Of a stretch of DNA of 43,580 nt, positions 1 through 43,580 are shown one piece after another (within the stretch, counting starts at the first letter, position 1; each line of letters begins with the position of its first letter). Under the pieces are notes generated by a model, which searched no databases, was not told the DNA's origin, and saw nothing but the letters and a program-made list of their open reading frames with translations. Made by a program: the position numbers and the translations under genes. The stretch spans positions 1 to 43,580 of the forward strand of contig JAGVOW010000056.1 of the NCBI GenBank assembly GCA_020052515.1. Direction: 5' to 3'. The DNA comes from Brevinematales bacterium. GTDB taxonomy: Bacteria; Spirochaetota; Brevinematia; Brevinematales; JAOACQ01.

Positions 1-82
1 CGTTCTCTGATTTTCTTCTAAAATCAATAACGGTATTTTTCAGGAAAAGGTGGGGAATCTCATGACCCTGACCCTGGGGAAT

Positions 83-967
83 CTACCCGGCCCCCGACAC
101 GGAGACATCGCCCATAAAGAGGTAATACTGACGGTCGCTTATTTTTACCAGGTCATAAAAATCCCCGCTGACTTCGCTGAAAGGGTGACGCTCCAGAAAG
201 AGAGAAATATTTTTTCCCAGTTTCTGCGGCAGGCTTCCCATCAGGCTTTCCTGTACGGATTGGCCGATTTTGAGGTCTTTGGTCATTTGCTGGTTTTGTT
301 CATTTACAATCTGCCGATTAATAAAGTCCTGTTTTTTGAGCCGATAGACTACAGAATGCAGAATAATACCAACCAGCATATAAATAGGCCCATTCACAAT
401 TACATGTTGGTATTCTATAGCTTTTATATCATTTTTGAATAGAATATTTAAAACAATATGAAGAGGAAAAAGCAGGGAAACAAAGAGTGTTGTCTTGAGT
501 GTGTTGGCGTTGGAAAATGAGTAAACAATGAGAATGCACGCCATCACAAGAGACGCCACCTTAACGTCATTTCCCATAGCGGCTGCCATGTAAGTAATAT
601 AATAGACTAGAAAAGCAAGTGATGCGGTTCCTAAAAACAAGCGGTATTTTTGTAAGGCGTGAAATCGGGTTAAAATAAATAAAAATAACAAGATAACTGG
701 AAGTCCGATTCGGGCGAAAATCAGCAAATTAAAATGGGGGATGAAAAAAGGGACATTTAAATCTACTAATATTATAAGCAATAAAGAAACCGGGCCAAAA
801 AACAGAAGTAGATTTCTGGCAAAAACAGCGCTTCTCTCGTTCATTTCGTCCTGAAAAGCCGCTTTGTGTTTTTGAAACAGCTCTTTATCCTGCTGTTTCT
901 TCTGCTTTTTCTCTTCCTTACTTACCTTACTGTTCTGTTCTGTTCTGTTCTGTTCTGTTCTGTTCAT
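83..967 (-). CDS. Membrane-anchored SpoIIE/PP2C-type serine phosphatase, interrupted at catalytic motif
   Basis: The basic, Lys/Gln-rich N-terminus is followed by several hydrophobic segments (about residues 48-190), a short coiled linker, and the start of a SpoIIE-type PP2C domain (IGQSVQESLMGSLPQ, then VSGDFYDL near residue 268 and FMGDVSVSG near 286). Family members dephosphorylate anti-anti-sigma or related proteins, and the membrane part would sense a signal. The start is supported by an AGGGGGT Shine-Dalgarno five bases upstream. The reading frame hits TAG at 83-85, in the middle of the metal-binding GDVSG-like motif, so most of the phosphatase domain is missing. The same frame is open again to the window edge (IPQGQGHEIPHLFLKNTVID...), which suggests a nonsense mutation or an assembly error, not a natural end. 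A pentanucleotide repeat follows the start codon. The histidine-kinase-like ATPase on the other strand is a plausible partner (inference). Confidence 0.75.
   Translation of the reverse strand: MNRTEQNRTEQNSKVSKEEKKQKKQQDKELFQKHKAAFQDEMNERSAVFARNLLLFFGPVSLLLIILVDLNVPFFIPHFNLLIFARIGLPVILLFLFILTRFHALQKYRLFLGTASLAFLVYYITYMAAAMGNDVKVASLVMACILIVYSFSNANTLKTTLFVSLLFPLHIVLNILFKNDIKAIEYQHVIVNGPIYMLVGIILHSVVYRLKKQDFINRQIVNEQNQQMTKDLKIGQSVQESLMGSLPQKLGKNISLFLERHPFSEVSGDFYDLVKISDRQYYLFMGDVSVSGAG
931..965. repeat. Seven perfect TGTTC repeats inside the start of the phosphatase gene
   Basis: Seven uninterrupted copies of TGTTC (GAACA on the coding strand) begin at the last base of the ATG and encode NRTEQNRTEQN. 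With seven copies the frame runs on into the gene. With six the next codon after CAG is TAA, and with eight TAA follows two codons after the repeat. This layout is typical of slipped-strand contingency loci. Confidence 0.95.
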
Positions 968-1012
968 ATATTACCCCCTATTCATAAAATTGAAAGTTTG
1001 TCAAAAGATTTC

Positions 1013-1089
1013 GACCCCCTAACCCCCTTAAAGGGGGAATAGACTTGTTATGCGAAATCCGGCTCCCCCTTTAAGGGGGCTGGGGGGTC
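1013..1089. repeat. Palindromic intergenic element (CCCCCTTAAAGGGGG type)
   Basis: The outer arms GACCCCC and GGGGGGTC enclose two smaller hairpins, CCCCCTTAAAGGGGG and CCCCCTTTAAGGGGG. The same design recurs at 16206-16296 and, as a half element, at 19672-19697. It lies between the divergent phosphatase and ATPase genes. The rest of this gap (968-1216) holds only the two ribosome binding sites and no clear full promoter. Confidence 0.8.
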
Positions 1090-1216
1090 AATCAATATTT
1101 TACCTCAAACCGAAAATTTGTCAATGGGCTAAAAGTTTAACCCGTTGAACCATAATCCTTTTCTCATTTCTGCCGAAATTTAATTGATTCCATTTCAGTT
1201 TTTTTAGGGGGCTTTT

Positions 1217-1885
1217 ATGGACAAACCTGCTATCAACAAAAAGGAAGGGAAAACTTCTATTTCCTTCTTCACTCTGGATGACAACGTAGAAGAAATGGTA
1301 AGAAGCGAGATTAGCGAAGTTTTCAATCATAATAAAAATATGAATATTGAAGACAACACCAAAGATATGGTTTACACCTGCGTAAAAGAATTGATGGTAA
1401 ATGCCTCAAAGACCAATATCAAAAAAACTTTTTTCATTGAAGCAAAGATCGATGAGGCGGACAAACCGCTTTATCACAGTGCCATCAAAAACATGAAGAA
1501 ACTGATGCGCGAAAATTATATGGCTTATATCCGCGAAAAACTTAAGAAGTATAACCACAATGTAGAAGTATCCATTGAAGAAAAAGACAAGGGCATTGTC
1601 ATTGTCGTAAAAAACCCGCTTTCTCTTTTAGAAGAGGAAGAGAAAAATATCCGTGAGACCTTGAAACAGGCCATGGAAGACGACACTTCCGACATTGCCC
1701 TTTATTATAATGACAGCGATGAAAACAAGGAAGGGGCTGGATTGGGCCTGTTTTTGATCGTCAACATATTAAAAGACATGAAAATCCACCCTTCTTATTT
1801 CAGGATAGGCGTAGTGAATGATAATACCATCGCGCGAATAGAAATTCCTTTATCTCAAGACTACGTTGGGGTTAGAGAGATTTGA
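1217..1885 (+). CDS. Histidine-kinase-fold ATPase (possible anti-sigma/RsbW-like kinase)
   Basis: This 222-residue soluble protein carries an HATPase_c N-box (VKELMVNASKTN, Asn near 62) and a C-terminal G-box (EGAGLGLFLIVNIL). It has no phosphoacceptor His domain, receiver or membrane segment, so it is either a stand-alone serine-kinase-type ATPase like anti-sigma factors or a regulator of related fold. The middle region (about 70-160) is long and charged compared with RsbW, which is normally near 150 residues. The start follows an AGGGGG Shine-Dalgarno. It is divergent from the SpoIIE-like phosphatase. Phosphatase plus anti-sigma-type kinase is the classic partner-switching pair, but no STAS-domain partner is visible in the window. 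Confidence 0.7.
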   Translation: MDKPAINKKEGKTSISFFTLDDNVEEMVRSEISEVFNHNKNMNIEDNTKDMVYTCVKELMVNASKTNIKKTFFIEAKIDEADKPLYHSAIKNMKKLMRENYMAYIREKLKKYNHNVEVSIEEKDKGIVIVVKNPLSLLEEEEKNIRETLKQAMEDDTSDIALYYNDSDENKEGAGLGLFLIVNILKDMKIHPSYFRIGVVNDNTIARIEIPLSQDYVGVREI

Positions 1886-1887
1886 GT

Positions 1888-3147
1888 CTATTTTAACAAT
1901 AAAGTCAACTGATCCATTCCTTCAATTATCACTTCGTCGCCTTTTTTATAGGGCTTCTCGGAAACAGCGTTCCATATTTCCCCATGGATTTTTACTTTTC
2001 CATTTCTCCCCAGGAAATCCTCTAACACAATTCCCTTTTGTCCAACCATCCCTTCCCTACCGGAAGAAGCCTTTCGCCGGATAACTTTGCTGACCAAATA
2101 AGCCAGGCCGCCTACAATCAGTAGAGTCGAGGCAGTCACCAACAAAATACTGAGAAAAGACAAACGAAAAAAGGGCAATGGAGAATCAAAAAGCATAGCG
2201 GAACCCAGTATCAAAGAAACAGCGCCTCCGACAGTCAGCAAGCCATGAGAAACAATAAAAAACTCCAGGACAAACAATATAAAAGCGAGAACAATCAAAA
2301 GCAGTCCTGCAAAACTGAAGGGCAGAGACTGCATCGAATAGAGAGCGGTAATGAGCAACAACGCCCCCAGCGCCCCGGAAAAAATAGTTCCCGGGTGGAT
2401 AATCTCATAAATAATGCCGTAAAAACCCAGAATCAACAAGAAGTAAACCAGATTCGGGTTTGCCAATACAGACAGCAGGCCTTCCGCCCAGTTTTTGAGG
2501 ACTTCCACAAACGTAAATTTTTGATCGCCGTAAATCTGTTTCAACAGCTCTTCTTTATCGCTCGCGACATGATTAATAATGCCTTTCTTCAACGCTTCTT
2601 CACTGGTAATAGAAACGCTTTGCTTCACGGATTGAACAGCCCAATCCACATTCCTCTTTCGGAGCTTCGCAATAGATTCTATAAAAGCGATTGTATCGTT
2701 TTCTATTTTTTTTGCCAGAGTCTTCGCATTCTCGGTTTCTTTTTCCTCTCCCCCCATTCCTCCCATGCTCACCGGATGCGCCGCTCCAATGTTACAGCCG
2801 GGCGCCATCGCGGCGTATTTGGCCGAGAGAGTAATAAAAACCCCGGCAGAACCGGCGCGCGCGCCTTGAGGAGAGACATAAACTATCGTATCCACAGGAA
2901 TGTTCAATAAAGCCTGAACAATGCCCCTGGTCGATTCCAACAAGCCGCCAGGTGTATCTAAGAAAAAAAGTACCGCGTCCACTTTTTTATTCTGAGCTTC
3001 TTTCAAAACTCGCTCGATATACCTTTGAGTAACAGGAGTAATCGCTTCCTTGATTTCCGCCACAACAATGACTTTTTCCTTTGAAAAGACAAGTCCCTGC
3101 AATATCATAATCAAACCAAAACACAACACAAAACTTTTTTTTAACAT
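1888..3147 (-). CDS. NfeD-family membrane serine protease
   Basis: A signal peptide (residues 1-22) is followed by a ClpP/SppA-like serine protease domain: GGLLESTRGIV, then PQGARAGSAGVFI with the likely nucleophile Ser near residue 97, then APGCNIGAAHP. Next come about four to five transmembrane segments (about 225-350) and a small C-terminal OB-like domain (GKVKIHGEIWNAVS). This is the full-length NfeD architecture. Long NfeD proteins usually pair with stomatin/SPFH proteins and cleave their hydrophobic C-termini. Here the SPFH genes lie 23 kb away, so the usual coupling is broken. The gene follows the small secreted protein at 3163-3693 by 15 bases and is probably co-transcribed with it. 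It converges on the ATPase gene with a gap of two bases. Confidence 0.88.
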   Translation of the reverse strand: MLKKSFVLCFGLIMILQGLVFSKEKVIVVAEIKEAITPVTQRYIERVLKEAQNKKVDAVLFFLDTPGGLLESTRGIVQALLNIPVDTIVYVSPQGARAGSAGVFITLSAKYAAMAPGCNIGAAHPVSMGGMGGEEKETENAKTLAKKIENDTIAFIESIAKLRKRNVDWAVQSVKQSVSITSEEALKKGIINHVASDKEELLKQIYGDQKFTFVEVLKNWAEGLLSVLANPNLVYFLLILGFYGIIYEIIHPGTIFSGALGALLLITALYSMQSLPFSFAGLLLIVLAFILFVLEFFIVSHGLLTVGGAVSLILGSAMLFDSPLPFFRLSFLSILLVTASTLLIVGGLAYLVSKVIRRKASSGREGMVGQKGIVLEDFLGRNGKVKIHGEIWNAVSEKPYKKGDEVIIEGMDQLTLLLK

Positions 3148-3162
3148 AATAAAGTCTCCCTT

Positions 3163-3693
3163 TTATTCATAACTCGTAATAATGGGCACCAGAAAGTTTT
3201 TCATCAATTGCCCATCCAGATAGATTTTTAGCCTGTAGAACCCGAAGTTTTTGGCGACTGCTGGGCTAAGTTCCGGAAAAACCAGCATCTGGTCGAGATA
3301 GGCCCTTTGACAGGAGCCGTATTTTCCCTGGAAGGTTTCAAACACAACAAAGTCTTCTCCCGAATAATACTTCTTTGTTTCATCAGGACTGACGAGTTCC
3401 ACTTTTTGAATGTGTTTACTGGAAATAGTAGTATGAATATTTGTATTGAAATAGACGGTGTATAGCTTCATCTTGAGATTTTCCCCTACTCCCGTTACCT
3501 CCAGAAAATTTTTCGGCCGAAAGCCGCTAACGGTATCCCGGAAGTCATGCATCACCGCTACATTCAAAATGACACTACCGATATCGCTTTTATTATTGAT
3601 TTCTTCAATATATTCCAGCTTGTTTTGTTCCTGGGCAGCGAGAATATTAATGGTAAGAAATAAGAAAAGAAAAAAAAGTGACGTTTTTAGCAT
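3163..3693 (-). CDS. Secreted protein of unknown function
   Basis: I do not recognise the family. The 176-residue product has a clear signal peptide (LFFLFLFLTINILAAQ, cleavage after Ala-Ala near residue 20) and a beta-rich soluble remainder without further membrane segments or a lipobox. There is a single Cys near residue 127. The Shine-Dalgarno AAGGAG lies upstream of the ATG. It is the first gene of a probable two-gene unit with nfeD. Confidence 0.65.
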   Translation of the reverse strand: MLKTSLFFLFLFLTINILAAQEQNKLEYIEEINNKSDIGSVILNVAVMHDFRDTVSGFRPKNFLEVTGVGENLKMKLYTVYFNTNIHTTISSKHIQKVELVSPDETKKYYSGEDFVVFETFQGKYGSCQRAYLDQMLVFPELSPAVAKNFGFYRLKIYLDGQLMKNFLVPIITSYE

Positions 3694-3712
3694 AAAGGAC
3701 TCTCCTTTAAAA

Positions 3713-3823
3713 TCTCCCCTCTTGGGAGGGGTTGGGGATGAGTTCCCTCGAACTCGGAACCTTGTTAAACCTACCGCTTTTAATGCCGAGACGACCCACC
3801 CCTGTCCCCTCCCAAGAGGGGAA
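3713..3823. repeat. Palindromic intergenic element (CCCCTCTTGGGAGGGG type)
   Basis: The left arm TCTCCCCTCTTGGGAGGGGT and the right arm CCCCTCCCAAGAGGGGA are inverted relative to each other around about 50 bases. Each arm is itself a hairpin. A single arm of the same family is inside the ABC ATPase gene at 11027-11074. It lies between the oligopeptide-binding gene and the next gene on the same strand and could act as a terminator-like structure. Confidence 0.8.
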
Positions 3824-3851
3824 ATGGTTTTTGATTGGCTGACCAGTTAGT

Positions 3852-5423
3852 TTACTTTTCCACACTCACTTCCTTCAATGGATGCAGGTCCAGGATATTA
3901 TCATATACACCTTTGACTGTTCCTTTGATCGCATGGACACGCACATAAGTATAAATAGGAATAATAGGAGATTCTTCAACCAGGATCTTCTCCGCTTCAT
4001 AAAAAATTTTCATCCGTTGAGAAGGATTCTTTTCTCTCTTAGCCTTTTGAATCAGCTCATCGTATTTCTTATTGGACCAGCCTGTTTGATTGTTCCCGCC
4101 ATCAGTTACAAACATATCCAAGAATGTATTAGGGTCGACATAATCCCCGATCCATCCCGCTCTGGATAGATCATAATCCAATGATTGAACTCTCTGTAGA
4201 TACACTTTCCACTCTTGATTTTCCAGGGCAACATCAATATTCAGCTCTTTTTTCCACATCTGCTGGATGGCTTCCGCGATCTTTTTATGATCTTCCATTG
4301 TATTGTAAAGAATCGTAATGGAAGGGAAGCCTTTTCCTTCCGGATAGCCCGCCTGAGCCAGAAACTTCCTCGCTTTTGCCGGATTTTCCTTGTCTCCCGC
4401 ATAGCCCTTGTAATTGGGCATGGATTCCGGAACAAAGCCATAGTTTGGAATCTGCCCGGCCTTTCCAATGTATTTACAGATGTAGTCACGATTAATGGAT
4501 AATGACAAAGCTTTTCTGACCCTTACGTCAGACAACGCTTTGTTTGCATTTATATGAATACGGTAAAAATAAGTCCCCAAAAACGGAGCCTTGTGAAACT
4601 CCGGCTTTTGCTTCATTTGATCCATTCTTTCGGAAGGAATCGTATCGATCCAGTCGAGTTCATTATTGAGAAACATTTCCAGGGCGCTGGATGCGTCTTC
4701 ATAGGCATAAAAATAAACGGTGTCCAATTTTACTTTTTCCCTATCCCAGTAAGTAAGCGATTTAACCAGTTTAATGTGATCCTTTGGGAACCATTCTTTC
4801 AAAACAAAAGGCCCATTCCCCACAATGTTTTGAGGAAGGATCCATTTATCCGACCCCGCCTTTTCAATCACATGCCTGGGCACGGGAAGATAAGTTTGAA
4901 AAGAAAGAAGTGAGATAAAATAAGGCGTCGGATTCTCCAGAGTCACCTGAAGAGTAGTTTTATCTATTGCTTTAATACCAACCTCTTCCGCCTTTACCAG
5001 CTTTTTTGTATAATTTTGCGCGTTCTTTATGTACCAGAGCTGATAGGCATACTCTGAGGCTGTTTCAGGAGAAAGCGCGCGAAGCCAGGAATACCGAAAT
5101 GTTTCGGCGTCAATAGACACGCCGTCTGACCAGGCAGCATTTGTCCTCAAATGAAAAGTATAAACCAGTCCGCCGGAAGAAACTTCCCACTTCTGAGCCA
5201 CGCCCGGAATGGGAGATAAATTGGTGGGATTGTAGGCGGTCAAACCCTCGAATATCTGCATCGCGAGTTTGAACTCCGGCACCCCTGTCATAATGGCGGG
5301 ATCCAGCGTCTGCGGCTCAGTGCCATTATTGAATCGTAGAGTCATTCCCTCGTTTTTTGCTTTTCCGCAGGAAAAGAATAAAAAAACAACCAAAACTAAT
5401 AATAATCCTTTTGCTAATCGCAT
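3852..5423 (-). CDS. Oligopeptide ABC transporter substrate-binding lipoprotein (OppA type)
   Basis: A solute-binding protein of family 5 (peptide/nickel class), about 523 residues, with a lipoprotein signal peptide (LLLVLVVFLFFSC). Typical family landmarks are NGTEPQTLDPA near the mature N-terminus, LRTNAAWSDG, VGNGPFVLKEW, SLSINRDYI and DYDLSRAGWIGDYVDPNTFLD. It is predicted to bind peptides outside the cytoplasmic membrane and deliver them to an Opp permease; no permease or ATPase gene is adjacent. The ATG at 5423 is preferred over an in-frame TTG at 5429 because GGAG lies six bases before the ATG. The stop codon of the upstream HEAT-like gene lies just before this start, so translation may be coupled. 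Confidence 0.9.
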   Translation of the reverse strand: MRLAKGLLLVLVVFLFFSCGKAKNEGMTLRFNNGTEPQTLDPAIMTGVPEFKLAMQIFEGLTAYNPTNLSPIPGVAQKWEVSSGGLVYTFHLRTNAAWSDGVSIDAETFRYSWLRALSPETASEYAYQLWYIKNAQNYTKKLVKAEEVGIKAIDKTTLQVTLENPTPYFISLLSFQTYLPVPRHVIEKAGSDKWILPQNIVGNGPFVLKEWFPKDHIKLVKSLTYWDREKVKLDTVYFYAYEDASSALEMFLNNELDWIDTIPSERMDQMKQKPEFHKAPFLGTYFYRIHINANKALSDVRVRKALSLSINRDYICKYIGKAGQIPNYGFVPESMPNYKGYAGDKENPAKARKFLAQAGYPEGKGFPSITILYNTMEDHKKIAEAIQQMWKKELNIDVALENQEWKVYLQRVQSLDYDLSRAGWIGDYVDPNTFLDMFVTDGGNNQTGWSNKKYDELIQKAKREKNPSQRMKIFYEAEKILVEESPIIPIYTYVRVHAIKGTVKGVYDNILDLHPLKEVSVEK

Positions 5424-5425
5424 TT

Positions 5426-6151
5426 TCAACTCCTTACCGCCTCATCCCTCTTCTCCAGACTTGGAGAAGGGAGACGGGGGGATGAGGCGAGGCGTTTCAA
5501 TCTATTCTTTTTCAAATTTTCTTTCACAATCCATTGAATGTGCTTGCTCTGATTCTGAGCCATCTGTTCAAACGCATGCCTGCCTTCTGCCGGAAGCGCC
5601 GCAATGGCTACGCTCCATCCATATCCCAGGGTTTTACGTAAAGTGTTCTGATTATCGGAAGGTTTTGCCTCAATATTCTCAAACCCCAATGTAATATGAG
5701 CAAGTATTTTTAAAAGTTTCACTATTATTGACTTTTCTTTCAGCAGCTTCGGTTCGCATAAAGCCGCGATCACGGCGCGTTTTTCCAGATCATTGCCTTC
5801 TGCCCATTCTTCGAGATGACCAATGATCTCATTCAGATTTTTATGATCGGCGATTTCTTGAATTCCAATCGCTACTGCTTCCCTTACTCTCCAGCTTTTA
5901 TGGGAAGCAAATTTTTTAATAAAATTTAATACACTTTTGATGCCGCTCCGATGAAGAACACAAAAACCCACTATCCCGCACATCATAACAAATTCTTCCG
6001 GGGAATTGTTCAGACTGTCATTGTTGAATGATAAACATTCAGTTACTTCTGCTTCTGTCGCGCTTTTAGAAAATGAATACAAAAGCGATAAATTCCCTCT
6101 TGGCCCCGGCAATCCGGAATTCTTGAAAAGAGTATCAATTGTTTTGGTCAC
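5426..6151 (-). CDS. HEAT-repeat / DNA-alkylation-repeat-like protein
   Basis: This 241-residue cytoplasmic protein is made of helical pairs typical of HEAT/ALK repeats (ASHKSWRVREAVAIGIQEI, then LEKRAVIAALCEPKLL, then KHIQWIVKENLKK). These resemble DNA-alkylation-repeat proteins and related scaffolds, but I cannot point to catalytic residues. The likely start is GTG with a GGGGGTG Shine-Dalgarno. The last 20 residues (from LASSPRLPSPSLEK) are encoded by a palindromic intergenic element at 5438-5489, so the C-terminal tail is probably a recent addition. It is followed directly by the oligopeptide-binding gene. Confidence 0.6.
   Translation of the reverse strand: MTKTIDTLFKNSGLPGPRGNLSLLYSFSKSATEAEVTECLSFNNDSLNNSPEEFVMMCGIVGFCVLHRSGIKSVLNFIKKFASHKSWRVREAVAIGIQEIADHKNLNEIIGHLEEWAEGNDLEKRAVIAALCEPKLLKEKSIIVKLLKILAHITLGFENIEAKPSDNQNTLRKTLGYGWSVAIAALPAEGRHAFEQMAQNQSKHIQWIVKENLKKNRLKRLASSPRLPSPSLEKRDEAVRS
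5438..5489. repeat. Palindromic element forming the 3' end of the HEAT-like gene
   Basis: The outer arms CGCCTCATCCC and GGGATGAGGCG enclose the hairpin CTTCTCCAGACTTGGAGAAG. The same family occurs at 32495-32535, with relatives at 40550-40624 and 43553-43580. It is fully inside the coding region of 5426-6151. Confidence 0.8.
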
Positions 6152-6210
6152 TTCGGCACCCCCCGGGTCAATTATGTTATCATAAAATGGAAAAAAGGTA
6201 AAAATATTTC

Positions 6211-6239
6211 TGTTATTTTTCTCCTTTTTCTTTTATAAT
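6211..6239 (+). promoter_or_regulatory. Weak sigma70-type promoter candidate
   Basis: A perfect TATAAT (6234-6239) lies 17 bases after TGTTAT (6211-6216), a poor -35 match. It would start transcription about 20 bases before the GGAGGGG Shine-Dalgarno of the CBM48-type lipoprotein gene. Confidence 0.4.
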
Positions 6240-6267
6240 AATAGGCAAGCCAATAATTGGAGGGGTT

Positions 6268-6642
6268 ATGAAAAAACAGTGTTTGGGGATTTTAACCGCT
6301 TTATTCATTTTTTCTTTTATATCATGCGGCGGCACTTATAAAGTAACGCATAAAAAAGGGCCGAATTATCCTGGAATTACCAATAACGCAGTAAGTTTCA
6401 GCTTGTATGCGCCGGAAGCATCACTGGTAACTATCGCGGGCACTTTTAATGGATGGAACCCCTATTCCACAAAGATGATGAAGGATTCTCAAGGCACCTG
6501 GCATACAAAGCTTTCCCTTCTAAAAAACATTCATTATGAATACAAATACATTGTCGACGGTTACTGGATATCCGACCCGGAAAACCCTGATACTGTGCCG
6601 GATGGAAACGGCTGGGTGAACTCGGTGTTTGTGTGGAAGTGA
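6268..6642 (+). CDS. Small lipoprotein with a glycogen-binding (CBM48/AMPK-beta-like) domain
   Basis: The 124-residue product has a lipoprotein signal (ILTALFIFSFISC, Cys near 20). Nearly all of the rest is one early-set/CBM48-like fold: SFSLYAPEASLVTIAGTFNGWNP, then the WHTKLSL strand and YEYKYIVDGYWISDPENPDT. The FNGW and YKYIVDG motifs are hallmarks of AMPK-type glycogen-binding modules. Such modules normally sit on enzymes or kinases. Here the module stands alone on a lipid anchor, so a carbohydrate-binding or structural role outside the cytoplasmic membrane is an inference. The Shine-Dalgarno is GGAGGGG. It is convergent with the WD40 lipoprotein gene, 19 bases away. Confidence 0.82.
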   Translation: MKKQCLGILTALFIFSFISCGGTYKVTHKKGPNYPGITNNAVSFSLYAPEASLVTIAGTFNGWNPYSTKMMKDSQGTWHTKLSLLKNIHYEYKYIVDGYWISDPENPDTVPDGNGWVNSVFVWK

Positions 6643-6661
6643 GGTGAGGCCCCAGTAGAGC

Positions 6662-9130
6662 TCATTTATTATTAAAAATGGTTATCTTTTTACTTCTGAT
6701 TTCTATTTTTTTAGCACTATCAATATAGCCGCAATAGATAGCATTATTACCATGATTTAAAAAGACTTTCATAGTATATGGCGAAGTCGGTTCGATTTTT
6801 ACCAGTTTACTTATAGTTTTAGTTTTACTTTTACCCTTTTTTGTAGTTGAAGTTGTAGTGGTAGTTATTTTTTTATAAGTATATTTAAATTTATAGGTTC
6901 TCGCGTTTACTTTTACATACAGATTATTCAGATCGATTTGTTTATCTGCTGAAAACAGAACATCCAGAGGATTAAAATTCTGTTTATCTATTGTAAATCC
7001 AACATTCAAAGAGTTTGTGCTCACTGAAATATTATCGATCGGCTCGATGATATTAATGACGTATTGATTATCAAGAACGGCTTCAATATTGTTTTTAGCA
7101 AGCATTTTATTTGCCAGAAAATAATCGAATACATTTTTTCTATAAAATAATTTATCATACTGTTCTAAGTCATATAGTGTAAAACCTTTCGCTATTTTAG
7201 TAGTTTTGACAATCTCTCTTGGACAATCATAATATCCGAAATTGTCCTGAAAGAAGAATGTTTTGTCATCAAATAACAACTTAATATAATTATAGCTACG
7301 TGCATTGAAGATAATCAATTTATTATTGGCATTTTTCGCGACGATATACTTTCCGGTATTTTTATTCGCCGATGTGCTGAACGGCTTCATTTCGGAGATA
7401 TCTTCTATTTCGTTTAAATTTGTTATGATTTCTCCCAGATAGTTTCTGACCGACATGGTATCATTGTTTTTTTTCACTAATAGGAACCCGGGATTTGGAG
7501 TAAAACAGACGGTTGCTATGTCATCATTGTATTTATTCGTAATATAGCCTTTCATAGACCATAACTGGTAAGTTTTATCCGACGATTCTGTCAGGAAAAA
7601 CTTGCTGTCCGTTGATACTTGAATGGACTTTATTTCATAGGCGAGGTTTGTATAAATAAATTTTGCCTTCCCGCCGAGGCTCCAGATTTTCAAAGTTTTA
7701 TCCTTTGAAGCGGACAGGATGTTGTTGCCAATTGGAGTCACAGCCAGGGCGGTAATCTGGTTGTCATGGGCTTTAAATGTCCTGAGGAAATTACCGGCTG
7801 AATCCCATGTCGTGATATGATAATCCGGCAATCCGGTAAATATCTGTGAATCGACGGGGGAGACAGTAAAACAATCCACAGCCCTGTTCCCGTTAATTGA
7901 ACCAAGTAATCTCCCGCCCATACTCCAGACGTCTAACTTATTTTCCTCATCCGCGGTGACGATTTTATTATCAGGGGTTATGATGATCTTTTCAGCCGGT
8001 TTCTTTAATCCCCGTATAGTACGAATTATTTCGCCTGTAGTATTCCATATTTTGATAGAATTATCATCCCAGGCGGTAAAAATAGTTCTTAAGTCAGGGG
8101 ATGCCGCTATAGCCGATATCTGGGAATTTTGAAAGGATAAAGTTTTCACTAAATAACCATTAGTGTACCAGATTTTTATCGTATCATCGGCGGACGCAGA
8201 TATAAAATTTTCGCCGTTAGGCAATAATTGAATATCTCGTACAATACCTTTATGGTTTCTCAAATTTTTCACTATATTTCCATTGGTATTCCATATTATA
8301 ATTGAATTATCAGCGGAACCTGAAATAATTGTTTGATTGTTTTTTGTTAAAGCCAAGCTTTTGACATAATCAGTATGCCCGATGAATCTTTTAACAAGTG
8401 TTCCGTCTCTGGAAAATAGTTTAATGATCCCATCAGAATAACCGGCAACGATGTGCTGACCGTCTTCACTCACGGCAAGGGATTCCACATAGTTTCCATC
8501 AGAATTCTCTTCCTTGATAGTCGATAATAAAGCGCCCCATGTGGACCAGATTTTTATAGTGCCATCCCAGGAAGCAGATAGAATTTCCTTAAATGGGAAG
8601 GACGAAGTTACTTTGATCTTGCTGACGGCATCATCGTGCGCCTGAATATTGTTCAAGAGATTTCCATAGGGATCCCAGATTTTGATGGTTTTATCTTTTG
8701 ATCCGGATACGAAAAAACCTCCGCCAGGCTCCACATCTAAAGAAGTTATTTCCGCGTTATGACCTATGACTGTCCTGTATTTAATACCGTCAAATGTCCA
8801 TATCTGGATTGTTTTATCAGAAAGCCCGGCAATAATAAAGTTGCCGTATGGATTAAACGCGACGGCATTAACTATCGCACCTGTATTTATAGATTTAACA
8901 AATGTCCCGTCGGCCAGCCAGATTTTTATCGTTTTATCAAAAGAGCCGGTAATAATAAACCTGGAATCCGTAGTCACCGCTAAACAACCCACAGCCCTCT
9001 GATGGCCGCTTTTTATGATGGCTTGAGTAGATTTTCCCCTTTCATAAGACGTATAGTCAATCCTGGTAAAATTCGAACAGCCGGATAGTAAAAACAAAAT
9101 TAATATTAAGGCTCTATTAAAATTCTTCAT
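6662..9130 (-). CDS. WD40 beta-propeller lipoprotein (caspase-associated WD40 type, without caspase)
   Basis: The chosen ATG gives a good lipoprotein signal (NRALILILFLLSGC); a frame extension upstream lacks it. About 14 WD40-type repeats follow (for example FIITGSFDKTIKIW, FFVSGSKDKTIKIW, NILSASKDKTLKIW), enough for two seven-bladed propellers. After the propellers comes a block (FFFQDNFGYYDCPRE ... LYDLEQYDKLFYRKNVFDYFLAN, about 640-670). It resembles the GYY...FYRP linker of bacterial caspase/WD40 proteins. An Ig-like segment follows (VINIIEPIDNISVSTNSLNV), then a Thr/Lys-rich loop. The protein ends where a C14 caspase domain would be expected, so it is probably a scaffold or sensor, not a protease. 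It overlaps the upstream gene by 14 bases and is the last gene of the eight-gene minus-strand locus. Confidence 0.85.
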   Translation of the reverse strand: MKNFNRALILILFLLSGCSNFTRIDYTSYERGKSTQAIIKSGHQRAVGCLAVTTDSRFIITGSFDKTIKIWLADGTFVKSINTGAIVNAVAFNPYGNFIIAGLSDKTIQIWTFDGIKYRTVIGHNAEITSLDVEPGGGFFVSGSKDKTIKIWDPYGNLLNNIQAHDDAVSKIKVTSSFPFKEILSASWDGTIKIWSTWGALLSTIKEENSDGNYVESLAVSEDGQHIVAGYSDGIIKLFSRDGTLVKRFIGHTDYVKSLALTKNNQTIISGSADNSIIIWNTNGNIVKNLRNHKGIVRDIQLLPNGENFISASADDTIKIWYTNGYLVKTLSFQNSQISAIAASPDLRTIFTAWDDNSIKIWNTTGEIIRTIRGLKKPAEKIIITPDNKIVTADEENKLDVWSMGGRLLGSINGNRAVDCFTVSPVDSQIFTGLPDYHITTWDSAGNFLRTFKAHDNQITALAVTPIGNNILSASKDKTLKIWSLGGKAKFIYTNLAYEIKSIQVSTDSKFFLTESSDKTYQLWSMKGYITNKYNDDIATVCFTPNPGFLLVKKNNDTMSVRNYLGEIITNLNEIEDISEMKPFSTSANKNTGKYIVAKNANNKLIIFNARSYNYIKLLFDDKTFFFQDNFGYYDCPREIVKTTKIAKGFTLYDLEQYDKLFYRKNVFDYFLANKMLAKNNIEAVLDNQYVINIIEPIDNISVSTNSLNVGFTIDKQNFNPLDVLFSADKQIDLNNLYVKVNARTYKFKYTYKKITTTTTSTTKKGKSKTKTISKLVKIEPTSPYTMKVFLNHGNNAIYCGYIDSAKKIEIRSKKITIFNNK

Positions 9131-10226
9131 AATTATCAAAATGCTCGCTATCAAAAAGTATGATTTCATAACCCGTTTCACGATAAGTATTGTCTGAACT
9201 ATTAAATGAGTTAGTCAGAATATTGACCATCAAGTCTGAAAATTGCTGGTATTTTAAATTAATCATTTGACTGTCAAAATCATCATTTTCCTGGGCTTTT
9301 TTAAAATTTACCAGAGCGTTGGATATCGCTTCCACATTAGCGGTACAGTTGTATAATTTAAAATTATTTAATCCCAGGTAATAGTAACAGTTATTCTTTT
9401 TGAATGGATTGTCTTTATTTTTGTTATAAGTGTCATTTATACCAGGTTGTATATTATCCATTAAATATTGCATTGTAAAATTCCCAAGCTCATAAAACCT
9501 TTCATTATATAATTTTCTGGAATCTTCAAAGACCTTGTAACAAAAGTTTTTGCTTTCTACCAGGTCAGTATATTTATTTTCCAGGATGGTTTTTAATTCT
9601 TCTTTGGTTTTGGAACTTTTCTTGTAATCCGATGGTCCAAAATCTTTCACTGTAATATAGATTTTTCTATGGTTAAAATTAGTAATTGCGATGTTTATAT
9701 TGAACACATTGGTCCTGATACTCTCAATGGTATCTTTGTTTTTATAGTTGGTAACAATAGTGTTTGATGTACCGGGAATGATTTCAGTATTGAAATATTT
9801 ATAATACTTCACTGGAGAAAAGAAAGCATTATTTGTCATGAAACTATTTGAAAGGACCGCATTGGATAACACAATGAGCGGCAGAATTCTATTTTCATCA
9901 AAAGATACGGTGTCAAAGACAGATATGATTCGCCTCGGATAGGGAGATAGCATATCAAATTTATCTAAAATCCCAAATTTATCAAAGGACTCCGACGGCA
10001 GCAGGAAGCATTTAAAACTGGAGTCGGAGTTTTTCTTTATTAGTTTGATTTTAGGAACCATACTGGAATTGGTGTTTGTATTACTGTCTTCAGAAAATTG
10101 AATAATTGAAAAATTTTCCTTTTGGACTATCGTAATAGCCCCATCCATCAAACTTATTTCATCAGAATACCCCAAAACGCTCAACATCAAGAAAAAAGAG
10201 ATTGTCAATATCATATTGTAACGCAT
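9117..10226 (-). CDS. Secreted protein of unknown function in the ABC/WD40 locus
   Basis: I do not recognise the family. The 369-residue product has a signal peptide (MILTISFFLMLSVLGYS) with no lipobox Cys. The N-terminal half is beta-rich, and the C-terminal half (about 210-350) is helical with a tetratricopeptide-like look (CYYYLGLNNFKLYNC, ALVNFKKAQENDD). The start has a strong AAGGAGGA Shine-Dalgarno. It lies 25 bases after the ABC ATPase stop and overlaps the start of the WD40 lipoprotein, so the two products are probably made together and may act together outside the cytoplasmic membrane. Confidence 0.7.
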   Translation of the reverse strand: MRYNMILTISFFLMLSVLGYSDEISLMDGAITIVQKENFSIIQFSEDSNTNTNSSMVPKIKLIKKNSDSSFKCFLLPSESFDKFGILDKFDMLSPYPRRIISVFDTVSFDENRILPLIVLSNAVLSNSFMTNNAFFSPVKYYKYFNTEIIPGTSNTIVTNYKNKDTIESIRTNVFNINIAITNFNHRKIYITVKDFGPSDYKKSSKTKEELKTILENKYTDLVESKNFCYKVFEDSRKLYNERFYELGNFTMQYLMDNIQPGINDTYNKNKDNPFKKNNCYYYLGLNNFKLYNCTANVEAISNALVNFKKAQENDDFDSQMINLKYQQFSDLMVNILTNSFNSSDNTYRETGYEIILFDSEHFDNYEEF

Positions 10227-10251
10227 GATGTCCTCCTTATATTTTATCAAA

Positions 10252-12075
10252 TTATACCGCTTTCGTAACCATATTCCGCTTACCGCTCTGGTCAAATTCA
10301 ATCCTGTAATACTTGAAAACTCCATTTCTTTTTTGTATAGTATTTTCAATAACGTCCCTCAATTTTTTCTCATGAGAAATCATTAAAATACTCACTTTCT
10401 TTTCAAAATATATTTTTTCAATGATAAATTCCAGCAACTCTTTTTTTAAATTGATATCCAGTGATGTCAATGCCTCGTCAAATATAAACAATCGAGGCGG
10501 GTGTTTTTCCGGATAATACAAAAGCCTGGCAATGGCTAAACGCTGTTTTTCCCCGCCGCTCAAGTCTATCATATTTTTTTTCAGGCATTCTCTGCTTAAT
10601 TTCACAAATTCCAGATTCTTTATAATATAATCATCAATATTCTCCAGTTCAGGGTATTTGCTGCGCTGATAAATACTGTTTTTATAATAAGTATAAATTT
10701 CCCTGAGATAATTCTCAACATTCATCCTGTAAGTTCCCAGCGATTCATTAACCAACTGCGGAACATACCGGATAATAGAGCTGATATAGCGGTTATGAAC
10801 ATAACCTTCACTTGAACTGTATGTGATTTTATGATCATCATGTCCATAATAGTTTATTTCACCGCTCTTAATAATCTCTCCGCCTATTAGAAGCTTGAGA
10901 AATGTCGATTTTCCGCTACCGGATTTCCCTTCCAGGTAAACAAATTCATTGTTATATAAATTAAAATTCAGGTTTTCAAAAAAGATTTGATTATCATACT
11001 GAAAATTAACCTGATTAAACTCCAGTACTTTCCCTATCTCCCCTCTTGGGAGGGGTTGGGGGTGGGTTTCATTTATTATATCAATGTCAATTTTGGTTTC
11101 TTCAAAATGGATCTGGCTGAATTTACGGGTAATCGCTTTAAATTTAGCCGGATCAGACGAAAGCCTGCAGTCCCGAAAATCTTTTAAAGATAAAAGGTCC
11201 ACGATTCTTCCTGTATTATTTACTTTTTCTATAATAACTACTTTTGAAGATACTTCTTTCGTTTCAGCGAGCTCCAGGATACTATTGTAATTCAAGTCAT
11301 GCGCGACCATCAGGCATGAAGAGAATTCTCCGGCCCTTACTTTTTCAAACAATGTTTGGAGTATTTTATCAGCCGTTTCCGGATCAATATTCCTGACAAA
11401 TTCATCCACCAGAAGGATGGTATTCTTTTTTTTCATCACTTTCGACAAGAAAAACCTCTGGACCTGTCCGACAGAAAATTCATCCTGAAATTTTCCTTTC
11501 CGGATTTTTTTATCATAAAATTTATGATTTTTTGCCTGAAAATCAAGGCCGGCCTCTTTCATGGTTTTATTCAGTAACTTATCCATTTCTTCTTTTTTAA
11601 CATAGGGTTTAATCATACTAAGCGTTTCCATGATGGTGTCCGCAAAGCTGTTCTTTTTGGCCGGTTCGTTAATCAGCTGTTTATAGAGCGGGACCAGCTT
11701 GTGAAAAATATAAAAATTCTGAGGAATATAGGAAAAATATTCTTTACGGATATCTCTTAAGTTTTTTAAATGCTTCGCCAGTTCCCTATCATGGTTTTTC
11801 TTTGACTGATCAGGACTGGTAAATAATTGAGAAACACTGTCAGTTAAGATGCTGACATCATTATTCCCATTGAAAAGAGTGATATTGCCTTTCTGGAATA
11901 ATGTTCTGTCATTATTTTTCAGAATACTTTTTAATAAAGTGGATTTTCCCGCGCCGCTCACACCGATCAGGAAAATGATCTCACCGCGCTTGAGAGTCAA
12001 ATTGTCAATCTGCAGTATGGGGTCAGCAAATTTATTACTGGTAAATACTTCCAGGTTCTCAAGTTTGAGATTCAT
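10252..12075 (-). CDS. Fused double ABC-transporter ATPase
   Basis: Two complete ABC domains lie in one 607-residue chain. Domain 1 (about 1-310) has Walker A GVSGAGKST, a Q-loop (YIPQNF), Walker B ILLVDEFVRNID and H-loop VAHDLN. Its signature reads FSVGQVQR instead of LSGGQ. Domain 2 (about 350-600) has Walker A GKSGSGKST, a canonical LSGGEKQR signature, Walker B LFIFDEALTSLD and H-loop ISHEKK. The arrangement matches fused ATPases of the peptide/nickel (Opp/Dpp, YejF-like) importers. The linker contains HPQPLPRGEIG, encoded by a palindromic repeat inserted in frame. The Shine-Dalgarno is GAGAGGA. The start overlaps the end of the upstream permease by 17 bases, so this ATPase very probably powers the two adjacent permeases. 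Confidence 0.92.
   Translation of the reverse strand: MNLKLENLEVFTSNKFADPILQIDNLTLKRGEIIFLIGVSGAGKSTLLKSILKNNDRTLFQKGNITLFNGNNDVSILTDSVSQLFTSPDQSKKNHDRELAKHLKNLRDIRKEYFSYIPQNFYIFHKLVPLYKQLINEPAKKNSFADTIMETLSMIKPYVKKEEMDKLLNKTMKEAGLDFQAKNHKFYDKKIRKGKFQDEFSVGQVQRFFLSKVMKKKNTILLVDEFVRNIDPETADKILQTLFEKVRAGEFSSCLMVAHDLNYNSILELAETKEVSSKVVIIEKVNNTGRIVDLLSLKDFRDCRLSSDPAKFKAITRKFSQIHFEETKIDIDIINETHPQPLPRGEIGKVLEFNQVNFQYDNQIFFENLNFNLYNNEFVYLEGKSGSGKSTFLKLLIGGEIIKSGEINYYGHDDHKITYSSSEGYVHNRYISSIIRYVPQLVNESLGTYRMNVENYLREIYTYYKNSIYQRSKYPELENIDDYIIKNLEFVKLSRECLKKNMIDLSGGEKQRLAIARLLYYPEKHPPRLFIFDEALTSLDINLKKELLEFIIEKIYFEKKVSILMISHEKKLRDVIENTIQKRNGVFKYYRIEFDQSGKRNMVTKAV
11027..11074. repeat. Palindromic element inserted in frame in the ABC ATPase gene
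   Basis: CCCCTCTTGGGAGGGGT with a GGGGGTGGGTT extension matches one arm of the intergenic element at 3713-3823. In the ATPase frame it encodes NETHPQPLPRGEIGK at the linker between the ABC domains (about residues 334-350), where an insertion should be tolerated. Confidence 0.85.
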
Positions 12076-13210
12076 ATAGTCCTCTCTTTTTTTTGATCTG
12101 ATTGATCATCAGCAAACCTGTTAAAAATATTGCCAGGAATAATAGAAAATAATAAAAAATAATAAAAATCAGTTCTTTAGCAACAACAAAGCCTGTCCCG
12201 GACTGCAACCCGATGTATCGTATGATCTGCACCAGTAATTTGCCGATGGAATGCGGGTATAAAGAAAGACTGTTGAGATTCCCGGTTTCCCTGAGGTACC
12301 ACAATCCGCTTTCCAGAATAAAAGCGGTGATGAGTGCGTAAGAAACCCTGGAAATAATTCCAAGCAGGCAATAGCGTTCCAGAATATATTTCGCAATCTG
12401 AAATTTTGAATACCCGATCACCTGAAGATAGTTCACATCTTCCTTATGAATGGAGTTTTCCATTCTCTGTTTCAACCAGAAATAAAATTCTGAGTTGACA
12501 ATAAAAGCTATGCCGAATGACAGGAAATAAATGGTAAAATTGTCCTGCATCGAAGAGCCTTTTATTCCGACAACAATCAGCAATATGGTAAGAATGGAAG
12601 GCACCACAATCAGCATTTCATAACCTGCCCTGAAAATAATATTGACCAGCCTGATCAGAAAATAGACGGGAGAAGATTGATCTTTACTGTATTTTTTAGT
12701 GACTATTTTATTGATCGTATAGATTGAAGTAATCACCATGGTTAATAATGAGATGATCAGAACACTGATGATAAAAATGAGTATATTCGGAATAGAATAG
12801 ACCAATTCTGAATACACAGTGCTGAAACCATCGCGATTATCAATATAACCGAGATTGAGTTCTTTAATACTATAATCTATTTTTGCTTCATTTTTTGCTT
12901 CATTTGTGGATATGTCATAAAGGCTATTGATTGGAACCCCGCATTTTCGGCACTGGGTCCTGCTGCCGTTATTGGTAGCGCCGCAGATTAAATGAATGGT
13001 CATTTTAGTATGATAAATATTAAAAAGGCCTTGACTTTCGACTGTCAAAATCCCTTTTCTATTTAGATCGCTCATGTCCTTGCGGAATAAGAGAGCTTCT
13101 CTTTTCAGATCATTATATTGAAATAAATTGTCCGCCAGCGGAATCATAATGAGCGTCAGATAAAGCAGGACAAGAACCAGGATATGCAGCGTAGTTTTCA
13201 GTTTATTCAT
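12059..13210 (-). CDS. ABC permease (peptide type) with an inserted zinc-ribbon-like loop
   Basis: The 383-residue membrane protein has one N-terminal helix (about 6-28), a long hydrophilic segment (about 30-135) and five further helices with a binding-protein-dependent permease core. The EAA-like loop is visible as VNYLQVIGYSKFQIAKYI. The extramembrane segment after helix 1 contains a small ribbon-like motif, HLICGATNNGSRTQCRKCG. It aligns with bacterial zinc ribbons (CxxCG...CxxCGxP) but has His in place of the first Cys. By the positive-inside rule this loop should be extracytoplasmic. It overlaps the partner permease by 4 bases (ATGA) and the ATPase by 17, a tight translational unit. Confidence 0.85.
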   Translation of the reverse strand: MNKLKTTLHILVLVLLYLTLIMIPLADNLFQYNDLKREALLFRKDMSDLNRKGILTVESQGLFNIYHTKMTIHLICGATNNGSRTQCRKCGVPINSLYDISTNEAKNEAKIDYSIKELNLGYIDNRDGFSTVYSELVYSIPNILIFIISVLIISLLTMVITSIYTINKIVTKKYSKDQSSPVYFLIRLVNIIFRAGYEMLIVVPSILTILLIVVGIKGSSMQDNFTIYFLSFGIAFIVNSEFYFWLKQRMENSIHKEDVNYLQVIGYSKFQIAKYILERYCLLGIISRVSYALITAFILESGLWYLRETGNLNSLSLYPHSIGKLLVQIIRYIGLQSGTGFVVAKELIFIIFYYFLLFLAIFLTGLLMINQIKKKRGLYESQT

Positions 13211-14133
13211 GATTCTTTCCTTTTTATAGTAATACGTTGCAGACTATTTTTAATGGTTTTCGCGTACTTATTATCAAAATTAAAACAAATGATAAAAGAA
13301 AATATCTGCATAATAAACGAGATAAACAGGATGAATAAAAATAAAATGAAAATATTACCGAGAGCCATATAAAACTCGGATGGCCTGTTAAATAAAATCT
13401 CTATATTCCGGAGCAGAGAGGGTCCCAGACCGGCATTCCCGCGAATGGTCATTTCAATAAAAATACTGATGGATATGAAAATGGACAGGTTTTTAGAAAG
13501 CAGATTGATTAAAAATGAAATGTTATTCCTGGTAATCATATAACTGATAGTCAGGAATGAATACCCCTCAATGTCCATATAATCGACAAATCCTTCATTA
13601 ATAAAATCATCCTCAAATTTTATTTCCATCTGGTGCAGAATGGAATTGAGAATGCCTATTCCAAATACTACCACAAGAATATTCAGGAAGGAAAGATTAT
13701 TATTAAAAAGAATCAGTGAACCTGTAAAAACAAAGGGTAAAAATGAAAGAACAATCACAATCAGATAAAAACCTTTTAAAGCTATTTTGACAAAAGGATT
13801 GCTGATAAAATGGTATTTGATAGATATTTTTAGAAGCGGCAGAAGCAGGGATATGAGGAAGATAATGATATAACTACCCGAGAAAAAACGGATCGAATTG
13901 ACAAAAGCGGTCAATATGGATTGATCGTATTTTATCATCTCATGGACGCTGATTGCCCAGGAATTGAAATAATCCCCTATAAAAGGCGCCAGTTCAAAAG
14001 CCTTATGATTGAACATATCCGCAAATAAATAAAATAAGAAAGTAAAAAAGAATAGACAGAATAAATAGAACACGGAATACAGGCTGATCCATCGAAGCAG
14101 GATGGATTTATCGCTTTCTTCTTTAATTGGCAT
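13207..14133 (-). CDS. ABC permease (peptide type), second subunit
   Basis: A 308-residue protein with about six transmembrane segments and a degenerate EAA loop (FVDYMDIEGYSFLTISYMI), as in binding-protein-dependent transport permeases. It is expected to pair with the next permease and the double ATPase to form the transmembrane channel. The Shine-Dalgarno AGGAG is seven bases before the ATG. The stop overlaps the start of the next permease (ATGA). Sequence conservation looks low compared with ordinary DppB/C proteins, so the family assignment rests mainly on topology, the EAA loop and context. Confidence 0.8.
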   Translation of the reverse strand: MPIKEESDKSILLRWISLYSVFYLFCLFFFTFLFYLFADMFNHKAFELAPFIGDYFNSWAISVHEMIKYDQSILTAFVNSIRFFSGSYIIIFLISLLLPLLKISIKYHFISNPFVKIALKGFYLIVIVLSFLPFVFTGSLILFNNNLSFLNILVVVFGIGILNSILHQMEIKFEDDFINEGFVDYMDIEGYSFLTISYMITRNNISFLINLLSKNLSIFISISIFIEMTIRGNAGLGPSLLRNIEILFNRPSEFYMALGNIFILFLFILFISFIMQIFSFIICFNFDNKYAKTIKNSLQRITIKRKES

Positions 14134-14153
14134 AGGGGTCTCCTAAAATAGCC

Positions 14154-14300
14154 GCCTCATCCCGGCCTCCGGCAGGTTGTCGCTAAATAAATAATTCTAA
14201 TGTAGCCGCGGGCTTTAGCCCGCGTAAATTAAGCGCAAGCTAAAGCTTGCGGCTACATTTTTCAATTTAGCGACAACCTCCCGGCAGGGCAGGGTGAGGC
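14154..14300. repeat. Nested palindromic elements between permease and binding-protein genes
   Basis: Three layers are visible. The outermost arms are GCCTCATCCCGGC and the opposing GGGTGAGGC. Inside these are GGTTGTCGCTAAAT (about 14175-14188) and ATTTAGCGACAACC (about 14265-14278). Innermost is the pair of hairpins TGTAGCCGCGGGCTTTAGCC and AAGCTAAAGCTTGCGGCTAC (about 14201-14258). The order suggests that one palindromic element inserted into another. Confidence 0.8.
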
Positions 14301-14307
14301 GTTTCCA

Positions 14308-16170
14308 CTAATCCCCGCTAGTAATTTCCTCTCTCAGCCAGATTGCCGGGTTCTGGTTAAACTCTGTCTGAATATTGAAATTCGCCATGATATCTTTTCT
14401 ATAATAGGTGTTTACACCAATACAGAAAAACCAGCCCCAGACTTCCTCGGTATAAAAACTGTATGTGATGTTCCATAAAGCGGTATCAGCATCAATTTTA
14501 TCAAATGAGGAAATGACATCAACAATATTCTTATTGATGTGGCTTAAATTGGCCAATGTTGTCGGCAGGACGGATTTATTTCTGGTATAATAAAAATCCC
14601 TGTAGATATTCAATGAATAACGCCAGGAATAAATAGCCATATCAAATTTCTTTTCCACTAAATTCTGCCTGAATTCCCGAGTATCAGGAATATTTACGAT
14701 CGATATATTTCCAAGGCCGATGGAATTCAAATGCTCCTGATATATATTGGCCAGTTGAAAATCCAGGTTATTTTCTTTTGAATCGATGCCCTGGACTGTG
14801 ATTTTTACATTGTTCAGACGTTTTTTTATGATTTTATTAAAATCGTCTTTTAATTTTGACTCAAACAAGGACTCATTTATTTTTCTTTTGTATTTCTCCT
14901 TATCAAATGGAAGTAATATCTGGCTGATATCCTTTTCTCCCGATGATGTGTTAAATTTATTGACCAGATAGGGAGAAAAAATCGGTTTAAAAAGCACATC
15001 GATTGGCCCCTGCTTCGTACTGAAAATCTGACTTTTAAAATCATTAAAATTCAGGGCGTTTCTAAAAAACTGTCTGGTATCCTTATTGTATTTCTCATCG
15101 CCATTTTTATCCTTGAGACTGAGATTATATATCAAGGCGTACATTTTCTCGGGAAACGGCATTTTCATATAGGAGACTTTGTTATAAACCTTTGAATTAG
15201 GGTCATTTAAAGTTTCAACTAATTTGCTGTTCGGGATGATATTGAAAGCCACATCAAGTTTACCGGTCATTAACAGATTGATTTTAATGAGAGGGTCCTG
15301 GGCTAACTGATTAATTTCCAGTTTGGAAATTTTTCCCGAGTAATTGGTTAATTCCGGCGCTACCTTTGAATAATCCTGATTCAGTTCCAGATAATGAACT
15401 ACGGTATATCCATCCGGTAATTTTTTATCTTTGTAAACAAAAGGCCCTGTTCCTACCGGGCGATTTTCAAAATTCCTTTTTTTATTATAAAGATTCTGAT
15501 CGTTATCATCATTAAAATCGTAGCTTTCTTTCATGGCCTTTGGATCATCGATAAACATATGCCATGGAATAACATACATGAATGAAAGCATTCTGGCCAG
15601 ATCATACACAGAAAGTCTTTCCTTCGTTTTAACCTTGATTTTATAATCACTTACCTTTTCAATATCTTCCACATTCAGGGTTTTGAACTTTAGGTAAGTA
15701 TTAATCTCATCAATCGCGCTGGGTTTATGCAGTGTGCCTTTTACTACCCGGTAAGTGAAAACCACATCATCAGCGTTAAAATCACGGCCGTCATGCCATC
15801 TGACACCCTCTTTCAAATCAATGATAAAAGTATCGCTTTTTATACTCTGGGCTTTGATGTTGTTGATGTCGATAATTTTAGATCCGCTTGCCGATACCGC
15901 TTCAATTGTATTTGATTTCGCGAGGCCGTATTTTGCGTCCACATTATATAACTGGTTGTAGGTTGGGTCCTGCAGCTGGGCAAACAGAGGTGAGTAAAGT
16001 AAAATATGGAACATAAAAGAATCCCTGTCCTGATCATCCCCCTTTAAGCCTGTTACCGGTTCCAATCGCGGGGAATTATTATCAATATTGAATCTGAAAG
16101 TGCTGCCAAAAATGCGCGCACTGAATGCCAGACTGAGCGTTAAAACCAGCATAAAAATTTTCTTGTTCAT
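14308..16170 (-). CDS. Peptide-type ABC substrate-binding protein (family 5), not a lipoprotein
   Basis: The product, about 620 residues, has a type I signal peptide (LVLTLSLAFSARIFGS) and no lipobox Cys. Family 5 solute-binding landmarks are DTFIIDLKEGVRWHDGRDFNADDVVFTYR, RPVGTGPFVYKD and LVEKKFDMAIYSWRYSL. It is longer than usual (500-550) and divergent. As it is soluble and lies upstream of two permeases and the ATPase, it is the likely substrate receptor of this transporter. There are two adjacent ATG codons; the second (16170) has better spacing from GGAGGA, so the start at 16173 is less likely. Confidence 0.85.
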   Translation of the reverse strand: MNKKIFMLVLTLSLAFSARIFGSTFRFNIDNNSPRLEPVTGLKGDDQDRDSFMFHILLYSPLFAQLQDPTYNQLYNVDAKYGLAKSNTIEAVSASGSKIIDINNIKAQSIKSDTFIIDLKEGVRWHDGRDFNADDVVFTYRVVKGTLHKPSAIDEINTYLKFKTLNVEDIEKVSDYKIKVKTKERLSVYDLARMLSFMYVIPWHMFIDDPKAMKESYDFNDDNDQNLYNKKRNFENRPVGTGPFVYKDKKLPDGYTVVHYLELNQDYSKVAPELTNYSGKISKLEINQLAQDPLIKINLLMTGKLDVAFNIIPNSKLVETLNDPNSKVYNKVSYMKMPFPEKMYALIYNLSLKDKNGDEKYNKDTRQFFRNALNFNDFKSQIFSTKQGPIDVLFKPIFSPYLVNKFNTSSGEKDISQILLPFDKEKYKRKINESLFESKLKDDFNKIIKKRLNNVKITVQGIDSKENNLDFQLANIYQEHLNSIGLGNISIVNIPDTREFRQNLVEKKFDMAIYSWRYSLNIYRDFYYTRNKSVLPTTLANLSHINKNIVDVISSFDKIDADTALWNITYSFYTEEVWGWFFCIGVNTYYRKDIMANFNIQTEFNQNPAIWLREEITSGD

Positions 16171-16205
16171 CATATGTCCTCCCTAAAATTTAATCTATAG
16201 CTACC

Positions 16206-16296
16206 TCCCCCTTAAAAAAGGGGGTTGGGGGGTTGTCCCTCGTTGGTTTGTTCCAGGAACGTTTTACAACCCCCTGGCCCCTTTTTTAAGGGGGAA
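16206..16296. repeat. Palindromic intergenic element (CCCCCTTAAAAAAGGGGG type)
   Basis: The left arm CCCCCTTAAAAAAGGGGGTT plus GGGGGGTTGT and the right arm ACAACCCCCTGG plus CCCCTTTTTTAAGGGGG are long inverted repeats around about 30 bases. It belongs to the same family as 1013-1089 and fills the gap between the 1117-residue protein and the binding-protein gene. Confidence 0.85.
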
Positions 16297-16298
16297 TT

Positions 16299-19200
16299 TT
16301 AATACCCTGTCAACTTATACTTAAATACAAATTTATCTAATTCATCCGTTATAATAAAACTGTTATTTAAGAGACAATCTTCCTCATCAGAAGGGACAAA
16401 GCCATTTTTATTATACTTCAGGAATAAAATATTATTTCTCATGTTGATGATCAATTCTGTTTCTTTCTTATTTTTATCATAAAAAGAATAAATAGCATCT
16501 ATCTTTTCATTAAAAAGATGATTTAACTGTTTTAACTGCGATGCCGCATCATTCCTGATAATATTCTTCCCGCCGCTATAGTCCAAAACCACAAGCCTTT
16601 TCAGATTGTTTTCATTTTTTGTGCTGTTATCAGTTGATCCATGTTTGTAGAGAAGAACACGGCCGGGGTAGAGCATAACGACATCATCATAATAATCGCC
16701 ACGGATGAGCTTGTTTTCGGAAAGCATTTTATTAAAGGAATCCGGAATATTCAATGTGTTTGTTCTGGTGAGATCAATCCTGTCCACATAAGATTCAGGG
16801 ATTTTTGTGGTGGTTGAAAAAATCACCCAGAGGTTATTATCTATTGCCCGGATCTTTTTTATCTCATAAACCAGATTATTCCCCTTTATATTATACCCCA
16901 GCTCTCCTACCCTGATATTAATGTTATTCTGATGAGATTCTGATATCAGCATTCCTGATAAATCAATATCAGAATTCTTTCTTTTCAGACTTGACCTGAC
17001 AGCTTCCTTCAGCCTGTTCATATCGAGGAGATCGCTTAAATCTGCCGTATTGGTCAGCACAGCAATCATTTTATCTTCCATATACTCTTTTAATGTTTTT
17101 TTCTTATTCTTCGTCAATAAAACAGGCCAATCACCCGCAGTGTTTGTTCCAAAATAGCCGTCATACTTCTTAAAATCCGGGAGCCGGCTTCTATCTGCAT
17201 GATATTGTTTCATCAGATTATTAAAATCGATCGTCATTTGCTGATAAACCTTATTGTATTCGGCTTCAAAATGAACAAAATCGTTTTGTTTATTCATAGT
17301 GTATTTACTAAAAAGACTATTGAAAAGGGTATTATGGATAAGCTGGTTCAGAACTTTCTGATAATCATCGCTATAAAAAAATTTCCCGGCCTCCGTATCG
17401 AACTCCTTATAATTACCGGACAATAAGCGGATTCTGTCCTGGAAATAATTCCTGTTCGAAGTAATTTTTGAAAAATCTTGAATGGCATTCGTATACTTCA
17501 TTTTGAGTTCTGATAAGGTTTCATTAAAATAGTTTTTTATATCAAAATAGCCTTTCAGGTTATTTTTAACATCGAGGACAATTTTATTTTCGATTGCTTG
17601 CTCATTCTTTTTTTTCAGGTTCAGATTTTTATTTAATTCATTATAGAACAGGGAAACATTTTTTATACGGTCAACAAAATCCGGGAATATTAAGCGAATA
17701 TCGGAAATGGATTTAAGTTTTTCATCAGGCAAATTCCGGGAATAAACGGCCGTGTTAGTAAAATAATTGGTGTAGAAATGAATCGGGTTCCAGATTTTCA
17801 TTTGTACCATTAAAGACGATTTTCCTGATTTTTTATCCATAAAGTTTTTCCGAATCAGGCTTTTGAGAAATTGTTCCTTATCAATAAAATAAAACTGATT
17901 GCTTTGACAGAACTCCTGGATGTCCTCATTATTTTTGAGATAATCGGATAATGCCCTGTTATCCAATAAATTAGATAATTTAGCTTGAAACAATGAGTGT
18001 TTATCCATATAAGCAGCGGAATTTGAAACAATTGACCGACATTGATTCAGGAATTTATTATTTATCAGGCTGCCGGATAATGAATCAAAACAACACTCAT
18101 CTGAGGATGAATATTCTTCCGCCAGTTTCTCATCCATGGTTTCATAATAACCGGAGATGAATTTGAATGAATATCCTGTAAAATCATTGATTATATTATT
18201 GGTTTTTGCTTTCTCTTTATCGGGAAATAAATAGCCTAAACTCTTGACACTATCTAAGTAGTTGTGATAATTCACCAGAACCTGAGGGATGTTATCTATC
18301 AAACTATCATAAAATTTTGTTATATTATGACTTGTGTCTAAAAGAGTGTCATAAAATTGGTTTTGGTAACGGGTTTCTAAATTTTCTAAGTTTGTGACGC
18401 CATAACTGAAATTGGATAAAACAGTGTAATATTTCATAAAAGTGGCTTCTATTAATGAATCAGCCGCTTTCAGAAAACTGGTTTGGTTCATTTTAATGTT
18501 TGTAAAATACGGTGAATTGGTATAAGAAAAATCCAGCAGGGTTTTGTAACTATCTAAGTAATTATCATTTTTGGCATCGCTAATATTATAGTTTTTCTGA
18601 AATTCTAAAAAATAATTCTCATCCTGACTATAGTTTTTTATATTAAACCAGGAGTGATAAGACTCTTCAAAAGAATTATCAATAAAATTGGATAGTTCAA
18701 ATAAGGAATTATCAGGCTCGAACTCGCAAGGGACAAACAAATCAGTGGAATCATTATAGTAATAATTCAGATTATACGATAGCATCTGCTTCATATCGGG
18801 AAGCGAAGCTAATGCTGCGCTTGAACAAAAAAATTTCGACAGTACCTGTTCTCTATTATCCTTCTGTTTGAACATGCCGGTAATCGTATCTTTATAATCC
18901 CGGGATAGTTTATTACAGATCCGCTGGAAATTATAGTCTTCTATCCGGTAAGCCAGGTCACTTTCAATACTGTCAAATATCGGCAACTGTTTTTCCGAGG
19001 CATCAAACATGGAACATTTATTTTCAAAAGACTGGAATTGATACGGCGGTTTGATAAAATAGATATAATACTTATCTTTTGAAGCTATCTTGATAGTCAA
19101 TTGTCTCTTGTTGTCATACCCGTATTTAAAAGCATAACAAATATTGGATGACAGACTGGTAATATTACCCTCGCCGGGTATAGTGTTTGGAGTATTGATT

Positions 19201-19652
19201 ACACTATTATCTTTTTGTGAATAATATAAAAAGGAATCTTTGTTGTTTTTAAACTTAGTAAAAAGATCGCTATTAATTTTATCCCCAACTTTTAAACCTG
19301 TATAAAAATAGAAATTATTCTTTGTGGTTTTATAGTAAAAACTAACCTGTTTTTCTTTATAAACAGTAAAATCAAAGTTTTCCGGCTGAATTTCCTCAAT
19401 AAAATTCAGCTTGGTCAATCGAAATTTCTCCGGTTCGCTGTTCGTATTGCGGAAGATATATAAGTAATATTTGTAATCATTATCTTCACTTACCTGGCCA
19501 TAAAAAGCATGGTACCAGCTATCCGCAATTTTCTTTGAACTGATATATTTCAGGTTCAAACAATTTTCCTGATCCTGAAAATATCTATTTTGAAAACTAC
19601 CCGCGAATAAAAGAGCCGGCACAAAAATGAGAGCTATCAGAAATTTATACAT
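16299..19652 (-). CDS. Large secreted orphan protein (1117 residues)
   Basis: I do not recognise a family. A signal peptide (FLIALIFVPALLFAG) is followed by a long Asn/Lys/Tyr-rich chain without transmembrane segments. The N-terminal 230 residues look beta-rich, the middle (about 240-900) is mostly helical with repeated charged amphipathic stretches, and the C-terminal 200 residues are again beta-rich (VVMLYPGRVLLYKHG, LIINMRNNILFLKYN). There is no lipobox and no obvious catalytic motif. The ATG follows a modest AGGATT Shine-Dalgarno. It sits inside the transporter locus between two other exported proteins, so it is presumably a partner of the transporter or a surface component; this is context only. 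Confidence 0.75.
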   Translation of the reverse strand: MYKFLIALIFVPALLFAGSFQNRYFQDQENCLNLKYISSKKIADSWYHAFYGQVSEDNDYKYYLYIFRNTNSEPEKFRLTKLNFIEEIQPENFDFTVYKEKQVSFYYKTTKNNFYFYTGLKVGDKINSDLFTKFKNNKDSFLYYSQKDNSVINTPNTIPGEGNITSLSSNICYAFKYGYDNKRQLTIKIASKDKYYIYFIKPPYQFQSFENKCSMFDASEKQLPIFDSIESDLAYRIEDYNFQRICNKLSRDYKDTITGMFKQKDNREQVLSKFFCSSAALASLPDMKQMLSYNLNYYYNDSTDLFVPCEFEPDNSLFELSNFIDNSFEESYHSWFNIKNYSQDENYFLEFQKNYNISDAKNDNYLDSYKTLLDFSYTNSPYFTNIKMNQTSFLKAADSLIEATFMKYYTVLSNFSYGVTNLENLETRYQNQFYDTLLDTSHNITKFYDSLIDNIPQVLVNYHNYLDSVKSLGYLFPDKEKAKTNNIINDFTGYSFKFISGYYETMDEKLAEEYSSSDECCFDSLSGSLINNKFLNQCRSIVSNSAAYMDKHSLFQAKLSNLLDNRALSDYLKNNEDIQEFCQSNQFYFIDKEQFLKSLIRKNFMDKKSGKSSLMVQMKIWNPIHFYTNYFTNTAVYSRNLPDEKLKSISDIRLIFPDFVDRIKNVSLFYNELNKNLNLKKKNEQAIENKIVLDVKNNLKGYFDIKNYFNETLSELKMKYTNAIQDFSKITSNRNYFQDRIRLLSGNYKEFDTEAGKFFYSDDYQKVLNQLIHNTLFNSLFSKYTMNKQNDFVHFEAEYNKVYQQMTIDFNNLMKQYHADRSRLPDFKKYDGYFGTNTAGDWPVLLTKNKKKTLKEYMEDKMIAVLTNTADLSDLLDMNRLKEAVRSSLKRKNSDIDLSGMLISESHQNNINIRVGELGYNIKGNNLVYEIKKIRAIDNNLWVIFSTTTKIPESYVDRIDLTRTNTLNIPDSFNKMLSENKLIRGDYYDDVVMLYPGRVLLYKHGSTDNSTKNENNLKRLVVLDYSGGKNIIRNDAASQLKQLNHLFNEKIDAIYSFYDKNKKETELIINMRNNILFLKYNKNGFVPSDEEDCLLNNSFIITDELDKFVFKYKLTGY

Positions 19653-19671
19653 TTGTGTAAATCCTAAACTA

Positions 19672-19697
19672 TATTCCCCCTTAATAAAGGGGGGAAT
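19672..19697. repeat. Short palindrome (half element) between two genes of the locus
   Basis: ATTCCCCCTTAATAAAGGGG extends to a hairpin ending GGAAT. It resembles one arm of the larger CCCCCTT...AAGGGGG elements and lies in the 54-base gap between the lipoprotein and the 1117-residue protein genes. Confidence 0.7.
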
Positions 19698-19706
19698 TAC
19701 TATATC

Positions 19707-21566
19707 TTACTTCAAATCATCAACCCCGGAATCTTCAGAATTCAACATGATTTCCGGAGCATTGACTGCTTCAATAGGGAAATTAACCATTCCAAAGCGT
19801 TCCGAATTTCCGTCTACAGAAATAGCATCATTTCCTTCAATGGTTACATGGTAAGCCCACGCATAATTTCCGGATTGATACAGGCTGTCATTCTTATTCC
19901 TGAAAAAGGTGTTAATGGTAATTTTTGCTTTATTTCCAGCTAAAACACTGGTAATCTGCTTGCTATCTATTATTGCCTCATATTTTAATACATTCTCAAG
20001 CTGATCTACTGTATCTTCACTGAATTTTATGATCTTATCGGACTTTGGAATAACATAAGCGACAAATTTCATCTTAAAAGGAGTTTTTACAATATTCTTC
20101 TCCAACACAGTAATATTCAGGGTTAATTTCGGTTTAATAGGCTCGGATTTCAGTTCAAATTTCAGATTGTCCTGAGCATTTTTAATTTTTACACTGTATA
20201 TTTTAGTGCTGTCTGAATCCTGCCAGAATTCAACTTTTTCTCCATTTAAGCCGGATAAATAAAATTCCCCATTATTATCCGTTTTTTTAATTTCATTCTT
20301 CGATATTCCCTGTCTCTGGATGAGTAATGTGATATTTTTCGCCGGTATTTTATTCACAGTCAAAACAATCTTATTCGTATAATATGATGATTTTTTAATG
20401 GTAAAGGTTTTTGTAGATTGTAATTCGTCGCCGGTAAAATCATTGTCATTATCCCAGGCGTTCACGGTTGCTTTAACAGACGCCGCATTATTATCAAAAA
20501 TGATAGTATTTGCCTGCCAATAGTTGTCTCTATTTCTTTCAAGGGGGAAAGTCTGCTCCCGGGAACCGTCATTAAATTTTATTTCCGCTTTACTGACTCC
20601 TGAAGGATCGGAAATTTTACACCTGAAGTTATAATTTCTGCCGCTGACAAAGTTGTTTATTGCTGTGTCAGAGGGGCTGATGCCGATCACCGGCCCGGCA
20701 ACATCATTGTCTACGCAGGCAGCAACATAGGGTTTACTCTCAATATCATTGTCATCAACCGCTTGAAATGTATATCTTCCCGGTTCAAATTTTTGCGGTG
20801 AATCGGTAGTATAATATCCTTTTCCTTTTACCAACTCGAGATCCAGGTAACTTACACCTTTTTTGAGGATTCTTAAAGTTGAAACCGCGCCTTTGCTGTT
20901 AGCAACAACGATCTTAAATTTATATTCATTGTTATCGAGCATGCTTTCCGTAGTTTTACCTTTAGTGACATTGACACATAACACTGAAGATATATAAAAT
21001 CCGGTTTTTGTCGCAGCCGGTTCAATTATATTTTCCTGGTCTGGTTCATTCTTTACCGGGGTAGAAACAATAGCTTTTTCAGCCTTTGGTTTTTCAGTAG
21101 GTTTAATGATTTTTGCCGGAGCGGCTTGAACCGTAATCATATTAGTTGAACTATCGCTAATCACAATTGAATAAACATTATTATCGGGTTTATCAGACAA
21201 TTCTCCAATCCAGAATATAAAATATTCCTTTGGTTGAATAATTTCCGGCGCGAAAAAGGCAACCGTATAACGGCCATTCAAACCCAATGAAGTCAGAGGA
21301 TAAGTAAACAACTTGTTTTTATCAGCGCTGTTTTGAATGTGGAGAAACGCGTTTTTATTATACCGAATGTCTTTCAGATAGATATCGAATTGATAATTAT
21401 TTTTGGGTTTAAGATTGATACTGGTATCAGTATTGAGAATGGTTTCTTCCTGTTTTTGCGTTTTTAAGTCATACACAATAATCTTACCAATCTGCTGGTT
21501 TTTACTGCATGAAAAACATAACGCACCTATAACCAACATAATCACATAATATTTTGCCTTCATCAT
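19707..21566 (-). CDS. Lipoprotein with Ig-like and carboxypeptidase-regulatory-like domains
   Basis: The 619-residue product starts at an ATG with AAGGAG six bases upstream and has a lipobox (VIGALCFSC). The mature chain is almost all beta-sandwich. It contains a Pro/Lys-rich linker (about 155-180) and an Ig-like segment with GVSKAEIKFNDGSREQTFPL. A short carboxypeptidase-regulatory-like module follows (ITLLIQRQGISKNE, then TDNNGEFYLSGLNGEKVEFW). I see no catalytic residues; the role is probably adhesion or scaffolding outside the membrane. It is the first gene of the eight-gene minus-strand locus, so the promoter for the set is probably just upstream. Confidence 0.75.
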   Translation of the reverse strand: MMKAKYYVIMLVIGALCFSCSKNQQIGKIIVYDLKTQKQEETILNTDTSINLKPKNNYQFDIYLKDIRYNKNAFLHIQNSADKNKLFTYPLTSLGLNGRYTVAFFAPEIIQPKEYFIFWIGELSDKPDNNVYSIVISDSSTNMITVQAAPAKIIKPTEKPKAEKAIVSTPVKNEPDQENIIEPAATKTGFYISSVLCVNVTKGKTTESMLDNNEYKFKIVVANSKGAVSTLRILKKGVSYLDLELVKGKGYYTTDSPQKFEPGRYTFQAVDDNDIESKPYVAACVDNDVAGPVIGISPSDTAINNFVSGRNYNFRCKISDPSGVSKAEIKFNDGSREQTFPLERNRDNYWQANTIIFDNNAASVKATVNAWDNDNDFTGDELQSTKTFTIKKSSYYTNKIVLTVNKIPAKNITLLIQRQGISKNEIKKTDNNGEFYLSGLNGEKVEFWQDSDSTKIYSVKIKNAQDNLKFELKSEPIKPKLTLNITVLEKNIVKTPFKMKFVAYVIPKSDKIIKFSEDTVDQLENVLKYEAIIDSKQITSVLAGNKAKITINTFFRNKNDSLYQSGNYAWAYHVTIEGNDAISVDGNSERFGMVNFPIEAVNAPEIMLNSEDSGVDDLK

Positions 21567-21634
21567 ACAGAACTCCTTAAAATCCATATAATATATAATC
21601 TTCCTTAAAATAACCCAAATTCAGAATGGAATTC

Positions 21635-21640
21635 ATTATA
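21635..21640 (-). promoter_or_regulatory. Candidate -10 box for the eight-gene locus
   Basis: TATAAT on the minus strand lies about 70 bases before the lipoprotein start. The sequence at the -35 position (TCTGTT) is a poor match, so this is either a weak or an activator-dependent promoter. Confidence 0.35.
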
Positions 21641-21689
21641 CCCTGATTTTTAGAAAAAACAGAAAATTTGAAAAATTATTCTTGAAAAG

Positions 21690-21782
21690 TCATGATTTAG
21701 CGATCATTGTTTTTACCCTCTCAAAGACATCTGTTTTTAATTCTTTTGGGGAGTTAATATTAGACTCTTTATTTGTATACAT
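21690..21782 (-). CDS. Possible 30-residue small protein
   Basis: The frame MYTNKESNINSPKELKTDVF continuing to ERVKTMIAKS has a very strong Shine-Dalgarno (GGAGGGAGGG) seven bases upstream. It is charged and has no membrane segment. The second half, TDVFERVKTMIAKS, has the look of the first helix of an acyl carrier protein, so it could be a gene fragment, a free small protein, or a leader peptide for the downstream locus. The evidence is only the frame and the ribosome binding site. Confidence 0.4.
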   Translation of the reverse strand: MYTNKESNINSPKELKTDVFERVKTMIAKS

Positions 21783-21881
21783 CAAACTACCCTCCCTCCA
21801 TTAACTATAGTAAATCAGTCTCACGGTATATTTTCCACCAAGGAATAGTGTAGCTAAGGCGAAAAAAAAACACAATAAATA

Positions 21882-22069
21882 AGACCTTTGCACAATATCA
21901 AATAACTTAGCCGCTCAACCCTGAATTAAAAAAATTCAGAACGAATTGGGCTAAAATTACCGATTTCTATCACCGTTTTCCCGGCTTATCCCGCCGGAAA
22001 TGGGATTTAGGGCGCAATTCACCCTATATCGCAAATAAGAGACTTGCTGTTTTACCGTGCAAAGGTCTT
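21882..22069. mobile_element. MITE-like element with 13-bp terminal inverted repeats
   Basis: AAGACCTTTGCAC at 21882-21894 is exactly inverted at 22057-22069, defining a 188-bp element without a coding frame. It contains an inner hairpin (CTGAATT...AATTCAG). Ends of this type (GACCTTTGCA) occur on some IS5-like insertion sequences, so it may be a non-autonomous derivative; that link is from memory. No clear target duplication is visible. The rest of the 21783-22189 gap holds only the promoter of the M16 gene. Confidence 0.6.
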
Positions 22070-22125
22070 TAATTTTCAATATTTTTTCCGAGATCATCCT
22101 AAAATGAGCTTATCCAATTGTTTTA

Positions 22126-22154
22126 TTGCGGTTTTATTGATCAATAGTTATAAT
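22126..22154 (+). promoter_or_regulatory. Sigma70-type promoter of the M16 peptidase gene
   Basis: TTGCGG (22126-22131), a 17-base spacer and TATAAT (22149-22154). The expected transcript starts near 22161, about 30 bases before the ATG. Confidence 0.55.
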
Positions 22155-22189
22155 TTTTTCCATCAATAAGTTTATCTGGAGAGAAAAAT

Positions 22190-24817
22190 ATGAGATTATT
22201 GATTTGTTTCGTTTTAATTTTGACCACTTTCCTGCCCGCTTATTCCCTGTCTCTTGGCCGATTCAATCTGACAAAGGGCGTTTATGAATACCGTATGGAA
22301 AATGGGTTAAAAGTCATTATTAAAGAAGACCATTCCTCTCCTCTGGCGGCTTTTGGCGTTTTTTACCGCGTGGGATTCCGCGATGATTTGCCTGGAAAAA
22401 CAGGCCTGACGCACCTTCTGGAGCACATGCAGTTCAAAGGCACAAAAACCTACGGCAAAGGGGAAATAGCCAGGACTCTTACGGACATTGGCGCGAAATT
22501 TAACGCTTTTACCTCTTATAACACGACAGGTTATTGGGAAAATCTTCCCGCCGCCGGCCTGGAAACAGCGGTGAAGATAGAAAGTGACCGGATGTCGCAT
22601 TCCCTCATTGACCCAAAAGAATTTGAGCTGGAGAAAAAAGTTGTAATCAGCGAACTCGCTATGCATGAGAACAATCCGGCTGTAAAACTCGACCGCGGCG
22701 TTCTTAAAAAGGCCTTTGCTTCTCATCCCTACTCCGCACTGTATGGCCATATTCAAGACATAGAAAACGCGAGCCGGGATTATGTTTACCATGATTTATA
22801 TCAAAAATATTACGTTCCTAACAATGCCTTTGTCATTGTTACCGGCAACGTGAAAACTTCCGAAGTCATAACGCTATTGAACCAATATTTCTCCGGCTTG
22901 AAACCAAATAAAAACCTGCCGCAAGATAAAATCTACCCCTTCCCGGAAACTCAGAATAAAAATTTTGTTCATCTGGAAGGCAGCGCCAGCGAGAATTTCG
23001 GTGAAATGTACTTCAATCTTCCGCCATTTACTATTACAAACCGCGAGTCTGTCGCGCTTCTTTTTATGAATAAGGCGGGTGTTTTAGATGGTTTTGGTTA
23101 TGAAATCACCCCGGACGGCTGTCTGGGTTCCATGGAATTTTCCGAAGAACCGAATTATCCTTCTTTGACACTGGATTCAAACTATGTGGTCCAAAACCTA
23201 CCCTATTTTAAAGAGAAATTCTTCCATAAAGAAATGACCGCTTATGATTCAGCGAGTGCCTTATTATTCAATTTGGCTGGGATGGAAAGAAACGGCAGCT
23301 GGAGAGACTATGATGCTTTCTTGAACGCAGTGGAATATTTAAAAGCAAGTGAAATTCAACAAGTGATCAATAAATATCTGAATCCGGAAAATTCTTTCGG
23401 CGGTTATTTTAAAGCTGTCAATAGAAACAATCTTGCGCCTGAGACTTTCAGTGCGACAAAGGAAAATTTCGGGAGCGGAGAAGATTTTTCTGATCTGGAA
23501 AAATCTTCTCCAAAAGATGTTGAAAAAGCAAAACTTTATGGAGAAAAACTAGAGAAAGACACTCTTTCCACTCTCAAAAAATACCTCTCCACTGTAAAAA
23601 AATTTCAATTGGACAATGGGCTCTCAGTTATTTTCAAGCCTTTTGAGGGCAGTGAAAAAGTTTCCATTATTGCCGCTGTCAAAGGGGCAGGCTACCTGAA
23701 TCAGGTAAAAGCGAATCAAGCGGAATTTACCGCGTATCTGGTCTCAGAAGGAGGCCCGCAAATCGATGTGAAAAATGAATTGGAGCGGAAAGGCTCTGAA
23801 ATTTCGAGCGGCGTGGACCTGGATTTCGCGAGGATGGAAATCCAGATTCTAAACGAAGATTTTGACAAAGCCATGCAATTGTTCGCCCAATCTCTCAAAG
23901 ACAGAAAGTTTTTGCCGCTTGTCCTCTCTGAAAATAAAGACAAAGCCCTTCATGCCCTGGAGTTGTTCAAAAACAATCCTATGCCGGGCGCGCATGCCTC
24001 TTTTGAATCCTACAAGAAGCTGCTTGGCAAACAGGGTTACGGCCTCGATTTTCAAACAGACCCTGATATTATTAAGAATTTGAATAGCGAAGACATCCAG
24101 AAATTTTATGAATCCTATTACCGGCCGGAAAACACAGTCATTGTCATAGCAGGAAATCTGGAAGACGAGCAGATAAAGAAGAAAATAAAAGCGTACTTTG
24201 GGGATTGGGCCCAAAAAGAGAAAAAAATGGGAAGCCCAAAAAGCCCGATTTGTTTCCCGAATAAAACCAGCATAGAAAGAATTCCTATGCCGGTTTCAGA
24301 AGATGTGATTTATGGGTTGGCACAGGGCCCGGCTTACTCCGATAGGACAAACTACACTGGTTTTCTTCTCGCCAATGAAATTTTCGGCGGCGGCGTGCTG
24401 ACTTCTAAGATCATAAGGGAAATCCGCGATCGGCAGGGCCTTACCTATACAGTTTCTACACGCGCGAGGCCGCTAGGTGATCAGACCCTTTTGACGCTGT
24501 ACATGCAGACCGCTCCGCAGGACGTGCAGAAGGCCCTGGACCTCTATTTTGAAGAGCTTAAGGATTATAAAAAAAGCGGGCCCACGGAGCTGGAAGTACT
24601 CAAGGCACAGAACAGCCTGGTGAGTTCCATGATCTTTTATTATGAAAATGAGGAAAATATTGCCGGGAGGCTTGTCTGGAATGAAGTGATGCGCGGTAAC
24701 CATACTTATGATTCTGAGTTTATTTCCCTCATTTACAGTTTCAACCGGGAAAAAGTGATGGACATCATCAAAAAGTATTTCCCGGAAAATTATCAGGTCA
24801 TTATCGCGGGAAGATAG
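22190..24817 (+). CDS. M16-family zinc metallopeptidase, two-domain
   Basis: The 875-residue exported protein has a signal peptide (LICFVLILTTFLPAYS). The N-terminal M16 domain has the inverted zinc motif HLLEH (residues 74-78), with the third ligand Glu near 154 (VISELAMHENN). The C-terminal half is the non-catalytic M16 partner domain with the usual arginine/tyrosine signature (IREIRDRQGLTYTVSTRARP). Both halves in one chain matches the PqqL/pitrilysin-like exported peptidases, which degrade peptides or small proteins outside the cytoplasmic membrane. The Shine-Dalgarno GGAGAG is well placed. No target is suggested by the neighbours. Confidence 0.92.
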   Translation: MRLLICFVLILTTFLPAYSLSLGRFNLTKGVYEYRMENGLKVIIKEDHSSPLAAFGVFYRVGFRDDLPGKTGLTHLLEHMQFKGTKTYGKGEIARTLTDIGAKFNAFTSYNTTGYWENLPAAGLETAVKIESDRMSHSLIDPKEFELEKKVVISELAMHENNPAVKLDRGVLKKAFASHPYSALYGHIQDIENASRDYVYHDLYQKYYVPNNAFVIVTGNVKTSEVITLLNQYFSGLKPNKNLPQDKIYPFPETQNKNFVHLEGSASENFGEMYFNLPPFTITNRESVALLFMNKAGVLDGFGYEITPDGCLGSMEFSEEPNYPSLTLDSNYVVQNLPYFKEKFFHKEMTAYDSASALLFNLAGMERNGSWRDYDAFLNAVEYLKASEIQQVINKYLNPENSFGGYFKAVNRNNLAPETFSATKENFGSGEDFSDLEKSSPKDVEKAKLYGEKLEKDTLSTLKKYLSTVKKFQLDNGLSVIFKPFEGSEKVSIIAAVKGAGYLNQVKANQAEFTAYLVSEGGPQIDVKNELERKGSEISSGVDLDFARMEIQILNEDFDKAMQLFAQSLKDRKFLPLVLSENKDKALHALELFKNNPMPGAHASFESYKKLLGKQGYGLDFQTDPDIIKNLNSEDIQKFYESYYRPENTVIVIAGNLEDEQIKKKIKAYFGDWAQKEKKMGSPKSPICFPNKTSIERIPMPVSEDVIYGLAQGPAYSDRTNYTGFLLANEIFGGGVLTSKIIREIRDRQGLTYTVSTRARPLGDQTLLTLYMQTAPQDVQKALDLYFEELKDYKKSGPTELEVLKAQNSLVSSMIFYYENEENIAGRLVWNEVMRGNHTYDSEFISLIYSFNREKVMDIIKKYFPENYQVIIAGR

Positions 24818-24850
24818 CGATTGTTTAATCAATATTTTGATTTTTTTTAT

Positions 24851-24884
24851 TAAAGTTTCTATACTCATTAGTATAGAAACTTTA
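24851..24884. promoter_or_regulatory. Perfect 15-bp inverted repeat just before the prohibitin-like gene
   Basis: TAAAGTTTCTATACT and AGTATAGAAACTTTA flank a 4-base loop (CATT). The structure ends a few bases before the GGGAGG Shine-Dalgarno of 24899-25735. No T-run follows on either strand, so it does not fit an intrinsic terminator. An operator, or an AT-rich stem controlling access to the ribosome binding site, is more likely (inference). Confidence 0.7.
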
Positions 24885-24898
24885 AAGGGAGGATTCTT

Positions 24899-25735
24899 AT
24901 GGAACAAGATGAAATTGATAGTTATAAAGCTTTTATAAAAAAGATACCTGTACCTCTTTTAATTTTGCTGGGTTTATTGTTAATAGTAATAATCCTGCAT
25001 CCATGGGTACAGATAGGGCCGGGAGAAAGGGGGGTAATCCTTAATTTTGGAGCTGTTCAAAAAGTAGTTCTCAATGAAGGATTACACTTCAGGATTCCAA
25101 TCATGCAGAATGTAGTTCCTGTAAACGTTCAAATACAAAAAGCGGTTACGGAAACTGTCGCGGCCTCTTCAGACCTTCAAGATGTTACTTCAACACTTGC
25201 ATTGAATTATCATATTATTCCAGATATGGCAAATATTGTATATCAATCTATTGGAATACACTTTAAAGAACGAATCATTGATCCCGCTATTCTAGAAGTA
25301 GTCAAGGCAGTAACAGCGCGATATTCCGCTGAGGAACTAATAACAAAAAGGCCTCTAGTCAGTGAAGAAATGAGGCAGGCGCTGACGGAAAGACTAAAAA
25401 TCCATAATATAGCAGTAGATGCTTTTTCGATTGTGGCTTTCAGCTTCTCAAAGGTATTTACAGAAGCCATTGAATCCAAGCAAACCGCTGAACAGCTTGC
25501 TTTAAAAGCTAAAAGAGATCTGGATAGAATCAGAGTAGAAGCGGAGCAAAAAATCACAGCGGCAAGAGCGGAAGCTGAATCACTCAGGCTCCAGAGAGCT
25601 AATATTTCCTCTGACTTGATTGAGCTCAGGAAGATAGAAGCCAGTATTAAGGCAATAGAAAAGTGGAATGGTATACTCCCTCAGGTAACAGGCAATGGGG
25701 CGGTACCTTTTATTGGTTTGGAGGATAAAAGGTGA
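24899..25735 (+). CDS. Prohibitin-like SPFH/Band 7 membrane protein
   Basis: The 278-residue product has an N-terminal transmembrane segment (about 18-36, LLILLGLLLIVIIL) and an SPFH domain starting IGPGERGVILNFG. The pattern (VVLNEGLHFRIPIMQNVVPVNVQIQK, AVTARYSAEELITKR, then a coiled coil rich in Ala/Glu about 190-250) is that of bacterial prohibitins/HflC-like proteins. Such proteins form oligomeric membrane microdomains and often control FtsH-like proteases. The start has GGGAGG. It stands alone downstream of the M16 gene and converges with the stomatin-like gene. Confidence 0.88.
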   Translation: MEQDEIDSYKAFIKKIPVPLLILLGLLLIVIILHPWVQIGPGERGVILNFGAVQKVVLNEGLHFRIPIMQNVVPVNVQIQKAVTETVAASSDLQDVTSTLALNYHIIPDMANIVYQSIGIHFKERIIDPAILEVVKAVTARYSAEELITKRPLVSEEMRQALTERLKIHNIAVDAFSIVAFSFSKVFTEAIESKQTAEQLALKAKRDLDRIRVEAEQKITAARAEAESLRLQRANISSDLIELRKIEASIKAIEKWNGILPQVTGNGAVPFIGLEDKR

Positions 25736-25850
25736 TAAACAGCTTAGAGCCTGCTTTCATTTATCGACGCCTTAGCGCAACAACAAAATATGCTGATCAT
25801 CCATTTTGTCTATAGCGAAGCTGTGATTTTGATTTTAAGTGTAGAATACT

Positions 25851-26744
25851 CTACACTCTCGCATCCTTTTTCAGAGGGATCACTCCGGCCAGCTCTCCGA
25901 TCACATTGACCAGCTCGCTGTTTGTAGGCACTACAATTTTCGCGTTGTCTTTCAGGGATGTCTCAACTGCCTGCAGGCGGCGTAATATCTGGGCATTCCC
26001 AACGAAATACTTATTCGCCGCTTCATTAACCAGCTGGATAGCTTGGGCTTCTCCCTCCGCTTGAAGGATTTTTCCCTGCCGAATACCCTCTGCCTTTTTA
26101 ATTTCAGCGCGTTTCTGCCCATCCGCCACTGTTTCCGTCGCGGTTGCGAAATCGACCGCCGCGACCTTTTCATTCTCAGCCTTTACGACTTTGTTCATAG
26201 TTTCCTGTACGTCTTTCGGAGGATCGATTTCCTTCAGTTCCGTCCTGACAACGTCCAGCCCCCAGCTCGAGGTCTCTTTGCTTAAAATACTCAGCAAGTC
26301 TGTATTAATTCGGTTGCGTTCGCTATTCGCCGATTTCAGCGTCATTGTCCCAATGATATTACGAAGTGTCGTCCGTGCCAGATTAACAATCTGTACATAA
26401 AAATTATTGACATTGTACTGCGACTTTTTGACACTATCTTCATCGGACCTGATCTTAAAGTAGACCTGTGCGTCCACTCTGGCATTCAAATTATCAAATG
26501 TAATGATTTCCTGCGGTTCAGCATTTACCATTTGTTCTGTAACATTCACCTGATACAATTGCTCTATAACAGGAATAACCCAATGAAATCCAGGCTGGGC
26601 AAAGCGGGCATATTTTCCCATACGTTCAATCAAGCCCCTGTGCGTCGGACGAATTATCCGGATACCGGATAAGAATAAAATCACAATTGTAATAGCCCCA
26701 ATAATAATCCATACCTGAGAACTGGACATAACCGCCGTTTCCAT
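25851..26744 (-). CDS. Stomatin-like SPFH/Band 7 membrane protein
   Basis: The 297-residue product has an N-terminal hydrophobic segment (VWIIIGAITIVILFLSG) and a stomatin-type domain (RPTHRGLIERMGKYARFAQPGFHWVIPVIEQLYQVNVTEQM). A C-terminal coiled coil with AEGEAQAIQLVNEAANKYF follows. This is the class often partnered with NfeD (the NfeD here is at 1888-3147). The ATG at 26744 has GGAGGA five bases upstream. An in-frame upstream extension would run through tRNA-Ser and is rejected. It starts only 13 bases after the tRNA gene on the same strand. Convergent gap 25736-25850: only a small inverted repeat (GTGTAGA...TCTACAC). Confidence 0.92.
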   Translation of the reverse strand: METAVMSSSQVWIIIGAITIVILFLSGIRIIRPTHRGLIERMGKYARFAQPGFHWVIPVIEQLYQVNVTEQMVNAEPQEIITFDNLNARVDAQVYFKIRSDEDSVKKSQYNVNNFYVQIVNLARTTLRNIIGTMTLKSANSERNRINTDLLSILSKETSSWGLDVVRTELKEIDPPKDVQETMNKVVKAENEKVAAVDFATATETVADGQKRAEIKKAEGIRQGKILQAEGEAQAIQLVNEAANKYFVGNAQILRRLQAVETSLKDNAKIVVPTNSELVNVIGELAGVIPLKKDARV

Positions 26745-26757
26745 GACTATCCTCCTT

Positions 26758-26844
26758 CGGAGAAGGGGGGATTCGAACCCCCGGTGCACTTGCGTGCACT
26801 CCTGATTTCGAGTCAGGCCCGATCAACCGCTCTGGCACCTCTCC
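26758..26844 (-). tRNA. tRNA-Ser (anticodon CGA)
   Basis: An 87-base class II tRNA with acceptor GGAGAGG pairing CTTCTCC, D-arm, and anticodon loop CTCGAAA (CGA, reads UCG). It has a long variable arm (GTGCACGCAAGTGCAC), T-arm GGGGGTTCGAATCCCCC and discriminator G. CCA is not encoded. Confidence 0.96.
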
Positions 26845-26858
26845 CTTAAATGAACATT

Positions 26859-26932
26859 TGCGCCCAGGAGGAGTCGAACCTCCGGCCCCCAGATCCGCAA
26901 TCTGATGCTCTATCCATCTGAGCTATGAGCGC
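26859..26932 (-). tRNA. tRNA-Arg (anticodon GCG)
   Basis: A 74-base tRNA with acceptor GCGCTCA pairing TGGGCGC, anticodon stem TCAGA/TCTGG and loop TTGCGGA, so the anticodon is GCG (CGC/CGU). The T-arm is GGAGGTTCGACTCCTCC, the discriminator is A, and CCA is not encoded. Most bacteria use an A34 (ACG, inosine) tRNA for these codons. It lies 14 bases upstream of tRNA-Ser on the same strand. Confidence 0.94.
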
Positions 26933-26935
26933 ATT

Positions 26936-27111
26936 TTATTTTTTCTTGATCAGCTTGTCGTACAAAAGCACAAAAAACGAAAAACCGATATAAAAGTTAA
27001 AACCGCATCTTTGTAAACGCCTTGATTATCATAAGTCAAAGCAAAAACTATAAGAAGAGTTAATAATGAAATAAACAAAATGAGTATCACTGAATCTAAA
27101 CCAATCTTCAT
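26936..27111 (-). pseudogene. Small membrane protein, apparently frameshifted
   Basis: The ATG overlaps the stop of the gene at 27111-27251 (TAATG). The first frame reads MKIGLDSVILILFISLLTLL then IVFALTYDNQGVYKDAVLTF and stops at 26950. In the neighbouring frame the last part reads NFYIGFSFFVLLYDKLIKKK and ends at 26936, four bases before tRNA-Arg. Joining the two by a one-base shift near the GGTTTTAAC run gives a sensible two-helix, Lys-tailed membrane protein of about 58 residues. So the gene is either recently broken or affected by a sequence error. Function unknown. Confidence 0.45.
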
Positions 27112-27251
27112 TAAGCCGGCCTATGAGATGATTTGTTTTTTATATAAGCTTCAATTGTTTTCTTTGCAGTCATATCAATGATTTTAGAAATAATCCCATA
27201 TATACAAACGCCTACTCCTATTGAAAAAACGATCATAGCGTAAATACCCAT
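27111..27251 (-). CDS. Small single-pass membrane protein
   Basis: The 46-residue product has one hydrophobic helix (IYAMIVFSIGVGVCIYGII) and a basic amphipathic tail (TAKKTIEAYIKNKSSHRPA). The ATG is supported by GGGAGGG five bases upstream; an upstream in-frame start lacks this. Its stop overlaps the next start (TAATG). A strong promoter lies 40 bases upstream, and the same transcript would run into tRNA-Arg, tRNA-Ser and the stomatin-like gene. Function unknown. Confidence 0.55.
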   Translation of the reverse strand: MGIYAMIVFSIGVGVCIYGIISKIIDMTAKKTIEAYIKNKSSHRPA

Positions 27252-27291
27252 TCTTCCCTCCCACGTCTTATCCAATAAATTACTCTTGTTA

Positions 27292-27320
27292 ATTTTATAA
27301 AAAACAACCGGATATGTCAA
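27292..27320 (-). promoter_or_regulatory. Sigma70-type promoter for the small-membrane-protein/tRNA/stomatin unit
   Basis: Minus strand: TTGACA (27320-27315), a 17-base spacer and TAAAAT (27297-27292). It is the only convincing promoter I can see upstream of the two tRNA genes. Confidence 0.65.
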
Positions 27321-27375
27321 GAAGACGGGGCATTAACACATTGTTTTTTTGACTGAAATGATAAATCTATTTATA

Positions 27376-28932
27376 CTAATATGCGCATGAAGAGCCGTTA
27401 TTTGTGCTTCCCGGTTCAGCCAGCGTCCGATTTGTGTTGTTGATATTAACCCAGTCGCTGTTATTCGTAACCGCAAGTCCAGGTGCATTATTATTGTAAA
27501 GCAATAAGCTCATTTTATTCGTAACAAACAGGTTATACCGCAGAACGTAATTGCTTGTTTCAGCAAACATTCGGATTGCATATCCGCCAACTGAGCCGCA
27601 GCCTATCAAATTGGAGATTAAAACCAAACCCGGCTCGCAATTAACAAACCCTATGGCATTAAAATAATTTTCGCAAATAATGTTCCCATAGTTAGTCGCG
27701 GTAGAGTGGTCAAATAAAATGCCCTCTCCCCAGGATCCGCCGTTGTTTGATAATATAGAGTTATAACTGATAAGAGGTGAAGAATAGGCTGAATAAATTC
27801 CCCCGCCGGCATCGGCCGCTTGATTTTTGATGATGGCATTGCTTATAATCTGAAAAGGCGAATTGTTCAAATAAATACCGCCTCCATAGTTGACCGCCAG
27901 ATTAAATCCTATCAAGTTTCCCGACAGAATTCCAGCGGCATTATAAAAATACATTCCGCCTCCACTATTAGCTGTGTTACTGAGTAAAAAACTACTGGAA
28001 ATAAAGCTGGATTCTCCGAGACAGTAAATTCCACCGCCCTGACTTGCGCTGTTATATTGAATAGCTGCGTTTGTTATCAGCGTAGGACTGTCGGAACAGT
28101 AAATCCCGCCGCCATATGAACTCGCGGTATTGCTAATTATATTACCTCTTACGGTATTGTAATGAGCGACGTTAAAATAAATTCCCCCACCGGAACCGGT
28201 AGTATTATTAAATGCAAAGAGCGAATGAATCCGGTTCGAATCGCTGCCGTTATCCATAAAAAGCCCACTACCCTGGCTGGCTGAATTTGAAATAACATCG
28301 GCCGCAATAATATTACCGGATGAGTTGAGAAAATACATTGCTCCTCCGAAGGAAGAAGCGTTGTTGCTGTAAAAGATAGTATTCGTTATTAAATTATAAC
28401 TAGAGTTAAAAACGAAGATTCCTCCGCCTTCGGAATTATAACCAGAGCCATTCGCGTTTCCACTTTTAATAATAAATCCATTGAGTTGGATATTGGCCGC
28501 CTGTTCAATTCGGATAATATGATAAAGCCCATTGGTACCATCGAGGATGCTTTTGCCGGTAGAAGCGGCATAATCAGCGGAAAAACCGCCAAGAATATTC
28601 AGGTTATTATTTGTTATGAATATTCCATTGGTCATCGATTTTAATCCGCTGCCCGGAAAGTAAACACCTTCCGCAACAAAAACATTAGTCATCCCCAAAC
28701 TCACAGCTCTGTCAATAGCTGTTTGAATCGACTTCACAGGCGCCGATTTATTTGTTCCGTCATTGGCGTCACTGCCGTTAGTCGCGACGTAAACACCTGA
28801 AGCGGATATCGAACCGCCGGGACTGCTTGTTGAAGAACCATTGTTTTCCACCGGCGCTGTTGAACAAGCATAGAAAGCAATACCAAGAGCAATCATAGAA
28901 ATAGCTGCAAAAAATACTTTGAAAAATTTCAT
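27376..28932 (-). CDS. Lipoprotein with right-handed parallel beta-helix
   Basis: The 518-residue product has a lipoprotein signal (MIALGIAFYACS) and a low-complexity Ser/Gly linker (about 30-48). A short module follows (VYVATNGSDANDGTNKSAPV, then KSIQTAIDRAVSLGMTNVFV) that opens many pectate-lyase-like surface proteins. From about 100 to 500 it is built of short repeats with patterns such as NGGGIYF, SGGGMYF and NYGGGIYL spaced about 24 residues. These are coils of a beta-helix (parallel beta-helix repeats). Such proteins bind or cleave polysaccharide or act as adhesins; no catalytic site is obvious. The Shine-Dalgarno is GGAGG. It is divergent from the Ig-like protein gene. Confidence 0.88.
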   Translation of the reverse strand: MKFFKVFFAAISMIALGIAFYACSTAPVENNGSSTSSPGGSISASGVYVATNGSDANDGTNKSAPVKSIQTAIDRAVSLGMTNVFVAEGVYFPGSGLKSMTNGIFITNNNLNILGGFSADYAASTGKSILDGTNGLYHIIRIEQAANIQLNGFIIKSGNANGSGYNSEGGGIFVFNSSYNLITNTIFYSNNASSFGGAMYFLNSSGNIIAADVISNSASQGSGLFMDNGSDSNRIHSLFAFNNTTGSGGGIYFNVAHYNTVRGNIISNTASSYGGGIYCSDSPTLITNAAIQYNSASQGGGIYCLGESSFISSSFLLSNTANSGGGMYFYNAAGILSGNLIGFNLAVNYGGGIYLNNSPFQIISNAIIKNQAADAGGGIYSAYSSPLISYNSILSNNGGSWGEGILFDHSTATNYGNIICENYFNAIGFVNCEPGLVLISNLIGCGSVGGYAIRMFAETSNYVLRYNLFVTNKMSLLLYNNNAPGLAVTNNSDWVNINNTNRTLAEPGSTNNGSSCAY

Positions 28933-28955
28933 ATTGCTACCTCCTACCCTTATTT

Positions 28956-28984
28956 ATTATAAGAAAATTTGTTAAAATTTGCAA
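28956..28984 (-). promoter_or_regulatory. Sigma70-type promoter of the beta-helix lipoprotein gene
   Basis: Minus strand: TTGCAA (28984-28979), a 17-base spacer and TATAAT (28961-28956), with the start codon about 24 bases downstream of the -10 box. Confidence 0.65.
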
Positions 28985-29022
28985 GAAACTTATTTAGCCC
29001 CAAGAGATGTACGGCTGATAAA

Positions 29023-29051
29023 TTGACAATTCAAGTCAGATAAAATAGAAT
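29023..29051 (+). promoter_or_regulatory. Sigma70-type promoter of the Ig-like protein gene
   Basis: TTGACA (29023-29028), a 17-base spacer and TAGAAT (29046-29051). It is back to back with the promoter of the beta-helix gene. Confidence 0.7.
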
Positions 29052-29082
29052 TACTCTTCAAAATAATATTAATGGTGAAATA

Positions 29083-30240
29083 ATGCGAAAATTTTTACTT
29101 GCCTTATTCATTGTTTTAAAGCCCGTTTTCTTTTACCCGGTGCTTGTAGAATACAATTGGAAGGGAAACAGCCCGGAATACCATATTATGATTGGGACAA
29201 ACTCGGTTTTTTATTACCCGCTAATAGATGATACCGTTTCCAATACCAATTATCTGGTGGATTTAGAACCAAAAGATTATTTTGTCAAAATCGCTTCTAT
29301 TTACCGCGGGATTGAAGGCAGTTTCTCCAAAACTATATCTTTTACAGTCATTACTAATGGCCTGACTCCTTCGTCGCGCATCACCAATATCAGGCCGGTT
29401 GAATCCGCGGCTATGGATGATCGATCACACTCCAATACAACCAGGTGGAACTGGATTGTCACTACGAATAGCCCTGTTAATGCCGACCCTCTCATCTATT
29501 ATTCGGTGAATAGCCCGAGCGGTTTCAAGACTGTTGCAGATATAAACTCTGTGCTGGATTTATCTTATTTGAAGGAAGGAGATCATATTTTATTCTACCG
29601 GCTGGTCAATTCACTCAAAACAGAAAGCAGGCTTTATTCCAAAGAAATAACGATTGACCGGACTCCGCCGGAAATTTTATTGAAAATTTCCCGATACGAG
29701 AAGATGGGAAATGATGATTATCTCTATCCTGAAAGCAAGTTAATCGTTTCTGTTTCTGACAATCAGAGCCCCTCGGATTTCTCTTTCTGGATCAACGGCC
29801 GCTCTGTCAATCAATCGGAATATACCATTGACAAGAGCACAAATTTTTTAAAAGCCATTGTTATCGCATGGGACGCTTTCGGCAATGAAAGTATCCTCCA
29901 GCGTGAATGTTATGTGGATAATAAAGCTCCTTTTATTAATGGATTTTTAGACGGCAAGCCGTTGCTGAGCACAACCAATTTCACCTCGCCTCAAGGCAAA
30001 CTTTCTTTTCAAATTGCGGATAATGCGAAGATTGTCTCATCGCTCTTGATAATGGAAAACCAGACAAATTATTACAATCCTGGTTCCGCTTATCCTCTCA
30101 ACAAGTTGCAAGAAGGCACATATGATTTGAGCGTTCAAGCCGCCGATATTTTCGGCAATGCCAGTCAAATGAATTTAAAATTAATCATTGCGGATAAGCA
30201 ATTGGCTAAAGAAATACAGATAATAGAGTTCCCTCGATAG
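29083..30240 (+). CDS. Secreted Ig-like beta-sandwich protein
   Basis: The 385-residue product has a signal peptide (FLLALFIVLKPVFFYPV) and three or four fibronectin/Ig-like segments, with the recurrent ITIDRTPPEILLKIS and YVDNKAPFINGFLDG patterns that mark the start of such repeats in bacterial surface proteins. It has no lipobox or membrane anchor. The start has only a weak GGTGA Shine-Dalgarno but an excellent promoter. The last codons and the stop (FPR, TAG) lie inside an inverted repeat at 30233-30323. The FecR-domain protein gene follows on the same strand and may be co-transcribed. Confidence 0.72.
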   Translation: MRKFLLALFIVLKPVFFYPVLVEYNWKGNSPEYHIMIGTNSVFYYPLIDDTVSNTNYLVDLEPKDYFVKIASIYRGIEGSFSKTISFTVITNGLTPSSRITNIRPVESAAMDDRSHSNTTRWNWIVTTNSPVNADPLIYYSVNSPSGFKTVADINSVLDLSYLKEGDHILFYRLVNSLKTESRLYSKEITIDRTPPEILLKISRYEKMGNDDYLYPESKLIVSVSDNQSPSDFSFWINGRSVNQSEYTIDKSTNFLKAIVIAWDAFGNESILQRECYVDNKAPFINGFLDGKPLLSTTNFTSPQGKLSFQIADNAKIVSSLLIMENQTNYYNPGSAYPLNKLQEGTYDLSVQAADIFGNASQMNLKLIIADKQLAKEIQIIEFPR

Positions 30241-30323
30241 TGCGGTAAAGCGGGAAGCGGAAAGCGGTAAACTCGGGAACCGGTCGTCGAGTCTATCACT
30301 CCTTGCTTTACCACACTATCGAG
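30233..30323. repeat. Inverted repeat at the 3' end of the Ig-like gene
   Basis: CTCGATAGTGCGGTAAAGC (30233-30251) is inverted with one mismatch at 30305-30323. An inner pair is ACTCG...CGAGT. It could act as a terminator or mRNA-end hairpin but has no T-run. Confidence 0.7.
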
Positions 30324-30405
30324 ACGACCCAGCTCAGTACATTACTCCAAAGGAAAATGATTGATCAGCTGAATAGTAATGAGTCAAGTTATTATGAGGT
30401 TCTTT

Positions 30406-31227
30406 ATGATAAAAAAAATTCACAGGGCTGGCCACAAGAAACGAGTTCCACCGATTATAAAATCTACACAAAAAACTTCCCGGAAGAAAATCAGAAAAAA
30501 GAAATCCGCTCCAGCTTTGTCTCCCATTCAACGAATCATAGCGGTAATTTTTGCCGGCATTTTTATTTTCGTCTGCCTATTGTCATTTTTTATACAGCTT
30601 TTTTCTCCTCTGCCTCCTGTAGGCTCTCATAAAAAGCCCCCGATTGAAGAAAATCTATCTTCAAAAAGTTCCACTCCCGGCAAGGCAAAAACAAGAAAAA
30701 CTGTGTTTGGGAAAGTTACCTCAGCAGTTGGAATATCTTACTTCCGGGGAGCCGGGGAAACAAACTGGAAATCATTAAATCCGGGCCAGAATGTTTATCA
30801 AAATGATACTATTAAGACAACAAAGTATTCTGAAGTGGAGATTAAAACAACCAATCAAGAAATCACCAAACTGATGGAAAATACTGTTATACAAATTGAG
30901 CGGATAAGAGAGGATAAAAAGCAACAGCCTTCTAAAATCAGCCTCTTGAGCGGAAAAATAGCTTACAAAAACAGTTCGGGCAACCCAGGATTGGAAGTAA
31001 ATTCCGGCTCTACAAAGACAACAGCGAAAAACTCGCAATTTATAGTGGATTACAAGAACAATGTAACCAAAATCGCGGTTATCGAGGGCACAATCGATGC
31101 GGCATCCCAGGGTAAAGCGATAACGATTAAAAAGAACCAGGCTGCGTTGATTAAAACCGGGGACTCTCCCCCAGCCCCTTTCGATTTGCCGGAGTCTCCT
31201 GGAGCTATCCAGTTAAGGTCGCATTAA
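30406..31227 (+). CDS. Membrane-anchored FecR-domain protein
   Basis: The 273-residue product has a very basic N-terminus (about 1-35, many Lys/Arg), one transmembrane helix (about 42-64) and a Lys/Pro/Ser linker. A FecR-like domain follows: GKVTSAVGISYFRGAGE, then LNPGQNVYQNDTIKTTKYSEVEI, then SLLSGKIAYKNS, TTAKNSQFIVDY and VIEGTIDA. In spirochaetes FecR domains are common on surface or periplasmic proteins without the FecI/FecA system, so a signalling role is not implied. The ATG at 30406 has GAGG six bases upstream; an ATG at 30379 is possible. Confidence 0.75.
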   Translation: MIKKIHRAGHKKRVPPIIKSTQKTSRKKIRKKKSAPALSPIQRIIAVIFAGIFIFVCLLSFFIQLFSPLPPVGSHKKPPIEENLSSKSSTPGKAKTRKTVFGKVTSAVGISYFRGAGETNWKSLNPGQNVYQNDTIKTTKYSEVEIKTTNQEITKLMENTVIQIERIREDKKQQPSKISLLSGKIAYKNSSGNPGLEVNSGSTKTTAKNSQFIVDYKNNVTKIAVIEGTIDAASQGKAITIKKNQAALIKTGDSPPAPFDLPESPGAIQLRSH

Positions 31228-31254
31228 TACTTCGGCGTTGCTCAGTATGACTTG

Positions 31255-32466
31255 TCATTTCACCCTTAAAAACTTTCTCTTTCCGACTTTTATAATTTTT
31301 TCTTCGCCTGGCTTGAGAGCAAAATTCTCACTATTCACCTTTTCCCCATCAATGGAAACCGCGTTCTGCTGAAGCATCCGGCGGACTTCGCTCTTCGATG
31401 GAAGCGCTTTTGAAAGAATCAGAGCATCCATCAGGCTCGTTTCTCCCGAAAGAGCATACTCTTCCATTTCATCGGGCAGGCCCTTTTCTTTAAAGATTCT
31501 CTCAAATTCCTCAAAAGCCTTCTGGCCTTCTTCCGCTGAATAATACTGGCCGGCAATGGTTTTCCCCAATATTACCTTTATATTTCTGGGATTCTCGCCC
31601 TCTTTCATCTGCTTTTCAAAGCCCCTGATTTCTTCAATTGGAATATCTGTCAGCAGTTCAAAGTATTTCAAAATCATATTGTCCGGAATCGACATAATTT
31701 TCCCAAAAATCTGCCCCGGCTCTTCACTGATTCCGATGTAATTTCCCAATGATTTGCTCATTTTGTTGACGCCGTCGGTGCCTTCCAGAAGAGGCATAAT
31801 CAAAACGATCTGCGCTTCCTGGCCGTATTCCCGCTGGAGGTCGCGGCCAACTAAGAGATTGAACTTCTGATCTGTCCCGCCGATCTCTACATCCGCCTTC
31901 AGCACAACCGAATCATAGCCCTGTACAAGCGGATACATAAACTCAATCATAGAAATGGGCTTGCCTTCTTTGTAGCGGTTAGAAAAATCATCCCTTTCCA
32001 GAAGCCTCGCCACGGTATAATGTGAAGTCAGCTCCAACACGTCAGCGAAACGCATCTCGGAACACCAATGGCTATTGAAAACAATTTTCGTCTTCTCGGG
32101 AGAAAGGATTTTGAATATCTGCTTTTTATAAGTTTCCGCGTTTAATAAAACTTCCTCTTTTGTCAGGCGCTTTCTGGTGCTGGATTTGCCCGTCGGATCA
32201 CCGATCATACCGGTGAAATCGCCTATGAGAAAATAAATTTCATGGCCCAATTCCTGGAACTGCCGAAGTTTACGAAGCGGCACAGTATGCCCTAAATGCA
32301 GATCAGGCGCTGATGGATCGGCCCCCATCTTAATACGAAGCGGCCGGTTTTCCGTGATGGATTTTTTCAATTTTTCTCTCAGCTCTTCCTCAGGAATGAT
32401 TTCGACCGCTCCTCTGGAAAGAATCTGAATCTGTTCTTCAACCGAATATCTTTTATGAGTCTCCAT
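31255..32466 (-). CDS. tyrS: Tyrosyl-tRNA synthetase
   Basis: The class I synthetase has 403 residues. The HIGH-type motif is [18 protein letters not shown] (about residues 51-68). TyrRS-type elements are [20 protein letters not shown] and [18 protein letters not shown]. The KMSKS loop is [14 protein letters not shown] near 232, and a C-terminal S4 RNA-binding domain is present ([19 protein letters not shown]). It charges tRNA-Tyr in the cytoplasm. It belongs to the shorter TyrZ-like group. The gene starts 3 bases after the GalU-like gene stop and is probably co-transcribed with it. Confidence 0.95.
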
Positions 32467-32469
32467 AAA

Positions 32470-33369
32470 TTAGCCCCTTTTTGTTTTGTTTTTCGTCCCC
32501 TCTCCAGACTTGGAGAGGGGGACGGGGGGTGAGGCCGAACAGCCTTCCACAAAATTCCGAAACACTTTGCTCGCTGTCGGGTGATTTTGAAGGTACAAAA
32601 ATAAAGAATTGAGGTAAGAATAAGGTTCTCCCGTATCCAGCATCAAGCCTTCTGTTTCATAAGCCATAACTTTATCCTGACGGGCTAAATGATTCAGAGC
32701 ATCCATCTGGAAAAATTCCCCATCTTTATGATCTTTAAAACCTTCTTCAAGCAATTCCAAGAGCTCATGAGTATAAAGGTAGCGGCCTATTGACACCAGA
32801 TTGCTCGGCGGGTTTATAGGTTTTTCCACAATGCTTTCCACATAAATACTCTGGCCGATTTTTTTCGGCTGAATCACCCCATAGCGGGATAAATTCTCAT
32901 TCTCCTCACGGACAGCCAGGATGATCTTGCCGGTCTTTTCATGAAGGGCTAATATCTGCTTTGTTAATCCAGGCTTTGATAAGACAATATCATCCGGATA
33001 AGCCACGACAAAGGCTTCTTTGCCAAGGACAGGCTTGGCTAATAAAAGGGCATGTCCTGTACCTTTCATTTCTTGCTGGCGAATAAAAACGATGTTTAAA
33101 TTTCTGGGCTTTATTCTTTCAAGAAGCTCTTTCCTGCCATCTTTTCTAAGTGCCTCTTCCAATTCCACTTCCCGGTCTAAATAATCTTCCAGCATCTTCT
33201 TTCTTCTGCTGGTAATGACAACCACGTCTTTTATCCCGGCTTCTTCAAATTCATCCAGTATAAAGTCAATTAAAGGCTTATCAAACAGAGGAAGCATCTC
33301 TTTAGGCAAAGTTTTCGTTAGCGGTAAAAACCGGCTTCCATAACCCGCGGCAACAATCACGCCTTTCAT
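32470..33369 (-). CDS. galU: GalU-like UTP-glucose-1-phosphate uridylyltransferase
   Basis: A sugar nucleotidyltransferase of about 299 residues. The nucleotide-binding loop is GVIVAAGYGSRFLPLTKTLP with KEMLPLFDKPLIDFILDE. Further landmarks are GTGHALLLAKPVLG, FVVAYPDDIVLS and SIVEKPINPPSNL, all typical of bacterial GalU. It makes UDP-glucose for surface glycans. The ATG at 33369 has GGAG six bases upstream and starts at the usual MKGVIVAAG. The C-terminal tail (from SASPPVPLSKSGEGTKN) is encoded by a palindromic intergenic element and is probably not part of the enzyme core. It has a good promoter and a 24-bp palindrome in its leader. A related NDP-sugar specificity cannot be excluded. Confidence 0.85.
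   Translation of the reverse strand: MKGVIVAAGYGSRFLPLTKTLPKEMLPLFDKPLIDFILDEFEEAGIKDVVVITSRRKKMLEDYLDREVELEEALRKDGRKELLERIKPRNLNIVFIRQQEMKGTGHALLLAKPVLGKEAFVVAYPDDIVLSKPGLTKQILALHEKTGKIILAVREENENLSRYGVIQPKKIGQSIYVESIVEKPINPPSNLVSIGRYLYTHELLELLEEGFKDHKDGEFFQMDALNHLARQDKVMAYETEGLMLDTGEPYSYLNSLFLYLQNHPTASKVFRNFVEGCSASPPVPLSKSGEGTKNKTKRG
32495..32535. repeat. Palindromic element forming the 3' end of the galU gene
   Basis: CCCCTCTCCAGACTTGGAGA continues to GGGG, followed by GACGGGGGGTGAGGC. It is nearly identical in its core to the element at 5438-5489. It is translated as SASPPVPLSKSGEG. Confidence 0.8.
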
Positions 33370-33386
33370 CGTAAACTCCATTATGT

Positions 33387-33410
33387 AGGCGACAATAATT
33401 ATTGTCGCCT
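33387..33410. promoter_or_regulatory. Perfect 24-bp palindrome in the galU leader
   Basis: AGGCGACAATAA and its complement TTATTGTCGCCT abut without a loop. It lies about 19-42 bases downstream of the predicted transcription start and 18 bases before the ATG. The exact dyad with no spacer suits a homodimeric repressor site; a leader hairpin is the alternative. Confidence 0.7.
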
Positions 33411-33435
33411 TTATCAAAATATCTTACGCTCAAAA

Positions 33436-33464
33436 ATCATAAGCCGTAAACAAAATATTGTCAA
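33436..33464 (-). promoter_or_regulatory. Sigma70-type promoter of galU-tyrS
   Basis: Minus strand: TTGACA (33464-33459), a 17-base spacer and TATGAT (33441-33436). A 5' leader of about 60 bases would contain the 24-bp palindrome. Confidence 0.75.
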
Positions 33465-33513
33465 AATTTGGTTTTAAACAATTCTTCCGATAATATAAGG
33501 AAAGTTCTAACCT

Positions 33514-33596
33514 GTTGTCATTCTGAACAAAGTGAAGAATCTTTTATCTATAACAATTAAGCAAATGAGATCCTTCGTTTCTCTCAGGATGACAAA
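33514..33596. repeat. REP-like inverted repeat (GTCATTCTGA...TCAGGATGAC)
   Basis: TTGTCATTCTGAACAAAGTG with GAAGAATC on the left and GATCCTTCGTTTCTC with TCAGGATGACAA on the right are imperfect inverted copies. Elements of this wording are widespread in bacterial intergenic regions. The rest of this gap holds the galU promoter and the RBS of cvpA. Confidence 0.75.
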
Positions 33597-33649
33597 GGCA
33601 GTTTTTAGAATTATCCATTAAAACATCATAAATTATTAAAGAGGAATCA

Positions 33650-34144
33650 ATGAATCCAATCGACATTGCGGTTATTGTCATTCTCATAGTTGGTTTTATA
33701 TGGGGATTTAACAAAGGTTTTATCTACATGGTATTTAGTCTACTGGCCATTCTTCTGGGCATTTTCGCCGCCAGCAAACTTGCCCCCTTTATTTCTCAGG
33801 CCATCTTTCCAGAAAAATACCTTCAATTAGGAAACATTGTCCTTTTCATTATTATCTTTACGGCAATTTATTTTATAATCAGAAAAATTTCCTATTTGTT
33901 CGAAGATATGATAGAATTTTTAGAACTGGAATGGCTGGATAGCCTTTTAGGCGGAATCATTGGTTTTCTGCAGTTCTTTATCATTGTAGGAGTAGTATTT
34001 ACTCTCACAAAAAATGTCGGCCTCGAACACTTGATTCCAGCCGCTACTGAAGCGCAAATAGCCTTGTTTGTAGCTGATATTTCACAGAAAATGATTGGTT
34101 TTATTATGGGCAATATCAATAGTCTGAATTTAAAGGGGAAGTGA
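33650..34144 (+). CDS. CvpA-family membrane protein
   Basis: The 164-residue product has four transmembrane segments and the CvpA opening PIDIAVIVILIVGFIWGFNK followed by GFIYMVFSLLAILLGIFAA. The family was first named for colicin V export and has since been linked to envelope stability; the molecular role is unsettled. The Shine-Dalgarno AGAGGAA is well placed. The stop overlaps the murG start (TGATG), so the two are translated as a unit. Confidence 0.9.
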   Translation: MNPIDIAVIVILIVGFIWGFNKGFIYMVFSLLAILLGIFAASKLAPFISQAIFPEKYLQLGNIVLFIIIFTAIYFIIRKISYLFEDMIEFLELEWLDSLLGGIIGFLQFFIIVGVVFTLTKNVGLEHLIPAATEAQIALFVADISQKMIGFIMGNINSLNLKGK

Positions 34145-35250
34145 TGAAAATAGTCGTCAGCGGCGGGAAAACAGGCGGGCACCTCATTCCCGGCATTGCT
34201 GTTTATGAAGAAATGAAAAAAAGAAACGTTGAAGTGCTTTACGTTATGAGCGCTTTCGACACAAAATTTCCTATTGTTTCAATAGTAAAAGAAGAAGACC
34301 GTTTTTATTTGGAATTGCAGAAAATCTCCAGGCAAATTTCTTTGAAAACTCCGCTTTATGCATGGAAAATACTCAAAGCGTTTTTTCAGGTATTTTCTAC
34401 TATCAAAAAATACAATCCCGATTTAGTGCTGATAACAGGCGGTTATATTTCCAATCCTGTAGCGCTTTCCGCTATCATTCTGAGAAAACCCCTTTATATT
34501 GCTGAGCAAAATAGTGTAGCTGGCATCACCAACCGCTTTTACGCCCATTTTGCCCGAAAGGTCTTCACTACTTTTCCTCAAACCCGGAAAATACCGCCTA
34601 AAAAGGCTTTTTTAACTGGCAATCCCTCTATTTTCCATGAGAAAACGGTCAAAACCGCCGCGAAGGCCTTTTTTAACTTGACCAAGTATGAAAAAATATT
34701 GGGCATTACTGGCGGCAGTCAGGGTGCTCTAAAAATGAATGATTGGATTTTAAAGACTCTTCCATTCTTGAAAGAAAAAAAAATGGGCGTTATCTGGAGT
34801 ATCGGCTCTGTGGATTATCAACGGCTGGAAAAAAAGGGTGAAATCGCCCCTATTCTTTCTAAATTTCCCAATGTTCGCATTTTCCAGTTCATTGAGAGAA
34901 TGGACCACTTTTATTCCTGCGTTGATTTTGTCCTGTCCAGAGCGGGTGCTACTTCCCTATCCGAGTTTCTGGAATTTGAGGTTCCTTCTTTGCTTATACC
35001 CATTTACCATTCGCCCGACAACCACCAATACTTGAATGCTAAGTTTTTATTGGACGCAGGAGCCGCTCTGATTCTGGAAGAAAATGAATTGTCCCTGGAA
35101 AATTTGATTTTAAAGATAGAGCGGCTTTTCAGCCATACGGATTCTTTTCAAAGAGCCCTCCAGAATTTGAAACAGCAATTAGCCCTTAAAAATCCGGCAG
35201 AAACGATTGCTGATTTTATTTTGAAAGACCTTCACTTATTAAATTTTTGA
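34144..35250 (+). CDS. murG: MurG: UDP-GlcNAc--muramyl-pentapeptide-lipid N-acetylglucosaminyltransferase
   Basis: A 368-residue GT28-fold protein with the N-terminal glycine-rich loop SGGKTGGHLIPGIAVYEE. The family lipid-side motif is LITGGYISNPVALSAIIL followed by LYIAEQNSVAGITNRFYA. C-terminal donor motifs are LGITGGSQGALKMN and SRAGATSLSEFLEF followed by PSLLIPIYHSPDNHQYLNA. It converts lipid I to lipid II at the inner face of the membrane. The ATG at 34144 has AGGGGA upstream; a GTG three bases earlier is less likely. It is outside any mur/fts cluster and instead coupled to cvpA. Confidence 0.92.
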   Translation: MKIVVSGGKTGGHLIPGIAVYEEMKKRNVEVLYVMSAFDTKFPIVSIVKEEDRFYLELQKISRQISLKTPLYAWKILKAFFQVFSTIKKYNPDLVLITGGYISNPVALSAIILRKPLYIAEQNSVAGITNRFYAHFARKVFTTFPQTRKIPPKKAFLTGNPSIFHEKTVKTAAKAFFNLTKYEKILGITGGSQGALKMNDWILKTLPFLKEKKMGVIWSIGSVDYQRLEKKGEIAPILSKFPNVRIFQFIERMDHFYSCVDFVLSRAGATSLSEFLEFEVPSLLIPIYHSPDNHQYLNAKFLLDAGAALILEENELSLENLILKIERLFSHTDSFQRALQNLKQQLALKNPAETIADFILKDLHLLNF

Positions 35251-35304
35251 TTTTCTTCCCTTTTCTTTTTATAATCAATGAGTAATTTTTTGGAGGAGAA
35301 AACT

Positions 35305-36378
35305 ATGTCTTACAACATCGCAGTGATTGGCGGGGACGGCACAGGCCCGGAAGTGATCGCGGAGGGCCTAAAAGTTTTAAACGTTGTAGCCTCAAAATTC
35401 AACATTAAATTGGACTTTCACCATTATGATTTTGGCGGTGAAAGATACATGAAGACTGGAAAGATTATTTCAAAAGAAGAAATAGAAGAATTAAGAAAGT
35501 ATGACGCGATTTACCTGGGGGCCATCGGCCATCCTGATGTAAAACCCGGCATTCTGGAAAAAGGGCTTCTTCTCAGGATTCGCTTTGACTTAGATCAATA
35601 CATCAATCTGCGGCCGGTCAAGCTTTATCCGGGCGTAGAAAGTCCGATCAGGGATAAAACTCCGGAAGATATTGATTTTGTGGTCATTCGTGAAAATACC
35701 GGCGGAATTTATACCGGCCATGGCGGAGCGACCCGCGAAGGCACACAGGATGAAATCGCTTCTCAGATCATGATTTATGACCGGAGGACAGTAGACCGTT
35801 GTTTAAAATACGCTTTTGAGCTCAAAAAGAAAAGAAATAAAGAAAACTCAAAATACGCGGAAAAACCGCTTCATTTGGTGCATAAGCGCAATGTTTTAAC
35901 TTACTGCGGCGATTTGTGGTACCGGGCCTTTGAGGAAATGGGCGGTAAAAGTTATTCCGACATCAAGCGGGATTATGCCCATGTGGACGCTTCCACGATG
36001 TGGTTTGTCAAAAACCCGGAGTGGTTTGACGTACTGGTAACAGAAAATCTCTTCGGCGACATCATCACTGACCTGGGCGCTATGATTCAGGGCGGGATGG
36101 GCATCGCGGCCGGCGGCAACATCAACCCCGAAGGCGTGTCTATGTTCGAGCCGATCGGCGGTTCAGCGCCTAAATACGCCGGAAAGCATATGATCAATCC
36201 TCTTGCCGCTATCGAAGCAGGCAGAATGATGCTCGAAGTATTAGGCGAAGAAAAAGCCGCAAAGTCGATCCAGAAAGCGGTTACAGAGACCTGTTTGAAG
36301 CTGAAAAGCCTCTCAGCCGGAAAAATGGGCTATACAACGGAAGAAGTCGGGGACTTAGTCGCGAAAGCGATCGGATAA
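35305..36378 (+). CDS. Isopropylmalate/isocitrate-type decarboxylating dehydrogenase
   Basis: A beta-decarboxylating dehydrogenase of 357 residues. Landmarks are [60 protein letters not shown], then [40 protein letters not shown] and [20 protein letters not shown]. The pattern is closest to LeuB (3-isopropylmalate, leucine pathway). Tartrate/homoisocitrate relatives share these motifs and no leuA/C/D genes are near, so the substrate is uncertain. The ATG at 35305 has GGAGGAG six bases upstream; an upstream ATG is rejected. A TATAAT at about 35269-35274 could serve as a -10 box. Confidence 0.85.
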
Positions 36379-36380
36379 AT

Positions 36381-38144
36381 ATGAGTCCGATCGAATTTTA
36401 TCCTGTTCCGGATGAAATCCGTAAAGGCAAAAAGCTGTCGCTATTGATGCCTTTTCTCAATGAGGAAAAGGCAATTGTGAAGAATGTTCATGAAGTCATT
36501 CGGGTTCTTTTGGAGTTGGATTTTAATTTTGAGATCGTGCTCATTGATGACGGTTCAAAAGATTCTTCTTATGAGCTTTTGACTCAGGAATTTCAAAATA
36601 ACCCCTTTATTATTCTGACGAAAAATTTTCAAAACTTCGGCAAAGGCTGGGCACTTAAGACCGGCTACGAATTCTGCACAGGGGATTACATCCTTTTTCT
36701 GGACTCTGACCTGGAGCTATCTCCTTACCATATCCCAAATTTTTTTAAAACAATGCTGGACCATTCCGCTGACGCGGTGATCGGCAGCAAGCTCCACCCG
36801 GATTCCATTATTGATTATCCTGTAAAAAGGCGTATTGTCAGTTTTATCTATTATTCTATCATTAAACTGCTATTCGGCCTGCCTATTATGGATTCTCAAA
36901 CGGGAATTAAGCTTTTTCAGAGGGGGGCCTTGGAAGGATCTTTACCGAAAGTCCTGGTAAAAAAATTCGCCTTTGACATTGAACTCCTCATTATTCTGCA
37001 TAAGAATCACAAAAAGATTGTTTCCGCGCCGATTGAATTGAATTTTTCCAGAGGCAGTTTTGGCAATATCCGCTTTAAAACAATGGTAAATACCTTTATG
37101 GATACCCTGGCGGTTTTTTACCGGGACAAAATCCTTCATTTTTATGGCCGGCCTTTAGCTCAGAATGAAAAGTTTTTTTACTCCATTGTGCTTTTTCCTG
37201 AAAAGTATGATGATTATGAGAAAAAAGCCCTCCAGCGATTTCTGGATATTTATTACGAAAATTTTGAGGTAATTCTCATTGGCAAAAACAATCTGGAGAC
37301 AGCACATCCTCTGCTTTCTTTTGAATATTCAAACCAGGATTCATTTATGGAAAGGTTGAAAGTTGTGCTGGAGAAAAAAAGAATCCACGGAGAAATCGTG
37401 GTTTTTTCAAAGTTAAACGCCTATCCAGACAAAAGATTTCTATTCCATACGGGAAGGATACTGGCCCTGCCGGACGTCGCCGGAGCGGGCGGCTATCTGC
37501 TTTTACAAAATCAAGCGAATGATTTTGAGAATATTTCCAATTCAGTAATAACCAGTTTTTTCCTGAATTGGAATATGATTTACCGCTTCCGGCCGATGAA
37601 TTTTCAGAATGTCGTAGAACTACAGATGGACGGATTGTTCGTTTATCGAAAATACCTGGAAGAGATAGATTTCAAGGCCTGCCAGGGTCTGAAATTAGAA
37701 TACGTTTTATCCAGATTGGCCAGGAAAAACAAATCAAAGCTGGTCTATTCCCCTGATATTATGCTTTATAAGAAATTTCCAGACTCTCCGCCGGCCCTTA
37801 TCAACCACATTAAGAAAGAGGCCATTTTCAGGGCTTCTCAATTCAAATCCCACGCTTTTAAAAGTTTATTAAGCCTGAATGACTTAAAATTTTTTTTATC
37901 ATTAGTTTTGCTCGTTTTTATTCCGGCGTGTGCCGGATTAGCAATAGCTTACCAGAACTTTTATTTCCTTCTACCTTTGATTATTTACTATTTTCTGATG
38001 CTCATGAATCGGCTCTACTTTTTCGGCTTCAAAATCGGGCTTAAAAGCTTTTTTTATCTCGCGATAGCCCAGATCATTTACGGCTTTTACTTCTGCATTA
38101 ATTTATTCGCTACTTTCACCGCGTCCACAGCGTCCACGGAATAA
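36381..38144 (+). CDS. Family 2 glycosyltransferase with extra C-terminal membrane domain
   Basis: The first 230 residues are a GT2 domain of the dolichyl-phosphate-mannose-synthase type: LLMPFLNEEKAIVKN, LIDDGSKDSS (Asp56/57), FLDSDLEL (Asp108/110) and DAVIGSKLHPDSIIDYPVKR. The next 270 residues have no recognised family; a region around 270-480 looks like a second, degraded glycosyltransferase-like fold (RFLDIYYENFEVILIGKNN). The C-terminus (about 500-587) has about three membrane segments. It follows the dehydrogenase by two bases with only a weak Shine-Dalgarno (GGAT), so translation is probably coupled. Its last 58 bases overlap the metH-like gene on the other strand. Confidence 0.85.
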   Translation: MSPIEFYPVPDEIRKGKKLSLLMPFLNEEKAIVKNVHEVIRVLLELDFNFEIVLIDDGSKDSSYELLTQEFQNNPFIILTKNFQNFGKGWALKTGYEFCTGDYILFLDSDLELSPYHIPNFFKTMLDHSADAVIGSKLHPDSIIDYPVKRRIVSFIYYSIIKLLFGLPIMDSQTGIKLFQRGALEGSLPKVLVKKFAFDIELLIILHKNHKKIVSAPIELNFSRGSFGNIRFKTMVNTFMDTLAVFYRDKILHFYGRPLAQNEKFFYSIVLFPEKYDDYEKKALQRFLDIYYENFEVILIGKNNLETAHPLLSFEYSNQDSFMERLKVVLEKKRIHGEIVVFSKLNAYPDKRFLFHTGRILALPDVAGAGGYLLLQNQANDFENISNSVITSFFLNWNMIYRFRPMNFQNVVELQMDGLFVYRKYLEEIDFKACQGLKLEYVLSRLARKNKSKLVYSPDIMLYKKFPDSPPALINHIKKEAIFRASQFKSHAFKSLLSLNDLKFFLSLVLLVFIPACAGLAIAYQNFYFLLPLIIYYFLMLMNRLYFFGFKIGLKSFFYLAIAQIIYGFYFCINLFATFTASTASTE

Positions 38145-40543
38145 TGCGCGCCGATGCTTTCCGCAAAAACTCTCGTAACCGCAGCGCCGCCCACCATAAC
38201 TTTGAGATTCTGATTTTCTTTTTTAAGCAGTTCCATAAATTTTTTCATTTCGGACATAGTCGTAGTCATAAGCGCGGAAAGCCCTATGATATCCGCTTTT
38301 ATTTCTATAGCTTTCTTCAAAATGGCCTCATTGGGAACATCCTTACCTAAGTCTATCACCTCAAAACCATGGTTTAAAAGCATCAAACTAACAATGTTTT
38401 TACCGATGTCGTGAACATCGCCCTTGACTGTCGCAAAAACGATCTTACCTTTTGAATGGACCGATTCTTCTTTTAAAAGCGGCTCTAAAACAACAAAAGC
38501 CGCTTTCATCGTTTCCGCGGAAAGCATCAGCTGAGGAAGAAAATAAATCCGCTTGTCATAAAGTTCCCCTACTTCTGTAATAGCCGGGATCAGATGTTGA
38601 TTCAAAATTTCTGCGGCTTTGAGACCTTTTTGAAGCGCTTCATTTAAGTTAAAAGCAATAGACTCTTTCTGGCCATGGAGTATGGAATTCTTCAGTTTTT
38701 CTTCAACCGTTAATACCTGAGTCATTGAAATCTGAGATTTATTACCAACATTGGACGTTTGAGACCGATTAACCGTAAGTAAACTATTACTATAAATTTT
38801 GATGTATTCTTTTGAATGCTCGTCTTTTCCCAGTATGACATCCGAAGCTTTGACAATCCCCATCAGCTCTTCATCAAATGGATTCACAATCGCGGACGTC
38901 AAACCCTCCTGTATTGCCATAGACAAAAATCCCCGATTGACATAACCGCGCGCTGGAAGGCCATAGGAAACATTCGAAAGGCCAATGGTCGTTAAAAGCC
39001 CCAGCTCTTCTTTGAATAAGCGGATGGTTTTGAGAGTTTCCTTCGCGCCCTTCTGCTCCGCGCTCACAGTGAGCGCCAGCGGATCGGCCAGAATGTTTTT
39101 TTTGTCAATGCCATAACGCGCCGCTTCGTCTATGATTTTCCGCATGAGCTTTACTCTTTCTTCCGCTGTAGCGGGAATGCCCCTTTCATCAATCGGCAAC
39201 GCGATAAAAGCGGCGCCGTATTTTTTAACCTCTTTTAGTAAAGAAAGCCTCTCTTTTTCAGCCGAAATTGAATTTAATACCGCTTTTCCCGGATAAATTC
39301 TCAACCCTGCCCTAACCGCTTCTAAGTTTGAAGAATCTATCGCTAGAGGTGTTTTTACAAGATTAGAAAGAAGTTCCACTCCTTTTTTCACAAGCATTGC
39401 CTCATTTGCATCAGGTATTCCCATATTCATATCGAGCAGATGCGCGCCCGCCCCCTCCTGATTCAAAGCCTCTTCCTTAAACAAACTGAAGCTTTCGTTT
39501 AAGATATCCTGCGACAACGCCTTGCGCGCAGTAGGGTTCAGCCTTTCACCAATGATAGTAAAAGGAATATCAAAACCAATTTTTCTCATTTCATAACGGC
39601 TGGAAAGCTTTAAATAGTTATCTCCCTTTTGCCCCTTGATAAAACCGGGCTTGATTTGACGCGCTCTTTCATGCAGAAGGCGAATGTGTTCCGGTGTCGT
39701 ACCGCAGCACCCGCCGATAACACCCACACCGCATTCTAATATCTTCAGCGCAGACTCACCATACACTTCAGGAGTCTCTGTAAAAACTGTTTTTCCATCC
39801 TGTAAAACAGGCATCCCCGCGTTTGCCTGCGCGATAAAAGGAGTAGAAAAAAGCCCCTGTATTCTTTCCACAATCTGGAGCATATCGAAAGGCCCGGTAC
39901 CACAATTTGTTCCCATAATATCCACACCCAGGGCTTCTAATGTCGTAAAAACGGCTTCCGGAGAGCTCCCGGTCACAGTTCTGCCGTCTTTCTCAAAAGT
40001 CATGCTGGCAATTATCGGAAGGCCGCATACCTCACGGCATGCTAATATCCCGGCTTTTAACTCCAATACATCAATGTGTGTCTCAAAAAAAATACAATCC
40101 GCGCCGGCGTTTGCCAGAACAATAATCTGCTCTTTATAGATATCCACCATCTCGTCAAAATTTATTTTACCCAATGGTTCTATAAAAAGCCCTGTAGGGC
40201 CAACATCCGCCGCGACAATCGCTTTTCCACCGGCGGCTTTTTTTGCTACCCTGATGCCCGCTTCATTCAAGTCCTTCAGTTTTTTTTCCAGCCCAAAATC
40301 AGAGAGTTTTACTCTATTGCCGCCCAAAGTGTTGGTGATAATAAGATCACTTCCCGCTTTTATATAAGATTTATGCACACTTTCGACAATCTCCGGTTTT
40401 TCAATATTCCAGAGTTCCGGGCAGTCTCCGCCTTTTAAGCCATGCTTCTGCAAAAAAACACCCATTGACCCATCGCTGAAAACAATGCCTGTCTTTGCTT
40501 TTTGATAAAATTCTTTCCAATTCACAATAATCTTCCTTCGCAT
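38087..40543 (-). CDS. metH: Cobalamin-dependent methionine synthase, short form
   Basis: About 818 residues in three modules. The homocysteine-binding TIM barrel (1-300) has zinc ligands in MGTNCGTGPF (about 210) and VIGGCCGTTPEHI (about 276). The pterin-binding domain (about 325-590) starts at TIIGERLNPTARKAL. The B12-binding helix bundle and Rossmann domain (about 610-815) have DVHDIGKNIVSLML (about 707). It transfers the methyl of methyltetrahydrofolate to homocysteine. The C-terminal AdoMet-dependent reactivation domain of E. coli MetH is absent, as in Thermotoga-type enzymes, and no separate activator gene is visible. The ATG at 40543 is preferred; a GTG at 40522 has a better AAGGAAG site. 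The 3' end overlaps the glycosyltransferase gene. Confidence 0.93.
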   Translation of the reverse strand: MRRKIIVNWKEFYQKAKTGIVFSDGSMGVFLQKHGLKGGDCPELWNIEKPEIVESVHKSYIKAGSDLIITNTLGGNRVKLSDFGLEKKLKDLNEAGIRVAKKAAGGKAIVAADVGPTGLFIEPLGKINFDEMVDIYKEQIIVLANAGADCIFFETHIDVLELKAGILACREVCGLPIIASMTFEKDGRTVTGSSPEAVFTTLEALGVDIMGTNCGTGPFDMLQIVERIQGLFSTPFIAQANAGMPVLQDGKTVFTETPEVYGESALKILECGVGVIGGCCGTTPEHIRLLHERARQIKPGFIKGQKGDNYLKLSSRYEMRKIGFDIPFTIIGERLNPTARKALSQDILNESFSLFKEEALNQEGAGAHLLDMNMGIPDANEAMLVKKGVELLSNLVKTPLAIDSSNLEAVRAGLRIYPGKAVLNSISAEKERLSLLKEVKKYGAAFIALPIDERGIPATAEERVKLMRKIIDEAARYGIDKKNILADPLALTVSAEQKGAKETLKTIRLFKEELGLLTTIGLSNVSYGLPARGYVNRGFLSMAIQEGLTSAIVNPFDEELMGIVKASDVILGKDEHSKEYIKIYSNSLLTVNRSQTSNVGNKSQISMTQVLTVEEKLKNSILHGQKESIAFNLNEALQKGLKAAEILNQHLIPAITEVGELYDKRIYFLPQLMLSAETMKAAFVVLEPLLKEESVHSKGKIVFATVKGDVHDIGKNIVSLMLLNHGFEVIDLGKDVPNEAILKKAIEIKADIIGLSALMTTTMSEMKKFMELLKKENQNLKVMVGGAAVTRVFAESIGAHYSVDAVDAVKVANKLMQK

Positions 40544-40549
40544 TAGAAA

Positions 40550-40624
40550 CTCACCCACCACCACTCGCTCGTTCAATCCCCTCTCTTTCACAAAAAGAGA
40601 GGGGTGGCAGAAGGCCGGGGTGAG
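40550..40624. repeat. Palindromic intergenic element upstream of metH
   Basis: The outer arms CTCACCC and CGGGGTGAG enclose the hairpin CCCCTCTCTTT...AAAGAGAGGGG. It is related to the elements at 5438, 32495 and 43553 and lies directly before the metH start. Confidence 0.75.
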
Positions 40625-40699
40625 TTTTATCGGCCAAACTATTTTATAGAAAAAGCCAAAAATACTCAAATATTCCCCAAAAATTTTCACTTTTCCTAT

Positions 40700-40728
40700 T
40701 GACAGCGAAGAAAAAACACCTTATCATA
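40700..40728 (+). promoter_or_regulatory. Sigma70-type promoter of the small secreted protein gene
   Basis: TTGACA (40700-40705), a 17-base spacer and TATCAT (40723-40728), about 28 bases before the ATG. Confidence 0.7.
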
Positions 40729-40756
40729 ATAAATAATGTGGCAAAGGAGGCTCTTT

Positions 40757-41086
40757 ATGAAGGCAAGGTTAGTATTGTTAGTTGGTTTATTTTTATTCTG
40801 CTTTTCTTTATTCAGTTTCTCTCTAGAAATCATAAACCCGGTGTTTCCTTTTAAAGCGTTTGTTTATAAATCCGTTCATGTCCAGACAGCGGCAGATAGA
40901 GCAGGAGTCACCGTCAGCAAAGAAACTCCTTATATTTATGAGTTTACTTATCAAGGGAAAAAATATAAAGCCGAACTTTTTGTCTATGGCGCTATTTATT
41001 TGGAAAGAGAGGGCCAAAACCCTCTTTTGATTTCTTTTGATATTCGCGACTTCAGGCTTTACGGAAGAGGTAGCCTCATTGATTGA
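40757..41086 (+). CDS. Small secreted protein of unknown function
   Basis: The 109-residue product has a signal peptide (LVLLVGLFLFCFSLFSFS). The short mature domain is beta-rich (YIYEFTYQGKKYKAELFVYG, then AIYLEREGQNPLLISFDIRD). I do not recognise the family. The ATG at 40757 has GGAGG six bases upstream, preferred over an in-frame ATG at 40736. It has its own promoter. Its 3' end overlaps the end of xseA by 11 bases (convergent). Confidence 0.68.
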   Translation: MKARLVLLVGLFLFCFSLFSFSLEIINPVFPFKAFVYKSVHVQTAADRAGVTVSKETPYIYEFTYQGKKYKAELFVYGAIYLEREGQNPLLISFDIRDFRLYGRGSLID

Positions 41087-42302
41087 GTTTTTCCACTGTG
41101 GATTCTATGTTTCCATGATAAAGGAGAGTCTGTATTTTTTCTCCTTTCTGTAACTCTTGATACGAATGAAGAGTTCTCTTTGTACCATCATTTTCGATCC
41201 TGGAAGTAATGGAATAGCCTCTTTTTAGAATATTTTGAGGATGAAGGGCCTCCAGTTTCTCTTTTTGAATCAGCAATTTGTTTTTAGTTTGCTGTATGCT
41301 GGTTTTAAAGCTATTGTTCAGCCGGATTTTCAAATTATCCAAAGCTTGTGAATACTCCATCACAAAGGACTGCATCCACTGTTTCAAGCGCTCTTTCCCG
41401 GCTATCTCCAATCTCTTCTTGATAAAATCGATCCTATTGAGAATAAAATTTTCCATTCGTTGAGTCAGGTTCTGGATACGGCGAAGTATTTCCGTACGGT
41501 CTTTTACAACCAACTCTGCGGCGGCGGATGGAGTCGGCGCGCGGAGATCGGCTACATAATCCGCTATGGTGTAATCGATTTCATGGCCTACAGCGGATAT
41601 GACGGGAATTTTGGAAGCATAAATGGCCCTTGCCACAACTTCCTCATTAAAACACCAGAGGTCCTCAATTGACCCGCCGCCCCTTCCAACTATTAAAACA
41701 TCCAGAAAGTGTCCGGCATAGCGGTTGGCCACTTCGATAGCGCTCGCTATTTCCTGCGCGGCACATTCTCCCTGAACAGCGGCTGGAAAAACCAGCATAT
41801 TTACATTCCCAAAGCGCCTCATTGTTACATTCAATATATCTTGAATCGCCGCGCCTGTGGGAGATGTTACTACGCCTACATAGGAAGGAAATTCAGGAAT
41901 CTTTTTCTTATGTTCCCGGGCAAAAAGCCCTTCCTGTTCCAGCTTTTTCTTCAACTCATCAAATTTTAGTTTAAGAAGGCCTTCGCCTAAAAATTCAATT
42001 TCCTCAACAAATATGGTAAGAGAGCCTTCTTTTTTATAATAAGAAATTTTCCCGTAGATCAAGACTTCCAGACCATTCTTTAGGTCCGGCAAAGCGCTTT
42101 TTGCTCCCGAATACGCCATAACCATAGCGTTAATCTTGGATTCTGTGTCCTTAATAGAAAAGTAGGCATTGCCATTTTGTTGAATTTTCAAATTACTGAC
42201 CTCTCCGCGAATCCAGAGAGGCGCAATATTCTGAGAAATAATAGAATAGATAAATTTCGCTACAGCGCTGACCGATAAGGCTAAAGACTCATGAGAGGGC
42301 AT
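41076..42302 (-). CDS. xseA: Exodeoxyribonuclease VII large subunit
   Basis: The 408-residue product has the N-terminal OB-fold (LWIRGEVSNLKIQQNGNAYF). The catalytic core follows: YVGVVTSPTGAAIQDILNV, VLIVGRGGGSIEDLWCFNEE, VISAVGHEIDYTIADYVADL and RAPTPSAAAEL. A long coiled-coil region and the short C-terminal GYSI segment (LKRGYSITSR) complete it. It degrades single-stranded DNA to oligonucleotides with XseB; xseB, often next door, is not in the window. The ATG has a GGGGGC Shine-Dalgarno and follows rpmE by 15 bases, so the two are likely one transcript. Confidence 0.95.
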   Translation of the reverse strand: MPSHESLALSVSAVAKFIYSIISQNIAPLWIRGEVSNLKIQQNGNAYFSIKDTESKINAMVMAYSGAKSALPDLKNGLEVLIYGKISYYKKEGSLTIFVEEIEFLGEGLLKLKFDELKKKLEQEGLFAREHKKKIPEFPSYVGVVTSPTGAAIQDILNVTMRRFGNVNMLVFPAAVQGECAAQEIASAIEVANRYAGHFLDVLIVGRGGGSIEDLWCFNEEVVARAIYASKIPVISAVGHEIDYTIADYVADLRAPTPSAAAELVVKDRTEILRRIQNLTQRMENFILNRIDFIKKRLEIAGKERLKQWMQSFVMEYSQALDNLKIRLNNSFKTSIQQTKNKLLIQKEKLEALHPQNILKRGYSITSRIENDGTKRTLHSYQELQKGEKIQTLLYHGNIESTVEKLNQ

Positions 42303-42317
42303 AAAAAAGCCCCCTTA

Positions 42318-42518
42318 TTATTTAATGTTATATCTCTTCTTAAACCGGTCAACCATACCGCCCCTTTCCGACAATCTTTTCTGGCCAGTGTAGAAAGGAT
42401 GGCATTTAGCGCAGATTTCCACAGTGATTTCCGGTACTACCGTACGGATCGAAAAATCATTGCCGCAGGTACATTTTACTTTTGTATCGTAAAGTTTTGG
42501 ATGAATTCCTTCTCGCAT
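42318..42518 (-). CDS. rpmE: 50S ribosomal protein L31, zinc-binding form
   Basis: The 66-residue product reads MREGIHPKLYDTKVKCTCGN at its start, with zinc ligands Cys16, Cys18, Cys36 and Cys39 (EICAKCHPFYTG). It ends in the typical basic RFKKRYNIK. It is the C+ zinc-containing paralogue. The Shine-Dalgarno is GAGGGA. Confidence 0.97.
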   Translation of the reverse strand: MREGIHPKLYDTKVKCTCGNDFSIRTVVPEITVEICAKCHPFYTGQKRLSERGGMVDRFKKRYNIK

Positions 42519-42551
42519 AATTCCCTCTTCGTTAATAATAAATTGCCAAAA

Positions 42552-42580
42552 ATTATAAACTAATTTTAAAATTTAGTCAA
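42552..42580 (-). promoter_or_regulatory. Sigma70-type promoter of rpmE-xseA
   Basis: Minus strand: TTGACT (42580-42575), a 17-base spacer and TATAAT (42557-42552). It is the best-matched promoter in the window. Confidence 0.8.
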
Positions 42581-42584
42581 AATT

Positions 42585-43520
42585 TTAAAAATCTATCTTT
42601 GTGCCTATGTAAACTCTTCCGTCCGTAGAAGCAAAAACTCCCAGAGAACAAAGTGAATAAAAGCTCTTAGTCAAAGAAAACTCGAATAAAGCCGGAAGGT
42701 CGTTTGGAATAATCTGCCGGAGAGCAAAAGTAAATTCGTTAAAGGAAACCGCTTCTTCCAGACGAACAGAAATCTTCCACCCTTCTACCCAATTCAATTC
42801 AGCGAATCCCAAAAGGCTCCATTCACCAAAACGAAGCTCCCCCTTCGCGCTGGGCTGGAATGTCAAATAAAAATTCTTAAGATCATAGGTTAGCGGGTCG
42901 CTATTTACCCGCATCAAAAGCGCCTGAAAAGTGTAGCCCTCTCCTGTATAACGGACCCTTGCCGCCATCGGAATAGCATGGCGGAAATCCCCCTGTGAAT
43001 AACCGATTTCAAGATTATCCGAGACGAAACCCACTCTAATACCGGCGGGAGTTAAAAAACGCTGCAGGTATTGCGGAGGCGAATCAAATTCCCCGGCATT
43101 GTCAAAGGAAAAGAAAGAGGGCAGGAGTAAAAAGGTATCATAATTCGGCTGATAGTTGCCCGCTCCCCTCAAAGAAAGAAAAAAGTGGTTGAAAAACTTA
43201 TAGTAAATACCGTAGTCATAAAGATTGATATTATTAATCATGTAATAGTAATTTGTTTCCGGAATATGGGTGTCTTTATAGCCATTCAGGGTTACAAAAA
43301 ACTGCAGGTCATGGTTCAAAAGGGCCAATTCCGGGGTAAAATTGTAGCGCAAGAAAAAATATCGAAGGTGAAAGGTATTGCTGTGCAGGCCATAGGTAAA
43401 AAGCCCGCTGGAATGAAGAGCGCTCACATTCGTTTCCTGATAATCATCCCGGATTTTGTCTAAGGAAAAAGCTGGAAGCGCGAGGCAAATAAGAAATAAC
43501 ACCGCAATCATTTTCTTCAT
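42585..43520 (-). CDS. Putative outer-membrane beta-barrel protein
   Basis: The 311-residue product has a signal peptide (MIAVLFLICLALPAFS). The chain has alternating aromatic strands (HLRYFFLRYNFTPELALL, FFLSLRGAGNYQ, NLEIGYSQGDF, YTFQALLMRVN, GEWSLLGFAELNW) and ends in an aromatic terminal strand (GRVYIGTKIDF, final Phe), as outer-membrane barrels do. I do not recognise a specific family. The ATG at 43520 follows GGAG by nine bases; an upstream in-frame ATG reaches into a palindromic element and is rejected. It is upstream of the rpmE promoter on the same strand. Confidence 0.65.
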   Translation of the reverse strand: MKKMIAVLFLICLALPAFSLDKIRDDYQETNVSALHSSGLFTYGLHSNTFHLRYFFLRYNFTPELALLNHDLQFFVTLNGYKDTHIPETNYYYMINNINLYDYGIYYKFFNHFFLSLRGAGNYQPNYDTFLLLPSFFSFDNAGEFDSPPQYLQRFLTPAGIRVGFVSDNLEIGYSQGDFRHAIPMAARVRYTGEGYTFQALLMRVNSDPLTYDLKNFYLTFQPSAKGELRFGEWSLLGFAELNWVEGWKISVRLEEAVSFNEFTFALRQIIPNDLPALFEFSLTKSFYSLCSLGVFASTDGRVYIGTKIDF

Positions 43521-43552
43521 AAACAGGAACTCCTTTGTAAAATATTTCAGAA

Positions 43553-43580
43553 ACCGCCTCACCCCCCGGCCCCCTCTCCA
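43553..43580. repeat. Palindromic intergenic element, cut by the window edge
   Basis: CCGCCTCACCCCCCGGCCCC followed by CTCTCCA is the left part of the family seen at 32495-32535 and 5438-5489. Confidence 0.7.

Follow-up and report, generated by a model that had tools for sequence, protein, structure and literature searches.

Does the pentanucleotide repeat that overlaps the start codon of a SpoIIE-type phosphatase gene in this genome turn that gene on and off, as a sequence-only reading of the locus had proposed? The window, i.e., the whole stretch of DNA analysed here (43,580 bp), is the complete contig C58 of a 2.6-Mb genome represented by 114 contigs. Genes of the same family on other contigs are referred to below by the contig that carries them.

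Repeat Tract and Reading Frames

On the minus strand of the window, the ATG start codon (967-965) is followed by (GAACA)x7 at 965-931, the first G of the tract being the third base of the ATG, and then by GTAAGGTAAGTAAGG. TRF called the repeat at 930-965 with 7.2 copies and a 100% match, in agreement with the seven perfect units that had been read from the last base of the ATG. The sequence GAACAGAACAGAACA occurs only once in the 2.6-Mb genome, at this tract. A GGGGG run resembling a ribosome site is located 6 nt 5' of the ATG (974-978, minus strand). Recomputation of the reading frames showed that the gene is open with 1, 4, 7 or 10 units and that every other number within 1-12 leads to termination by codon 22. 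Six units (also three or nine) bring translation to a TAA at 927-929, the six-unit product being MNRTEQNRTEQ, and eight units (also two, five or 11) to a TAA at 922-924, the eight-unit product being MNRTEQNRTEQNRTVR; both stops are on the minus strand. The earlier claim that a gain or loss of one unit ends translation within three codons of the repeat was therefore borne out, and the same change ends translation by about codon 16 in C58, C48, C14 and C29.

Repeat statistics were computed on a sample of about 0.79 Mb of the same genome. Pentanucleotide runs of at least 18 bp were seen twice against 0.012 expected, and the expectation for runs as long as the C58 tract was 3e-13; the tract length is not due to chance. 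The two longest pentanucleotide runs of the sample are those of C58 and C48, both at the starts of family genes, and no other exceeds three units. A first-order shuffle contains about three times as many homopolymers of nine or more bases as the sample does. C58 presents the anatomy of a contingency locus, namely a non-triplet unit in 5' coding sequence, an early stop upon unit change and excess length.

The Paralogue Family

A search of the genome with the window protein led to four paralogues that comprise the membrane region and the full SpoIIE domain, C25 (67% identity), C29 (56%), C48 (54%) and C14 (53%), and to two more, C107 and C72, matched in the phosphatase part only. The full-length paralogues match the Pfam SpoIIE profile (PF07228) with E-values of 1e-39 to 1e-42 and keep the GDFYD, GDVSGHG, TDG and DD motifs, and PDB relatives include SpoIIE of B. 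subtilis. The N-terminal membrane region matched no Pfam family, and an AlphaFold model of the family (five sequences) reached a pLDDT of 49, too poor to use.

Alignment of the gene starts revealed a layout common to the window gene and its four full-length paralogues: a run of four to six G, a gap of about 5-6 nt, the ATG and then the tract, with the G run similarly spaced in 4/4 full-length paralogues. At least three of the four sister genes carry a pentanucleotide tract at the same place, where unit and number vary and position and period are constant. Specifically, C48 starts with ATGAACCGAACCGAACCGAAGAG (tract GAACCx3), C14 with ATGAACAGCACAGAACAGAAGAG (GAACA/GCACA/GAACA) and C29 with ATGAATCAAATCGAATCAAATCGAG (GAATC/AAATCx2), while C25 (ATGAACCGGATCGAGCAGAAG) has lost the tract and is in frame. 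In the assembled state only C48 is out of frame, the tract or start of C14, C29, C25 and C58 being in register with the rest of the gene.

Synonymous distances between the paralogues are at least 2 or saturated in the membrane region, whereas the phosphatase part gave values of about 0.8-1.0. In the 92 bp 5' of the ATG, C48 and C14 are identical at 89/91 positions (L052 89-179, L053 8-99), against about 53% identity in the coding sequence of the membrane region. The leader has therefore been copied recently between C48 and C14, and the adjoining tracts nevertheless differ. Differing units, near-saturated synonymous sites and like leaders would together fit repeated expansion and homogenisation at the tract site. 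No close orthologue of the membrane region was found among 60 relatives or in a scan of GTDB contigs, the other matches being at most weak and mainly in the phosphatase part, and the SpoIIE loci of relatives (L019-L047) yielded no start-proximal repeats. A start-like pattern at C24 was rejected as a chance match within a gene that reads as a methylase. G+C-rich inverted repeats of the CCCCCT..AGGGGG type (60-80 bp) are dispersed as hairpins, at 1012-1090 of the window, 5' of C25, C48, C14 and C29 and 3' of the C73 fragment described below; they may be terminators, mobile repeats or substrates for gene conversion.

Translation Start and the Out-of-frame Copy

The next in-frame ATG of the window gene (Met42, 842-844, minus strand) was rejected as the main start, because it is ATA in C29 and because the codons that precede it are under purifying selection. 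From the tract to Met42, dN is 0.12-0.29 and dS above 1.5 or saturated, with dN/dS at or below 0.08 where estimable, which argues that these codons are translated. C48 bears a GTG in its open frame right after the tract (203 in L052, ORF 203-1552), a codon that is not conserved, reading GTA in C58 and ATA in C14. Translated codons before Met42, the ATA of C29 and the unconserved GTG of C48 favour the upstream ATG, and the layout common to the paralogues supports it as well; the ATG before the tract is thus the likely translation start, as had been supposed.

With its three GAACC units, the ATG frame of C48 encodes only MNRTEPKSE before a stop. Its phosphatase frame, about 450 codons, begins just past the ATG, stays open as far as 1552 and would be continuous with that ATG at four (or one, or seven) units. 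In the phosphatase part, dN/dS between C48 and the other full-length copies is 0.08-0.10, close to the 0.06-0.08 obtained among the in-frame copies. This out-of-frame gene, with an intact ORF under purifying selection, is the best available evidence of reversible switching. C48 is located directly upstream of flgN-like, flgK, flgL, fliW, csrA, bactofilin and STAS genes (L052 203-7958), which were read from translations, the STAS gene by profile; flgK, flgL, fliW and csrA form a cluster for hook-associated flagellar functions.

Interruption of the Window Gene

The window gene itself is broken. Its 5' part at 100-967 (minus strand) encodes the membrane region and the phosphatase domain as far as GDVS, and is cut there by an insertion-sequence-like element, whose 99-bp end occupies 1-99 with the terminal TGTCGGGGGCCGGGTAGATTCCCC reading inward. 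The ORF at 83-967 runs into this end at the contig edge, and the stop at 83 was dismissed as a natural gene end, since it lies inside the element. Over exactly 99 bp, bases 1-99 match the end of contig C57 without a difference, and the inverted counterpart of TGTCGGGGGCCGGGTAGATTCCCC, TGTCCGGGGCCGGGTAGATTCCCC, is found at the start of contig C73 (bases 76-99). On the gene side the junction reads GGCGATG-TCTCCG and then the element, and in C73 the element is followed by TCTCCG-GACATGGTGTC. TCTCCG is the 6-bp target duplication, its left copy being at 100-105 of the window (minus strand) and its right copy at C73:100-105. Counting it once restores GATGTCTCCGGACATGG, a sequence present in the paralogues C29 and C72, so that the element is inserted in the GDVSGHG motif with a 6-bp duplication. 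Like an insertion sequence, it has a target duplication and terminal inverted repeats, TGTC(G/C)GGGGCCGGGTAGATTCCCC.

C57, C58 and C73 all end 99 bp into the element, as would be expected of a repeat collapsed in a k=99 assembly graph. C58 and C73 probably carry the two halves of one gene; besides C57, they hold the only matching left and right element ends in the bin, a pairing to be read with the caution that TCTCCG occurs in further paralogues too. Neither the transposase nor the body of the element was found in the bin, where one rve-domain gene, at C104, shows no linkage to the element ends, and searches among relatives, plasmids and viral contigs gave no useful match to the element. The same element is also inserted at C57:35566-35664 (L050 7567-7665), beside a gene that resembles the membrane part of an ABC transporter; no contig of the bin matched the other flank of this insertion.

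Alignment with C25 showed that the residues between FEA and KGF, among them TDGLYEA, are missing from the C73 half. The window ORF holds only the first 20 or so residues of the SpoIIE domain, keeping GDVS and missing the TDG and DD segments, and searched alone it matched no Pfam family at E<=0.001. It thus lacks the PF07228 match and the complete set of metal-binding aspartates that mark a SpoIIE-type PP2C phosphatase and that C25, C48, C14 and C29 all have. The metal ligands of B. subtilis SpoIIE are Asp628, Asp746 and Asp795 (PMC3517971), and the segments holding the equivalents of Asp746 and Asp795 are absent from the window copy. Judging from the assembled genome, this copy cannot act as a phosphatase. 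Because the insertion interrupts the gene and its probable 3' half is without TDG, slippage in C58 has no phosphatase to switch in the genome as assembled. The proposal of a switch at this gene therefore stands for the slippage anatomy, the gene family and the ATG start and is not supported for the C58 copy; a functional protein that switching could alter has to be sought in the sister genes, where the anatomy of C48 is consistent with an OFF state.

Proposed Switch and Alternative Explanations

We consider it fairly probable (about 60%) that the tract represents a start-proximal simple-sequence contingency switch of a small family of membrane-anchored SpoIIE/RsbU-type (PP2C) phosphatases; the family member in the window has the longest tract but is a dead copy. 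Replication slippage would add or remove one 5-bp unit and shift the reading frame. As a stop follows a few codons into either wrong frame, the number of repeats would decide whether the gene is ON or OFF. C48 would be OFF at three GAACC units and ON at four. C58 is in frame yet inactivated by the element in GDVSG; its 3' half has most likely lost the TDG segment as well, which would inactivate it a second time. The C58 tract is accordingly probably a relic of a switch and not a working one. Slippage is presumed here to proceed at a useful rate.

Three rival explanations compete with this reading. A doubtful but serious one is that no family member switches usefully: the coding sequence of MNRTEQ is inherently a short direct repeat, and the C58 tract may simply have drifted to seven units after the insertion. 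The sole perfect long tract indeed belongs to the interrupted copy, which is no longer under selection for switching, and the tracts of the other paralogues have just 3-4 units, are partly degenerate and are expected to slip slowly, with C25 doing without one. Such drift, however, does not account for C48 being out of frame despite its intact and conserved ORF, nor for distinct units in each paralogue at one position when long pentanucleotide runs are absent elsewhere in the sample. It is considerably less probable that the whole family is constitutively expressed, the OFF state of C48 stemming from an error in the assembly or consensus, or its translation starting at the GTG just past the tract. 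That GTG does lie in the open frame, but it is missing in C58 and C14 and a conserved G run precedes the upstream ATG, and a tract of 18 bp is well inside normal read length. Least probable of all is a repeat kept for its peptide, an RTEQN-type N-terminus, charged, flexible and cytoplasmic, which precedes the first membrane helix and would change in three-unit steps only and never switch, for although unit changes often preserve similar residues (NRTEQ, NSTEQ, NRTEP) and the post-tract codons are conserved, C25 does without the repeat, C29 encodes NQIESN and three-unit steps leave the out-of-frame C48 unexplained.

If the tracts do form a contingency switch, a bolder extension can be offered tentatively: in a single uncultured, flagellated bacterium, several membrane phosphatases of the SpoIIE type, paralogues of one another, may each be independently phase-variable through their start-proximal tracts, so that the cells of a clone would differ in the phosphatases that feed a shared partner-switching network. 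Random switching would then be combinatorial and act on the signalling layer, not on surface proteins.

Partner Switching and Neighbouring Genes

A partner-switching role of the phosphatases is plausible from their family, and they would be predicted to act on STAS proteins. Genome-wide, profile matches above cut-off comprised 19 SpoIIE-domain, nine STAS and four HATPase_c_2 proteins. The only link of these phosphatase genes to a STAS protein or RsbW-like ATPase is the STAS gene that follows C48 at a distance of 5.3 kb downstream. Control of a whole regulon by the tract, as the sequence-only reading had suggested, might follow from such a role. The divergent neighbour of the window gene (1217-1885, plus strand) encodes a protein weakly similar to GHKL/HATPase_c_2 (E = 0.001, below the Pfam cut-off), a possible signalling partner. 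Further along the window, 6665-9181 encodes a large protein in which WD40 repeats are numerous, with 5e-75 as the best Pfam E-value.

Comparison with Known Systems

Most known cases of repeat-driven phase variation concern the surface genes or the methyltransferases of pathogens adapted to a host; regulators account for a few, bvgS and mga being examples. In the opa genes of Neisseria, (CTCTT)n lies in the coding sequence of the leader peptide, in several paralogous ORFs per genome, and the number of units sets the frame (PMC3745409, PMC11475388). Like opa, the family presented here has pentanucleotide repeats where several paralogous reading frames of one genome begin. It differs in that opa encodes outer-membrane adhesins and uses one unit sequence, whereas these genes encode membrane phosphatases with units that differ between paralogues and with short tracts, read here from one assembled genome. 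The opa tracts vary at about 1e-3 per cell per generation (PMC3745409). Longer tracts switch faster (PMC11475388), and three-unit tracts would thus be slow and a seven-unit tract faster.

Repeat frameshifts that switch a regulator together with its regulon have been reported for bvgS of Bordetella pertussis (C6/C7 tract; PMC1891110) and mga of group A streptococci (8C/7C; PMC11868660). The present genes would share with these a repeat frameshift in a regulator, although bvgS and mga carry homopolymers in a sensor kinase and a transcription regulator, respectively, and here start-proximal pentanucleotides are found in a PP2C phosphatase family. A literature search returned no report of repeat-driven phase variation for a SpoIIE-type phosphatase, and a signalling-phosphatase family with such a switch would extend this kind of variation to partner-switching control. 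The case also carries a caution, as the most striking repeat of a window can belong to a dead gene copy, the useful evidence lying in its sister genes.

GAACA runs were also encountered in viral contigs. The contig IMGVR_UViG_3300001598_000130 (L128) contains at least nine GAACA units at 8182-9966, inside a gene that reads as a DNA cytosine methyltransferase, of which the ORFs 8182-8961 and 9181-9966 look like two parts; it is possibly a phase-variable phage methyltransferase. In a second viral contig from the same metagenome (IMGVR_UViG_3300001598_000042, L132), a GAACA run of about 12 units is located at or beside an ATG (3863-3882).

Follow-up and report, generated by a model that had tools for sequence, protein, structure and literature searches.

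A peptide-type ABC transporter encoded among large exported proteins raises the question of whether those proteins belong to the transporter and, if they do, what the whole assembly would carry. We analysed such a locus in a window of 43,580 nucleotides, the whole stretch of DNA studied, whose numbering is used throughout; the locus occupies positions 6662-21566 and all eight genes are on the minus strand. The eight open reading frames reported by the first-pass annotation were all found where it had placed them, and their products are a binding protein of family 5 (SBP), a pair of permeases, an ATPase with two fused halves, and another four exported proteins. Export was judged from hydrophobic N-termini and from lipoboxes picked out by eye. 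Five products had been described as exported and without a role in uptake; five are exported indeed, but the SBP is one of them and has such a role, so the accessory products are four.

The gene for the Ig-like protein is separated by 54 bases from that of the 1117-residue protein, which is followed after 125 bases by the SBP gene and, after a further gap of 174 bases, by permease 2. From there on the genes are packed closely: permease 2 and permease 1 overlap by 4 bases, permease 1 and the ATPase by 17, the ATPase and the 369-residue orphan are 22 bases apart (25 counting from the ATG at 10226), and the orphan and WD40 genes overlap by 2 bases, or by about 14 with the ATG at 9130 as the WD40 start. 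Given these lengths, the close packing described for the genes between permease 2 and the WD40 lipoprotein is right.

Conservation of the Gene Cluster

A second copy of the cluster is held by G146, a genome of the same phylum and another class, in which seven of the eight genes keep the same order and strand: Ig-like protein, 1117-residue protein, SBP, permease 2, permease 1, ATPase, and an orphan of 370 residues (core genes 1 to 7). The overlaps of 4 and 17 bases are identical there, the gaps measure about 1-40 bases, and the identity between the two copies goes from 53% (SBP) down to about 25%. Three of the seven core genes were profiled across 392 genomes drawn from the phylum, namely those for permease 1, the Ig-like protein, and the 1117-residue protein (its C-terminal part), and all three had strong matches only in the own genome and in G146. 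Considering this synteny and the confinement of the matches to two of 392 genomes, the exported genes, as judged from gene order and distribution, belong with the transporter as three partners in a seven-gene unit. Transporter and exported genes had been suspected to go together, and no transporter of this kind lacking the exported genes was seen, G146 being the one relative compared. Since there are only two examples, the link between partners and pump rests on one comparison.

Outside the core, 23 genes of the window were compared with 1.37 Mb of G146, and matches came from no more than two, an M16 peptidase and a beta-helix protein; we therefore took 39 other reciprocal best hits from samples of both genomes as the comparison, and their median identity was 35%. 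Among these hits the SBP ranks just above the 90th percentile, permease 1 just above the 75th, and permease 2 just below it, while the three partners, locally 24-33% identical to their G146 counterparts, fall below the median of the shared genes. Taken as identities alone, these values neither show nor exclude horizontal transfer.

Searches with single genes gave other matches. The ATPase as a lone probe matched 60 of 60 genomes, the best outside its own scoring 61.7 bits over the second half, and the 1117-residue protein, searched in 60 genomes, hit itself and one other frame, at E 0.09, which was taken as chance. The SBP had a match at E 0.001 in 27 of 100 genomes (G146 not among them, the own genome included), with 40.8 bits for the best other; in the nearest genome, G001, the match reads as an ordinary SBP. 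Around the weak matches in G235, G346, G274, and G111, where open reading frames from ATG of at least 150 residues were read, there was no set of SBP, permease pair, and fused ATPase of this kind. Further weak matches came from G416, G419, and G208, and the Ig-like protein had weak ones in ten more genomes (E 5e-6 to 0.009), six of them in frames of more than 1600 residues. No relative was found in a named genome collection with the permease 1 and SBP alignments, nor among viral contigs with permease 2; plasmids gave no match for permease 1, and of the 879 plasmid records that matched the SBP none covered 80% of it.

Binding Protein, ATPase, and Permeases

The SBP (14308-16173, core gene 3) is soluble and matches PF00496 at 95.8 bits (cut-off 32.4; G146 protein 108.5 bits). 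The column that we take to be equivalent to Asp419 of OppA holds Ser/Thr in both the window and the G146 proteins; it decides nothing about the substrate, because many other aligned SBPs also have no Asp there. SBP_bac_5 and two ABC_tran stretches are present in both genomes.

The ATPase (10252-12075, core gene 6) is a fused double one, as had been claimed: it contains two ABC_tran stretches, 43% and 45% identical to the halves of the G146 protein, and the Walker A, signature, Walker B, and H motifs are intact in each. The signatures are FSVGQ in the first half and LSGGE in the second, and the first-half FSVGQ, instead of LSGGQ, is common to both genomes. The C-terminal four-Cys [4Fe-4S] pattern is absent from the window protein, which has Cys only at 254, 303, and 497, and its linker differs in this from the OppD of the same genome; the G146 ATPase has eight Cys at 332-383 in a spacing other than that pattern. 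The best of 196 NCBIfam models was FtsE (134.9 bits), and YejF (cut-off 834) was not among the best 25 of the 196.

The permeases are more diverged from known families. Permease 1 (12059-13210, core gene 5; 45% identity to G146) reaches 22.6 bits with BPD_transp_1 against a cut-off of 26.4, permease 2 (13207-14133, core gene 4; 41-43% identity, six hydrophobic segments) is not matched by any Pfam family at E 1, and neither G146 permease has the domain above the curated cut-off in the Pfam scan. In the own genome, seven other frames score above this cut-off. None of the NCBIfam Opp/Dpp or Yej permease models matched either window permease at E 0.01. By eye, in the alignments, an EAA-like coupling loop can be read in both, EDVNYLQVIGYS in permease 1 and NEGFVDYMDIEGYS in permease 2; the permease assignment of the first-pass annotation is weak, below the cut-offs. 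The expected place of such a loop is between TM4 and TM5; TM4 of permease 1 is below the hydrophobicity threshold in the window and above it in G146.

The TM1-TM2 loop of permease 1, of about 115 residues and predicted to be periplasmic by counting hydrophobic segments, carries a zinc-ribbon-like motif (12941-12994, minus strand) formed by H73, C76, C87, and C90. It reads HxxC/CxxC in the window and CxxC/CxxC, with all four Cys, in G146. Its spacing and residues resemble those of ribosomal protein eL40 and other zinc-ribbon domains, by library matches to L40e that are weak (E 0.003 at best, elsewhere 0.6 to 2.7); unlike eL40, the motif is situated within a loop of a membrane protein. In DppB, the periplasmic segment after TM1 is the substrate-handling "scoop" (PMC12136057), and by its place in the predicted topology the motif is at the position of this scoop. 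No paper on a zinc ribbon in an ABC or oligopeptide permease was found in the open literature library searched.

Exported Partners and the WD40 Lipoprotein

The Ig-like protein (19707-21566, core gene 1) would be an exported membrane-anchored protein of about 619 aa, probably a lipoprotein. Its gene likely starts at 21566, with AAGGAG upstream. The lipobox is imperfect (LCFSC), and in the G146 relative a membrane anchor replaces it; residues 218-618, counted from the ATG at 21587, are 29% identical to that relative (E 4e-50). In Pfam only fn3 matched, insignificantly. The 1117-residue protein (16299-19652, core gene 2) has two regions in common with a 583-residue G146 protein, residues 1-307 (24% over 309, E 2e-21) and 891-1029 (33% over 140, E 1e-22), and between them there are about 580 residues versus about 80 in G146. 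Neither Pfam nor NCBIfam has a family for it, and the PDB gave no chain at an E value better than 0.13. The 369-residue orphan (9117-10226, core gene 7) is kin to a putative G146 lipoprotein (26% over 134 residues, E 3e-15), the conservation being mainly in the C-terminal half and NPFxKNNxYY occurring in both. The partners have no recognisable fold, and two AlphaFold predictions had mean pLDDT of 34.6 and 30.1. No paper on an accessory lipoprotein with an ABC importer was found in the library searched.

The WD40 lipoprotein (6662-9130, lipobox LLSGC), which overlaps the last core gene, had been assigned to the same unit as the transporter. That assignment was not borne out: it is outside the core, because G146 has in its place an unrelated gene, without similarity to it, and no WD40 match was found at E 1e-5 in 1.37 Mb of G146. 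The 14 blades that had been proposed agree with 14 blade ends chosen by eye at a spacing of about 41 residues (63-600) among the 21 places found by a regular expression; this is a sequence pattern only, and nine stretches pass Pfam. The tail may resemble the segment that precedes caspase-like domains in other WD40 proteins. No peptidase family was among the best 25 of 46 Pfam families for the protein, plasmids gave no match for the tail, and no paper joining a WD40 lipoprotein to an ABC transporter or importer was found in the library.

Proposed Function

The same genome has an Opp-like set elsewhere, with OppA in the window and OppB, OppC, OppD, and OppF on contigs C45 and C73 (OppB at 351 bits, NCBIfam cut-off 388), so the seven-gene cluster is a second system. 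YejABEF, an importer of microcin C and peptides, joins in one cluster a family 5 type SBP, two permeases, and a single ATPase with two NBDs (PMC10924461), and the window cluster has the same components. Unlike YejABEF, it has permeases that no Yej model matches at E 0.01, an ATPase for which YejF is not among the best 25 models, a zinc-ribbon-like loop, and three exported partners. With DppABCDF/OppABCDF (PMC12136057), it shares SBP_bac_5, the putative EAA-like loops, and, in permease B, a periplasmic segment that follows TM1; the fused ATPases and a long loop with a zinc-ribbon-like motif, not a short scoop, set it apart. We consider it on balance probable that the seven genes make up a second, dedicated ABC importer of the peptide type with three envelope partners; it is probably to be likened to the YejABEF importer, with a peptide-like ligand. 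The soluble SBP would catch the ligand in the periplasm and dock on the two permeases; the zinc-ribbon loop of permease 1, in the place of the DppB scoop, would close over the SBP cleft and keep the ligand in the channel; and ATP binding and hydrolysis at the fused ATPase would power inward transport. Together, the three partners may build an assembly in the envelope for presenting or processing a ligand, or for keeping the SBP near the pump. It is doubtful, though conceivable, that the cluster represents a new class of envelope-coupled importer, in which the scoop zinc ribbon controls SBP docking and the three exported proteins, as a conduit or a capture device, bring a ligand from the outer surface to the SBP.

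Other explanations have to be weighed against the dedicated importer. It seems improbable that the cluster serves to import or detect one particular signal peptide, with the exported proteins acting as its receptor or in its processing. The cluster is rare and dedicated, the Opp-like set beside it may already cover general peptide uptake, and PrgZ and MppA, SBPs that serve Opp systems with narrow specificity (PMC10924461), offer a precedent; against this, Pfam recognised no regulator or kinase in the cluster, and a scan of 20 further window genes brought up no family of kinases or DNA-binding regulators at E 0.001 (five genes are without a family, and one, at 30379-31227, has a FecR domain). 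We also find it unlikely that muropeptides or other pieces of the envelope are what the pump takes up, for cell-wall recycling or envelope maintenance, with partners that bind the envelope. The large exported partners would suit such a role, as would the fusion of the ATPase as in YejF (PMC10924461) and the muropeptide import by YejBEF-YepA of Agrobacterium (PMC9790009), yet the Yej permease models did not match at E 0.01 and no peptidoglycan-binding or hydrolase family was found by Pfam at E 1 in any of the three partners.

Work in the outward direction, with the binding-protein-like component and the ATPase helping to export or assemble the envelope proteins of the neighbouring genes, is very unlikely: three envelope proteins do stay with the cluster, and NCBIfam names the related permeases SapB and SapC putrescine exporters, but each partner, by hydrophobicity, has its own anchor or signal-like segment and would not need the cluster for export, and where systems have been characterised the family 5 SBPs work in import. 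Least likely of all is an ordinary diverged importer lying by chance between unrelated exported genes up- and downstream. This probably holds for the WD40 gene, replaced by another in G146; for the seven core genes it appears already largely refuted by the one order and the same overlaps in different classes, at a G+C of 39% in the window versus 56% in the G146 stretch, and by the three genes strongly matched in the same two genomes only.

The usual view of peptide importers in bacteria is that of a machine with five parts. A conserved seven-gene importer with envelope proteins of its own and a metal-binding-like scoop would mean that such importers can have fixed extramembrane partners, and the cluster offers a concrete gene set for testing how ligands are delivered across the bacterial envelope.

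Palindromic Gaps and Linker Repeat

A small hairpin in the gap between the Ig-like and 1117-residue genes folds no better than shuffles (z -1.15). Terminator-like patterns numbered 22, with 11.5 expected (sd 3.5), and were left aside as evidence for transcript ends. Two gaps, which had been named as possible transcript ends, are palindromic, that between core genes 2 and 3 (16206-16295, -54.3 kcal/mol, z -5.25) and that between core genes 3 and 4 (14169-14284, -82.3 kcal/mol, z -11.11); we read both as probable insertions, because the matching gaps in G146 have only 1 and 38 bases.

The linker between the ATPase halves contains a dispersed genomic repeat (11036-11068), translated in frame as ETHPQPLPRGE, in place of the Cys-rich linker of G146, and this could be a sign of decay, although the motifs are intact. 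Its core occurs at 25 sites of the genome with at most two mismatches, compared with 0 for the reversed control.

Gene Content and Syntenic Relative of the Cluster

The eight minus-strand genes proposed by the first-pass annotation were all found in the window, in the order Ig-like protein (19707-21566), 1117-residue exported protein (16299-19652), binding protein (SBP, 14308-16173), permease 2 (13207-14133), permease 1 (12059-13210), fused double ATPase (10252-12075), 370-residue orphan (9117-10226), and WD40 lipoprotein (6662-9130). In the family scan the SBP matched SBP_bac_5 with 95.8 bits (cut-off 32.4), the 607-residue ATPase contained two ABC_tran stretches, the WD40 lipoprotein gave numerous WD40 matches, and permease 1 reached BPD_transp_1 at 22.6 bits, below the cut-off of 26.4. 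No family was matched at E 1 by permease 2, by the orphan, or by the 1117-residue protein, and the Ig-like protein had insignificant matches only. Among the NCBIfam models, none for Opp, Dpp, or Yej permeases was hit by permease 1 or permease 2 at E 0.01. The remaining genes of the window were mostly ordinary, 5 of the 20 scanned being without a Pfam family. A FecR-domain protein, a possible regulator or sensor, lies about 9 kb from the cluster (30379-31227).

A search for permease 1 across 392 genomes drawn from the phylum gave a match at E 0.001 in four, the window's own included. One of them, G146, which belongs to another class, carries a true relative (E 7e-96, 46% identity), while the two weak matches were rejected on genomic context. 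In the window's own class none of the 17 listed genomes (G001-G017) had a match. With a two-sequence profile, 2 of 31 genomes of G146's class were retrieved, namely, G146 and one weak match rejected on genomic context; another class gave none in 8 genomes and a third gave 2 in 394, both weak, these class-wise sets overlapping with the 392.

The G146 cluster was read from part of its contig. Going downstream, its minus-strand genes encode an Ig-like protein with a membrane anchor, an exported protein of 583 residues, the SBP, permease 2 followed by permease 1, the fused ATPase, and a relative of the 370-residue orphan that is a putative lipoprotein. By BLASTP the identities with the window were 29% over 405 residues for the Ig-like protein, 33% over 140 and 24% over 309 residues for the large exported protein, 53% for the SBP, 43% for permease 2, 45% for permease 1, 43% and 45% for the ATPase halves, and 26% over 134 residues (E 3e-15) for the orphan. 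All seven pairs scored above the best of 100 shuffles in Smith-Waterman alignment, and both genomes share a 4-base overlap between permease 2 and permease 1 and a 17-base overlap between permease 1 and the ATPase. Upstream of the G146 cluster there are a CBM48-like protein and the flagellar chaperone fliS (18232-19693 of its sequence stretch, L076), neither of which adjoins the window cluster.

Exported Partners and Level of Conservation

Profiles were likewise run for the Ig-like protein and for the C-terminal region of the large exported protein; the three draws of 392 genomes had equal totals and first rows and were probably the same genomes. The large-protein profile matched 4 of the 392 at E 0.01, strongly in the window's own genome and G146 and weakly in two others, one of which was rejected after its genomic context was checked. 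The Ig-like profile matched 12, again strongly in those two genomes and weakly in ten. This confinement of the strong matches upholds the proposal that exported genes form part of the transporter unit. The WD40 lipoprotein, counted in the same unit by the first-pass annotation, differs from the others: in G146 its place is taken by a gene for an unrelated protein, and 1.37 Mb of that genome yielded no WD40 relative at E 1e-5. The central region of the large exported protein comprises about 580 residues, for which a very-low-confidence model gives mainly helix, against about 80 in its 583-residue relative.

Comparing 0.44 Mb of the window's own genome with 1.37 Mb of G146 (70% coverage of the longer protein), we obtained 42 reciprocal best hits, three of which were the SBP, permease 1, and permease 2 (53, 45, and 43%). 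The other 39 had a median identity of 35%, with quartiles of 30 and 44% and a 90th percentile of 52%, so that these three are as conserved as the better third of the shared genes; the exported partners lie below that level (24-33% locally). Such values point to the pump being under constraint, and they do not distinguish horizontal transfer from vertical descent accompanied by losses.

A Second System and Its Probable Direction

The genes of an Opp-like system were located at three separate sites. OppA lies in the window (3852-5429) and scores 383 bits against its model, whose cut-off is 947; OppB is on contig C45 (6266-7183); and contig C73 (40578-44192) carries OppC, OppD, and OppF, with an additional gene separating the first two. 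The OppB, OppC, OppD, and OppF names come from the NCBIfam models that ranked best or nearly so, every score being under the model's own cut-off. Near its C-terminal end OppD has C-x5-C-x6-C-x17-C, a cysteine spacing equal to that given for E. coli DppD (PMC12136057). Since this system is present in the same genome, the seven-gene locus is a second one.

Import is the likely direction of transport because of the SBP and the subunit set; ligand class and the roles of the partners and of the ribbon described below are what we infer. In 29 aligned sequences, the column that we take to be OppA Asp419 holds Ser or Thr in the window and G146 SBPs and Asp in the window OppA. Many other aligned SBPs are also without Asp there, so this pocket column decides nothing on the ligand.

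In permease 1, the loop following the first hydrophobic segment contains a short motif, HxxC-x10-CxxC in the window protein and CxxC-x10-CxxC in its G146 counterpart. Its matches to L40e in the library were weak (E 0.003 in one search, 0.6 to 2.7 in others), and the zinc-ribbon-like reading thus rests on motif conservation and not on score. When the hydrophobic segments are counted backward from the EAA-like loop, the motif falls in the predicted periplasmic part; the fourth segment is above threshold in the G146 protein only. At the same place in E. coli DppB, PMC12136057 describes a scoop motif that fills the binding-protein cleft, with sealing of the cavity as its proposed role. By analogy, the zinc-ribbon-like loop might act as such a scoop. 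The G146 ATPase (L076 8901-10904) has a longer linker with eight cysteines, possibly for iron-sulfur or zinc binding, where the window linker has one.

Gaps, Palindromes, and Repeats

The gaps between Ig-like and large protein, large protein and SBP, and SBP and permease 2 measure 54, 125, and 174 bases in the window and 15, 1, and 38 bases in G146, lengths that vary with the start codons chosen. Long palindromes, with predicted RNA folding of -54 and -82 kcal/mol, lie inside the two larger window gaps and would most simply be later insertions. The arm of the larger palindrome, GTTGTCGCTAAA, occurs 3 times in 0.44 Mb of the window's own genome; since that same palindrome accounts for two of these copies, its dispersal is not established. 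CCCCCTTAAA, as in the other palindrome, occurs 11 times there versus once in 1.37 Mb of G146. The G+C-rich CTCCCCTCTTGGGAGGGG is dispersed over 25 places of the genome at up to 2 mismatches (0 for the reversed control): window 3714-3731, 3806-3823, and 11038-11055, the last in frame within the ATPase linker, and 22 further places. A second repeat pair (5452-5480 and 32501-32529) lies near the ends of coding frames and reads SPRLPSPSLEKRDEAVRS at the end of a HEAT-repeat protein (5426-6151).
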